From contig NC_092646.1 of assembly GCF_039555335.1 (NCBI RefSeq), forward strand, positions 31,139,680 through 31,203,679: DNA of 64,000 nt, read 5' to 3'. Each line of letters begins with the position of its first letter. Position 1 is the stretch's first letter. Under the pieces are notes generated by a model, which was not told the DNA's origin, ran no database searches, and was given only the letters and a program-made list of their open reading frames with translations. This DNA comes from Amphiura filiformis. Its lineage: Eukaryota; Echinodermata; Ophiuroidea; Amphilepidida; Amphiuridae. A program made the translations under genes and the position numbers. This document shows, one piece after another, positions 1-64,000 of this stretch.

Positions 1-4
1 ATTG

Positions 5-110
5 CTCCCCCCTTTTTTTTTGCTTGCCAAGAAATGATTGCTCTTCCCAATTTTACCCTCTCCCCTATTTTACCTTCCCTAGGGCTCATAATTATTGCAC
101 ATCCCCTAGT
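5..110. repeat. Remnant of a hairpin repeat with CAGCCCC-type end
   Basis: The end GGGCTCATAATTATTGCACA at 82-101 resembles the right arm of the element at 46768-47036, and the C-rich body is shared. Only one arm lies in the window. Confidence 0.4.
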
Positions 111-217
111 AAAAACACACAAGAATAATTTTGGTTACCACTCACCAGGTCTTAATGTTAGCATCTACTCACATCGAATAATCTTTTCAGCAACTTTTGT
201 TACTATTTTCATTGCAG

Positions 218-329
218 GAATTTAATCAGTGCATTAAGTGACAAATTAAATGATTATTGGAACTTAAAAAAGGGCATTCCAGGAGAAAAGACTCCAGCGA
301 AAACACTGGTTAAGCCAGAACCAGTTGAG
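218..329 (+). CDS. Gene A exon: end of S5/ATPase module, frameshifted
   Basis: The exon follows a TTGCAG acceptor and ends before GTAAGT. It reads NLISALSDKLNDYWN, matching exon 48623-48733 of gene B, then runs into a TAA because a five-A run at 300-304 has one A too many. Length is 112 against 111 in the paralog; dropping one A restores ...KTLVKPEPVE and the phase required by the next exon. Confidence 0.85.
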
Positions 330-3300
330 TAAGTATAAACCAGTATGTTATATAGCAATGATTCTGGAATACTTTTAGCGAAATCTTGCATTACAAAAGT
401 TTGTTTTACTTTGTATTATTGATAAACATGGAAAGAAAGAGAGCAAGGTACACTAACTTGATGTGGGGAACATGTAAAATACAGACTAGGCGGTACGCAG
501 AGGGGGACAAAAACAGCAAATGTAGGCAATAGAAGAAGGTAACGTTCGATAGCCAAAATTACCAGTTCCAAGGCCCACAGAAGTGATAAACCTGTAGAAA
601 TAACATGAATCAATGGGAATACAAAAGTGCACTAGAACAAGTGATGAAAATCACTGTGCACATACACATATACAATCTTACTATAAATAGGGGAATGTTG
701 TATGTATGTATGTTTGTGTGTTAGTATGAAGATTGAAAGGCTCCGTCAGTTTGGATTCAAATGTCGCCAAATTCACACGGAGATTAAGAAATATACAGGG
801 AATGCATTGCACTTTATTTGGTTGAAAACGGTCAAGAATTGGCTGCAAAAACAGTGAAAATATGGGTAAAAACTGGTTTTTTTTGTTATGAAAATCGGTT
901 GGCAGCCTTTGCGTCATTGCAGCTGGCAGGCAGTGCGTCGGCGTCGCGTGCGTGATGCGCACTACGCCATCAAGTGCGTAAATGACGCAGAGCCACGCGA
1001 CTTGCAAGCCAGAGACCAGTGGACATGATAATACGGAAAGAAGGAAAAAGAGGACAAAAAGGTATATGGACGGATCACGGGGTTATGATAACGGGTGAAC
1101 ACGACAAAAAGGTACGAGTACCGGTATACGGGTTAAAGTAACTAAATGAAAATGGGCACAAAAGAAAGAAGGGAAGAAAGAAACTAATCAGGAAATGTAA
1201 GGAAAAAAGCTAAAATAATTACAACAGAATTAAATAAATAAGATGGAAAACGGGAAATCACAAGCATCAAAATGTACCTTTTCAATGATTCTACCTGTTC
1301 AGTAATTCTTCCTGTTATAGTGAACGCTCCCATTTACTCATCTAGCGGGGACCTGCACGAAGCGCGTGTATCCCTCTAGTAAATCAAACAACCTATGTAG
1401 GCACAAAAACAGGCAAAGTTTGATGGCCAAAAATTGCTAATTCCAGAGCCCACCACATAAGTGTCAGGAAAACAGTACAAAAGTACACTGGAAGTGATGA
1501 AAATCAATGTGCAAGTAGCAGACAAGCAAACCCAAAAAAGACAAAAAAAAAAGATGTTTCGAGCAGATAAACTGCTCTTCCTCAGGGACAGACAACAAAA
1601 TATAAAAGCAAGCAGCGAAAACTACATACTGTAGTTTAAAAACGAATTCAAGTCAAGCACTGAAAGCAAGTTCAAATAGAACTCAAGTAGCAAACAAACA
1701 AGACAGCAAGCTCAAAGCAAAATAAGAATACTATTACTCTGCCAAATAACTGTAATATGATTTGCATGATTTCTCCCAAAATCCAAATACACAATAAAAT
1801 TTGTCAAAAAAGAGTGTAAATGGTTGTTACCAGGGTAAACTGTCTTCTCTTTGAATTCCCTTTCTAGCTTAAAATTAAAGATGCCTTGTTTATCGTCTTA
1901 ACTCAATGAAAGCAAGTTCACTGATAAACAAGGCATCTTTAATTTTAAGCTAGAAGGGGAATTCAAAGAGAAGACAGTTTACCCTGGTAACAACCATTTA
2001 CACTCTTTTTTGACAATTTTTATTGTGTATTTGGATTTTGGGAGAAATTCCAACACTACCTGGGATGGTATAAGAGATTTCAGTTCACATGCACTACAAT
2101 CATGCAAATCATATTATAGTTATTTGGCAGAGTAATAGGATTCTGATTTTTTTAAACTAAAAGGTATGATATGGGTGACCATTAATCCCTAATTCCAATC
2201 CTTTTTTTTAATTGTGTATTTTTCACACAGTCCAGACTGGGTACAGTGTGATCGTTGTCAGAAGTGGCGTAAGCTGCCAGCAAACACAAACATGGCAGTC
2301 GTGAATAGTATTAAACAGTGGTATTGTGAGATGAACCCAGATCCATACCATAGGTAGGTAGATGAAAGGGCTGTACAATAATTAATGTGTACCCTCTGGT
2401 GGTGAATTCTTAACCCCATGAGAACTACCTGTCGATTGGCCAAAATTAATATTGTGTCCAATTTTTAACCAATCACGGAGGGTATTAATAAGATCATCGG
2501 CAAATGCAAGTTTGATCATAAGTAGTTTAAAGACTAGTCATAATTGGCAATTGAAATGAGCATTTCAAGGTTATCAACCAATCAGAAATGCCGTTAGATG
2601 ACCAGTGTGTCCAGGGAGTTAAAATAGTCTGCCAAATATTGCTTTCTCCCCTTTTGACACACCAAAAAATCTTTTCCCCTTTTACACATGCCAGATTTTG
2701 GGAAACTCCAATTTAAAACCCGAAATGTGACCCGGCAGCACAAACGAGCCGTAAATTCCCTAAATTGTATTCTGAGTTATGGTGTAAAATGTGTACGAAG
2801 GTCGTATTCATCGGTCACTTAAGCTGGCGCGACATCTGTCTTATTTTGATAGTCACAACACCAATCAATAATCCTATTATTGAAGTGGATAATAAGCTTC
2901 TACCTTAGATGGCTATAGAACTTTTAATAGCTCTGGTCTTTGTTTGCTTTTGCTAAATCCTTTTCAAGTGGTGGGTTATTTGTATAGGTATGCATAACCA
3001 ACAATTAACAATGAGAGAACCTTCTTAAACCTCGTTGACTTGGGGATGATTTGAAATGACCGCCAATTATGACTGTTTGATATTTATTGCCAGCAATGTG
3101 GAAAAAGAGACACACATAGAAACGAAAAAAGCTATAATTTTGTTGAAGGAGCAAAGTTTAACTAACCATAACTCCGCTTCTGGATATCGTTTGAAGTCAA
3201 ATGATATACCATTTTTAAGTTTAGGATGTTTATTTTTTAAACACGAAATAAAACAAAATTGACCGGGAGAGGAATTTACGGCTCATTCGCCGTGGACGGT

Positions 3301-6300
3301 CACAAATTGTCTAATCACGTGATGCGAGTACATCAAGCAGAACAATTTAGCATATTTCAATGTTTATTAATTATGTTTGTGCACCTTTTTTGGGTGTAAT
3401 ATCAAATATCTGTGCCAAAAGTTACTTGCCCCCCTCCATTTTGTTTACCAAAAATCTTTTCCCCCTTTTTTTGGCCTACCATAAAAATTGCCTCCCCCAG
3501 CCTGCCAAAGTTCTTTAGCCCCCCCCCTTATAATTAATTCACCACCCTGGGATACACATAATTATTACACCACCAGGGGGGGGGGACTCACAAATAAAAG
3601 GTTTATGGGGGTATACCACTCTAATGGGTTGCTTTTTTCCAAGAAATCCTTAAACATGGGTCCCGATTGAAGAAAAAAAATCCCTAAACAGGCTCCCAAT
3701 TTGGAAAAAAATGGTCAAAAACTGTCAAATCAGCCATGTTGTAGGTAAAAAAAATCAAACATAGGTCCCAATTTAAGAAATCAAATTGTCATAAACTGTC
3801 AACTCAGCTGTAATCAGCCAGGATGTCTCAATACTACCAACTTGCAACTTTATACTCATTTTGTTGTAGCAGGTCACATATGTGACCGTCCACCACAAAG
3901 TGGTAGTAAAGTCGGCTCTAGATCATTGTCTGTTTATTGCAGATATTAAAAGAATGCACTTTCAGCTTACAATGACACCTCAACCAGCTTCATCAGACAT
4001 CTGGAAGTGAAGTTATGGTACATCTAAAGTCAAATTCCTATTATATTTTACATAGAAATCCATATACTGTTTGTGATTGTATCTCAAAATGGAAAATGCC
4101 GACTTTACAACCAGTTTGTGGTGGATGGGCACATATGCTTGGGTTGTCCACAGGACAACAGCCATTTACCTTTTTTCAAAAACTGCCTGACTAAAATGCA
4201 ATTTGGACTTATGTTATGTGCTCAGAACATTAAAGTGTGTCCTGGAAAGTAAATTAATTGCATTAATATTAATGGGAGAGCGGGTTGGCGCAGCAGTATA
4301 TAGTTCCATCACCTTGCACCACTGAGGTCCCTGGTTCAAGCCCCGGCCGTGCCCAAGGACTGTATGTGCATTTGGTTTTTCCTGCAGACACCTAGGTTTC
4401 ATTATCATTGAGGTATAGGACTTTTTTTTTTTTTTTCGGAGAAGAGCAGGTAGGGCAACTACTTGATTATATTTCTACATGTTCATACTACATAGGCCTA
4501 CTCTGAAAATTCATGACGAGTCCGTTTTTTTAAATCACATTTTGTTCCTAAAATGGGGTTATAAGCGCCCTCAACGGGCACTCTCTCCATAGGGCTACAT
4601 GTAAAGACCAGTTATAGACAAATGGCCCTAAAATAAAACGGACTCGTGCGAATTTCCTCAAATTTTGCATACATGTATGATGTAGATTTAACATCTGGAA
4701 TGTAATGCAAGTGATGTCGTTGCTGCTCTTCTAAATTCATTTTTAAAATGTCCGCCCCAGACCAAGGTGGATTCCATGCTCGCTCTCACAGGTTTTCTCT
4801 GGGATCTCCAGTTTCCTCCTGCTTTCAAAAAATCAGTGATTTAATTGTTTGGTTATCAAAAACTTCCTTCACCCAATGGAATTTGGGGAGCTGCAGATAA
4901 TTGGTGGATGTTACAATCTAAGTGCGGATATTTCTGCGCAAGATTCGGCTACAACTGGCCTAGTTGATGCAATCTGATTGTGATGATTCACCATGGCAGT
5001 GAAATTACATCGCTTTAAATCCTTCAAGACCTGGAAAAAGACACTATATAAATCCAAAATTTATTGTTATTATAATATGAAAATGTCTTGTGCAATCTTT
5101 CAGTCATTGTAGCATAGAGCAAGAACTGGAAGATACAGATGACGCAAGACCTTCAAACAACAAGACGCCCTCAACGAGAAAACAGTAAGTTAGTTTAGTT
5201 AAAGAACGATCATCACCAACAAAGAAAGTTTTCATCGCATGCTATTTCTACCTTCTTGTATATGGGATTGATATGAAAAATATGATTCCGATGACATATG
5301 CAGCAGAGGGTAATGCAATGTGGTCTTTGCGGGGGTTAGGTGGTTCAACCTGCATGCATTGGTTTGTTATGTCAACTACCCCCCTTCCAAAAAAAGAAGA
5401 AAATTTCAACCGTGAAGTAGTGTAAACTTGAAAATTGGCCTAGCAAACTAAGGGCAAAAATAGTGTAAAAGTGAAAAGTGGTTTAGGAAACACAAAATTT
5501 CACCTTAATTTTTGTGTTTGGCCCGCTCAGAAAACTGACCCTGATATTCCACTGAACATATAAAATACTTGGACTCACAGAAATATTCATCCATATACAA
5601 TATTGTAAACCCTGCATTTATGTTTTATTACTCCAAAAATTACTCAGAAATGTGATATGAGGAGAAAAGATATTAAACCAACTTTTGCCCAGATGTGAAG
5701 TTGTTTTAATCATTAATCATGGCAGAGAGCCCTGAAAATAGAGTGTTTATAATGCTGTGTGTAAAATGAATTGCACTTTAATTAACAGCCAAAAATGAAG
5801 ACTGAGTTTTGTTCTGTTTTTGTGTGAATGTGTTGTGGTGTGGGGATTGTGGGAGGGTTCTTGTCTGGGGATGGGTCTGTTGTTGTTTTTTGTTAAAAAA
5901 CCCTGGGTATGTAGATTTGATTGAGTGTTTGTTCAACCATATGATTATGATGCCTTGAATTTGATACTCTGTGTGATGTCTCATTACACAGCGAATTTGC
6001 AAATTCGCTGTGTACTGTCTTTTGCCAATTCTTTCTTCTTTCTGGCAACTCGTGACATTTTGCGTGATTTGCCACGTTTCGCCCTAGCTCTGTTATGCTT
6101 TGACCGATTTTGCCTATACTTGGACACATACACCACTGACCATATCCCCACATGTGACATGACATTGAACTCCATTTGACCTTTGACCTGCTCACAATTG
6201 CAAAAATGCGATTTTTACTATAAAATGTATCTTCTTCCACAAATAACATGTGATGGTGACATGCTTAGGTCATGTGACTTGACTTTGGTCGGTGTCTATA

Positions 6301-9300
6301 GGGTGTTCACAGATAAGGGGTCAAAGGTCATTAAGGGGTCATTTCGGTCTGAAAGCTAAAAATATTCAAAAATCACTGTTTTTACAAATTACATAGCAGA
6401 GTGTTGTCATTAGCACACATGCATTGCTACCAACCAGGGTCTTTGGGGTGTCTACAGTTTTGGGGTCAAAGGTCATTAAGTGTCGCTTCCGGTAAAAAAA
6501 CAAAAATCATCAAATATTTTTATTTTTTTTTATCTCAAAAAGTAGAGTGACATAAACTTCATATATGCGTTAGTGTTACCCTATGTATGCACGGTATTTT
6601 TATTTTTTTGGTCAAAGGTCATTTAGACGTCATTTCTGGTTTTAAGCTAAATAACTTCAAGAATTTTTATCTCCATAACTAAGCATAGTAGATTTTTTAA
6701 TTTAAACTGTAACAATGCATTTTCTCGGTGTAGATGAGGTTTTTTTAATATTGGGTTCAAAGGTCATTAAGGAGGTCAAAGCGTCAAACTTGCAAAAAAT
6801 GTTTAAAATTGGCCCAATCGAGCTCAAATTCAACAGGAGCGATTCTTACGACATTCTAAACATGTTAAAATTATTTATTACCCCAAAGGTCAATGTTTGC
6901 TTTAGGGTCAAAAGGTCAAAATATGGTTTGCAGATAGCTATTCGCTGTGTACCCAGATTCTATTGACTCTAGTTTATATCTCAATTGACACTCGCCGCTT
7001 ATGATAGTGCTGGGATGGTCTTCGTTTTGTGCTTTTGTCAGGCCTGGTATAGCTTCTGCTTTTTTCACGGCAGTGAAATGATGCCACTTTCCCCCACATC
7101 TCATATGCACAGTTTATCCCTTACATATCCTGTGTCATGAATAGGTATGTAGCCCACCAGCCCTGTGATAAGAGTCTAGGAAATTATTCCTAATATCTCT
7201 TACCCTAGTTTGTATGCCTTTATCTTCTAATCTTGCCACATATGACAACTTACTAATTAGCCCTAACCCGGAAAAGAGTCTGTACAGGAGTAGGAATTTG
7301 TTAGCCTTTTTTTATAAACATGTTTTCAATTGGCTTATAGCCATCACATGCTAACAATACACATAACTGATTGGTTAATCAAAACTAGCAGGGTTCATGG
7401 CCAAGCCTGATTACAAAGTAAACACATTCTGTATAGAAAAACTGTGCAGCAAGCGATTTACTTCAGAAAATTACTACATTGCACAAAACCAAGTCCATTT
7501 TTTAGATAGTTAATTGAATGTTAGCTAATGTTTATTGACTCTTGTAATAAACCATGTGTAGGCCTATAAACCTGTATAATATTGATGTTCATACATATGA
7601 CCCTGACAAAAGCTAGCAAGAGCAAGCTGTGTAATTATTTTGTTTACTTGTGATAAGATACAATTTTCTTCGTAGTTATAGCCAAATTTGTTTCTTAGTA
7701 CCGTAGCTGACTTAATAAAAATTCCTTTAAAAAGGAATGGGCGCCCAATGTGAGCTTGGCCGTGATGTGGTAAATTTCATGGTGGTTAGATTTGGTATTA
7801 TTATCTCTTGCAGACCCGGTGACACCTCATTATAGAAATCAGACCTGTCGATAGGTTGTAAGAGGATAGCCTTTTCCAGGCACGCTAATTGGGCCATATA
7901 TAAAGAGAGTTTTGCTACTTTGCAACACAATAAAGACCTAAATGCAAAACGAGATCCTGTAGTTGGCTCCCGAGATGACTTAAAAACCAAATGCAAAATG
8001 AGGTTTTTAAAAAATATTGTTTTCCAGAGTCGCAGGTATCATTATTAAGCCTCATATCACTTATTTATTGTCGAATAAGTGCAGAGTAGGTTAGATATGA
8101 ATACCGGTATTGAATGTTAGACCAAAGTAGCTCAAAGTACATTGTACTATACACCTGATCCGTGAACTTGTCTTTTTTAAAGACAAATTCTTGTTTACCA
8201 TTCTTTTTCTTATGTCCTGGCTTCAGCTTGTGTGGTGTATACATCACAGCACTTGTGATTGGCGGGTGTCAATAATTACAAGTGTAGCTACATATCAAAC
8301 TTTAATTTGGGCTTAAAGAAATAATTGCATATTATAATATTGTATGGCTGACATGAAGAAGGGGGCTGGTGGTTTTCCGTATCTTTTCTCCACCCACCAG
8401 TCCCATGTACAGGGCAATAAAAATGGAAAAACAAAAAAAAATGAAGACTGAAACTACAAGTCTTGGGGAAAATTAGAGGTACCCAGAATCACATCCTGTA
8501 TCGATATTTTTGTCTTCTTTTTTTCCTCAGGCAATCTGAAGCTGCTGAAGAAGTCCAAAGAAGAGAAGAGGTATTGAATTACTGTACATTGGTTTATTTT
8601 TGAAATTACTTGAGTGCATTTACTCCATATATGTCTCTTTAATTCAAATCTGTAAAAAAACTTAACTTGAATACATTTTTGCACAGGGAGCAAATTTGCC
8701 CTAGTAAAGCCACCAATTGCTCCTGGTTCTTGTAAAATTCACATGAACCAGGAGCAATTTATTTTAGAAAATTGCTCCTGGTTCCAGTTTTTGCAGTAGT
8801 GCTGGAATGCTATATTCAGGCATGGGATTTTCCAGTGGAAACACTGGAACCAGTCTTTTTTGATGTCAAAATTCCCGCAGTTTTATTTATTTTCAGCCCA
8901 TTTGAGGTGTTTTTGTCCAATTTTACGCACTTTTCCACCTTTTCCAGACTTTTTCATAAATGCGTAGTCCCATGCCTGTATATTATATATGCAGAAAAGG
9001 ATTTACTATTTGAAAATTGCTCCTGTTTCTTCAAGTAATGCTCCTGGTGCTTGTAAAATCCCAGTGAACCAGGAGCAATGTTCAAAAACAAATTGCTCCT
9101 GGTTCCAGTCTGCTTATTTCCAGGCTTGCCTGTGCCTTAACAACACAAAAAATTGACACATTTTCTGAAAGGCATATAGGAAAAAGACACACGCACGCAC
9201 CTCAAAAAATTGATACATTTTCTAAAAGGCCTATAGGTAAAAGAAATATTTGCGAGCATAAAAATTACACAAATCCATGTCCCTCATTGTTGCATTCAAC

Positions 9301-12300
9301 CAATTATTATAGCAAGATAATGGCCATGCCACTTTTTCCAGATTTGAATTTGAAATTAGAGATAGCTAGAGCTTCAAGTAGCAGATGACTCTTTGGTGTA
9401 TGTATCTTTGGTGTAAGATATTCATGAGTTAGACTAGTGTAAAGACTCATTAAGTAATTAAGCAGCTTACAGAATAAAGCTGTATACTTCAACAGAAGAT
9501 TTCTATGCTAGGCTAATGATTTTAAAAATGCTATTTATGCGCCAGTCCCCTGGGACCCCGGCAATAGCGGGGACTTATCCAGGACTTAGCCTGGGATGTA
9601 ACAGCTCATTGGGTCCCGGCACTGCCGGGACTTATACGTGGATGTAATGCATCTCGAAAGGGCGGGGGATGTACCCAGGACGTTGTTAAAGAATACTCTC
9701 AACTGTGCAGGGTCGTAAAGCGGGGAAACACTCATCTGTTCTATCCATTTACCAGGGGAAGCCAGGTTCTTTGATATTATAATTTGAATCTCAGAATTCA
9801 TACACATTTTGTGATCTTTCTGGCAGTTGCCCCGGGGTTAGGGGGCAGGGACTTGCCGAATGCCCGGGATGTACAAGAAAATATTGCCCACCCCACCTGG
9901 ACTTAGCCAGGACTGTTACATGTTTGTAACAGTTTCCAAAATTACGTCCCTGCTATCCCCGGGGGCAGGGACTGCAACTGACAGCCGCATTACAGGTAAA
10001 CCATTCTTGCCTCTTTTAATGCCAGATTGTTCATTTTGTTTGTAATTAGGCCAAAAAAACAAAAAAATTTGGAAATAAAAAAAATTCTGCATTTCTTTTT
10101 TTCAAATTTCACGATTTTACAAATGCGCGTGCAAGCTTTGAAACAAACCTTTTTTTTTTTGCCTTATTTGCTTTTAATGCTATCAATTCCTCCTGGGAGA
10201 CCAATAATTTTGTACTGAAGAAATTAATTGCCTGAATGAATGAATAAATTAAAATGATTCATTCGAGTGCAATAGATTAAAACATATTCCTTATGTCCTT
10301 TCCTTCATCCTAGGCCAATAACGATGGTGAAGATGATGACAATCCACAGCCTGCTGAACCAGGACCAATACCAAACAAGATTACAAAAGTCAAGTAAGTT
10401 AATTGGTATTGTTTTCCTCAGGCTATGCATTGGCGTGTCCAGGATCTGTACCTGCGGGGGGAGGGGGGGGCTCAAAGGGGCTTTCAGAGTTATGCGGGGT
10501 GCAGGGTGCTTAATGGCTAAAATCGCCAAAAACAGCTGATTTGACATGATTTTTAACAAAGCGCTGGACCCCCTGGACACGCCACTGCTAGGAGAGAACT
10601 TGACATTATGGGCCATTTGGTGGACGGTCCCATATACGAACATACACTACAAGATTCCTATTGCGGCCGCCTGCACAGATACTGCTACTGCACAGGACCC
10701 ACCAGCAGTTGTACTGCACTGGTGCTACACTGGTACTCCCCTAGTACTGCAAGTACCTTGGTGATGGTGTACCTGTGCAGACGGCCCCAATAGGAATCTT
10801 GTAGTGTATGTACGTATATGGGATCGTCTACCACAAATGGGCCATAATGTCAAAGTTCTCACTTTTTGAGACAGGGAAATTCTCCTCAAAATAAGCTTTA
10901 CAATGGTATGGTACTTGTCTCTGTTGCTTGTTTGCAAGGCAGAAAAATCAGTGAAAGAGTTGAGAAAAGTTTAATGGACCATATTTCAAATCAAGCTCGG
11001 CCAACAGTGGTGGATGGTCACTTGTGTGTGCCTGAGCATCCGTAAGGCCAGCAAATGAGGACATTTAAATTGTATAATCATTAACCAGGGACCCACACTA
11101 TACAGAGGATGTAATTTTTAGGTCCAATACATGGTCACAAATAGCTTTAGGCCAAAAAAATACAATTTTGTCTCATGTCACATGGGAGTTTGAAATCTAA
11201 TGGGGTGTTTTTTTTATATATTTTATATTTTATCAATAAATCAGGTGTTCAGAGGGGTTACTCCTTTGAAAACTCACCAGTTTTGCCAATGGCAATTTTT
11301 CTTCATTTTTGAAAATAAAATAAAAATTGTGAAATAAATTTCATTTTTGGAATGTTTTCACCATCAGAAATCTAATGCGCTGCACGTGGGGGACATGAGA
11401 CAAACCTATTTTTGGCCTTAATATCCCTATTTAGAGCTGTCCTGGGGTAGAGGAAGTATTATGACTATTAATTTTGGGTTTCCACAATTGAATCGCGCTT
11501 AATATGATCTGAAATTGTTTTGATCCCCCATTTTATGGTCTTAACTTTTGGCCCCCAGAACGGTTAATTTTAGGGATTTTTTAAAACATGCAAAAAACCT
11601 AGAATTTGACCTCCCCCCCCATATTTTACAAATATAATTTGTGACACGATATGGTCTATATATAGGGGCCAAAGGCGGCACATTTGAAACCAAGATAAGG
11701 GCAAAAATATGGAGTAAAAAAACAATAAAATACATAAGAAAATAAACATAAAAAACTTCATAACTTTAGAACCAAGTATGCTAGACCTTTGATGTTTTCA
11801 GTATATGATAGCCTATTGTATGTATAATGTGATAATTACAGTAATTCAATTTCCAAAATGCCTTCTTTGGCCCCCATGGACTGGATCGTGTCACATTTTA
11901 TACTAATCTACTTTTTTCAAAACTTTTGCTGTTGTCTTGATTATCATGCTTTTGTAATTTTTTTTTGTACCGTAACCACCCGGGTATAAGCCCACCTTCG
12001 GCTATAAGCCCACCCCCTATTTTTCAAAACATTTTGGGAACAAGAGTGCACTCAAGTATAAGCCCACTACTCAATTTTGGCCAAGTTCTTAAATCAAATC
12101 AGTGCTTTGCTCTCATATTTAAGAACAAATAAAAAAAATATCAAAAAAATATCAGTTGATAATTAACATTCCACACTTTTAAGAAATTGACATAGATGAT
12201 AGCAATTACTGGTACATTGGGCATATACAAATGACAAATGGGGGATAATTGTTCTTATTTTTAAATTCAAGCAAGCACTAGCCCTTCCCTGGTTATAAGC

Positions 12301-15300
12301 CCACCCCCATTTTTGAAGTAAAATCTAGGGGGGGTGGGCTTATACCCGAGTGGTTACGGTACTAACAAAATTCTCTCCACTGAAATGTAAGTTTCTATGT
12401 ATTTACATTTGCATATGTTATGATTTTATTATGATAGTGGTCAAGCTCTGAAAAGATCAATGCCTCAACCAGTTACACCGGCTAAACGTCCACGGAACAC
12501 ACCGGCACCATCAACTCCTAATGGCCACTCTATTCCTACTTCATCTCCTGCAACACCATTGGTAAATCCACAGTCTCCGTCGCAGTCACCTAGCAGAGCT
12601 CCGAAGATGGCAACTCCGAAACTCGCTTTATCAGCTGCAACACCAGTGAGAAAACCACGGTCTCCATTGCAATCACCATCACAGTCACCTGATAGAACCC
12701 CAGACCCGGCAACTCCAAAAAAAGGTTTGATCAGGTAATAAACATACCCAATTCTTTGCATATTTTGTTCAATCAATCATTATTAACGCAGCAAGCAAAA
12801 TACATACAAGCAGGCAAAGATTGTATACAAATGCCCAGGACATGTACCAGGGTGAGCAAAGCTGACCCGGATACGGTGCAGGGCTGTACACAAGACAGTG
12901 AATTAAAACAAAAAACATAGACCTATGCATAACAAGGCAATAAATACAATAATGCAAGAGGCAAATGAAAGGCAAAATACTTAAAGCTTGAGATGAGGTT
13001 GACCAGATGAGCCCCATGTCGGTTCATGACGGGCGTTCCAGATAGTATAACTGGAGAGGATAGCAAGTTTGCTCAGGTCCTTTTTGATTGATCTGGGTGG
13101 TTTGGTTTCGACAAAGAAGATGTTGGAAATCCTTTTGGTGGTATCGGGTGTAACCAAACCACGTGACCCGATTTCTATGCAGGTGAGATTGCAAGTGAAG
13201 CCATTCTCGGAAATGTCTGATATGAGGTCTGTATATTTTTTAGTTTTGCGGTCATGAGCCATGCTAATATTTAATTGTTCAAACGGAATTGTCAACTCAA
13301 CCAAGTGGACATAATTCTTTTCAGTGTTGATTATAACAATATCTGGACGGATTTTTGAGACTATGACATTGACAGGAAGAGTGCCACCGGTAGTGGAAAA
13401 ACCGGGCATGTCGGAAAAGATCTGGATAGTTGTTGTAGTGGCATTTTTAAGATATTGTAGAAGATAGTTTAGGATTGAATCATGGCTTTTCCATTTAAAA
13501 TCCACAGTAACCCTGTGGAAGATTCTGGAAATATCTTTCACAGGGGGAGTATAAATTTCGAATGGAATAAACACAGTAGGCAGTTTCTTTTGAATTTCAT
13601 ACACCCGCTGAGAAATATTCAACCTGAATATCCAAGAGGGAGGGTGAGTTTTCAAATGGAGCTGCCTCATGTGGTCATTCCATTTGAAATTCATACTCCC
13701 CCTGTGGAAGATATTTCCAAAACCTTCCACAGGGGCAGTGTGGATTTTAAATGGAATTTGCAACATATATGTTATGGAATAAATTTCCGAAGCTGTAGCT
13801 TTCATTTGAGATTAAAATAAAGTTGCTACCACATGTACAAAAAGTTACACCAAATGAAAGGTCCTTGACCCGATTAACAGCGTCATCATCCATTTTTCTT
13901 CATCAAAACTGAGGTTTTGGTGTCAGAAGAAAGCTCATATTTTTGTCATTATCCCAGTGAAATTTAACGCCAGAGATATATTTCGTTTAAGTGGTATGAA
14001 CAAAAATGTAGTGATTTGTGGTAACCACACCTTAAGTGTTTGTAATATCCTATGGGTCATTGTTATTAGACTACTCCGTAGTCCACTTGCCCATTGTGCA
14101 TACTCTGGTTATTGCATTTAAGCTTAAAACTCTGATTTAATTAATTTGTGCACAATTGATAGATTTTCACAACTGATCTTTTCAGTCACCGTACCCCCTC
14201 TGTTTGTATCTTCCGAAGTGGACTACTGACTTTGGATTGCGATTTGCATGCTTAACATGGCTGTCTATGGATGAGATTGTCGGATTTCTGGCCTACTAAA
14301 ATTGGCAATGATGTAATGCATCTTTAAATGGCTCTGGCTTGTGATTGGTCGCCCATATCCTGTTATGGTTTAAATCCTCCAGGCACCTGCCATTACCATT
14401 AATAACTACATGGTACACAACTATGCGGCCTTTGTGTTGGCGGGAACATTAAACTCCCATAGGTACATGAGCGCGTCTTGTACCATGCTTGTACTTCCAA
14501 GCTTTGTGCGTGCGGTTAAATTGGATTGATAAACAAGTATGATTGACAGTGTGTGTGTTAGGGACTTTGCCCGATCAAAGTCCTGTTTAAAATGCAATGT
14601 CCATAGTCAATTTTTAACCCGGACTTTCGCGATTAATAAACTGGTAGATTCTAAAATCAGAATTGTTCAGTATTGAAGTGCCAATATAATTATGACATTT
14701 AAATATGATATGTTGCATTCAATAATATAAGCCTACGTATACTTTACTTTTACTGTCACTAATATAATTATATAAACTTTTTCATAACAATTTTATACTA
14801 GTATTTTGATGTAATAAATATCAGTATAATTTTGAGTTCAACTGAATCCTTTCATCATGATTAATGACATGTTTTATTTATCAAAAATCGACTATGGCAT
14901 AGTCTACATTGTTATAGGCCTTTTTGCTATCAAAACCACTGGAGCAATACAACTCAAAATTTGGAAACATATTGTTAGGTCGTCCGAAGGTATACCTTAT
15001 GGCATCACGAGTCGTGTGTCGGTATGTATGTCCATCCGGCTGTCTGTGTTTGTCTTGAAAAATAGCATTATATAAGACTTTTTGTTAAAATTTGGTCTCA
15101 TATGAAGGGTTTAACTTTTGCAACCAAACTTGGGTCATAGCTGCATTATGGGTGCCTTCATGTGTTGGTGGTATCAAATGTCACATTGAAGTCCAAAGTC
15201 ATTTCCGGTCAACTTGTAAATAGGCTGAAAAAGACAAATCTGGACTCACATGAACAGTTCAAATCCAATTTTATGTCAAACTTGGGCCATACCTACACTA

Positions 15301-18300
15301 TTAATATAGAAACTTTCATGTAATAGTGGTGATCAAGGTCACACACACAAGATCAAAGGTCATTTGAGGTCAACTTGTAAAATAGGCTGAAAATTAAAAA
15401 AAAACAAAAACCAAATTGTCTCATACCTATCTGGGACCGCCATCCCTATTTTTTTAATTGTAGGCGTCAATCTAAAACGAAAAACAGAACATGAAAAATC
15501 AGGTCATGCTTCTTTAAAAGTGTCGAGATTTCTTTTATTTTTTGGACCACCCTATAAAAGTGCAAGGATGTATTTTGTTCATTTGTATACTGAAGCCTTT
15601 CCCTTGCTTCCTATTTTACAGATTCAAGTTGAAGGCTGACTTCACCAAGAAGAATAAGTTGGATAAAGAGACGCAAGTGGGGGAAGACGATTTAACCTTC
15701 CATGATGATGACATACAATCAACATTTAAGGCATCATCATCTTTGCGTACAAAAGAGGAACTTGTCAAGAAAGCCAATAAGTCGGAGGAGGATTTAGCAC
15801 AGTTGAAAGAGAAATACCAGGAGCTGGTGAAGAAACAAGAAGTAATGGAAAAAGAGATGAACGAAGTGAAACAGGAGTTACAGGTGAGAACAGTCGCTTG
15901 GCCAAAATTTGTAAAGCACACTGCAGTGCATTTTTCTTTATTCAACCTTATTAGTGCTCAAGTTGCTTATTTGAATCATCTGAAGGGGATGCTTAACCCC
16001 ATGAGAACTACCTGCCGATTGGCCAAAAAGAAGTTTTCAATATCAATTGGACCAATCAGCAACATTGTTAGAATAATTTCACCACACAAAAAAATTGGTG
16101 TGAATTATTTGCAAAAGTCCATTCTGATTGGTGATTAAAGTGAAGATATCATGTAATTGACCAATCAGAGGCAATGTTAGATCGGCAGGTAGTGCTCAGG
16201 TGGTTAATATGTTTAATAAAATACAAAGTGGATATATTCCATGCATGTTGAATTTAGAATACCTCTCAAACAAGCTTTACAACCATTATGTGCATACTAA
16301 TATCAAGATGATTTAGGCCTATGGTGATCCTACTGACATTAAGTGCACTGATGGGGTTGCTTAAACAGATGCAATTAGGGTAAAGGAAGGAAGGTTTTAT
16401 TTCAAACTCTAATGGTGACCCACAGGTCAAATTGCTAGAATTTACATTAAACACACCTAAACAGACACAATGCAGTTTTGCAGGCAGGCAGCTTAATCAG
16501 CGCCAATATTGCAACATTGAAACAAACAACTATACAAATATCCAACTCCACCCATCCCCTCTGTAGGCAATGAGGATAAAGTGCCTTGCCCAAGGACACA
16601 ACACGTTGACACTCAGCCACACATGCTCCACCAGTTAAGGCCTAAGTAGGTGGAATATGGCACTTAAAATTGACCTTGCACTCAGTGAACCTTTGTCTTA
16701 ATGGTCCATGCAATCAATATTAGTATGTTCTCACCCTGAAAAAATAACATGTACAGGCAAACTTCTTGTTGGAGATGTGAATGTTCAATAGGAAGCTATG
16801 GACCTGTAGGTCCGATGAAAATTGGTTTGGGCTAACTCGTTTTCACTGTGCCAAATCAACTCTGAGCAAACACTGTTTAGAGTTTGCTGATGTGCAGGGT
16901 TCGGGTTTTGCTGGCAAAAACCTATTTTTTGCCAGCAAAGTGGCAAAAAATGGCAAAAACTGTAATATAGTCAGCCCATACACAACTTTTAATGAATCAT
17001 TCAACAAATATTTCGTCTCATCAAGTCCTGAAAATGAAGTTTTGATGAAAAAGGTTTGAATATGATACAACACATTTCAGTTAGTGCACTAGAGAGCAAT
17101 GAAACCCATGCATTTAATTTCTTAATATGTTACTTACAGTGATAAAATCTGACCTTGTTACACTCAGAAAATTATTTTTGTTGCTCTAACCCTAACCCCT
17201 AAGGGCTTTTCGGTGACGGAAGGGAAAGAAGGAAAGAATAAAGAGAGAAAAGAAGGAAAGAAGTTGTTTGCTCTGGGTGGGATTGAACCCGAGACCCTCG
17301 CATGCCAAGCACTCGGTCGGCGACACTTTGCCACGGGTCTTGGGCTTCGCTGCCAGCGAAACTGCGTGCCTATAAATCACTTAGGGCGATTGCGTCATCA
17401 CACCACGTGGGATGCATGCACGAACAGCGCATATATCAAGTAGTATTCAGGCGGGTTAGGGTTAAGGAAGCCTATACTGAGTTTCGATAGTGGTAACCTA
17501 ACCCTAACCCCCTAAGGGCTTTTCGGCGACGGGAAGGGAAAGAAGGAAAGAATAAAGAGAGAAAAGAAGGAAAGAAGTTGTTTGCTCTGGGTGGGATTCG
17601 GTCGGCGACACTTTGCCACGGGTCTTGGGCTTCGCTGGCCAGCGAAACCGTGCCTATAAATCACTTAGGGCAATTGCGTCATCACACCACGTGGATGCAT
17701 GCACGAACAGCGCATATATCAAGTAGTATTTTGTAGTATTCAGGCGGGTTAGGGTTAATGATTTGTTTTGAGATGAAAAAGTGCACAATTTTTCACTATT
17801 TTAGTTTTTGCCATTTTTGCCGGCAAGAACTGTTTTTGCCAAGCAGTATAAACCGTGGTTTTTCCACCAGCGGCAAAAACCTGCAAACCCTGCTGATGTG
17901 TGATTTTGGGATTTGAGCACCATAATAACCTGCACTTTTGTTTTTTAAATATGTTCCATCAGGTGAAGGTCAAAGAAATCAAACAACACAAAGAAAAACA
18001 GCAAGTTATCACCAGCAAACTTGCCGCAGCTCAACAGGAAGCCAGCGATGCAAAAAGCAAGTTAGAAGGCTCGGAGAAGAAGGCCAGTGATCTAAATCAA
18101 ACCATACAATCGCTTAGACAACAACTCAATCAAGCGCAAAATCAAGCAAACAGTCAAGATGTGTTGGAGGGTCTTCGTGTCAATGTGTTGAGTTTACTCA
18201 GAACTCTGATCGATCAAAACGATGTGAACTTGGATGATTTTGTTAAGGATCCAAGAAGCGCCGAAGTGGATGACATTCTAAGGAAAACTATAGATGATAA

Positions 18301-18313
18301 CAGTAAAGAGTGA
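218..18313 (+). CDS. MORC3-like gene A, 3' part (exons joined; 5' end outside window)
   Basis: This is the C-terminal two thirds of a MORC-family chromatin ATPase. Visible coding exons are 218-329, 2231-2353, 5104-5184, 8531-8570, 10314-10393, 12438-12734, 15622-15883 and 17963-18313, about 448 codons, all with GT-AG borders and matching phases. Domains in order: end of the S5/ATPase module (KLNDYW motif), CW zinc finger, acidic segment, Pro/Ser/Thr-rich linker with SPSQSP repeats, and a long Lys/Glu/Gln-rich coiled coil ending in an LRVNV...LL...VDDIL tail like the MORC3 C terminus. MORC proteins are nuclear GHKL ATPases that dimerise on DNA; the CW finger binds H3K4-methylated histone tails (family knowledge). 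The gene lies 16 kb upstream of paralog B in the same orientation. The first visible exon has one extra A (in 300-304) that breaks the frame, so the gene is either damaged there or misassembled by one base. Family assignment is sure; the choice between MORC3 and MORC4 orthology is not. Confidence 0.9.
420..700. repeat. Dispersed repeat family R1, first copy
   Basis: The blocks ACTTGATGTGGG, CAAAAACAGCAAATGTAGGC, TAGCCAAAA...CCAGTTCCAAGGCCCACAGAA and GTGATGAAAATCACTGTGCA recur at 39735-39915. The motif CTTACTATAAATAGGGGAAT near 675 recurs at the very end of the window (63981-64000). No coding capacity was seen. Confidence 0.7.
1385..1535. repeat. Dispersed repeat family R1, second copy
   Basis: It shares AAATCAAACAACC, GCAAAGTTTGATGGCCAAAA and GTACACTGGAAGTGATGAAA with 39930-40075. 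It is a diverged half of the same family as 420-700 and directly precedes a Penelope-like terminal hairpin. Confidence 0.65.
1556..1585 (-). mobile_element. Penelope-like terminal hairpin, hammerhead-like core
   Basis: Read on the minus strand it has CTGAGGA, a six-base stem GAGCAG/CTGCTC with a five-base loop, then GAAAC. CUGANGA...GAAA is the core layout of hammerhead ribozymes, which are known in terminal repeats of Penelope-like retroelements. One extra A separates the core from the stem, so activity is doubtful. Confidence 0.4.
1731..2138. repeat. Long inverted repeat (hairpin), 22-28 base loop
   Basis: The left arm 1731-1894 and right arm 1923-2138 are near-perfect reverse complements (for example TAAAGATGCCTTGTTTATC against its complement). 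The right arm has a 52-base extra piece at 2049-2100. The hairpin ends about 90 bases before the CW exon of gene A. Confidence 0.9.
2231..2353 (+). CDS. Gene A exon: CW zinc finger
   Basis: It reads DPDWVQCDRCQKWRKLP...QWYCEMNPDPYH. The first two zinc cysteines (CDRC), the Trp of WVQC, the WRKLP motif and the third Cys (WYC) are all present; the fourth Cys is in the next exon (SHCS). The aromatic residues that form the methyl-lysine cage in CW domains are intact, so the finger looks functional. Acceptor CACACAG, donor GTAGGT. Confidence 0.93.
2414..2617. mobile_element. TTAA-flanked MITE, diverged copy
   Basis: It begins TTAA-CCCCATGAGAACTACCTG like the copies at 15997 and 62254 and ends near GGGAGTTAA. 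The interior has several ACCAATCA boxes in both orientations. Confidence 0.55.
2743..3287. mobile_element. Small inverted-repeat element, 14-bp ends
   Basis: GAGCCGTAAATTCC near 2748 and GGAATTTACGGCTC near 3272 form terminal inverted repeats about 540 bases apart. The C-rich sequences outside it (2640-2740 and 3420-3580) resemble the CAGCCCC hairpin family, so it may have inserted into that element. Confidence 0.55.
3870..4135. mobile_element. Inverted-repeat element with GTCCACCACAAA ends
   Basis: CACATATGTGACCGTCCACC at 3876-3895 and its approximate complement TTTGTGGTGGATGGGCACAT at 4115-4134 face each other. No coding region. The CCACCACAAA motif appears again at the hairpin 10602-10853. 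Confidence 0.55.
4272..5078 (+). mobile_element. tRNA-derived SINE, split by a hairpin insertion
   Basis: The head has a pol III A box (TTGGCGCAGCAGTATA) and B box (GGTTCAAGCCC at 4333-4343) at tRNA-like spacing. The 3' part after the insertion (4745-5078) ends in ACTATATAAATCC and a TTATTGTTATTAT tail typical of retroposed SINEs. Confidence 0.65.
4433..4736. mobile_element. Hairpin MITE inserted in the SINE
   Basis: GAAGAGCAG at the left end and CTGCTCTTC at the right end are inverted; internal arms GACGAGTCCGTTTT and AAAACGGACTCGTGC also pair. No open reading frame. Confidence 0.6.
5104..5184 (+). CDS. Gene A exon: last CW cysteine and acidic tail
   Basis: It reads HCSIEQELEDTDDARPSNNK and continues to TRKQ, parallel to exon 53534-53611 of gene B. 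It supplies the fourth zinc-binding Cys of the CW domain. Acceptor TTTCAG, donor GTAAGT; phases fit both neighbours. Confidence 0.9.
5985..6014. repeat. Perfect 30-bp palindrome
   Basis: TACACAGCGAATTTG is followed at once by its exact reverse complement. ATTCGCTGTGTA recurs at 6940-6952, so the palindrome may be the left end of the unit that ends there. Confidence 0.8.
6230..6960. repeat. Diverged internal repeats carrying GGTCAAAGGTCA motifs
   Basis: About four decayed units of 140-150 bases, each with (G)GGTCAAAGGTCAT followed by an AT-rich stretch (motifs at 6318, 6463 and 6609, plus a weaker one near 6760). The GGGTCA-A-AGGTCA arrangement equals a DR1 nuclear-receptor site. No coding potential. 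Confidence 0.55.
7000..8520. other. Intron of gene A, nothing recognised
   Basis: AT-rich intronic sequence between the exons at 5104 and 8531. No long open frame, RNA gene or clear repeat structure was seen here. Confidence 0.5.
8531..8570 (+). CDS. Gene A exon: short charged segment
   Basis: Forty bases between CCTCAG and GTATTG encode SEAAEEVQRREE, matching the start of the gene B exon at 58268. It leaves the frame at phase 0, as required by the next exon. Too short to identify alone; supported by position, phase and the paralog. Confidence 0.8.
8705..9112. repeat. Cluster of inverted ATTGCTCCTGGTTC motifs
   Basis: ATTGCTCCTGGTTC (8716, 8771, 9092) alternates with its complement GAACCAGGAGCAAT (8743, 9066) and variants near 9014 and 9040, forming at least two short hairpins. 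It begins 135 bases after the 40-base exon of gene A. Confidence 0.7.
10050..10165. repeat. Fragment of AGGCCAAAAAA hairpin family
   Basis: The right half, CTGCATTTC...CAAGCTTTGAAACAAACC followed by a T-run, matches the right arm of 61673-61919; the left arm is missing. Confidence 0.55.
10314..10393 (+). CDS. Gene A exon: acidic linker
   Basis: It reads [20 protein letters not shown] followed by NKITKVK, nearly the same as gene B exon 63809-63891. Acceptor CATCCTAG, donor GTAAGT. Gene B has two extra exons (59585-59679 and 61494-61595) before the equivalent exon; in gene A they are absent or were not recognised. Confidence 0.88.
10434..10592. mobile_element. Small element with TGGCGTGTCCAGG ends
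   Basis: TGGCGTGTCCAGG near 10431 and CCTGGACACGCCA near 10575 are exact complements at the ends; the interior is G-rich on the left. A related fragment is at 44485-44605. Confidence 0.65.
10602..10853. mobile_element. Hairpin MITE, about 80-bp arms
   Basis: Left arm from ATTATGGGCCATTTGGTGGA to CTGCACAG, right arm its reverse complement ending CCACAAATGGGCCATAAT. Matching arms include CACTACAAGATTCCTATTG. The short loop is CA/GT-rich. No transposase. Confidence 0.85.
11967..12362. mobile_element. MITE with 30-bp TACCGTAACC inverted ends
   Basis: The ends GTACCGTAACCACCCGGGTA and, at the far side, the complement ending GTGGTTACGGTAC are almost perfect over 30 bases, followed inside by TATAAGCCCACC copies (at least three, plus one in the right arm). 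It lies 75 bases before the Pro-rich exon of gene A. No open reading frame. Confidence 0.85.
12438..12734 (+). CDS. Gene A exon: Pro/Ser/Thr-rich linker with SPSQSP repeats
   Basis: The exon encodes about 98 residues dominated by Pro, Ser, Thr and Ala, with a basic KRPRNTPAP stretch and repeats of SPSQSP(S/D)R. Many SP/TP pairs are potential proline-directed kinase sites, and KRPR may be a nuclear localisation signal (inference). Acceptor ATGATAG, donor GTAATA; in phase with both neighbours. Such low-complexity linkers sit between CW and coiled coil in MORC3/4. Confidence 0.88.
12981..13805 (-). pseudogene. Open frame with retroelement-like C-terminal domain (fragment)
   Basis: An uninterrupted frame of 274 codons on the minus strand, inside an intron of gene A. 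The downstream two thirds read RPDIVIINTEKNYVHLVELT, then PFE, a basic RKTKKY segment, IEIGSRG and a C-terminal NARHEP. RPD...VEL resembles a PD-(D/E)xK nuclease core, and this kind of segment is found at the C end of reverse-transcriptase-bearing elements of marine invertebrates (recalled, not searched). The first third is translated hairpin repeat (13478-13785), so the true coding start is not at 13805. No reverse transcriptase core is present. Probably a 5'-truncated element. Confidence 0.5.
13478..13785. repeat. Compound hairpin repeat, CCTGTGGAAGATAT motif
   Basis: CCCCTGTGGAAGATATTTCC and its complement GGAAATATCTTTCACAGGGG alternate, each flanked by ATTCCATTT or AAATGGAAT. At least four half-sites form nested hairpins. 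They continue the adjacent minus-strand frame by chance. Confidence 0.7.
14069..14904. mobile_element. TA-flanked MITE (family M1), copy 1
   Basis: The ends GACTACTCCGTAGTC and GACTATGGCATAGTC are each palindromic and inverted to one another, and both sides are flanked by TA (14067-14068, 14905-14906), as in Tc1/mariner-type elements. The copy at 37929-38678 shares the whole body. No transposase frame. Confidence 0.8.
15090..15430. repeat. Diverged ~180-base tandem units with GGTCAACTTGTAAA
   Basis: Two to three decayed units repeat GGTCTCATATGAA..., CAAACTTGGG(T/C)CATA and AGGTCAACTTGTAAA(T)AGGCTGAAAA. A related unit occurs at 45960-46050. Non-coding. Confidence 0.5.
15622..15883 (+). CDS. 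Gene A exon: start of C-terminal coiled coil
   Basis: It encodes FKLKADFTKKNKLDKETQVG, then a heptad-rich Lys/Glu/Gln stretch from LRTKEELVKKANK to EVKQELQ. Acceptor TTTTACAG, donor GTGAGA, phase 0 at the end. Composition and spacing of Leu/Val/Met predict a parallel coiled coil, the dimerisation segment of MORC proteins. Confidence 0.9.
15997..16203. mobile_element. TTAA-flanked MITE (family M2), copy 1
   Basis: TTAA (15993-15996) and TTAA (16204-16207) flank a 207-base unit with inverted ends CCCCATGAGAACTACCTGCC and its complement GGCAGGTAGTGCTCAGGTGG. The interior contains ACCAATCA boxes. The copy at 62254-62460 is in the opposite orientation. Confidence 0.8.
16545..16650. repeat. SINE-like remnant with TGCCTTGCCCAAGGACACAA
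   Basis: The segment AAAGTGCCTTGCCCAAGGAC, ACAACAC and ...CAGCCACAC resembles a widespread animal SINE/LINE tail motif (recalled). The element is truncated on both sides. Confidence 0.4.
17190..17461 (-). mobile_element. piggyBac-type MITE with telomere-like ends (family M3), copy 1
   Basis: The ends CCCTAACCC and GGGTTAGGG are inverted, flanked by CTAA and TTAA. On the minus strand the interior holds a tRNA-like block with a B box, here damaged by one missing base (complement of GGGATTGAACC). TTAA target and CCC ends fit piggyBac-type transposition. Confidence 0.7.
17502..17754 (-). mobile_element. piggyBac-type MITE with telomere-like ends (family M3), copy 2
   Basis: It is in direct tandem with copy 1, 40 bases apart, with CCCTAACCC and GGGTTAGGG ends and TTAA after the right end. 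Compared with copy 3 it lacks about 30 bases over the B-box region, so its tRNA-like part is broken. Confidence 0.7.
17963..18313 (+). CDS. Gene A last exon: coiled coil, C-terminal helical tail and stop
   Basis: The exon starts after TTCCATCAG at phase 0 and runs to TGA at 18311-18313, giving 116 residues. A coiled coil continues (KQHKEKQQVITSKL...), followed by GLRVNVLSLLRTLIDQNDVN and a VDDIL helix, which resembles the conserved end of MORC3. This fixes the end of the gene and its orientation. Confidence 0.93.
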   Translation: MKVKEIKQHKEKQQVITSKLAAAQQEASDAKSKLEGSEKKASDLNQTIQSLRQQLNQAQNQANSQDVLEGLRVNVLSLLRTLIDQNDVNLDDFVKDPRSAEVDDILRKTIDDNSKE

Positions 18314-19470
18314 TTTAGTGATTTTGACTTGAGTTAACTGGAACACACAGAGATAGTACTCTGCAAAAGTTTACATAATGACCATATCTTATCATTCTCA
18401 GAGAGTGACAGAAAACTTGCTAGTGATCGTATGTGAGTAGCCCAGGGGGTTTTCTCTCAACTTTGGTGGGGATGTGTGGTTGGAACATCGACAAATGTCC
18501 CAACCTTAAATCAAATTTTGAAGAAAAAGTGACCGGATTTTATACCAATTTTGGGAAAAAAATGTCAAATTTTGCTAAAAACTTTAAATAATTGACACTT
18601 TTTTGAGATAATTTGTAAAACACATCCTTTCTTAAACCAAATTTTCATGAAATCTAGGGCCATCAATAAGGGCTCATATTGAAACTCCCTTACACAGCAA
18701 GGTGTGCGCCATCCTGCAGCTTTCCTGTGCTAGCCTTCTTTTGTTAAAATCCTCGGCAGGGTGTATCACTGATGCATATAATCCATCCGTTTATGACCAA
18801 GCTTTCCTGAGGCTGGCAGCTTAGCGAGGGAATCCTGCCTTCTTTCTGTGTGAAAACGTGGTAGGGTATTTCAATATGAGCCCTAAACCAAAATGGCTGA
18901 AAATGCACCCTGAATATAAACTAAATAGCTAAAAATGTACACTGAATCTGCTGCACATCCCTATACCCTCATTTCTACTAAGAACCCCCTCCCTGGGGTG
19001 AGTAGCAATTGCACAACACTGCAGCATTTAACGTGTGTGTATACAGGGCGTAAACAGTGCCCATTGCTGCAACTCTGCTGCAGGTATGCGTGCCTTCAAA
19101 GTCGGCACAATGTGTGCGTTCACGTCGGTACTTTGTACTTCAGAGCAGACTGACTGTAGTGGAAACTTCAAATTGAACAACAGTTTGTGGCATGAGCATT
19201 ACAGAGGTTTTATGTGTATGGTTTAGTAGCACTTATGCATTGACAAAGTTGATTGATTCATCACACATTAAATTTTTCCAAGCATAATGTACTATTTTCC
19301 CCTCTATGATCTTCGCTGGCGGAGTCCAGGTGCCCATATCTTATTCAATGCTTGTGAAAAACGTTTTGATCAGTATAGCTTGAATGTTTTTTAATTACAT
19401 TTTTTACAAGAGCTTGTAATATATTTTACAGAGAGAGGAACAGAATCTGCTATGTAATAAATATACATAA
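18314..19470 (+). other. Probable 3' UTR of gene A
   Basis: Downstream of the stop codon. An AATAAA at 19456-19461 is a candidate poly(A) signal. A MITE (18669-18884) is embedded. The true transcript end cannot be read from sequence alone. Confidence 0.4.
18669..18884. mobile_element. Small inverted-repeat element in the 3' flank of gene A
   Basis: AGGGCTCATATTGAAA and its complement TTTCAATATGAGCCCT form the ends of a 216-base unit. No open frame. Confidence 0.7.
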
Positions 19471-19617
19471 AGTACAGTATATCTAATCAAACGTTTTTTA
19501 CCACTTCAGAAATAGTCATTATTTTTATTGTAAATAGCAATTGAGCTGAAATGTATACTTGCAATTTTCGTTTACTTGTTTCAACAGGTATTCACCTTTA
19601 CAAAGTGCCCAGCCCGC

Positions 19618-19825
19618 TTAGGCCACAAAAAGAAAATTGTTTGATTGGCGTAACATAAAAAATTAGGGTAGGTAGGTCAGAATTTTTTTTGTTTACTTTT
19701 TTTAAATTTAATTAATTAATTTTATTTTTGTGCAAAAAAAATTATTAAAAAAACTCTAGGGTCGGGCCTAATTTTAGGGCTGGTCGGGTGATGCCAATCA
19801 AACAATTTTTTGTGGCCTAATAACA
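19618..19825. mobile_element. Hairpin MITE with TTAGGCCACAAAAA ends
   Basis: TTAGGCCACAAAAA... and ...TTTTTTGTGGCCTAA are inverted ends; ATTGTTTGATTGGC and GCCAATCAAACAAT pair next to them. Central A/T-rich loop. Confidence 0.75.
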
Positions 19826-19907
19826 TTTTATAGGGTACTTGTAAAATGACTCGCAAAATTGAGGTATTATTAACCTACAAATACTGGGATGCCAATAACA
19901 GTAACAC

Positions 19908-20170
19908 AATTGAATACCTAAGTGGAAGAAGGGTCCAACTCCACCATTTTACAAAAATGAGTTAGACCTGGGCATCTTATTGCTAGCAGAGAGTCTTCCT
20001 TGTGTGTGAAAGAAGGGCTGAAATGCAGTCTATAAATAGTCTTCCAAGTACACTAAATATGGTTTCCATGGAAGAAAGGCTCAACTCCATGAAGTTGAGC
20101 CTTTCTTCCACAAATATTGGGAATATTTTGGCGATATGGAGTTGGGCCCTTCTTCCTCTGACGTATTCAA
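19908..20170. mobile_element. Hairpin element with an inner 17-bp perfect stem
   Basis: The outer arms (AATTGAATAC...GGAAGAAGGG at the left, complement at the right) enclose a second perfect stem, GGAAGAAAGGCTCAACT and its complement around 20070-20112, with a six-base loop. Confidence 0.75.
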
Positions 20171-20350
20171 TTTGTTAAATCAAAAAAAAATTAGTGCTGT
20201 ATTTTTTTAGGAATAGGGAGTAGTTTGACTAGTTTCAACTACATGCATTAAACTATGAACATTACAGATGCAGCACCATTGGTGCTCTTATAATTTCCGT
20301 GTAAATAATGAAAAAAATAATGCAGATATGAGCAGCTGTATTGTTTTATC

Positions 20351-20662
20351 TAAAGCGACAAAAAAAAAAAAAAAACTGTTCTACTGGAGGGGCGGTCGGG
20401 CATTTTGTTTTTATTTTTTTGGCTTTTTTTTTCTGGAGGCTAAAATTACCCTAAAATTTCACCAAAATCTGACAAATCTGAAGATTTTTTACAACCATAT
20501 TTCTAAACATTTTCAGTCAAAATTAATAAATTTTGGCCCGAAAGCAGCTGATTTTACATGATTTTAGCCAAATTTAAAAATAAATAAAAATAAAAACAAA
20601 TTCTCTTTTACACAAATTCTGGGTGGGTCGGGCCCGTAGAACGTTTTTTTTCGTCGCCTATA
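20351..20662. mobile_element. Hairpin MITE with AGCGACAAAAAA ends
   Basis: AAAGCGACAAAAA...CTGTTCTAC at the left pairs with GTAGAACG...TTTTCGTCGCCTA at the right; GGTCGGGC occurs inside both arms. AT-rich interior without a frame. Confidence 0.65.
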
Positions 20663-21286
20663 TTTTTTTCTGTATTTGGTACCATTTGTATTCAACCATG
20701 TGTGCAACCTGTTATGTATCACAAAAAGTAAATGTGACATGTTTTGCGAGACCACAACTCAACTTTACCAGCAATTAAAAAATTGTTTGGGGACAAAAAA
20801 GAATGGGGACTAAAATAATGTTCCCGTGGTACTTTATTAGCAGAGCTAAATAGTCCGATTATTCTTGGTGCCCAAAGCACTAGTATCACAAAGGTTAGTT
20901 CCTGTAGCACATATTATTGCGTGTGTTATTGACACAAACACTTTACACACAAATTGTTTAAAAAACACTCTCTTGAAAGCAAAGTTGGGGTGGGTTCGTT
21001 GGGAAATAATGAGTGACACACACAAACATGCAGAGTTCACACTCTATTAGTGTAACTTCTTTGAGATAAAGTGAAATGTCCCAAATAAGACATTACCAGA
21101 ATTTAGAATTGTGTTAGAGTATAGGCCGACTAAGAAGGGACTTACAGACTGGTACTAGAAAGATGAGATACAGCTGGAGTGAAATTGAAGTCAAGCCCAA
21201 GACAGACAGATCTGGAGGACACTTGTTGGCGGCCTATACCCTGGGAAGGGGTGAAAGGCGATAAATGTAAATGTAGATATCTCTCA

Positions 21287-21627
21287 ATATGAAATAAGTG
21301 AATCTATTTTACACTTTTTACTTTTGTATGATGTTTTGTAGTTTGAATCTAGGCCTATAATTATTCTGTAGATGTACCTTTATATTCTGTAGAATAGTTT
21401 TATATGTAAAGTGTGTTGTAGAATTTCATAGTCCTGCTCAATCATGCAACATTTTTTGATTAAATATTTTTACCTTTCCTAGGAAAATAAAGCAAAAAAA
21501 CATTTTATCAAACAATATCATGCAACTCACTTAACCCCATTATTATCTGCTTCTAAGAACTATTCTGATTGGCTACTATGAGGCTGATATACATGTATGG
21601 AGCCAATCAGAAATATGGTAAGAATAT
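21287..21627 (+). repeat. Tandem duplication, unit 1
   Basis: From GAAATAAGTGAATCT through TTTTTACTTTTGTATGAT, ATTCTGTAGATGT, CAATCATGCAACATTTTTT to the AACTATTCTGATTGGCTACT hairpin, this segment recurs in the same order at 21807-22140. The two units are about 520 bases apart start to start. Confidence 0.8.
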
Positions 21628-21806
21628 TTGGTAGGGATGAAGGGGATTAAGCTTAAAATTGCTAAGAGATCTATTAACTGTTCCGTCCATCAACCATCCT
21701 GCAGACATTCATGTTATAAATTTCAAAAGTATGTCTCACTAGTGACACCACTGCCCTACATTTATGTCCACACGGTACAGAAATATAATAAACTTAAAAT
21801 TCAGTA

Positions 21807-22140
21807 TGAAATAAGTGAATCTTATTCTACACTTTTTACTTTTGTATGATTAAGTTCTAGTTTTTGTTTTGTAGTTTGTACCTATATATTCTGTAGATGT
21901 CACCATTATATTGTGTAGAATAGTATTGTATGTAAAGAGTTTTGTAGAATAGTATTATATGTAAAGAGTTTTGTAGAATATTATAATCATGTTCAATCAT
22001 GCAACATTTTTTTATTCAAATTTTTTTAATATGATGCAACTCACTTAACTGTATTATTATCTGCATCTAAGAACTATTCTGATTGGCTACTAAGAGGCTG
22101 ATATCATATATTGAGCCAATCAGAAATGTGGTAAGAATTA
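21807..22140 (+). repeat. Tandem duplication, unit 2
   Basis: Second copy of 21287-21627, with an extra short internal expansion of ATGTAAAGAGTTTTGTAGAA (repeated near 21930-21980). Both units end in the small hairpin CTGATTGGCT...AGCCAATCAG. Confidence 0.8.
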
Positions 22141-22404
22141 ACAGGTAGAACAATAGCATGGACTTTCCTGATTGTAGTAGGACATGCCTATTTGATACTT
22201 GATATTTAGTTGAATCAGTTGGTGTATATTTTGGCTTCTGAAGGTCCAAAAGAAAAAATTGTAAAAAAGGATGAAGAAAAAATATTACTATCTCAGGAGC
22301 AATTATAATGCCTTGAATCAAGGCTAGCCAAAATCAGTGAAAACCAATGTGGGTCCAGTGATACGCAGTCCAATGAAATATTGAATGCTGACTTGAATAT
22401 CAAT

Positions 22405-22968
22405 CCTAACTGCTATTTGCCATGCATATTCGAGTTATGAATCTGTAGTCTTATCCCCAGTCTAATTTGCTATGCATATTCATGTTAAGTTATGAATCTG
22501 TAGTCTTATCCCCAGTCTAATTTGCTATGCATATTCATGTTGAGTTATGAATCTGTAGTCTTATCCCCAGTCTAATTTGCTATGCATATTCATGTTAAGT
22601 TATGAATCTGTAGTCTTATCCCCAGTCTAATTTGCTATGCATATTCATGTTAAGTTATGAATCTGTAGTCTTATCCCCAGTCTAATTTACTATGCATATT
22701 CATGTTGAGTTATGAATCTGTAGTCTTATCCCCAGTCTAATTTCCCATGCATATTCATGTTGAGTTTGAATCTGTAGTCACGGTAGTCTTATCCCCAGTC
22801 TAATTTGTCATGCATATTCATGTTGAGTTATGAATCTGTAGTCTTATCCCCAGCCTAATCGCCATGCATATTCATGTTGAGTTACGAATCTGTAGTCTTA
22901 TCTCCAGTCTAATTTGCCATGCATATTAATGTTGCATTAGGAATCTGTAGTCTTATCCCCAGTCTTAT
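22405..22968 (+). repeat. 55-bp satellite array, about ten units
   Basis: Units begin ATCTGTAGTCTTATCCCCAG at 22441, 22496, 22551, 22606, 22661 and 22716; later units are slightly diverged and one carries a ten-base insertion (CACGGTAGTC) near 22780. Every unit contains ATGCATATTCATG. Confidence 0.93.
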
Positions 22969-23178
22969 AAAAGTGTCACATAATGTGGACCAATTTGACA
23001 TTAACACCTGTAAACTGATAAACATGTATTATTTTGTTTGGACCAAAAAAATTAACGAGGGCATATAGATATCAGATCCAAGGGCCGAATAATAAAAATA
23101 TTGGCTTATTTCAAATACTGCATAAGGTCATGCATGCACTGTTTGTCTTTGGAATTGAAGAAACAATGTTTTTAGTTA

Positions 23179-23828
23179 AACATTTTGGATTTTTTTTTGT
23201 TGACAAAACCAAGTGAATATTTTACTCACTCCAATATTTCGTCCTACTCATCAGAGGACTTCATCAAGTATGATTGAAGTGGTTTCCGGTATTTCTTAGT
23301 CTCTTTTGCAGACTTCAGTAGTGGATTGTAAACATCATACATGACTTAAGAAATCACTCAAACTTGTTTGCCAGGAAAGTGGATCAGACCCGGGGGGGGT
23401 CACTTTCATTGTGGCATGTACACCATCCGCGATAATCAACTTTTGAAAAGCACCCTAAACAAGGATTTAACCCTTGGCTAAAACGACACCCTAAACAGGG
23501 ATTTCATTCCTAACATCAAATTTCATACCCTAAATTTCAATTCAGCGTATTTAGAAATTGCAATTTTGCTACCCTTTTTCCAATTTTTCATGTTTTTGAC
23601 ACCCTAAACGCGATACGCGCGTATCGTGCCTACCCACAAAAAACGACCCTTTTTACGCATTTTCATTATCGCGGATGGTGTACAGGCCACAATGGGAGTG
23701 ACCCCCCCGGGGGATCAGATGACCTCAGTCATACTTGATGAAATCCTCTGATGAGTAGGACGAAAAATTGTAGTGAGTAAAATATTCACTTGGTTTTGTC
23801 AAACAAAAATCCAAAATGTTTATTTACT
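23179..23828. mobile_element. Outer hairpin element, interrupted by a nested one
   Basis: The arms of about 115 bases (ACAAAACCAAGTGAATATTT...TCATCAGAGGA and complement) face each other at 23179-23300 and 23715-23828. Each arm contains CTGATGAGTAGGACGAAA (minus strand 23237-23254, plus strand 23748-23765), a possible minimal hammerhead core. Confidence 0.85.
23389..23711. mobile_element. hAT-type MITE nested in the outer hairpin
   Basis: The inverted ends CCCGGGGGGGTCAC... extend to about 47 bases (GTACACCATCCGCGATAAT is shared). It is flanked on both sides by GGATCAGA (23381-23388 and 23712-23719), an 8-bp target duplication as hAT elements make. No transposase inside. Confidence 0.88.
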
Positions 23829-23991
23829 GAACAAACCTGATTCACCAATGTTTTTAGTTACAATTTTATGCAAATTATTATGTACACTGTTTTTGCAAAG
23901 ACCTTTTGCACTGGCCGACCAGTCCCGTAAAAAGAACTGGGTCACGTCTGCATATTATTTGGCGAATGAGGTGCTAGGCTGATGCAGTGGT

Positions 23992-24385
23992 GTAACTAGG
24001 GGGCAGAGGGGGGCAACGTGCCCTGGGCGCCACCCTTAGGGGGTGCCAAATTGACCGATTCACCATCAATTCTGCGCCAGGCTCCAAGCGATGAAAGTCA
24101 AAATTTTCGCGTCCTTCATGCGCATTTCAGCACAAAATCAATTGTTGAAAGACCATTTTAAGACTGATATTCAACTTCGAGTAACCAAAACTAGTTAGTG
24201 GTTGGCCTTATTTGTCCAAAATTTCGCACGCGCAATTGTTTCAAGAATTGGGGGGGGGGCTTTTGTATGCTTAACCACAACCCCTAGCTACGCCACTGCC
24301 CGCGTCTAAGATATTCTCGGGGGTAGGGGCGCCAATTTTGTTTCTTGCCCCGGGCGCTACCAACCCTAGATACGCCACTGCGCTG
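23992..24385. mobile_element. Element with GCAGTGGYGTAACTAGGG ends
   Basis: GCAGTGGTGTAACTAGGGGG at 23992 and CCCTAGCTACGCCACTGC at 24280-24300 are inverted; a second right end, CCCTAGATACGCCACTGC, follows near 24365, so the 3' part is duplicated or two copies are fused. Confidence 0.65.
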
Positions 24386-24487
24386 ATGTGATGATGATAT
24401 TAACCAATCAAAACCCATCATGTTTACACCGTAAACTGGGCCAAATTGTGCAGTGCCAAAATTGTACAGCGCAAAAGGGCTTTGCAA

Positions 24488-25428
24488 ATAAACTCCTCAA
24501 AAAAAGTTTGGAAACTTACCAAAACAGCTTTATATCAGAAAAATTTGAAATCTATTTCCATATTATTTCATATCAATACAAGCGTTGTTCTTTCCTGTCA
24601 AAAATGATACCAAATTTGTGACCACAACTTATTTTATTGTTGAGTAACTGTCTTTGAAAGACAAGGAGGTCTCAAAGAAAATGTGCCAAATCTGTCATTG
24701 TCTGCGCCATTTGCATCAGTAAACATGAACATGAATAAGGAATACCATACTGTTTCATTAAAAACGGTTTCAAAGTACTGTCAGTCTCACGTACCGGTCT
24801 TCAGCAGCCGTTGTTTTTCTTGGATGGCCACTTCTGGGTTTGTCTTTGACATCTCCGGTCTGACCAAACTCGACTTTTAGCTTGGAGATCATACTGCAGG
24901 AAAATCCAAATGTTGCTGTGATTCTGAGGTATGCCAGCCTCAAGCTGACCAATAGCAATAGCGGGAGCCTTATCCAGGTCTGGTAATCGAACCATGTTTG
25001 CTTAGAAATTTCTTGCAAATGACCACTATGAAGAAGTGACCAGCAAGATAGGTTGACTTGCGTAGATCTGTTTGAATCCGCAAGTAGTAGAACTGCTAAT
25101 CCCATCCTAGCACTTTTCATTCAACATGATGTACTGCAAACAACTTTTCATTCATTCTTTTATTCATGCATTAAGCCACTCGTTCATTCATTCAGAGCAA
25201 TAAGATGAGCGCAGATAATGGTCAGTTTCACACATTTTCTTTGAGACCTCTCTGTCTTTCAAAGCAAGTTACTCAGCCGTGGAATAAGCTATCGTCACAA
25301 ATGAGGTATCATTGTTGACAGAAAAGAACAATGTTTTCGCTGGTGTGAAACAATATGGAGATAGATTTCAAAATTTTGTGATATACAACCGTTTTTGAAA
25401 GTTTCCAAACTTTTTTTGAGGAGTTTAT
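24488..25428 (-). mobile_element. Tc1/mariner-type element, deleted copy
   Basis: The ends AAACTCCTCAAAAAAAGTTT and the exact complement near 25402-25428 form 27-bp inverted repeats. The interior contains only the DNA-binding part of a transposase on the minus strand. Length about 940 bases, short for an autonomous element. Confidence 0.8.
24770..25000 (-). pseudogene. Transposase HTH fragment, frameshifted
   Basis: Two overlapping minus-strand frames give IGQLEAGIPQNHS (24801-24995 frame) and then ISKLKVEFGQTGDVKDKPRS followed by GHPRKTTAAEDRY, the helix-turn-helix and GRPRKTT-type linker of Tc1-like transposases. They are in different frames, so at least one indel lies between; the DDE catalytic part is absent. 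Confidence 0.75.
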
Positions 25429-25784
25429 ATGTAGCTCAGCTTATGAGAATTCTGAATCTATAGGAATCCTGTTCAGTCCAATGATATTGTTGAAATATGA
25501 TGTAGCATTTCAGTAAGCAAGTAAATAGAACACAGCAATATTATATTTTGATATGTAAAAGTAAACTACAAAATAGCATTTGTATAGCAATAGCACTTTT
25601 AAAATGTTTATTTCTGTACTATACACGTAAAAGTAAACATTGGCGGGCCAAACATTTTAATGTACCCCCAGCCTCCCTTCTGTGTGGTGCCGCCACTGCA
25701 CTGCTTGTGTTGATTATTTTTATGAAAATTACTGTTGTATAAAACACTTTGCAGTGTTAATCACAAGCAATGCCTCCTATTATA

Positions 25785-26294
25785 CAGTAAGCCAAAGAAT
25801 TAAGGTACCAGTTATGTTCACCCCTGTATATCCTAAATAAAGACAAATATGTCAAAATTAGAATAAGCAGTCAATACATGTACTCTTAGCTCTGATTTAA
25901 GACCTTATTTGTTGAAATTGGTTGAGAATTAAAGAAACAGTGATCTAAAAACCTAATGAAGAAACGAAATCAAAAGTTCTAATCAATGAAAGCACGACCC
26001 TGGTTTGAACATGCTAATCAATGGAAGCGCAGCACTAGTTATCTTGTTCACGAACACTTTGTGTACAAATCAATAGGGCATTTAATATAGCAAACTGCAA
26101 CTTTTAAATTGGTATCTTCCGTGGGTTTTGAGATCGCCGTGTCTTTATTTTTTTAACAATTTCAACAAATGAGGTATTAAACTCGAGCTAAAAGATTCAC
26201 CTATTGGCTGCTGGTTCCAATTATGAAATATCGGTCTTTCTTTATGATATACAGGAGGTGAACATAACTGGTACCTTAATTTTTTGGCTTACTG
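25785..26294. mobile_element. TA-flanked MITE with CAGTAAGCC ends
   Basis: TA is followed by CAGTAAGCCAAAGAATTAAG, and the complement ends GGCTTACTG then TA. Inverted ends extend about 38 bases (GGTACCAGTTATGTTCACC is shared). 510 bases, no frame. Confidence 0.8.
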
Positions 26295-26526
26295 TAGATA
26301 AGTATTATAAAAGTATTACCGGTATATAAGTAAGATAAGTATTATATAAGTATTATATTCCAGATAAGTATAATAGTTATCTGGAATTTGTGTATCAAAG
26401 ACGTATTAAGATGTGGGATATTTCTGTTTTGGGTCAAAACCTTGTTAGAACTATACTTGTCTTGTATGTGGTTCAATTAATTTGTCAAAACTATTGTCTT
26501 ATTTGACTAATTAAAATTAATACAAT

Positions 26527-26775
26527 ATATGTGATGCGATTAAGGGAAATGAGTCTGATGTCGATCAAAATCAAAATTCAGTCTTCAATCTTACTACATG
26601 AACTATTCTCTAAGCTTTATTTTGCTGAAAACCCCATCATAATTAGACTTATGGTTCCAGAGTTATGGCCATTGCTCAGAACAATAAAATACAAAGGAAG
26701 TTGAATACTATTATTATCTCAAAATCAACATTCCCGACATCCGACCCATTTTGCTTGATTGCATCACATATATAT
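26527..26775. mobile_element. Hairpin element with ATATATGTGATGC ends, copy 1
   Basis: ATATGTGATGCGATTAAGGG...ATGTCG at the left pairs with CGACAT...TGCATCACATAT at the right. Related to 42172-42434, which has the same AATGAGT...GATGTCG layout. Confidence 0.65.
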
Positions 26776-28569
26776 TGATATGTCATCAATATCTTTGTAT
26801 AAGGGATATACAACCATTTAATTTCAACAGATAAAATGTAAGACCAACTTTAATATCAATATTTTGATAGAATATGTAAACTGTGATTAAAAAAACCCCA
26901 ATACTGCCACTAAATGTGACTCAATGCTGACTGTTTTCATATATTATCTAACCCTAAGACTACTAGACAATGATCCGATTGCATAATCTTGCAAACTGCA
27001 AACGAAACTTCCTTTTGGCTGGCTAACATACATTCTTAAATGCTGGGAAGGTAACAGACTCGATGTGGAGGAGGTGTAGCGATCCCCCTAAGCAACATTA
27101 CATGGAGGAGTCTGGCCCAATCGCCAATGAAAGAGAGATGGGCACTCCGATCACTGTTTATACAGGATCGTCTCCTTTACCTTTACTTACTTTAGAACCT
27201 TATTACTGCTTAGGGTTCTGCATACAGGACAAAAATGGTTGCAAGTTGAACCTTTTTTTCTAAGAGTGTAACCGCACCTAAAAATGGGGGTCATCGGGTA
27301 TATTCGACTTCCAAAAAGGGGGTCTATTGACAGGCACATACCTCTGGGCACATACCATCACTTCTAAAGTTGAATGCCCTCCCCCCCGGTGAAATGAAAA
27401 GATACAGTGTGTGGATGGATTATCAGGTGTGCACTCAGTACCCGGGCTCAGTACGCCACTGACCAGCTTCTGTTATGCATAGTCGCGCTAAAAGTCGATC
27501 GATACATCAACACAATTCAAAGATACACCTTTTTGCTATGAAATTCATTTTCTCGGTCAAATATAAAGCAATAATTTTTTTATTCAGTAATGTCAGTTAA
27601 AAACATAATGCTTGGATAAACCTTTAAAAAAATCTTGGGTGTTAAAATTAGGCATGAAATTGTGTCTTTCAGTGTAAGATTTTTGATTTTTACAGGCCTC
27701 AACTTCATGCACAAGCTTTTTTCGGAATTAATTTTGTTGTGTTTCAAACTATTATAGTTCGCTAAATGAATATATTCCCCACCTCGGTAAGGCACATCGT
27801 GTACAGGTCTATATATTAGTTTTGTCAGAATAAATTTTGATTTCACCTTTTTTCACTTGCGACTGCCAAAATGTCCAAACACCAGTACTTCATTTCTAAT
27901 ATAAACCAGCAGATATAATCAATATTTCTATTGTGGCTTACAAAATCATCCATCCATGGGTACATTTGCGAGTTGATTTTAACAAAATTAGTAGATGCAA
28001 TCAAAACCAAAATTCTGATATGATATAATGGCTTGATATGATGTGCTTTAGAAAGTTGGGAAATATCTTTCGTTGGCGAATTATGTTACTTTGAAAAGCA
28101 AATACGTTGACCCTAAACAAAGCTCGAGGGGCAAGTTGAAGCCTGTGAAAATCAAAAATCTTACACTATAATTTGGTTCACCTTAAGTTTGGTAGTGACA
28201 TCAATGCTCTTTCGGGTTGCGCCGCAAGCATTCTGACAAGCCGCCCATGTGTGCGCGCGTGTACACTCAGGGCGTTTAACTTTACACGCGCGATTCGATA
28301 CTGCGGCTAGCGAAATACGCACATACGTCACTGCCAAACTTGAGATGAACCGATTATAGAAGCCTAAATTCCACACCCAAGTTTAACATTAGAGTTTGGA
28401 GAAAAAAATATACAGTACCAAGCATTATAGCTTTCTTCTGGCATTTACCGAAGAAATGAAAAGTATTGCTTTTCATTTGACTGAGAAAATTAATTATGAA
28501 GTGAAAAGGTGTAACTACATTTGGCTAATTTCAACACCGAATTTGATCGTTTCAAGCAAGGAGCTTATA

Positions 28570-29875
28570 CAGGGTGTATCAAAATTAAGTATACAGTTTG
28601 AAAAATGCCGCTAGCTTAAAAGTATGATGTCTTTGGTCAAAATTATCTAGTTGTTAACTTAATCAACATCTTGTCCTCCTACAGCTGAAAAATCACTGGC
28701 GTGTGACCATTAATAAAGAATTGGTGGCTACTTTCGTGAGCCGAGTACAAAAAGCAGTTGCGCGAAGTCAATTGGGTTTAAATGTCCGGTGCTTGTTATT
28801 GTTGTGCAGCCAAGAGAAACATGCGGGTGTACAGATCATTTGTCCTCATTGTTAGGGTTTCAATCCTGTACATGCGTGAGTTACATAACACGTGACCTTT
28901 GGTAAATCTGGGCAACTATCTTCTTACATATGCTAGGTTTTACTTGACAAGGAGAATAGCAACATTAAAATGGATACTCCACAGTGCACGCCAGATCAAA
29001 TTGCCTTCCTTGCACCCAGAGTCCAGCAGAAGTGTTCGGAGATTCCGTCAGTAATACCATGCTCGTCCCCCTTCACGTGACACTATTTACAACAATGTTG
29101 CTAAATATCAGATAACTGGAACGAGTCGTAATCTGAACAGAGAACATTGTGGTCGCCCCCGAACTGGAAGATCTGCTGCTTCCGTAACACTCTGCAGGCG
29201 GGGCAAGCAGGAGGCTAAATTAGCTGCCGTCGAAATGGACTTGGAAATACCATCTGTAACCGTTAACAGAATAACTCGTTTATGACTTGCGATCAGACGA
29301 TAAGGAGACATCAACTTCAGCAAGCAGATCACCAACGTCGCACTGTGTTCTGCCAGTGGCTTCTTGCCCGTCCTCTACGTTTCCTGGAAGATGTCATCAT
29401 TGGCGATGAAGCAGAGTTTGCATTAAATGTTTTCACAAGTCCTCCTGTAGACCTTGATGAACTTCAGAGACGCATAATTGCACAAGTTGACATTCTCAGG
29501 CAGGACAGACCTCTCATTAGACGTGGTGTGAACGCCATGTTGAGAAGAGCCGAAATCTGCATACAGAAGAATTGTGGGCATGTGGAAGACTAAGACTAAA
29601 ACTGTCAATAACTGTTAACAGTAAAGAAAGTGGTGAGACCTTTTTGTGATTTGTATGTTGTTTTGCTTTTAATTGACTTCGCGCAACTGCTTTTTGTACT
29701 CGGTTCACAAAGGTAGCCACCAAATCCTTATTATTGGTCACACGCCAGTGATTATGCATCTGTAGGAGGACAAGATGTTGATTAAGTTATTAACTAGAGA
29801 ATTTTGACCACAGACCTCATACTTTTTAATCTAGCGGCATCTTTCAAACTGTATACTTAATTTTGATACACCCTG
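28570..29875 (+). mobile_element. Tc1/mariner-type element with about 200-bp inverted repeats
   Basis: It starts TA-CAGGGTGTATCAAAATTAAG and ends in the complement followed by TA. The arms of about 200 bases (28570-28780 and 29660-29875) share AACATCTTGTCCTCCTACAG and CACTGGCGTGTGACCA. Between them lie transposase remnants on the plus strand. Length 1306 bases; internal deletion. Confidence 0.88.
28970..29593 (+). pseudogene. Broken mariner-like transposase
   Basis: The N-terminal part is spread over two frames (MDTPQCTPDQIAFLAP..., then YNNVAKYQITGTSRNLNREH and GRPRTGRSA), with a stop near 29283. A second frame, 29282-29593, reads RRTVFCQWLLARPLRFLEDV, then IIGDEAEFALN, the region around the first catalytic Asp of the DDE domain, and jumps directly to a C-terminal piece (PPVDLDELQRRI). 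The middle, with the other catalytic residues, is deleted. Confidence 0.8.
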
Positions 29876-31841
29876 TATATATGAAATAGATTATGTAACG
29901 CCTATTGTTCCTTTGTGCCAATTGAAGTTCCCGACACGCTATTCATCGAGAGGTACCTTTTGTTCGAGATAAAGCTTAAGGGCTTCCGCCATTAAATCGG
30001 TAACTGACCTGACAGCGTATTAACGCTATATAGGCAGGCCACTGTCATTAAGTGATCAAATGAAAGTCACGTGAAAGCGTCTACATAAACGAGAGGTACC
30101 TTTTGTTATAATACCACACAAGGGTGTGATCGAGTTGTCGCATACACACAAAAACACACTTTACCGTCGACATAGAATTATTGACCGCCCATCTTAATTT
30201 AGGCGCCTCATTTAAATAAATTCAATAGAGTTGCTGATCGATTACCCGTAACAATGTGTCATTGCTGCCAGGTATATAGGTCTATCTGTGTCACTTTCTA
30301 TAATTAACTACTTCGCAGCTATTATGTTGTTATCATGGTTATATAGGCCTGTTCAATAAAATCAAATGGATTTCTTAATATCACGAATATCCATTTTAAA
30401 AGCCAGGTCCAATTGAGGTAGTGAAGGAGGATCGAGAGATGAAAAGAGGAGAAGCGGATTGGGTGAGGGGGGAATTGGGGGGGGGGGGTAAATCCATTTT
30501 AGCGCAAAAAAAAGAAAGGAAGAGGGGGAGAAGGAGAGAGAGGTAGAAGGATAGCGATGCAGTCACAGGCCAATATTTTGCCAGAGGAATGGTCGATATA
30601 ATCACTCCCCCCCTCCCGATATTGACGCCTGTGTATTGGTTTCTGTCCAAATTAACCTCATATTTGGTCATTTTAGCCACAAAATGCCATTTTTAGCGCT
30701 TATGTGAATTAATTACACGCTTGTCCATATTTCACCAGTTTAGTTTCAATAGGCCAATGCTAAAATTTTCCCGCCGCATTTGTATGCGTACTGGGTACTT
30801 ACCCCCCATGTCAAAAATAAATCTACGCCACTGCTTAAGTGTGTGCATAAGAAAGAATAAGTGCAGAGAAAGGAAAAGAAAGGAATGAATAAAGAAAATA
30901 ATTATTATTAATAGAATCTAAGCATATAACAGCACTAGGCAGCCATTTAATGATGCCAAAACCTAAATACGTTATGTAATTAAAACACCCAGTCAGATAT
31001 ATTTCACACCTGCCAAACACATGTCACCCAATTTCGATAACTGGACGTTGAATCTACACTCTCATGAATATTGATATTGGCAACATTTTCCAATATGTCA
31101 GCGCTCAAATCGGACACAATAGAACAATAGACTCTTCAGTGCGTTGGTTTCAAGTGCATGTGACTGAGTGGGTCTTGTTTAAGGGGACTCGATCTTTTGT
31201 GCGTAATTATAGAGGGCCAGGGGATTCACTCTATCATTAAAAAAATTATTTGAAGAAGTCAAAGAGCCCAAGGAATAAAAACTGTAGTGTAATTCACGCC
31301 AGATACAATTTCTTTATACGACAAAAATTGATTTTTGTAATCGATCAAAAAACAAACGTTTTATATCAATTTTAAATTTAGCCTGAATCCGTAAATATGG
31401 TAGGCCTACCTCTCGCCCTTTTTTAGGTCAAGGCTATTTTTACCATTATGCAGCGAACCATTGTTGAAGCTATTTCACATACATGTACAAAACATTCTAG
31501 AGAAAGAATGAGGACATATAGTGTTGAAATATCTTTTGTTGATTTCGAATGATAATGTCATGAAGTCGTAAATTTTAAGGTCAAATTCCTAAAACCAAAA
31601 CAAAACATTGCGACGCAGATAATTCCCGACTTACGCAATTTCATCATCACATCATATCAGTGTCTTTATTATTTGTTTGAAACCTTTCCCAAACGTTCGT
31701 GCTATTTATGCATAAAACGGCTAATCTATCTTTACAAAACGCGTCTTTTTTAGTAAACAAAAGGCCCGGACAAAAGGCTAAAGATGGCATTATGAGATTT
31801 ATCTTTTATCATTAGGCCTACACTCATCCGCTCAACTGCCA

Positions 31842-31925
31842 CGGTGGCCGAGCGGTAAAGCACTAGACGCGTAATCGAAGGAAGTTTAGAATCGCTGGTT
31901 CGAGTCCCAACGAAGCCTGTGGAAA
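31842..31925 (+). pseudogene. tRNA-like sequence (SINE head or tRNA pseudogene)
   Basis: It has an A box TGGCCGAGCGGT and B box GGTTCGAGTCC at tRNA spacing, with class II (Leu/Ser-like) appearance. The T-stem and acceptor stem do not pair properly, so it is not a working tRNA. Confidence 0.6.
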
Positions 31926-32149
31926 CTTTTTTTTCTTCAAAATTCATGATCGCATTGACGCATTCCGAAATGAGTCACTTGTCGGTAAATCATGTATCGT
32001 ATCCTTAGCCATCGACTAACTAGCGTTAACTACGTGTGTGGATTATGGTTATGCGACCTCTCTATTATTATGGGCGTATACCACTAAATAACTTCTCCAT
32101 TATATTGAAAAACATGTCACGTTTTATCCCGCATGATGATTATACAAGC

Positions 32150-32615
32150 AAAAGTTTCCACGGTGACCTTTTCTTTAGACCTACGGTGAAGAGGTCATAG
32201 GTCAAAAAGGTAAAAATTTCAAATTGCCCCTATGAAGCTCAAACTTGGTGGGTGGGTGAACCTTGCACTAACAAATAAAAGTTTCCACGGTCACCTTTTC
32301 GTCAGACCTACGGTTAAGAGGTCATAGGTCAAGAAAGGTAAAAACTTCAAATTGCCCCTATAGAGCTCAAACTGGACTAACAAACAAAAATTTCCACGGT
32401 GACCTTTTCTTTAGACCTACGGTGAAGAGGTCATAGGTCAAAAAGGTAAAAATTTCAAATTGCCCCTATGGAGCTCAAATGTGGTGGGTGGGTGGGCCTT
32501 GGACTAACAAACAAAAGTTTCCACGGCGACCTTTTTTGTCAGACCTACAGTTGAGAGGTCATAGGTCAAAAAACATACAAATTTCAAATTGCTCATGAAA
32601 CTGGTGGGTGGGTGT
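32150..32615 (+). repeat. Four tandem units of about 115 bases with AGGTCATAGGTCA
   Basis: The units start at TTTCCACGGTGACCTTTTC (about 32154, 32282, 32390 and 32517) and contain AGACCTACGGT, then GAGGTCATAGGTCA, then CAAATTGCCCCTAT. Each unit carries a perfect AGGTCA-T-AGGTCA direct repeat. Confidence 0.88.
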
Positions 32616-33043
32616 AACGGAAGCTCAGATTTGAGAGCGAAAGTCAGGTCAAATTGCAAAAAGCTGCAATTGTGCTCATCTGTGAGGACAGTGATCCCAG
32701 CCAAAGGACACACCCTGATTTTGAGATCTGCAAAAGCCAATAACCATGACAGCCGAGAACCGCAAAATACGGGTAACCGCCTATATTTTTTATAGCTTCA
32801 ATTTTGGTTAAAGGAAGGTGACCTGATATATTTGGAAAATCAAATTCTTTAAAACTTACGTTCATCCCTTTCAAGCACTCACGCAAAAAGAACATGTAAA
32901 TGTTTTCTGTAAATGTGACTAATTCCCAATGGAATTACCGACATTTATAGCTTTATACAGCGTGATTTTGGTAGTCTGCGGTGTTTTTATTAATGATAAT
33001 CATCATGATCATGTAATTATATTGATTTCAAGTGAAAGGCCAT

Positions 33044-33240
33044 ATTTTTCTCATAAACATATTGAAATTAGAAGTTCCAACTCAGTGTATTTCCGAAGAT
33101 ATCATAAAAAAAAACACCCTAATTAGTCTCAATATATGGTATACCATATTTGAGACTAATTCGGCAGTTTTTTGATGATTTCTTCGGAAATATACCGATT
33201 TGGAACGCCAAATTTCAATATGTTTATGAGACAAATATGC
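33044..33240. mobile_element. Hairpin element with TCTCATAAACATATTGAAAT arms
   Basis: CTCATAAACATATTGAAATT...CCGAAGA...TTAGTCTCAATATATGGTAT at the left pairs with the complement through ATATGTTTATGAGA at the right. Central palindrome ATATGGTATACCATAT at 33134-33149. Confidence 0.75.
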
Positions 33241-34393
33241 GCTAATCTGATACCAAAATCAGCATTTTGATGAGATAAAGTGGGGAATGAGATTGTCAAT
33301 CAGGTTATCCAACTTCATAGATTCAGTTTTTTATTAAAAAAATGTTGAAGTGGCGCCACTACAACACCAAAACTAACATAAAAACTTGTTCTTAATTTAG
33401 CAAATCGATTCGTATAATGTCATCTAGGCCTATTTGAGGCCTGGCATCTCAGGCTACCGTGAAGCTCTACTATGAGCTCAGGTTTTAGCTAAATTACATT
33501 GATACGCCTAGCTGTTGATAAGGCTTTCAATGATAATCATTTCGGAGCGTGTGAAGGATTCAAAATCACTCGGACAGCTACCGGTACTTTTGTAGGTCAT
33601 GTGGTTCTTTAGTTAGGTTGTAAAGAGGGCTGGAACCCGATCACCTTTGTAAAATTTATAACTCATATAACAACAATAAATCAAGCAAGTAAAACCCTAT
33701 TCTAATTTCAAAAGAGTTGCACTGAACTTAGGCAAAACATAGGCCTAAAGGTGTTAGACCGTTCACAAACACTTGCTAGGGAGCTCTAGGGGGCCTGATG
33801 CAAAAAGGGGCCCTTTTTTCCCCTCCCGAAGGGGGCCAGAAAAAATGACAACTTTTCCTGGAAAAAGTGAGGGCCCTGACATTTTGAGATCTCAAAGGGG
33901 GGGCGAAAAATTTTGCAATGAAATTTTTACCATCAGCCCCCCCCCCCAAGTGTTTATAGACAATGAAAATCGATCTTTTTGGCTGCCTCGCCCAACAATA
34001 GGCCTACTTAATCAGTCCTTAAATCAGAACATCATCCTAAACGAAGAACAGCTAGGGTCTCTAAAAGCACACCACATCGTCTCCCGGGCATCGTCTTCAG
34101 TAGGCCCCTTACGCCGCGCCCTTAAGTTTCCAGTTCATAGGCCTACATGCCTTCCATTACACCTTTTGCGCAGTGATTTGGTGTACTGCGCCCTTAAGGT
34201 GAGTGTGTACACAAGTCACTGTGTTTGCGGATTTAATAGGTAACTGTGTAAACAATAATATTACTAGCTATTACTGACTTCATGCATGAACTGATGACCA
34301 ACAGCTCGGGCAACAGCTACCATGCAGCTACCAACACAGTGACCGGTTACAACATCTGACATTTTCGAGAATTGCGAGAGAATAGGAAACAAA

Positions 34394-34432
34394 ATGGAGG
34401 GCCAAGGCCTAAAGGGCATTCGGCAGATTCAG
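34394..34432 (+). CDS. Gene B exon 1: start codon
   Basis: It reads [13 protein letters not shown] and ends before GTAATC at phase 0. The ATG is preceded by AAAA and followed by G, a good translation start. The 13-residue leader before the conserved [12 protein letters not shown] block is the usual size for MORC3/4. Confidence 0.8.
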
Positions 34433-37400
34433 GTAATCATTTTGTCTATGTTTTGTCACATCACATTGAATGATTGATTGACTGGTTCACATTGTAGGCC
34501 TATGTATTATCTTCGACCAGTTGGACTGGTCCCCGACCTGTTAACGTTGTCACCGGGGTTGTCACTGTTTTCACCCGGGGTTTTCACTCACTTTATTTCA
34601 TTTTCAGACACATCCGAATTACCTGCAATCGAATAGTACCAGTCATAAATGGCCATTCAGTGCGGTGGCAGAATTAATAGGTAAGCTTATTTTTGGCCTT
34701 GTATAATTTGGTCAATAAATTCTAAGCTAAAGCGAATGGCAAAAATAAGCTGATATCCTATCATTACAAGCTGATTACAAGTGCATCAATAAATCGATGA
34801 GCATTGCCTTCCGGTTCTGTTCTCACAGGTTGTCTACTGCATACAATGTATATGCCTACCTTGGTTATAACAGAGAAGATCCTCTGGTTGTAAAAATTTG
34901 ATAACTATCAAATTTTTTTGTAAATTGGATATGAAGAAAAATGACCAAAAATTTAATAACAAACATCATTATAATGATTTGATGCTTCCTTTTTGAACTC
35001 CTAAGATGTCTGATGTCATGAATATTGACCAAATAGAGCTTCACAAATACAGATTGCATATTTTAAACATCAATTTTTCACAGCATCATTTTAACAGATG
35101 GAATTAGAATTCCTTGCAAATCCTATAGGGGAATGCAATCTCAAACATGGACATAACTTTTCAGTTTATTTGGTCAATATTTCAAAAAAGAAATTAGTGT
35201 AAGGTATTCTCCCCAAATATCAACCATTTTAAGGGATGGGGTATGAACGTTTGGACAGTATTTATTGTGGGACATTAGAGCACATCAGACATATCGAATA
35301 ATAATAATAATAATAATCGACTCTTATATAGCGCTTTACATCAAGTCCCTTAGCGCTTAAAACATGAATAAACAAATAACAAACAATACCTACACAATAC
35401 AACCTATAAACAATTTATGCATGTGATATAAATGAACAAAGTAAAACATGAGATAAATCAATTGTCACAAAATGCTAGAGTAAACAAATGTGTTTTTAAG
35501 GAAGATTTAAATTGTACAAGAGTCTTAGAGTTTTTTACATTATATGCATTCTGAATATGAAGAATGTCCTGATGATATCAAATAATTTTGATTTTTTTTT
35601 TTTTAATTCGCAATGTAATACACATTTTATGGCAAATGATTAAAATTGATATCCATATCTTCAATTGATCGTCGGCTTTTCCTCCCAGCTACATACACTT
35701 TAAGAATATATCATTAGATTTATAAAATTTACTTTGAGGACTGTTATATCAAAAATGTGAAAAATATCAAATTTTAATAATTTGTCATAAAATTTGTATT
35801 ATATCATGAATTTCAAAAAATGAAAATTATTTGATATCAGAAAGACATTCTTCGTATTCAAAATGCAATTCGATATGTCTGAATTTTTAAATTATGATAA
35901 TATGTCGAACTTTGCTCTGTTGACCTACAAAGACAAGAAATTTGGCCGATCCCAGTTAGGTGCAAGTTGGGACATTTGTAAACATTACAAATATGCAAAA
36001 AAATCAGGTTTGAAAAAAATTAACCAATTTCATATTATAAGATCGTACATTATGGCTTTAAGCAAATATTGAATTTGACTAGAAGAGAAATACTTGCAAC
36101 TTTACCAAAACAAGTAAAATTTACACAAATATGCATTTACTTGAAGCAGTGAGTTTCCAATCTTGTCTCATGTCAAGTTTGGCAGTCATTCATGTACTAC
36201 CTAAATAAGGATTATAAGTATTTGGTACTTTGCAGGGCCACGATTTCGTCTTGGTTTGCGGGAATCAAAATCCATCATAGTCACTGCACTTACTGTATGA
36301 TGTACAATGACAGAAGTTAATTCTCAACCGAATCTTATGAGAATTACAAGAATCGATTCGGTGGTTCTCGTCGAAATCTAGGCCCTGCTTTGACTTCCAG
36401 GATAGGCCTACACATGAAACTTTGCCCCAATTGCGCACATCTGGAGGGTTTTTTAATTGTTTTGTAAAATCTTATGTAGAACAACCCAAAACTTCTATTA
36501 ACGAAAGTCCTTTTATGGGGGTCAAAAAGTCTGATTACGTTCTCTATTAAATGCTACATGTACTGATGAAACAGCAACAAATATACCCAATTCAAAACAA
36601 TGATGCATGCACTCATAGCATCCAAAGAAAGAAAAGAATGAAGAATCCTTGTTTGTAATGTGACCACTACCAATCCATCTTGAAATGTGTGTGTGTAGGG
36701 GGGTGCATACTGTCAATAAATAGCTGAAAAGAACCAAAAAGTGAGAACTTCTCAAGATTTTCTCTTGTGTTTATATTTACCCATTTCCCGGGCCCATTTC
36801 TTTCTATGTACGTTTCATCTGTGTGCTGTTTCAGTCAAGCATGGTAAATTTAATGCAAAGCAGTGTGTCTTACAGACATTTCAAATAATAATTATTGATT
36901 TGATTTGAAATCATTTTGAAGCAACGACTGCACGTGGAACTGGAACGTCAATATCATACTTCACTACTTCAGTAAATACAAACATTTGAAAATTATATTA
37001 TTAAATTCTTAAAACAAGATCAACTTTGACCGATGTTTTAAAGAGGAAACCATAGCCAAAAGCAGTTCTTCTGGGATGAACCAAACCTGTCTGGTTATCA
37101 AATTAATCAATGACAAGGCTATCTCTGAATTTGTGCTAATTGATGCAATAACATTAAAACATCACTTAGCACAGGTCTGTCAAATTAGGAAATTATCCTG
37201 TCACTGATTAATTTGATAACCAGGCTTATTTGGTGTACCCCAGAAAAACTGCTCTGGCGGGGTTTCCTCTTTAACTACTTTATGTGCTTATTTCAAACGC
37301 TGTTAAAAATGAGCACCACTCGCCTCGCTGTTAAATTGTAATTAAAAATGTCCTCTTTTTTTGCAGATAATGCGTACGATCCAGACGCACATGCTTCAAA

Positions 37401-40400
37401 CTTGGATATTAATTACGAATCGTTTGGTACTCGTCCATGTCTGACGTTTACTGATGATGGCAATGGACTGGATGCAGAAGGAATGCATAAAATGTTTTGG
37501 TAATTTTAGGTGGTAATGTACCCCTCGATAAATTTGTGACTATTTTTGCATTTTTCTCAAAAATAATAACACACTGGTAACAAAAGGTATGTATATTTTA
37601 AGGAATCCAGTTGCTACACTGGAATTTCAGTGACTCAAGACAAGCGGTACGTTATTTATGATCAGAAAAGAGGTGCCGCTAGGATGTACTCTATTTCTTA
37701 ACATATATAATGAACCACTTGCCTTGAATCACTGAAATTTCAGTGAAGTAATTGATTCCTTGCCCCTATAATATACATAACTTTTGTTACCATTGTGTTG
37801 TTATTTTTTGAGAAAAATACAAAATTAGTCACAAAATTTATCAGGGGGTGTAGTACTCCCTTAATTATGAGTCGTTTATTAATCATCCATGCATAAGTTA
37901 CTGACAACGGGTTGGATGCAGAGGACTAGACTTCTCCGTAGTCCACTTGCCAATTGTGCACTACTCTGGCTATTACATTTAAGCTTAAAACTCTGATTTA
38001 ATTAATGAGTGCACAATTGATAGATTTTCACAACTGATCTTTTCAGTCACCGTGACGCCTCTGTTTGTTAGCTTCCCAAGTGGACTACTGACTTTGCCTT
38101 GAGAGTTAGGCCAATTTCTGGCCTAACTAAAATTGGTGATGATGTAATGCATCTTTAAAAATGAATCTGGCTTAAATCCTCCCGACGCGTACTGGTACCA
38201 TTATAACTATACATGGTACACAACTATCTAGGGAATGCAGCGCTTTTGTGCTGGTGGATGAACGTATGCATCTAGCGCGTATTGTACCACCATGCTTAGT
38301 CTTGTGGTTAGATTTTATTGATAAACAAGTATGATTGACAGTGTGTGAGTCCGGGTAAAGTTCTGCTTAAAAGTGAAAGTCCATAGTCGGTTTTTCGGAT
38401 AATAAACTGGCAGATTCTAAAATTAGAATTGTTCAGTATTGAAGTGTCATTATAATTATGCCATTATGATATGTTGCATTCAATAATATAAGCCTACAAT
38501 GAGGGCCTATACTTTACTTTTACTGTCACAAATATAATTATATAGCCTAAACTTTTTCATAACCATTTTATACTAGTATTTTGATGTACTAAATATCAGT
38601 ATAATTTCGAGTTCAACTGAATGCGTTCATCATGATTAATAACATTTTTATTTATCAAAAATCGACTATGGCATAGTCTAGCAGAGGACATGCATTAAAT
38701 AACATGTATCTAATTTTTATCTTACACCTTCTTTCTGTAATTCATTAAACATTTTTTTGTGGCAATTTTGTGCAAAATGTGTTGATTTTGCACCCCTGAA
38801 ATTCACTTTGCCCTCCAATCCTCGAAAAAAATTCCTGGCGCCGCCACTGTAAACATTGATGATACTGCAAGTTTGTTTGGCAAAACATATCTTTGGGCAA
38901 AATAAGGAAGTTTGATGAATACAGAGGATGTGTTATAAACTACTCTTATTCAATGGGTGCGTCTTGTAAAGAATTCACGTAATTTGATTGGTTTTCTGGT
39001 GTATAATATCTCACAATAGTTGATAGTGATATTAGTCAGGGTGTGCCGCCACTTAACGGCGGCACGCTTGTTGCTCCTCAATGATCGTAGCGATAATGCG
39101 TTCGCAGTAATACACATGCGAGAACTAAAACGCGATTCGGCGGCTTAGATGTTCGTGATGGTTTCGTTTATTTAAAACAACGGGGATGTCCTCACAAAAG
39201 TAACGTTATTTATTTCTGAAAAAAGGCAGTTTTTCTCGCAAAAATTACATTAAAACTGAATATCGTAGTGGATGCCGGCTGCGCCGGCATCCACTACTCA
39301 AAATATTGGCCAGCCCATCCATTATGACACGATATTGGATAGGCAAAAGACAAAATCCTATCTTTTATTCTCTAATTAAAAAAAGTTGGTAATGGTGAAT
39401 CCAACGGATGAGGACACAAAAGACATCAAGGATCAATAATGATACAAGAGGATACCGTAACTATGAACAACTGGCAGACTTGTAGTACCCGTACTCGTAC
39501 TCGAGTCCCAATTTCCGTACCCGTACTCATGGCTCCAGACCTGTACCCGTACCCGCACCCTATTTTGGGTTCGGACCCGCACCAGATTACTCATGGCTTC
39601 GGACCGCACCCATACCCATGGCCTGGGACCCGTACCTGCACTCCATGGTCTGGGACCCGCACTGCACTCATGGCTCGGACACGCACCGCACTCATGACGG
39701 GTCCCAATGCTACAAGTCTGACAACTGGAATGAAAAAGGGCAAGGTACACCAACTTGATGTGGGAAATCAAGTAAAATACAGACAGTACGTAGAGGGGGG
39801 GGGGGGAACAAAAACAGCAAATGTAGGCATTAGAAGTAGGTAAAGTTCGATAGCCAAAAATGACCAGTTCCAAGGCCCACAGAAAGAAAAGTGATGAAAA
39901 TCACTGTGCACATAAATAGATATGGTAAATCAAACAACCAAATCTAGGCACAAAAACAGGCAAAGTTTGATGGCCAAAAATTGACAAATTCCAGAGCCCA
40001 CATAAGTGTCAGGAAAATGGTACAAAAGTACACTGGAAGTGATGAAAATTACTGTGCACGTAGCAGACAAACAAAACCAAACAGACAAAAAAAACCCAAA
40101 AACCAAACAGACAAAAAACATTTTGTTTCCCATGTCAAGTTGGTGTATGCTCTTTTCTTTCCAGTTATAAACTATACTTTGTTGAAATCTGTTAAGGGGC
40201 TTATTGCTTCAAAAACTGAAAATTAGATTACGGTAGTTGCTTTCTGGGGATTGGTTGCTGGCAGAAGTGTCCTGCCCTGTGCATTATGGGAAATGGTCTA
40301 TCTATTGTTAGGGAATTTTAGCTGACACAATTTTTGTCTGTGGAGCACATTATTTGTTTTCATGTGGTTACAGGAGTATTTCATGATCCTTGCATCCTCT

Positions 40401-43400
40401 TTTTATGAAAATTTCAGTAGGTACAATGTATCCAGGAAAAAGGCCTATTCCCAAAATGTCAGTTGATTCTGATGTTGCAAATTTGCGAGTTATGCATGAT
40501 TATGTGTATTACACTGCTCCATAGGCCACTGTTGTAATTTTATTCTGGTACACCAGAACGTAAATTCAAATTTGATGCTAGTTTTGCTAAATGAATTAAT
40601 CAGCAAGAAAGTTTTTTGTATAAACATTTATGTAGCCAGAGGTTTCCAGTGGTATAAAACTCTCAACATTTTTTGAGAAAAGTGGGGGATGAGGCTGTGG
40701 ATCACGAAATGCCCTTTTAAGAAATCATTAAATTCAAAATCCTGGCTAAACATGGGGCTAAACCTTTTTTTTTTTTTGGGAGCAGACTATTTAAGCACAT
40801 TTTGTTTAAATTTTTGTCCAATATAATAAATGTCAAATATTTAATTCTTTGCTTAACCTTTTTACAGTCTTGGTTATAGCCACAAGAAGGACATTGATGT
40901 GCCCAAACATCTTGCCGTGGGCCAGTACGGCAATGGCTTCAAGTCTGGCTCCATGAGACTAGGCAGGGATGCTATTGTCTTCAGTATCAAGAACAATACA
41001 AAGACCATTGGGTTCATGTCGCAGACATTCCTGGAAAACACCGAAGCTGCCACTGTAGTGGTCCCTATAGTGTCGTGGAATCTGGCAAATATCCTTTTTT
41101 GTTTTTCAATACAATGCACTTGGGCTTTGAAGTACATGTAGTGCTATGTTTCATCTAAAGTCTGCACAAAAAGTAACGCAGCTGTTATTTATATACGCCT
41201 ATAGCTTCAGAACTAATACTTGTTTTCACAATATTTCAACATTAAAAGGAGGATGATTTATTTTCGCGCAATTCGATACCCAATTTGTCCAATTTTGTTC
41301 ACTATTAACAATACAGCAGTGTTTTGAAAGAAAAATACCCGAATTTAAAGGTTGCAGCTATTTGTATTGATTTGAAGTAAGCGCCAAGATAATGGCGGGC
41401 TTTACATGCTGCAGTGCTGGCATAATAACCATTGATCGCTGTAAACGGCAACTTTTAAATTCGGGTATTTATCTTTAAAAGCACTACCGTGTCATTAATA
41501 TTGAACGACATTTGACAAATGGGGTATCAAAATGCACGTAAATAAATCATCCTTCTCTCTATGTTGAAATATTGTGAAAAGAATGATAAGTTCTGAAACT
41601 ATAGGCGTATTTATAACAGCTGCGTTACTTTTTGTGCAGACTTTATGTTGATCAATATAGCCTTAAAGGGAGTCTCTGGCAATCACAACATTATGCCTTA
41701 TAGTGACCCATAACTCATATTGACCATAAAAACGAATAAAAAATGCATCTCTCAACACGCGATATTCAAAATTCCCAGGCACAGAAATTGTCGAGTGCAA
41801 TGACGTCCAAGTAATACAATGAAGGCTGACGACAATTGAGCACAAATAAACATTACATCATTGCACTTAGACAATTTTGACGTGGGAATTTTGAATATAG
41901 TGTGTTGAGAGCTGACTGTTTTTATTAATATTTGTTTTTATGGTCAATGTGCGTTTATTTTAAATAAAACCATGTGATTCGTGCTTGATAATTATTTTTC
42001 TAACATATAAGGCACAATGTTGTGATGATGAGCTGATTCACTTCCTTTTTTTACACCAGGTGACTATTGGGTATAACATTTATAGAAAGTTTTAGCAACT
42101 GAAAAATTCAAGTCGGTTTTGAAATAAATTTGGCTTCTATGTCTTATTGCACTTTTTGACTCACCCTGTAAATATGTGACAAGATCAAGGAGAATGAGTA
42201 GGATGTCGCTAATATTGATTTAGAGATATTGGCAAAGAAAGTGTTAAAATTCTTTTGTTTTATATTGTTTTCAGCAATTGATAAATTGACATAACTTCGT
42301 AACGAAAAGTCGTATCAACATGGGGTTTTCAGTTTCTGAAAGCTCTAAATGTCCTCTAAAGATATATATGTAAAACTCATTTTCGACTAGGGTCGACATG
42401 TGACTCATTCCCCTTGATCATGTCACATATATGCAAAGAAGGAAGCCCAGTTACACTTAGCTAACTTTGTCACATTGAAATTGTCTATACAGTAAAGTTT
42501 GGAAGTTACATTGTTTTATCAATTATTTGCCCTTAAGGGTAGACGAGGTATTGTTGGTCGAAGCAACCTAAAAATCGATTTTCATTATCTAGATCAATAT
42601 ATTATTGAAAAATAACACCTTGATGTTTTGCAAAAGTTCATTCTGCAAATCATGTACTTCGCAAACCTGCTTAATTTATTGTTGTTAATGAGTTACGTAC
42701 GTTTTACAAAAGTGTTGTTGTTTCAGCTCTCTTTACAACGTAACTCAAGAACCGCAGCACCTATAAAAGTATATCTATGATATTTTAATTCTTCTACACA
42801 CTCGCTATGAATTGAGTAATACAGTTTTTGCCAAAGCTCACTACCATTCGTAAGATGCTGTGAACTACCAAATCACAACAGTTTAAAATAATTTTTTGCC
42901 CTTAACAGTGTTTCTCACATCAAATAATTCCCAGTGCAGATGCAGAGCCCAGTTTGCATGCCATCTTAGGACATTCTATCTTTACAACCACCAAAGAACT
43001 GTTTGAACAGTTTGAAAAGATCAGTGAACAGATGAACGTGCACAAGAGAACAAGGAGGATGAACAGTGAAAAGGTCAAAGGAACAAGGATAATAATCTAT
43101 AATCTGAAGAAGTGAGAATTCTAAGTGTAGTCACAGCTGGTCAGCTGCTGAAGGGAGTATCCCATCATGCATTGCAGTGTATCTGCTTGCTCCATAGCAA
43201 ATGTAAACAAAAAATAAGTAAGAGCTGCTTTAATATTGAGAACTACAAAAAATGTATGGATAGTTTCACAATATACTTACAAGGTCATTTTTTTTCAAAC
43301 AGAAGTGAAAGTTTAAGTGAAAGATTTTGTGTGCACTTTCTATGGCATGTGCAGTCATATTATAGTTATGGTACTGCTAAGCATAATCATGATAATGGGA

Positions 43401-46400
43401 TACGGTTTTCAGCAGCTGTGAAGTGTAGTAAATTTAGACAGTATGATAGGTTTTTGTACATGGACGTGGTATGTGAACATGTGACATACACCGCTCGCCC
43501 AATGATGAGCACAGGGACCTATATCTGATACCCTATGCTTGCAGCTCTGTTGAGTGCGAGGCAGTGATCGACTGGCAATTCTTTGTTAGCGTTGTTTCCC
43601 AGCCCTGCACTCTATGTAGCTGTTCGCTGGCAAACTTTGAAAACACCCCTTTGCATCTCATTTCACGAACTTTTCAGGCAAAAAATACACCTTTTTTTAG
43701 CAATTTCATAATTTTTTTTGCTCTTCGACAATGCCCTTATGTTGTTGAAATACAAACAGTAGCTCAAAGCTTTATTGTGAATGTTTTGATGTGTATGCCT
43801 ACCCATGGAGCGCAGGGGCCAGGGTTGGTTCCATGCAGGTGGTCACGCCATCGTGGAACATGCTGGTTGAGTGTCGTAGGTGTATGTCTGGCGCACAATA
43901 TGGGTACTAGTATATAAAACAACTCACGGGAAGTACTGGGTCTGTCTGTAACATCACAGGTCTTTTGAAAGATTTGGTGATCAATTTCAATTAGTCCAGA
44001 TTTGAGCCATTCTCACATCTCGTTTTGCCTTTTGAAGAGCATCCAAGTTCCATGGCATATGTGGATGTAGGGTGACTGTTAGTGCGTGCCTTGAAAAGTT
44101 GGAAATTGTTTCAATATTAAATCCCCAATTGAAGCCATTTGGTACATTTTGTTTCAATTGACTATAAGTGTTGAATGATGTGTCAAAATTAAGTAAGTTA
44201 TTTTCTTGTAATATAATGTCAGTGATGCAAGCAACCGTCTAGAATTTGACTTCATGAAGGACGGGCATGATATCATCCTCGCTGAGGAGTATGACTTGAC
44301 ACACCCAGTGGTCAGTATGGATGAACCAGATAATGATAGTGACATACCGGAGCATACTTATTCATTGAGGGTAAGTTTTAGTCCATCTGTTAAAGCCATA
44401 ATGTTTAATTTTGGTCATATTTTACTTTTATTCTTTGCCAAACATTACATAATAATAAATATTAGTAACAACTGTCACAGACATGTCCAGGATCTAGGGC
44501 TTTCAGAGTTATGCTGGGGCTTAATGGCTAAAATTGCCAAAAACGACTGATTTTACATGATTTTTAACAAAGCTGCCCCCTGGACAAGCCACCGACTGTT
44601 AAGGAGGTTTTCTGATCATTTTAAGCTAAAATAATGAGGTAAAATTAAATAAAACCATTTAGCCGCTTTAAATTGTGGAGCTCTGGAGAAATTGGTAGAT
44701 AAAACTGGCGACTGTAATTAAAGCACTTCTGGCTTAGGTTTTCACAGGGTATACACCGTAGGGTATTACAATCTCAGAAAAAAGTAGAAATTAAACAAAA
44801 TTGAGGATGTCCTTGTAATCAAATCAGCACACATTGCTGCATGATATTTGGGACTTTGCATTATACTCTTATTAAGGGAAGGGGTATGAGCGTTTGGACA
44901 GTATTTATTGTGGGACATTAGAGCACATCAGACATATCGAATTGCATTCTGAATACGAAGAATGTCCTTCTGATATCAAATAATTTTGATTTTTGAAATT
45001 CGCAATGTAATACACATTTTATGGCAAATCATTAAAATTGATATTTTTGATATTTAACAGTACTTGAAGTAAACTTTATAAATCTGATGATTTATACTTA
45101 AAGTGTATGTATGTGGGATGAAAAGCCGACGATCAATTGAAAATTTTGACCTTTCGTATTGAAGATATGGATTTTTTTTTCCCAAAACACACAAAAAAAT
45201 AGGTCTTTTTGGGAAAAAAATCCATATCTTCAATATAAAAGGTCAAAATTTTCAATTGATCGTCGGCTTTTCCTCCCAGCTACATACACTTTAAGAATAT
45301 ATCATTAGATTTATAAAATTTATTTCGAGGACTGTTATATATCAAAAATTTGAAAAATATCAAATTTTAATAATTTGTCATAAAATTTGTATTATATCGT
45401 GAATTTCAAAAAATGAAAATTATTTGATATCAGAAAGACATTCTTCGTATTCAGAATGCAATTCGATATGTCTGATGTGCTCTCATGTCCCACAAAAAAT
45501 ACTGTCAAACGCCATAAACGCTCATTCTAGATCCCTTAATATGGATGTAGATCGGAAATAATTAGATTGAATAAATAAAAGATCCTTGTGTAATATTTTA
45601 TCAATTTCTTTATTAACAGTGTAAATAATTTTACAGATTTTTATTACTCTTCCCAGGCTTACTGCTCTATTTTGTATATGAAACCGAAGCTTCATATCTA
45701 CCTTCGGGGGAAAAAGGTCCAGACCTTGTTTGTTGAGAAGAGCCTTAGTAAAACCGAGAGAGATACGTACAAACCAAAGAACATCAAGGTATGTGAGTCC
45801 CTTGTGGAGGTGGTAGGGGTGGGTGTAAAACATCAATTTTGGTAACATTTGGGGAAGGATGCACAACTGGAATTCTGAAAGGAACCCATGCAGAAATATA
45901 CCAAATTTAATGAAAAAAGATCTAAAGTGGTTATAAAGTGATGTTCACATACTGGGTCCAATGGTCATTTGGAGTCAACGTGCAAAAATGTCATTATGTA
46001 AGACTTTTGTTTGAAAATTGGTCTCATAAATGGTTCAAAGCCAATTGCAACTATTATTATGTTCTCAAAATGTTCCATCACTTTGTATTCAACACTTTTC
46101 ACTCTTTCAAATATATTTTTGTTTAAACAAATTGTCCAAATTTTTATAGTTTTTATAGTTTTTTTTCCTAATTTGTCCCCCCCCCCAAGAAAAAAACAAA
46201 CTGCATAGCGAGACTATGGTCACCACTTGTGCTGTATAGTTTTGTGTCAGGTTATTTGCATATTAATACTAATTTGCATATTCTTTGTATTTACAAACCT
46301 TTATTGTGGGAGCTACCTTTTAATATCAAACCACATGATTCTAGTTGCAGATTTGTTAAGACAATTTTGAAAAAGCAGCCCTTCTCTTCTGAGAAGCCTT

Positions 46401-49400
46401 GGGATATATGCATTATGCTCTATGTCATAAAAGGTATGCATCATGAATCAGACAGGAGCTCTTATAGGAGTTGGCTCAATAAGGCTGAGAACTTAACAAC
46501 ATTATAACCAATAGGATAAAGAAAAGCTTTCAGTGGCATTGGTTGAGAAACATTAAGAATAATTCTCTTTGAACCGCTGAGATGATTTCCCCGGGATGAT
46601 TTCATTTTGTTTTTATAGCTTGTTCCAGACAAACCAATCAAGATAACATTTGGTTTCAATCCCAAGAAGAACCAATATGGCATGTTAATGTATTATAAAA
46701 ACAGGCTCATCAAACCCTATGAAAAAGTTGGATACCAGTTGAAGGTGAGTGAACAGAACCGAGTGGTATGGGGCTGTGCAATAATTATGAGCCCCAAAAA
46801 TTGCTTGCCCCCTTTTCGGCCCGCCAAAAATCTTTCCTCCCCCTTTACACATGCCAAATTTTTTTGATCCTAATTTGTAAACCTTAAATGGTCTAGATAT
46901 ATATGTTGCGAGCAGGAAAATTTGCATATTTTAATAAAAAGGCTAAAAAAAAACGTTCTAAAAAATCTTAGGAAAACAGTACGAAAAATTTTACCCTCCC
47001 CCAGGCTCATAATTACTGCACAGCCCCTAAGTGCAAAAAGGCCCTATCTGTAATGGCTGCCCCATAAACATTTTGCCTGTGACTTTAATAATCAATGAAC
47101 TTGGGGTCCAGAATGTTATAAAGAACACATGTTTTTTCAGGGTGCACTCAGCTATATTTTTACCTCGGTGTTGTCTCTTTTCACCCGAGCTTCCATAGAA
47201 CAATAATGTTTAAACCTATAAAAACATTTCAGTTTTAATCCTAAAATGCGAAATAATGGGGTTATCCCTGGGGGTTATCCTTAGTGTAAGAGAGCACAAA
47301 ATACTAATAGGATTAGAGTTAGGGTTAGGGTTAGGATTTAGGGTTAGGGTAAAGGTTAGGGTTAGGGATAGGATTAGAGTTGGGTTTGTTTGGTATTCTC
47401 TTACATGAAGGATACACCAAATAATGTGATTACACATGCTAGTCACATAATTTGTGGGATGCGGTGCACACATTCAAGTTGCATTATCAGGGGTAGGGCT
47501 GGCAGGTTAAAACAAGGGGCAGTGATAGTTTGACCCCGGTGATAGTGCGACCCTTTTCCAGGTAATATGGCCAGGGCAAGTTGATACAATTTTAAGGGCG
47601 AGCCCTAGCGCATGTTAAACAATCTAGGTTTTCATACCTAAATACATGTGTGTTAAGTAAGATCATTGTATTAATGACTTTAATACCTAAATAAAACGGT
47701 CTGTAAAAATTGATTCGTGCACAAAATATGTCATGCACCGCTATTATCAGCTCTCACAGTCTATGATGGTTTTGGTACATGCAGTAATTCTGATCTCATG
47801 CTAATTTTTTTTCTCAGCCTGATCAACGTGGTGTTGGTGTCCTTGGTGTAGTGGAGTGTAACTTCATAGAGCCAACACACAACAAACAAGACTTCCTGAG
47901 TTCCAAAGTTTATAGGTGAGTTATTCTGTGCAGCTATAAGATAATTGCATGAGAAATTTCTAATTTTTATAGTATTTCTTTATCTAAGAAATCCTAATTT
48001 CCTTCCAAATGGTCAAATTTCTATACAAATGTCCAAATTTCCTGGGAAGGGGCATCACTGGATCCAAGAACAATTATCCCTGCCATGGAAAACTATCTCT
48101 GACACAGAATATGTTGTTTGGTAACAAATGATCAGGCCAGGCCTAACAATTTTCATGGCATGAAATCCTGTGGCGCTCCTCACAATTTGCCCTTCTCCGC
48201 ACAATAAGACTTGGTTCGCGCAATTGGGACTTTTTCTGCACAATCCACCAATTTCATGCCAAATTTCTGCAAAATATAGGTGTTTTCTACTTGCTTTCTG
48301 CCATTTTGCTCAAGAAAAAGGATTTGACATCCTCGATGTAAACCTTGCCCAAGCGCTGTTCTTCCAAACCAGTGGTGTCATCAAAACTCTGTGCAAATCC
48401 CAGTGAAATTTTCCAGTAAATTTAGGGGTGGGGTACGAGATGGGTAACAATGATGGGGTAGGGGTTGAGGTTAGAGGGGTGGGATGAGGGTAAGGGAGGG
48501 GCAGGTTGTGGGGGGAGCATATAAATACAATAGATTTGGGTACCAGGTCTTATTGTTGGCATCTCCTCCTCGCATCAAATAGTTAACACCTTTTGTTTTT
48601 ATTTTCTTTAATATCATTGCAGTTGTTTAATAAAGGCATTGGGTGAAAAATTGAATGATTATTGGAATGAGAAAATGGGCAATCCAGAAGGCGAAATAGT
48701 GGACTTGGTTCAACCAGACCCAGAAGAGGACATGTAAGTAATCTTATAATAAGGATTTCTTGAGTTACGTCAGAATAAACATTGTTTTGAGACAGCCGTG
48801 TATCTATCACTCGCCTTGTAGAACATGAAAGATACTATTATTTTTAATGTTGAAGCATTAAAACAGATCAACTGTAATATCATGTTAACCCTAACCCCCT
48901 AAGGGCTTTTTGGCGACGGGAAGGGAAAGAAGGAAAGAATAAAGAGAGAAAAGCAGGAAAGAAGTTGTTTGCTCTGGGTGGGATTCGAACCCGAGACCCC
49001 TCGCATGCCAAGCACTCGGTCGGCGACACTTTGCCACGGGTCTTGGGCTTCGCTGGCCAGCGAAACCGTGCCTATATATCACTTAGGGCGATTGCGTCAT
49101 CACACCACGTGGGATGCATGCACGAGCAGCGCATATATCAAGTAGTATTTTGTAGTATTCAGGCGGGTTAGGGTTAAGGTAAAGCTTGCAAGGTGAAAGT
49201 GATTTTTTGAAATATTAGTCCTATTAAGTTCATATTTGGTCACAGTGATACTCAGGTGACACCAATTTGAAAAATGGGTGAAAGAAAAATTCTGCGCATA
49301 CGGTTGCCATGGAAACGGCGGCCATCTTGGATTTTAAGGATATCAGATTGCGCGCAGTTTTTTCTTCACTTCCAATTATCTGAAATTCATGAAATTTGGT

Positions 49401-52400
49401 ATAATTACAGGGTATGTATACCTTTAAACTCAAATGGAAAGCTTTTTTCGAAAAATCAAAATTAATTAGGGAAATGAGGACGTTAAAATTCAAATTACGC
49501 ATTTTTGCGCCCAAACTTCGGAAAAAATCACTTTTTTTCAAAAATTGAGCAAAATTTTAAAAAAGCTCTCCATTTGAGTTTGAAGGTATGTAACCTCTAC
49601 ATACATGCCAAATTTCATTGAGCTGTGATATACAGAAGTTGAAAAAAAGCTGCGCACAAGGTTCAAACAACGCAAAACGACAAAATGGCTGAAAATGACA
49701 TTTAAAGTCTAGAAACACTGAATTTTGGAAATTGGGTCAAATTATTTAACTTATCAATTTAAAATTGTCAAAAATTTAAATAATTGTTAATCACTAAAAA
49801 CTGTCAAAAAATCAGGTCATTTGTACCTTAAATTAGCTTAATTCTAGAAGAGTGTTCAAAATAAACTCCTGAAAACAATAAAATACATAAGAAATTCAAC
49901 GCATGTAAAAGGATAGGAAAATAACAATTTCGTCTGCGTGTATTTCATTTTAATCAAGCAGCATTTCAAAACCGAAAGTCGGATTCAAATGAAATAAAAA
50001 GCATTCGATAGCTAAGATTGTACCGTAATTTCTGGAATATAAGCCGCGGCTTATACGTTAATTTTGGAGCCGCCGAAAGTCAGTGCGGCTTATACGGCGG
50101 TGCGGCTTATACAGCAACGTTTGAAGAAGAAAAAAATACAACGAGAGAGAAAAAAAATCTCCGGCTCGGCCGCTAGTGAGTGAGGCAATCGACAAATCGT
50201 TCAAAGTCAAGGAACATCGTTTACTGTAATCCTCTTAAGCCGTTTCATTCTCTATGGACTGTTTGGTTTACCTGGGGTGATCGACAGCATAGACAGTCTC
50301 ATCGATTGTCCGAGTATTATCAATAGACGCCGCCATCATCTACTCTAGTCATGATCGCATTCATGCATTGATTGGAATATTCCGGGGATTATTCATTCAT
50401 TCATTCTATTTTTATACCCGAACTGTAGCGATTTATTAAATTAAAGTTTCGATTATGAAAATCAAAAAATTTATTGTCAATGTTTCTTGCATGTTTAATT
50501 TGAATCTTGAACAACCTATGACGTTTGAGTAAAAAGAAATGATTGTTGTTGTTTTTGTAAATGTTGCATCTTTCATGTTTGATTGATCCTTGAAAACAAA
50601 ATATGAAGTGCAGGCCTACCTTCATTCAACCCACAGCCGACTTGCGAATAACTTGACATATGCTCCACATTTTGTAGTAAATCACTGAACAACAATTATT
50701 TTATACATCTGACAATTCACATTGCTGCTGAGAGTGATGACATTTTGTTTTAAAATGACGTCAAAAATGAAATGCACATCTAATATTCACGGAAAGTTGC
50801 CCGGGAAAGTTGTTATTTCTGGTATTTCACACATTGGGTATTTCCCTCATTAATTATTAATTATTCATAAATTCATTCATACACGATCGTGATTCTGTCC
50901 ATGCGCACGCGCACCGCATGTTGACCACTCCTTGGATGGGATACAACCGGTTTTTTCCTGTTGCACACAGCACATGTTTACACAACTCAGTATTCAATTA
51001 AAGTTTGGGTATAAAATAAATATATTATTAATGTTTCTTGCGTGTTTAATTTCTTTCTTGAACAAATTTATCATTGAAGTTTTGAGTCCAAAAATATGAT
51101 TGTTGTTGTTTTTAATATATTATAAATGTTTATCTTTCATGTTTGATTTTTTTAAATGACTCCAAAAGTGAAATGCCCGCTTGCAGATAAGTTTACATTT
51201 TTGGTAAACAACATATCGCAATCATGTACTTCATGCGGGGTATTTCCCTCATTAATTATTCATAAGTTCATTCATACGACCGTGGGAAACTCCCTATTTC
51301 AGTGTGCTTACCTGGGCATATGCCTCGTGGTTAGCCTCGTGGGTGCTGGCGCCGGGGGCCGGGGTGATGATGTCACATGTATTTTGTGTTGATTCTGATT
51401 TGTACAAAAATGATCTGCAGATGGGTTTTGTTTCATCAGAGAAAATGTCTGGTTTCATATACAAATATTTTTAAATAACTTTATGGTTAAGAAGTTTATT
51501 TAAAAAAATGATTGTAATTGTTTATTTTTTTTAAACTTCCACCATAAAAGTCTTGTATAAAAAAAAAGTCGGCCATCTTAAATAATGTTGTGGCGTGGTG
51601 AATGAAATCACGGTAATGTATAATGCACGCTGTACGAACTGTGATCGATTCAAAATCCGACTTCTGGCAATTTTTTTCCAATCTTAATTTTCTATTGAAG
51701 TCAATGTTAATAGGCCTACATTTATTCATCTAAAAAGCCTAAATAACAATGCTTTTTGTCTCTTTTTTCTTATTCTGACGAATTTACGTTTTTACACCCT
51801 TGTAGTACTAGCATGCCTAATTAATTAAACTTTTTACAGCAATAATATTGCATTTCGTCAGGAGCGGGAGAGGGGTCAACGCACTTAGCACGTGCTAAAG
51901 TTTGCAGCGCGAGCGCGGTATACCATATTTTGGTCACACTCAAAATCATTGATACGTGAGGTCAACGCACTAATAGCTAGTGATGGTTTGGCCTATTGGA
52001 TTATTTAAAAAATATAAAATAGTTTTAAAAAGTATATTGTATGCAAGAATGAATCGATACGCAACATGTTTAAAAATGTCACTACTTCCCCTGCCGATTA
52101 TTGAATGAACAACATTATAACAAAAAAGATCGATTGGATTATTTGGATAGCAGTGATCATACACGACACGGCCGATTAGTGCGTGCTGATAATTTTAAAA
52201 AGACATCAACATGTTAATTTACATGCAGACGCGAGGATTTAAACAAAATAAAGTGTTTTAAAAAAGGTAGACTTTCATTATACATGTACAAAATTTGTTT
52301 TAATATAATATTGGTTACTTAAAACAAATAATTATCACACTCCTCAGTTTGCTTTGTAGCGCCACAATCGTGACAATAGCGCATTACAGTGGTGTATGCA

Positions 52401-55400
52401 TGTCAAAAGTCGGCCGTCCTTGGTGCGGCTTATATGGCGGTGCGGCTTATACGCCGACATTTGAATCTTATTTTACCAATTTTTCGGACCTGCGGCTTAT
52501 ACTCCGTGCGGCCAATATGCCGGAAATTACGGTACATTTTTAAATTATCAAAAAACCTCAAAATGCAATTTTTACCCCTATTTCCCGTTTTCACCTTGCA
52601 AGCTTTACTTAAGATATATTGTACATCCAAAATAAAACAAAAAATTTACACCTTTCTGGGGGGTGATGGGAATCTTAGTTGGGAGTGGGCAGGCTCTGAT
52701 CGATCTAAAGTGATGGGTGTCAGCGCAGGTGTATAAAATGCTTGGTGTTTGTGAGAACAATGTCAATTTACCTTAACTTTTCGTTGTAGTAAAACCCCAA
52801 ATCTGTGTACACCCCATGTACACTAGCTAATTTTAATGCATAATGCAAGTGGTATCACTCTGCTGATTCTTAGTTTTTTCAGCAAATAAATTAAGTTAAT
52901 TTATACCCATAGCCTTTCAACAGTACACATTCCCATGGGTAACCAGTTGAAGAGGTTCTAAACATGCGGGTGTACCGTATTTGTGTGTTAATTTATACTT
53001 CAATTTCTTTCTATCTGTCAAACAGTCATCCAGACGATAATTGGGTACAATGTGATCGTTGTGACAAGTGGCGTAAGCTGCCACCAAACGCAAACTTAGA
53101 AGTCGTGGAACAGGAGGATGTAGAGTGGTTCTGTGAGATGAACCCGGATTCACACCATAGGTGAGTGGATAAAATTAATGTGATACAAATAATAACCAGA
53201 ACCAGACTACTGCGTTCAAATAAAAAGTTGCTAGCATTTTCCTTTTGTGAGTGTGTGTCGTCGTCCATTTCACATAACCGCAGAGTAAGAAGTTAGACAA
53301 CATTCTTCAAACTTACCAAATCCTGGCGTGGATGTTGCTTTATTTGTGAGATAATTAATCAATAACTTCATTTCAAATGGACCGTTTCACATACATAAGA
53401 GTGTATGTTCTAAAAGCCATTCCTTTACACATGTTTGTCAAAGTGGCGTATCTTGCCGACCCTAAAAATTGCTGTTTCACAAAATGACCTATCGTAAAAA
53501 TTTTAATAATAAATAATTTGTATAATCTTTCAGCCGTTGTGACATAGCAGAAGAACCAGAAGACGTGGATGAAGCAAAACCTTCATACAAAAAGACATTC
53601 AAGAAAAGACAGTAAGTCAGTTTAGTTTAAGCAGGATGATGTCCATTGTCATTCCATGCTATTTCCACCTTATATATGTGACACGATCTGTTTCAGGGGG
53701 GCCAAAGGAGGCGTTTTTTTTAATTGAGTTACTATAAGTATTATTACCTTATACAAACATTAGGCTATTAAACAACATACATTAAAAACACCCAAGGTGT
53801 AGCATATTGGTTCTAAAGTTGTTTGTCCAGAACATTTACTTTTTGACTTTTATGGCAATTAATCTACAAATTATATTCATTCATTCATTCATTCATTCAT
53901 ATTTTATTTTCATCAATCATCAAAATGCATGTAATACATAAAAGCCAACAAAGTAATACAAAATATATAAAGCTAGAATATTAAATACAATCAGGAATCA
54001 ATAGTATAATCAAGTAGTTACGATTAAATCAATATAATGTAAGTCAATACAGTAATATAATAATGCATGCTTAAGCAGACTACATTTTAAATGACAGTAA
54101 TGATAATAATAATAATAATGATGATGATAATAATAATAATAACACAAATAATAATAATGATAATACAATATAGTACTGCATGATTAATTATTAAGCAAGA
54201 TTAAGCAAGCATTAGATTATACAAAATATATGAACGATCATTGATATAATGAATAGTCAAATTTAATACGAAATATGAGGCAAGAATTAATGGTATAATT
54301 ATATATCGATACAATCTATTAGTAACAATTATATCAGTATAATATAAATAAATACAACAACATAATAATGCATGCTTATCAGAATACATTTTAAATGGTC
54401 ATTGATACAATAAATACAAAGTATAGTAATACAATTCTAAACTAGGTTGTTGAGCAAAGGAAATTGAGAGGGAAAAGAGATGATTGACGAGGACTCTGCT
54501 AAACGCGGGGCGTGAGGTGCAGAGACCTCATTGACACACAAACATACACATACACATATCCGACAGAAAGAAAAGAAGAGAAAAGGATATAAAAGGGAAG
54601 AAAAAGAAAGAGAAAGAGAAGAATAGTGAAAGTCATAGCTACTAATTACGTCAAGAGCATAATGGAAACAAACGCCTACGGTTTCTGATGATGATTCTGA
54701 TGATGCAGTATTAATGTGAAGTTCGGTGGCTACTATTGTAGGAATGCAAGCAGTAGAAGATAATTAAAGCACACAAAGGGAACACTGGGGGAACACAATA
54801 CAAAGATTGGATAGCAGCGAAGTAGAATTTAAAAGAATCAAGCACAACTACCGTAAAGCTTCGAGGGTAAACATGTAGTGTCTATGCCAAATCATATTCA
54901 CCGATGAGACATTTTTTCAGCCTGCTTTTAAAGGCAACATGTGATACAGAGTGTTTGATGTTAAGAGGAGAGAGTTCCAGAGAAGTGGTCCTCTGGTTTT
55001 AGAGGTGTTACCAGCAAGAACAGATTTAGTAGGAATGATGAATGGCTCATTAGCATGTCTGGTGTTATAGGGGTGAGCAAATACATCAATGTTGAAAAAA
55101 TTGTCATGAAGAAGATCAGGAGGGAGTAGACCATTATAAAACTGAAACATAAAAGAACCAAGTTGAAGCTTATAGATATCATAGAGTTTTAGAGTTTGAA
55201 GGGAGGAAAATAGAGGATCAGTGTGAGCAAGCCATAGGGAGTAGGTACAAGTTCTAATAACTCTCTTTTGAAGAAGGAACAGTGAATGTAGGTTAGAGTT
55301 GTTGGGGTCAGCCCATACCAGGGCACCATAGGAAAGATATGGGAGGACAAGGGAGTTATAGAGAGTAAGAATAGAAGATGAAGGGATGAATTGCCTGACC

Positions 55401-58400
55401 TTACGGATGATGCCGTTGTATTTGGAAACTATTTTGAAATGTGCTGTGTGTGGGAGTTCCAGGAAAGGTTGTGATCTATAAGCAGGCCTAAGAATTTGGT
55501 AGTGTTTACTTTTTTCAATAGGTGTGCTATCTATTTTAATATCATAAGAAATATCAGGTTTATTGTTATGTTTATTTTTGAATACAATATAGTTCGTTTT
55601 CTTTATATTTAGTGACAATTTATTTAATTTAAACCAGTTAGATATTATTTTAAGTTCTCTATTTACAGTTAATTCAAGTAATTTAGGGTCACGGTGTGAA
55701 AAAAGTATATTGGTATCATCAGCAAACAATATGAAATGTGGAGTAGATGTTGTGCAGGGAAGATCATTGATGTAGAGTAGAAAAAGAAGAGGACCCAAGA
55801 TAGATCCTTGGGGGACACCGCAGGTTACATCAGAAGAATAAGAACAAGAGCCATTAATCATGACTTTTTGGCTTCTTCCAGAAAGGTAGTTTTTGACCCA
55901 ATCATTAGCAAGACCTCGAATACCATAATGATACAGTTTGTCAAGAAGGATTGTGTGGTTTATGGTATCGAAGGCCTTGCTAAGATCCAAAAAGATACCA
56001 ATTGTGTGGAGTCTCTGATCTAGATTATCAGCAATCCTACAATAAAGATCATTCACTGCCATGTTGGTGGACCTTCCTGGTCTAAAACCATACTGATGTT
56101 TAGTTAGTATATTGTTGCGGGTGATAAAATCTTCGATCCTAATATATACAATTCTTTCAAGAAGTTTGGAGATAGTTGGAAGAATGGAAATGGGCCTGTA
56201 GTTGGTAAAGTCATGTTTGTTACCAGACTTGAAGATGGGGGTAACGTTGGCTTGCTTCAGTGTTGATGGTATGCCTGTGGAGAGGGATAGATTAAAGATA
56301 TGTGCAAGTATGGTGCTGATGGAAGGAATGATTTTTTTTAGAAGGTTGTTGCTGATGCAGTCATTACTACTACTGTGACTGTTTTTAAGTTTAGAAGTTA
56401 ATTTAATGATCTCCTCTGAGCATGTTGGAGATAAAAACAAACTATCAGGGCTATTGTTTGAAGAAAATGTATGATTAAACTCAGGCGGTGGATCAGGAAT
56501 CTTCTTAGCCAGTGTTATACCTATATTAGCAAAGAATGAATTAAATTGATCAGCAATTTGTTTATTGTCGGTTAATTTAGAACCATCTTTATCAACGAAA
56601 AACTCAGGTAGTTTAGATTTTTTATTTCTGCCTAATAAGTTATTTTGTGTTTGCCACATTCTTTTTGTATTATTTTTATTATCTTCTATTTTAGTTGTAA
56701 TATAATTTCTTTTGCTAGTTCTAAGAAGTTGGTTTAAATAGTTCCTATAATTAGTATATTTATTTTTATTTTCCGAATTTGGTTTTGAAATGTAAGTTTT
56801 GTAAAGTTTATCCTTGGTTTTAATAGATTTAATGAGTGCTTTAGTTACCCACGGTTTTTTCGGAGTATTACGTTTAGATATTTTTTATTTTTAGTGGGCA
56901 ATGAATATTAAGAAGGTCATTGAATTTATGAATGAATAAATTATACGCATCATTGGGGTTAGAAGAACTTTCAACAACATGCCAATCAACTAGAGAAAGC
57001 GCATTTTTTAAACCATTAATATTGTTCGGGTGGAATTGACGCTGTTGGTGGGTTTGCGTAGTTTTAATTGGCTTGTTGTTGTCAGTTAGTTTAGTGATGA
57101 AGACAGGGAAGTGATCGGACAAATCCGTGACAACAATGCCAGAGTTGATGATACTAGTGATGTCGTTTGTAAATATGTTGTCGATTAATGTTGCAGAGGT
57201 GTGTCCATTTTTGTTGGTTTTAATGTGGGTGGGTCGACGAGTGATGGTTGGGATGTAATCATGCGAGTAAAATAAATTCAGGAATTCAGAAACCTTGGAG
57301 TTGCTCTCGTGAACAAGAAGATCAATATTGAAGTCACCCATAATAAAACAAGTCTTTTTCTCTCTAGAAACAAGATCGAGTGTGTTTGTTAGAGATGATA
57401 TAAAATCCGCAAAGATGACGTACTCTGGTTTGTAGACAATGCCAATGATGACCTTTTGGGAGTTATGGGTTGTTTCAATAAAGATAGAGTCGCAATGTTC
57501 GGCAGTGATGTTTAGATCAGTTCTGATAGAATAATTGATGCTTGACTTGATGAATAACGAACAACCGCCACCGCGACGACCTTTTCTAACACAATTTTCA
57601 ACGGTAAAATCACCAAAATCACAAAGCAAGGAGTTGTCATCAGAAGTAAACCATGTTTCTGAGAACCCGTAAATGTCAAAATGCTGATTTAAAACAGAGA
57701 GATAGTCAATGACATCATTAGAATGTTTAGCAAGGCTGCTGGAATTTAAATGAAAAAGAGAGAAATTACAGTCATTTAGGCTAGGTTGGTGATTCTGGAT
57801 GGTACTTGAGTCATAGTAGGTACAGCAGGCTTCATTATTAACATTAGTAACATCAGTATCATCAGACGAACCATCAGACGGGTGTAGTGAGCTATTAAAG
57901 GAAAAGGGATGGAAAATAAGATCAGAAATTAGTTCAGAGTTAAAAGAAGTAGGGTCGGACATGAAAATATACAATACAAATCAGTATGAAAAAAATTAGC
58001 TTAATTATACAAAAAAAAAAATATATACAATGAATTAAATATACCTAAATAAAATAGGTATAACCCAGTTTACTAGGAGTAAAAAAAAACCATAGATGTG
58101 ACTAAAAGCTTGAAAGATTTGGATCTCATGTTGAATTTGGATGTGTCAGACTCATCCATTATCAATGAAAACTGATATACGCACTAAAGGTACCAATCAT
58201 TTTGATATAGCTTGTATAATTATGTGTGTAAAATGAATTTCAAATTTTACATTTTATTTCTCCCCAGGCTAGCGGCTCAAGTGGCAGAATACCAACGCAA
58301 AAAAGATGAAGATGCCCGCAAAAGACAAGAGGTAATCAGCTATAAAGTGGTTTATTCATGAAATTACTAGATGATTGCATTCAGCCCTATCTATGTTTGT

Positions 58401-61400
58401 GTGTGTTTTCTTCACTTTTGAGAAATTGCCTTGGTGCCCTTCTCAAATTTTTTACAGTTGCCATGGTGCCCTCTTGCAATATTACAAACTGCTGTGCTGC
58501 CTTGCCTTTTCAGTGAAAATCCAAGGCAATTATCAACTTACCCTAAAAAGGTTGCTGTGCCCCTTCAGATCCTTAATTCGATGGCTGAGTGCATTACTCT
58601 GAAGGTTTCTCCGGCAATAACAACATTATGCCTTATATGTTAGAAAAATTTTGACCATAAAAAACTAATAAAAACAGCCGTTTCTCAACATGCGATATAT
58701 TCAAAGTTCCTGGGCACTGACTGCTCAATTGTCGTTAGCCTTCATTGTGTATTGGGACGTCATTGCCCTAGACAATTTCGGCACCCAGAAAGTTTGAATA
58801 TCACGTGTTGGGAGACTTCCTTCAAATTTAATTCAGTGAAAACTTCAGCATGCATCTTTCCTTTATTAGGCAAAAAAAAAAAGGTTTGGCTCAAAGCTCA
58901 GGGAAATGCTGAATATTTTTTATTTCAAATTAAAAAAAAAAAAATTTCTGTCAAAATTCGGCGAAAATCAGATTTTTTTCTCAAAATACCATAAAAATAC
59001 ACAAGTCGGGGTGGCATTTGCTTTCAAACCGCTTGTGAGCTTTAAGACAAACTTTTTTTTTTTGGCCTTAATGGACATGAGATTGTAATATTGTGATAAT
59101 ACCTCAAAAAAAAGTCTGGGAAAAAGTCCAAAAAGGCAGGCTTTTGAGTATGTGATGCAGACGACAGAACAAAATTTACACCAAGTTAAATAAAAATGAA
59201 ATGGGGAGTAAAAAAATGCTTAAGAATGCACATACGATCGTTTTTGACTGGAAATTTTTTAACTTTATCAATTATATCTTTTAAATTAACAAAAACACAC
59301 ATAAATTGTACATTTTTGGGAAGGGAATGGTGAAAGGTATTAGAACTGTACCTTTGAAATTTCCGGCCCATCATGAATCAGACCCTTTCCTTTCATCTTT
59401 TCTTTTCCAAAAATGTAAACTTTCATATACTTGTTTTTGTTACTTTAAAAGTGAACATAAAGTTTTCAAATTTCCCGCCAAAACAATCCTGCTTGTATCC
59501 TTAAAAGTACCCACTTTCTCTCACCTCACTCATATTGTTCTCACCATCATTTGTTCTGTGTTGAAGAGGGCCAAAATAAATGAGGAGAAAAACGTCTCCT
59601 GCAAGAAAAAGTTGAGCTTGCTTTGGTGGAGCAGCAGGTAGCAACACAAGAGCAACAGGCTAAACAAGCCAAAGAAATGGTAGGTTCATATCCCTTGTAT
59701 CTTTTTTGATAAGAAAATTCTGGATTATGATGTGTTTGTTGAACTTTGAAACAAAGCGAAGTGGTAGGTTCAAATCCCTTTTTGTCTTGTCTCACCGAAA
59801 AGAGACTATGTAAACACTTTACCGTATGGAGGGATGTATGTGTGTGCAATGTGCATGTATGGATGTATGTTTATTTAAGTTTCGGTTAAGGTTTATACCC
59901 GGGTTTTTACAATGGCCCTTAGTAGAGAGATATTATTTGTGTCATTTGTCAAAGGTCATTTTCCAAAAATTACTCAAAATGTTCCTTTGTCCACAGAATC
60001 CAATGTAGTTTGATGTTACTTCAGAAGAGGGATCCTTGGGTGAGGGGTCCTTAGTAACTCAGGAATATGAGGTCAAAGGTCATGGTTTTGTTAAATTTCT
60101 TGTTACAGCTGCTAAAATGCTCCCATTTCCAAAGTATAAGGTCTCTGTCTACTAACTTGGACACAAGTGTGTATGTAGAGTGTCAAAGGTTATTTTCCAC
60201 AATTGCTCAAAATGCTTCCGGCTTGCCCACAAAATGTATTTTGATGTGACTTCCGTAAAGTGACCCTTGAGTGATGTCCAAAGTGGTACTTGGGAATATG
60301 GGGTCAAATGTTATCTTGGGGTAATTGTTATTAAAGTTGCAAAAAATGCTTCCACTTTCATATGTTAAGGCTTCTGTCCATGTAAATTGGACACAACTGT
60401 ACATGAGCAGTGGAGTATTATGTAAGCTATATTGTAGGTCAAAGGTCACAGGTCATTTGAACTTTGAAATCATTTTCCCAAATTGCTCAATTTGATGCAA
60501 AACTGCGCCAAAAAGCTATCCCTACACTGGTAAGAAAAATCCTAATTTTAAAACTAAACCATATTTGGGTAAATGTTTATTTAATAGATGCACCAATCCA
60601 GCACATTATGACACCCCATTGAATCCCCCCCCCCCCCCCACTTTTTAGATTCTTGAGCGCCGTCCTGGCTAAAAAAAATTGGGTCTACAATTCTGTAAAC
60701 CCCCCAGCTAGGTAATGAGTTATGAAAAGTACAGAGAAGTAAAAACTTAAATAAAAACTGTTTTAAATAACACTTCATTGAAGAAACTGTGTTGTCTCTT
60801 TGTTGCACTTGTTGGAATCTTTTTTTGCGCCTTGTATAGGCCAGTTTGTCACTTTTAAAATTGGACCTTCGTCTATTCAATTGCTTGTAACTTTACTTCT
60901 GGAGGTCACATTGGATTCAATGTGGTGTCATAATGTACAAGATTAGTAAGTGTATCTATTAAAAAAACAAATTTACCCCAATATGGCTCAGTTTTGAAAT
61001 TGTGATTATTTTTCCAAGTGTAAGGATACTTTTTTGGCGCAGTATAGTTGGCACACTTTGACAATATGTTAGAACTCTTCTTTGCCGCTCTGAGAGTTTA
61101 ATGAGAAGTTCAAACCTTCCCTTTCCCCTTCTCTCCCCCATTCCCCCTCAACCAATGTTGGGGAGACTGGAGAGCCCAATGGGAAAAGTGCTTTCATCAA
61201 CATTGAACTGGGGAGAGAGGCGATTTGGATTTACATTTAGTATGCCAGAGTGTGCCAACATTAATTTCCTTGATTGTAGGGGTCATTTGGATCTAATTTT
61301 ATTAGGTCCAACATAATATATATTGTTAGAAAACTAACATGGCTTAAGTATAACACCCAAAATAGAGAACGCAAAAGCATGTGACATTTGAGAGCTGGGA

Positions 61401-63891
61401 TCTGCTTGTTGTATTGTGTGCACAGGGTGGTATTTGCATAAATACTTGTTTTATTCTATAATATATATTTTGTGTCCCAAATTGATTTCTTAGGAGAAAT
61501 TGCTTCAGCAGTTAGCAGATCAAAATAAGGAGATCAGAGCACAGAAGCTGCAAATACAACAAGGTATTGCAGGACCTTCCACTCGACCTGACACAGTAAG
61601 TATATAAGGGTGTGTGCGTTTTTATCAGCAGTGGCAAACAAAGGCACACACACATGTGAGAAATCTGTGTATAAGGCCAAAAAAGGTTTGTCTCAAAGCT
61701 CACATGTGGATTGAAAACAAATGGGAAATGCGATTTTTTTTTTTATTCCCGACTTGGTATTTTTATGGTATTTTGAGAAAAAAAATCAGATTTTCACAGA
61801 ATATTTCCGGAAAAAATTTTGTAATAAATAAAAAAAAATTTCTGCATTTCTTTTTTGTTCAAATCGCGCAATTTTACAAATGCACGCTCAAGCTTAGAGA
61901 CAGACCTTTTTTTTGGCCTAAACAAAGAAGATCACAGGAAAATAAAGTTGAACCTTGTATGTCTAATCTGAACGCCTCCCCAATTGATTTGAAAATTTAG
62001 AAAATTCTGTAGGAAAATTGCTGAGAAATGACTTGTGCCCTTCCAATCAGGCCCAGTGCCCCCATTATGGTTTGGGCCCCCTCCCATAGGATGACTCACG
62101 CTACACCACTGAACGAAAGTTTGATATTTTAGGACATCATCCTGTTAATGTTACAACAATTTGGTTAAATACATTCAAAGGAACGATATGTTTCTTCACT
62201 AAAATCTGAATATTTCTTCGAATGCTATGTTTATCTATCATCACTAACATTAACCCCCTGAGCACTACCTGCCAATCTAACTTTGCCTTTGATTGGTCAA
62301 TTACATGATATTTTTACTTTAATCACCAATCTGAATGGAGCTTTGCAAATAATTCACCCCAATATTTTTGCGTGGTGAAATTATTCTAACAATGTTGCTG
62401 ATTGGGCCAATTGATAATGAAAACTTCTTTTTGGCCAATCGGCAGGTAGTTCTCATGGGGTTAAGCCAAACAAAATAACATGCATGATCAAGTTGTCATG
62501 GACACTGCTATTAGACCTGTTACAAGACTACAAAGTGACAGGTGATGGACCAAACACACATACAAGAATAGGCATTATTATTAGAATTTTATTATACAAC
62601 AGAGGTCTCTGAAATTTTAATATATTATGAAAAACTTAATTAAAAAAATATTTAGCGATGGAAATAAATATCAATCCATGGAAAATCTTGTTATGCACTC
62701 ACAAACATGGAAGAGAAAAAAACTGCTCTAAAAATTAATCAATTTGGTATTATAAACTGTCTAGTGTAATAGATTCTTACAGATTCCTCATGACCTTTCC
62801 AATACAAACTATCGGTCCACTTTTCCTATTCTACTCCGTATTAAACCAGATGACCTCTACAAACCCCTGCGTGCTACGCTATAGGACCAGCAACAGCCGT
62901 CGGCGGTTTAGTGTTAAAATCGGGAAAATGGTAATAGTCACAATTTATGCTAAGGTGTATATGGATTTCATATACATTTGTACACTTTGTGTATTTTTTT
63001 CGTGAATTTTGATGGCTGTTATACACACCGCCCGATTTTTTTTGTATAAAAAAATACGACAAAATCACCCATACCACAAAACACGCGACCTTGCACAGGA
63101 CTGAGCTAGTCTCGCAATGCACCAGCAGGTGTCTGCAGAAAAACTGCCCTGGAAAAGTACTGCAGCGTCGCAGCAAATATGCAAAGGTGTCTGAACCTAG
63201 TTAACGGTTTATATTAACTAAATTTACCCTAGTTTACTTCAATAAGTAAACTATAAGCTCCGACCATCAGTTTCAAATTGATAACGGTCAGATATTTCAG
63301 TAAGTTTTCAGGTCAAAATTTCTCTGCTTGTCAGGTTTCGTTCACTCAAGGTTATTGAACGCTGTTCTCCACATAGGATATTTCGGTTGGTTGCAGTTTT
63401 CTGCGGGTATGATTTTAGAATTTTTTTACTACGTGGCATGATTTTATATGCTGCTTTTTTGTTTACTTTAATAAATAATGATTACTCTTACTTATATTTG
63501 TCTTTGGATGAACTACAGAAAACATATCCGTTACTACACTTTAGGGCCTACATTTCAGCGCATAAAAACTATATATTTTTCTACTCTTTATAATACCAAC
63601 CACCTACTTGTGTGAATAATGGTACTGTCTGAATGGATGGTAAATGGTAGCAAGGTTGTCCTTCAGTTAAGTTGCTGTTGAACCTGGTATATCATGGAAG
63701 GTCGCGATTAACCCAAATTAATAGACGTTCGTGGGACAAAGGTCGCGCATATGCGCAGCACAGTAGAAAGATTGAATTGCCTTACTCCTATATTCTGCAC
63801 TGTTACAGGCCTACAGCGATGGCGAAGATGATGATGATGCACAGCAGCCTGCTGAACCAGGACCAATTCCACACAAGATTGCTAAAGTCAA
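34394..63891 (+). CDS. MORC3-like gene B, 5' part (exons joined; 3' end outside window)
   Basis: A MORC-family nuclear ATPase, about 610 codons visible. Exons: 34394-34432, 34608-34680, 37367-37499, 40868-41088, 42919-43111, 44223-44370, 45657-45788, 46619-46744, 47818-47915, 48623-48733, 53026-53160, 53534-53611, 58268-58332, 59585-59679, 61494-61595 and 63809-63891. The GHKL ATPase has the AELIDNAYDPD motif (Glu35 general base, Asn39 Mg2+ ligand), DDGNGLD and the [16 protein letters not shown] lid; the S5 domain follows with its [10 protein letters not shown] and IKPYEKVG motifs; the CW finger is at about residues 425-470. ATP binding closes MORC dimers on DNA and the CW finger reads H3K4 methylation (family knowledge). 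All catalytic motifs are intact. One intron is of the U12 AT-AC type. The start is the first in-frame ATG upstream of the GHKL motif, in good context (AAAATGG). Confidence 0.93.
34608..34680 (+). CDS. Gene B exon 2: ATPase motif I
   Basis: It reads [20 protein letters not shown] then AELI, with the catalytic Glu of AELID. The exon ends at phase 1, splitting the Asp codon with the next exon. Acceptor TTTTCAG, donor GTAAGC. Confidence 0.95.
35229..35882. mobile_element. Long hairpin MITE (family M4), interrupted copy
   Basis: It shares its body with 44871-45540: the left end AAGGGATGGGGTATGAACGT, TTATTGTGGGACATTAGAGC and the right arm to CAATTCGATATGTCTGA. It is interrupted by a 240-base insertion at 35299-35540. 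Confidence 0.85.
35299..35540. mobile_element. Insertion in the M4 copy: (TAA)n and ATAGCGCTTTACA segment
   Basis: The insert starts with about six ATA/TAA units, then TCTTATATAGCGCTTTACAT and CCCTTAGCGCTT, a 3' tail motif common in retroposed repeats of marine animals (recalled). It sits between CATATCGAA and TGCATTCTGAA, which are joined in the intact copy at 44871. Confidence 0.65.
36080..37030. other. Intron 2 of gene B, nothing recognised
   Basis: AT-rich sequence with no long frame, RNA gene or clear repeat. Confidence 0.5.
37035..37276. mobile_element. Hairpin MITE with TAAAGAGGAAACC ends
   Basis: TTAAAGAGGAAACC at the left and GGTTTCCTCTTTAA at the right are inverted; CTGGTTATCAAATTAATCA and its complement pair inside. 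It ends 90 bases before exon 3. Confidence 0.8.
37367..37499 (+). CDS. Gene B exon 3: ATPase Asn and DxGxG
   Basis: It reads (D)[19 protein letters not shown] through [20 protein letters not shown]. It holds the Mg2+-binding Asn and the DDGNG ATP-binding motif of the GHKL fold. Acceptor TTTGCAG, donor GTAATT. Confidence 0.95.
37513..37862. mobile_element. Hairpin MITE after exon 3
   Basis: GTACCCCTCGATAAATTTGT at the left and ACAAAATTTATCAGGGGGTG at the right pair; TCTCAAAAATAATAACACA and TGTTGTTATTTTTTGAGA continue the stem, with CTGGAATTTCAGTGA inside. Confidence 0.8.
37929..38678. mobile_element. TA-flanked MITE (family M1), copy 2
   Basis: Same ends and body as 14069-14904 (for example TTTTCACAACTGATCTTTTC, TTTTGATGTA(A/C)TAAATATCAG), with TA on both sides. 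About 85 bases shorter because of internal deletions. Confidence 0.8.
38690..39430. other. Intron 3 of gene B, no feature assigned
   Basis: Contains a short inverted GCCGCC...GGCGGC pair near 39050 and a GATGCCGGC/GCCGGCATC palindrome near 39275-39300, otherwise nothing named. Confidence 0.4.
39470..39710 (+). repeat. Degenerate CCCGTACTCATGG minisatellite
   Basis: Variants of (C)CCGTACCCGTAC, CATGGCT(C)GGAC and CCGCACT(CATG) repeat about 15 times. The two overlapping long frames here (Arg-Thr or Pro-Tyr rich) are a by-product of the repeat and are not genes. Confidence 0.75.
39735..40130. repeat. Dispersed repeat family R1, complete copy
   Basis: It contains in one block both halves seen separately at 420-700 and 1385-1535 in the upstream gene. 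Ends in an A/C-rich CAAACAGACAAAAA stretch. Confidence 0.7.
40868..41088 (+). CDS. Gene B exon 4: ATP lid
   Basis: It reads [20 protein letters not shown], then [12 protein letters not shown] with the lid, and continues to [11 protein letters not shown]. It ends in the middle of a codon, one base before ATATCCTTTT. No GT donor fits the frame; the AT-AC donor does. Confidence 0.93.
41157..41642. mobile_element. Hairpin MITE inside the U12 intron
   Basis: TAAAGTCTGCACAAAAAGTA at the left and its complement ending GTGCAGACTTTA at the right are perfect; arms of about 230 bases include ACGCAGCTGTTAT and AATACCCGAATTTAAA. Confidence 0.85.
41668..42032. mobile_element. Hairpin MITE (family M5), copy 1
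   Basis: ATCACAACATTATGCCTTAT at the left pairs with ATAAGGCACAATGTTGTGAT at the right; ACACGCGATATTCAAAATTC and AATTTTGAATATAGTGTGTT continue. A partial copy is at 58600-58835. Confidence 0.8.
42172..42434. mobile_element. Hairpin element with ATATATGTGACATGATCAAGG ends, copy 2
   Basis: TGTGACAAGATCAAGGAGAA at the left pairs with CCCCTTGATCATGTCACATA at the right. Its layout is shared with 26527-26775. Confidence 0.7.
42919..43111 (+). CDS. Gene B exon 5: transducer (S5) start
   Basis: It reads [20 protein letters not shown], then [14 protein letters not shown] and [17 protein letters not shown](I/L)F and GTRIIIYNL are conserved in MORC3/4. It starts after AC at 42918 and ends before GTGAGA at phase 2. 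Confidence 0.92.
43130..44215. other. Intron 5 of gene B, nothing recognised
   Basis: Two open frames of 117-138 codons occur here by chance; their translations resemble no family known to me and lack domain structure. Confidence 0.5.
44223..44370 (+). CDS. Gene B exon 6: S5 domain
   Basis: It reads [20 protein letters not shown] and ends in an acidic [17 protein letters not shown] segment. LEFDF..D..DI and YSLR are family landmarks. Acceptor ATGTCAG, donor GTAAGT, phase 0. Confidence 0.93.
44485..44605. repeat. Fragment of the TGTCCAGG element
   Basis: GTCCAGGATCT, GGGCTTTCAGAGTTATG, TTAATGGCTAAAAT(T/C)GCCAAAAA and CCCCCTGGACA match 10434-10592; the G-rich middle is missing. Confidence 0.65.
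44871..45540. mobile_element. Long hairpin MITE (family M4), intact copy
   Basis: Two arms of about 310 bases fold on each other, from TTAAGGGAAGGGGTATGAGC / ...TCTAGATCCCTTAA to the loop near 45185-45205. Matching segments include GACGATCAATTGAAAATTTTG and the TCGAATTGCATTCTGAATACG block. It ends 116 bases before exon 7. Confidence 0.9.
45657..45788 (+). CDS. Gene B exon 7: S5 domain
   Basis: It reads [20 protein letters not shown] followed by [29 protein letters not shown] and LRGKKV are strongly conserved in MORC3/4. 44 codons, phase 0 on both sides. Confidence 0.95.
46619..46744 (+). CDS. Gene B exon 8: S5 domain
   Basis: It reads [20 protein letters not shown], then [32 protein letters not shown] carries the conserved Lys that contacts the ATP phosphates in this family. 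42 codons, phase 0 on both sides. Confidence 0.95.
46768..47036. mobile_element. Hairpin MITE with GGGGCTGTGCA ends
   Basis: GGGGCTGTGCAATAATTATG and CATAATTACTGCACAGCCCC are terminal complements. C-rich TTGCCCCC tracts lie inside. Related fragments at 5-110 and about 2640-3580. Confidence 0.8.
47311..47381 (+). repeat. Interstitial TTAGGG repeats
   Basis: About ten TTAGGG or near-TTAGGG units (TTAGAG, TTAGGATTTAGGG, TAAAGG) in one block inside an intron of gene B. TTAGGG is the metazoan telomere repeat, here at an internal position. Confidence 0.85.
47818..47915 (+). CDS. Gene B exon 9: end of S5
   Basis: It reads [20 protein letters not shown], then [13 protein letters not shown]. The GVGVLG.VECNF...HNKQDF block closes the ATPase module in MORC3/4. 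Acceptor TCTCAG, donor GTGAGT. Confidence 0.95.
48623..48733 (+). CDS. Gene B exon 10: KLNDYW segment
   Basis: It reads [20 protein letters not shown] and then [16 protein letters not shown]. It is the intact counterpart of the frameshifted exon 218-329 of gene A and shows the correct length (111). Confidence 0.95.
48889..49173 (-). mobile_element. piggyBac-type MITE with telomere-like ends (family M3), copy 3
   Basis: 285 bases with CCCTAACCC and GGGTTAGGG inverted ends, flanked on both sides by TTAA (48885-48888, 49174-49177). On the minus strand it carries an intact B box (GGTTCGAATCC) in a tRNA-like context. It is the best-preserved copy. Confidence 0.85.
50021..52534. mobile_element. 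Long non-coding element with TACCGTAATTTC ends
   Basis: TACCGTAATTTCTGGAATAT and, at the other end, the complement of TACCGTAATTTCCGGCATAT form 27-bp inverted repeats 2.5 kb apart. GCGGCTTATAC motifs cluster near both ends (about five in all). No transposase frame; longest open frame about 78 codons. Confidence 0.85.
53026..53160 (+). CDS. Gene B exon 11: CW zinc finger
   Basis: It reads [20 protein letters not shown], then [13 protein letters not shown]. It has CDRC, WRKLP and WFC; the fourth Cys is in the next exon (RCD). The first Trp and the second Trp of the methyl-lysine cage are present. Acceptor AAACAG, donor GTGAGT. Confidence 0.96.
53534..53611 (+). CDS. Gene B exon 12: last CW cysteine, acidic tail
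   Basis: It reads [20 protein letters not shown], then TFKKRQ. The (C)...EEPED...P.Y.K segment follows the CW in MORC3. The LINE lies in the intron after it. Confidence 0.94.
54917..56880 (-). pseudogene. LINE reverse transcriptase and C-terminal domain
   Basis: The open frame 56659-54917 gives 580 residues, and the same frame continues upstream to about 56880. RT motifs: [47 protein letters not shown], and the catalytic FADDTN. It copies the element's RNA at the nicked target site. The region around 55440-55500 is locally out of frame (compensating indels between KHY and SKYNG), and a single-base shift separates it from the endonuclease frame near 56880. These breaks make the copy probably inactive. 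C-terminal NSLLLTSN motif present. Confidence 0.85.
56874..57974 (-). pseudogene. LINE apurinic-type endonuclease
   Basis: 366 residues. Landmarks of the APE fold: [30 protein letters not shown] (catalytic Glu), [10 protein letters not shown] (GDFN), LIDNIFTN, and SDHFPVF (the terminal Asp-His pair). It nicks target DNA so that the RT can prime (family knowledge). The frame stops at 56874 with a TAA created by a one-base shift in an A-run; the next frame resumes at once as the RT linker ([14 protein letters not shown]). No upstream gag-like ORF is seen. Confidence 0.88.
58268..58332 (+). CDS. Gene B exon 13: charged helix
   Basis: It reads [18 protein letters not shown] after a CCCCAG acceptor. 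It has 65 bases, so the frame leaves at phase 1, whereas the matching gene A exon (8531-8570) leaves at phase 0. Either the intron phase shifted or a five-A run at 58320-58324 has one A too many. Confidence 0.75.
58600..58835. mobile_element. Hairpin MITE (family M5), partial copy
   Basis: ACAACATTATGCCTTATATG, GACCATAAAAA...AATAAAAACAGC and CAACATGCGATATATTCAAA follow the order of 41668-42032, with the right end truncated. Confidence 0.65.
58868..59066. mobile_element. Hairpin MITE with AGGCCAAAAAA-type ends, copy 1
   Basis: TTAGGCAAAAAAAAAAGGTT...GGCTCAAAGCTC at the left pairs with GAGCTTTAAGACAAAC...TTTTTGGCCTTAA at the right. AT-rich interior. Same family as 61673-61919. Confidence 0.65.
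59585..59679 (+). CDS. Gene B exon 14: coiled coil segment
   Basis: It reads [20 protein letters not shown], then [11 protein letters not shown], and ends before GTAGGT at phase 0. With the acceptor ATGAG|GAG the frame fits exon 13 exactly, but this acceptor has no pyrimidine tract. A better-looking acceptor at 59566 would need one more A in the run 59588-59592. No counterpart was recognised in gene A. Confidence 0.65.
59940..60470 (+). repeat. Three decayed ~180-base units with DR1-like AGGTCAAAGGTCA
   Basis: Units repeat TCAAAGGT(C/T)AT, ATT(G/A)CTCAAAATG(C/T)TTCC, and AATATG(A/G)GGTCAAA. Exact AGGTCA-A-AGGTCA sites are at 60070-60082 and 60436-60448, the latter followed by a third half-site. 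Intronic. Confidence 0.7.
60480..61490. other. Intron 14 of gene B, nothing recognised
   Basis: Includes poly-C and poly-A tracts (near 60625) but no identifiable gene or hairpin. Confidence 0.5.
61494..61595 (+). CDS. Gene B exon 15: coiled coil segment
   Basis: It reads [20 protein letters not shown], then [14 protein letters not shown]. 34 codons, phase 0 on both sides, TTCTTAG acceptor and GTAAGT donor. No counterpart was recognised in gene A. Confidence 0.85.
61673..61919. mobile_element. Hairpin MITE with AGGCCAAAAAA-type ends, copy 2
   Basis: AAGGCCAAAAAAGGTTTGTC...TCAAAGCTC at the left and AGCTTAGAGACAGACC...TTTTTTGGCCT at the right are complements. It starts 78 bases after exon 15. 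Confidence 0.75.
62254..62460. mobile_element. TTAA-flanked MITE (family M2), copy 2
   Basis: 207 bases with TTAA on each side (62250-62253, 62461-62464), in opposite orientation to 15997-16203: it starts CCCCCTGAGCACTACCTGCC and ends GGCAGGTAGTTCTCATGGGG. Identical length and the same interior order, reversed. Confidence 0.85.
62470..63800. other. Intron 15 of gene B, nothing recognised
   Basis: AT-rich intronic sequence; short open frames only. Confidence 0.5.
63809..63891 (+). CDS. Gene B exon 16: acidic linker
   Basis: It reads [20 protein letters not shown], then PHKIAKVK, matching gene A exon 10314-10393. The remaining exons (Pro-rich linker and coiled-coil tail) must lie downstream of the window. 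Confidence 0.92.
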
Positions 63892-64000
63892 GTAAGTTTT
63901 ATTTTACTCAGGCTAGAGGAGGAAGGGGGAATGGTGGAGGGAGGTGGAATGATATTTAGTTTTTATGTGTGTGACTGCATCTTACTATAAATAGGGGAAT

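Follow-up and report, generated by a model that had tools for sequence, protein, structure and literature searches.

The coding sequence of a MORC gene in the ophiuroid Amphiura filiformis raises a question of splicing: how is an exon of the GHKL ATPase module joined to the next coding segment, 1.8 kb further on, when a usable GT donor seems to be lacking at its end? The question was addressed within a window of 64,000 nucleotides (64 kb; contig NC_092646.1), which is the whole stretch of DNA that was analysed. The features described below are collected in Table 1.

A MORC3/MORC4-like gene and its neighbourhood

Exons were located with a human MORC3 sequence as the bait, which gave collinear matches (34614-53606) on the + strand. 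A MORC3/MORC4-like gene was recognized on this strand, extending at least from 34608 to 53606, while neither the exon with the start codon (N-terminal) nor the C-terminal part was found with this bait. When joined, the 11 exons comprise 1443 bases, i.e. 481 codons in a single frame without stops. Nine of the ten introns have GT-AG termini, and the one at 41089-42918 is the only AT-AC intron. A dead gene copy was considered and appears unlikely, given the 481 stop-free codons and the intact splice termini of 10/10 introns.

Among structures, the best match of the product was MORC3 (5ix1; E 2.7e-134, 452 bits), followed by MORC4 (7k7t; E 9.7e-121, 407 bits) and, at a distance, MORC2 (E ~4e-61, 210 bits). 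The product thus appears nearer to MORC3/4 than to MORC2, in a ranking by bit scores in which MORC1 had no entry among the matches. The Pfam domains HATPase_c_3 (residues 17-133), Morc6_S5 (253-389) and zf-CW (417-464), all scoring over the Pfam cut-offs, follow one another in the order GHKL ATPase, S5 domain, CW zinc finger, as in MORC3/MORC4-type ATPases; HATPase_c stayed under its cut-off (22.6 vs 26.4).

Table 1. Coordinates of the predicted features, counted from the first base of the window.
Feature	Position	Strand	Remarks
MORC exon, first found	34608..34680	+	start codon would sit in an exon further upstream
MORC exon, GHKL ATPase	37367..37499	+	DNAYDPDA...
MORC GHKL exon	40868..41088	+	directly 5' of the AT-AC intron
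AT-AC intron, read as minor-spliceosome (U12) type	41089..42918	+	1830 bases, phase 1
U12-type 5' splice site	41089..41097	+	ATATCCTTT; motif match
Foldback (inverted-repeat) element in the intron	41156..41645	+	arms 41156-41355 and 41448-41645
Second foldback element in the intron	41682..42026	+	kin DNA at 58608-58815
Further inverted repeats in the intron	42167..42524	+	42169-42432 related to 26525-26774
U12-type branch site	42898..42906	+	GCCCTTAAC; branch A = 42904 or 42905
AC 3' terminus of the intron	42917..42918	+	
MORC exon	42919..43111	+	directly 3' of the AT-AC intron; ends ...TRIIIYNLK
MORC exon	44223..44370	+	ends ...HTYSLR
MORC exon, S5 domain	45657..45788	+	
MORC exon, S5 domain	46619..46744	+	
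MORC exon	47818..47915	+	
MORC exon	48623..48733	+	donor GACAT/GTAAGT (slash, exon end)
MORC exon with CW zinc finger	53026..53160	+	
Post-CW MORC exon	53534..53606	+	3' end provisional

Upstream, on the same strand, a further and diverged MORC gene is truncated by the window start, so that its 3' portion (222-5167) is included. Its recognizable parts are LISALSDKLNDYWN (222-329, 52.8% identity), a CW finger (2235-2351, 62.5%) and a post-CW exon (5102-5167, 54.5%). The two MORC genes form a tandem pair. The ATPase exons of the upstream gene would fall outside the window, so that the AT-AC position is out of view there. Between two of its exons, a foldback element is present (1719-2150), whose 126-nt and 53-nt arms are 98% and 94% complementary, respectively.

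Repeats were also found elsewhere in the window. A segment of the AT-AC intron (42665-42771) has related DNA at 33585-33690. A LINE-like retroelement occupies 54917-57980 of the - strand, with stop-to-stop frames matching RVT_1 (655 aa) and an endonuclease (368 aa) that overlap by 11 bases. A 55-base unit is repeated in tandem at 22432-22965 (9.6 copies, 91% matches), and a 68-base segment occurs three times at 6294-6652, spaced by 145 and 146 bases, the first copy sharing 74% and 66% identity with the later two. Within the window, Rfam returned no RNA family at the gathering threshold and ARAGORN returned no gene.

Borders and signals of the AT-AC intron

The upstream exon terminates with ...AATCTGGCAA at 41088, ATATCCTTTTTT starts at 41089, and the downstream exon restarts with ATCAAATAATTCCC at 42919. 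The first-pass annotation, made from the letters alone, had placed a U12 donor directly after the exon, and this is what was found: ATATCCTTT agrees with the U12 consensus at 9/9 positions. The branch motif GCCCTTAAC agrees with the consensus TTCCTTAAC at 7/9, its first two positions being GC and not TT. The final base of the intron lies 14 bases from the branch A if this is 42904, and 13 bases if it is 42905, which is close to the optimum of 11-13 nt quoted in an excerpt of PMC3584512, where either A of the branch consensus is described as usable. The same annotation had put 13 bases between the branch motif and a CAC about 1.8 kb downstream of the donor. Both the motif and the CAC (42916-42918) are in place, but the gap is 9 bases; the figure of 13 is the number of bases from the second branch A to the last base of the intron. 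In a check for a polypyrimidine tract, AGTGTTTCTC, ahead of the AC, was short and mixed, and TTTTTTGCCCTT was located further upstream, overlapping the branch site. Both splice sites were judged by consensus matching.

Removal of the sequence between the AT and AC termini joins the exons at 41088/42919 in an open frame (481 residues), in agreement with the continuous frame proposed earlier. In the protein, this junction falls between ...VPIVSWNLA and NQIIP.... The claim that the intervening protein segment has the length of its MORC3 counterpart was borne out as well: 28 residues run from PIV to the HS of HAILGHS both in the product and in MORC3 (5ix1, 6o1e), which align without gaps, and 29 in MORC4 (7k7t).

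Taken individually, the motifs are not rare. In the 64-kb window, RTATCCTTT was observed twice (1.92 expected) and YCCTTRAC seven times (7.16 expected), and loose donor-branch pairs unconnected with the exons of this gene were found on both strands. The placement of the motifs was assessed by dinucleotide-shuffling the intron 20,000 times while the flanking exon sequence was retained. RTATCCTT appeared in 31/20,000 shuffles within 110 bases of the start of the tested stretch, and YCCTTRAC followed 8-20 bases on by AC or AG appeared within 90 bases of its end, also in 31/20,000. Both motifs in frame were obtained in none of the 20,000 (product estimate 8e-7). The motifs alone are therefore at chance level, whereas their in-frame placement at both exon borders exceeds chance.

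Alternative joins between the two exons

Joins were enumerated for upstream exons ending at 41020-41139 and downstream exons beginning at 42880-42989, allowing GT/GC-AG or AT-AC/AG ends, and were ranked by the summed alignment score to the MORC3 and MORC4 stretches. There were 56 open joins, 25 of which were listed. The join 41088/42919 ranked first of the 56 (score 478). Among the 25 listed, it was followed by an AT-AC join at 41079 (467), which is devoid of the U12 donor motif, and an AT-AG join at 41090 (462). Potential major-class sites were scored with approximate U2 donor and acceptor matrices, on which the splice-site bit scores given here depend. Between 40990 and the in-frame stop at 41139-41141, the top GT/GC donor reached 1.8 bits, whereas seven donors of the gene's GT-AG introns had 4.0 to 12.3 bits, which upholds the earlier view that the GHKL exon ends without a usable GT donor. 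Inside this exon there are 33 GT/GC sites, the top ones being 40924 (4.2 bits) and 40916 (3.8 bits). On the acceptor side, a U2-like site, TAATTTTTTGCCCTTAACAG (42889-42908), scored 8.2 bits, within the span of 2.4 to 10.3 covered by the real acceptors of the gene. It overlaps the U12 branch site and stops 10 bases short of the intron end; its use together with 40924, the top-scoring GT donor of the exon, would cause a frameshift according to the coordinates. A twintron was rejected, no GT donor beside the AT donor exceeding 1.8 bits.

The U2-like acceptor is central to two of the alternatives. One of them, the strongest contender of the major class, is a GC-AG intron running from the GC after 41084 (CTG/GCAAAT, the slash marking the exon end) to the AG that ends at 42908. 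The resulting join (41084/42909) is open and in frame, its score (460) is the highest of any GT/GC-AG join among the 25 of 56 open joins listed, its acceptor has 8.2 bits in the approximate matrix, and its product, with 30 residues from PIV to HS, exceeds MORC3 by only two and MORC4 by one. However, its donor reaches only 0.4 bits, as compared with the 4.0 to 12.3 of the seven GT-AG donors in the approximate donor matrix, and is without G at +5. Moreover, a full U12 donor and branch motif at both borders would have to be coincidental, at the product estimate given above, and this reading is considered very improbable.

An equally slight chance is given to bridging of the gap by GT-AG splicing, be it across a single intron or by way of a small additional exon. 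The acceptor ending at 42908 matches the real acceptors of the gene in strength, but no GT donor above 1.8 bits (approximate matrix) occurs from 40990 to the stop. Among the 25 of 56 open joins listed, two-exon GT-AG joins reached at most 441, where the donor scored -7.2, and the runner-up had 437 and a donor score of -0.9. Extra exons of 6-120 bases were sought with the weakest real sites as thresholds (donor at least 4.0, acceptor at least 2.4). The sole upstream donor was 40924, and the sole open in-frame model loses a conserved 12-residue stretch together with the PIV segment.

Minor splicing to an AG was the third alternative, with the donor at 41089, the 3' end at the AG of 42938-42939 and the exon starting at 42940. 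The join 41088/42940 is also open and in frame, yet its product drops seven residues relative to MORC3 and scores 447 vs 478. The AG ends 34 bases past the second branch A, well over the 11-13 nt optimum, and AT-AG ends are termed disfavoured in the same excerpt (PMC3584512). We regard it as scarcely likely. Least probable of all is removal of the AT-AC intron by the major spliceosome: U2-type AT-AC introns exist and, as excerpts of PMC2831892 and PMC6717393 state, AT-AC ends alone do not settle the class, but here a full U12 consensus donor is accompanied by a branch motif at a minor-class distance.

The interval 41089-42918 is therefore read as an A-type (AT-AC) minor intron of phase 1 in an apparently functional MORC3/4-like gene, with a probability of roughly 0.93. 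This reading, which is drawn from sequence, is based on the 9/9 donor, the branch distance, the open MORC3-like frame, the first rank among 56 joins and the 0/20,000 shuffles; it is further favoured by the phase, which fits the U12 bias, and by an AT-AC intron implied for human MORC3 (see below). Counting against it are the two deviating branch positions, the U2-like acceptor on the branch site with its open GC-AG product, the Rfam scan of the window, which gave no RNA family, and the chance-level motif counts. The U12 AT-AC class assigned in the first-pass annotation is thus supported, in that the tested site features are present and the GT-AG and GC-AG joins score worse.

Known minor introns and the predicted role of this one

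Minor introns of MORC genes are mentioned in two of the sources. In PMC8280824, on CENATAC, the legend of Figure 5 (the title of which refers to A-type minor introns promoted by CENATAC) gives Morc3 as the example of the effect on retention, in HeLa cells, of AT-AC and GT-AG introns; this is taken to mean that an AT-AC minor intron is present in human MORC3. Its likeness to the intron described here is one of gene family and AT-AC subtype, as implied by the legend, the excerpts of PMC8280824 giving no position within MORC3. An excerpt of PMC10853781 lists four conserved U12-type introns of the mouse, that of Morc4 being one. In this case the family is shared, the likeness being drawn without a stated subtype or position, and CG precedes the mouse donor whereas here the exon ends with AA. 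In the main-text excerpts among the matches listed, the MORC3 minor intron was found only in PMC8280824 and that of Morc4 only in PMC10853781. The term MORC has no occurrence in the main text of PMC10639083, PMC6717393 and PMC6865273, nor has MORC3 in that of PMC4506483; in PMC5387049 the only name match is Morcos, and PMC7084890 mentions MORC2 in connection with a protein mutation rather than with an intron.

The intron resembles A-type minor introns generally in its donor, branch site, branch distance, termini and phase 1, and differs from them in the G and C that replace T and T at the first two branch positions and in the inverted-repeat stretches that cover 1193 of its 1830 bases. According to excerpts of PMC7367187, U12-type introns are biased against phase 0 and AT-AC introns are without consistent bias at -1; because of the latter, the bases before the donor were not counted as evidence of class. 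An AG before the donor is reported in PMC10853781 (excerpt) to be incompatible with U12 splicing, with respect to GU-AG introns. In the excerpted text of PMC2831892, vertebrate U12 introns are described as very stable, conversion to U2-type as rarer for AT-AC than for GT-AG U12 introns, and U12 intron loss as massive in several invertebrate lineages. In view of the human MORC3 legend, the Morc4 listing and the stability of AT-AC introns (PMC8280824, PMC10853781, PMC2831892, as excerpted), the occurrence of such an AT-AC minor intron in a gene of MORC3/4 type is of a kind already known and is no surprise. Relatives in which the intron might be seen were also sought in viral contigs, where 45 pattern matches contained no relative, and in genome contigs, where 82 pattern matches contained one, in a Bacteroidetes bin; being a bacterial gene, it is uninformative on the intron.

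In minor splicing, the donor is contacted first by U11 and later by U6atac, while U12 pairs with the branch site, bulging an A. At this locus, U11 followed by U6atac would pair with ATATCCTTT and U12 with CCCTTAAC, the bulged A being either 42904 or 42905. Joining of the exons at 41088/42919 would restore a GHKL ATPase like that of MORC3. With the intron retained, the frame continues for 16 codons into it and then meets TAG (41139-41141), because of which inefficient minor splicing would be predicted to yield less full-length MORC protein. The sites are presumably used in cells, and it is reasonable to suppose that MORC expression depends on the efficiency of the minor spliceosome. A wider proposal is put forward tentatively and is rather doubtful: the AT-AC position may be that of human MORC3 and may have been AT-AC since early animals, which would make minor splicing an ancient means of controlling MORC3-type ATPases that one or both of the tandem MORC genes have preserved here, with the U2-like acceptor that overlaps the branch site giving a broken product if minor splicing fails.

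Knowledge of minor splicing itself is unchanged by the finding. In practical terms, a gene finder restricted to GT-AG introns would break this MORC gene within the ATPase domain. The locus adds a chromatin ATPase to the genes with a well-supported AT-AC minor intron; a human relative of this ATPase apparently has one too, and the locus could help to date the AT-AC intron of MORC3-type genes.
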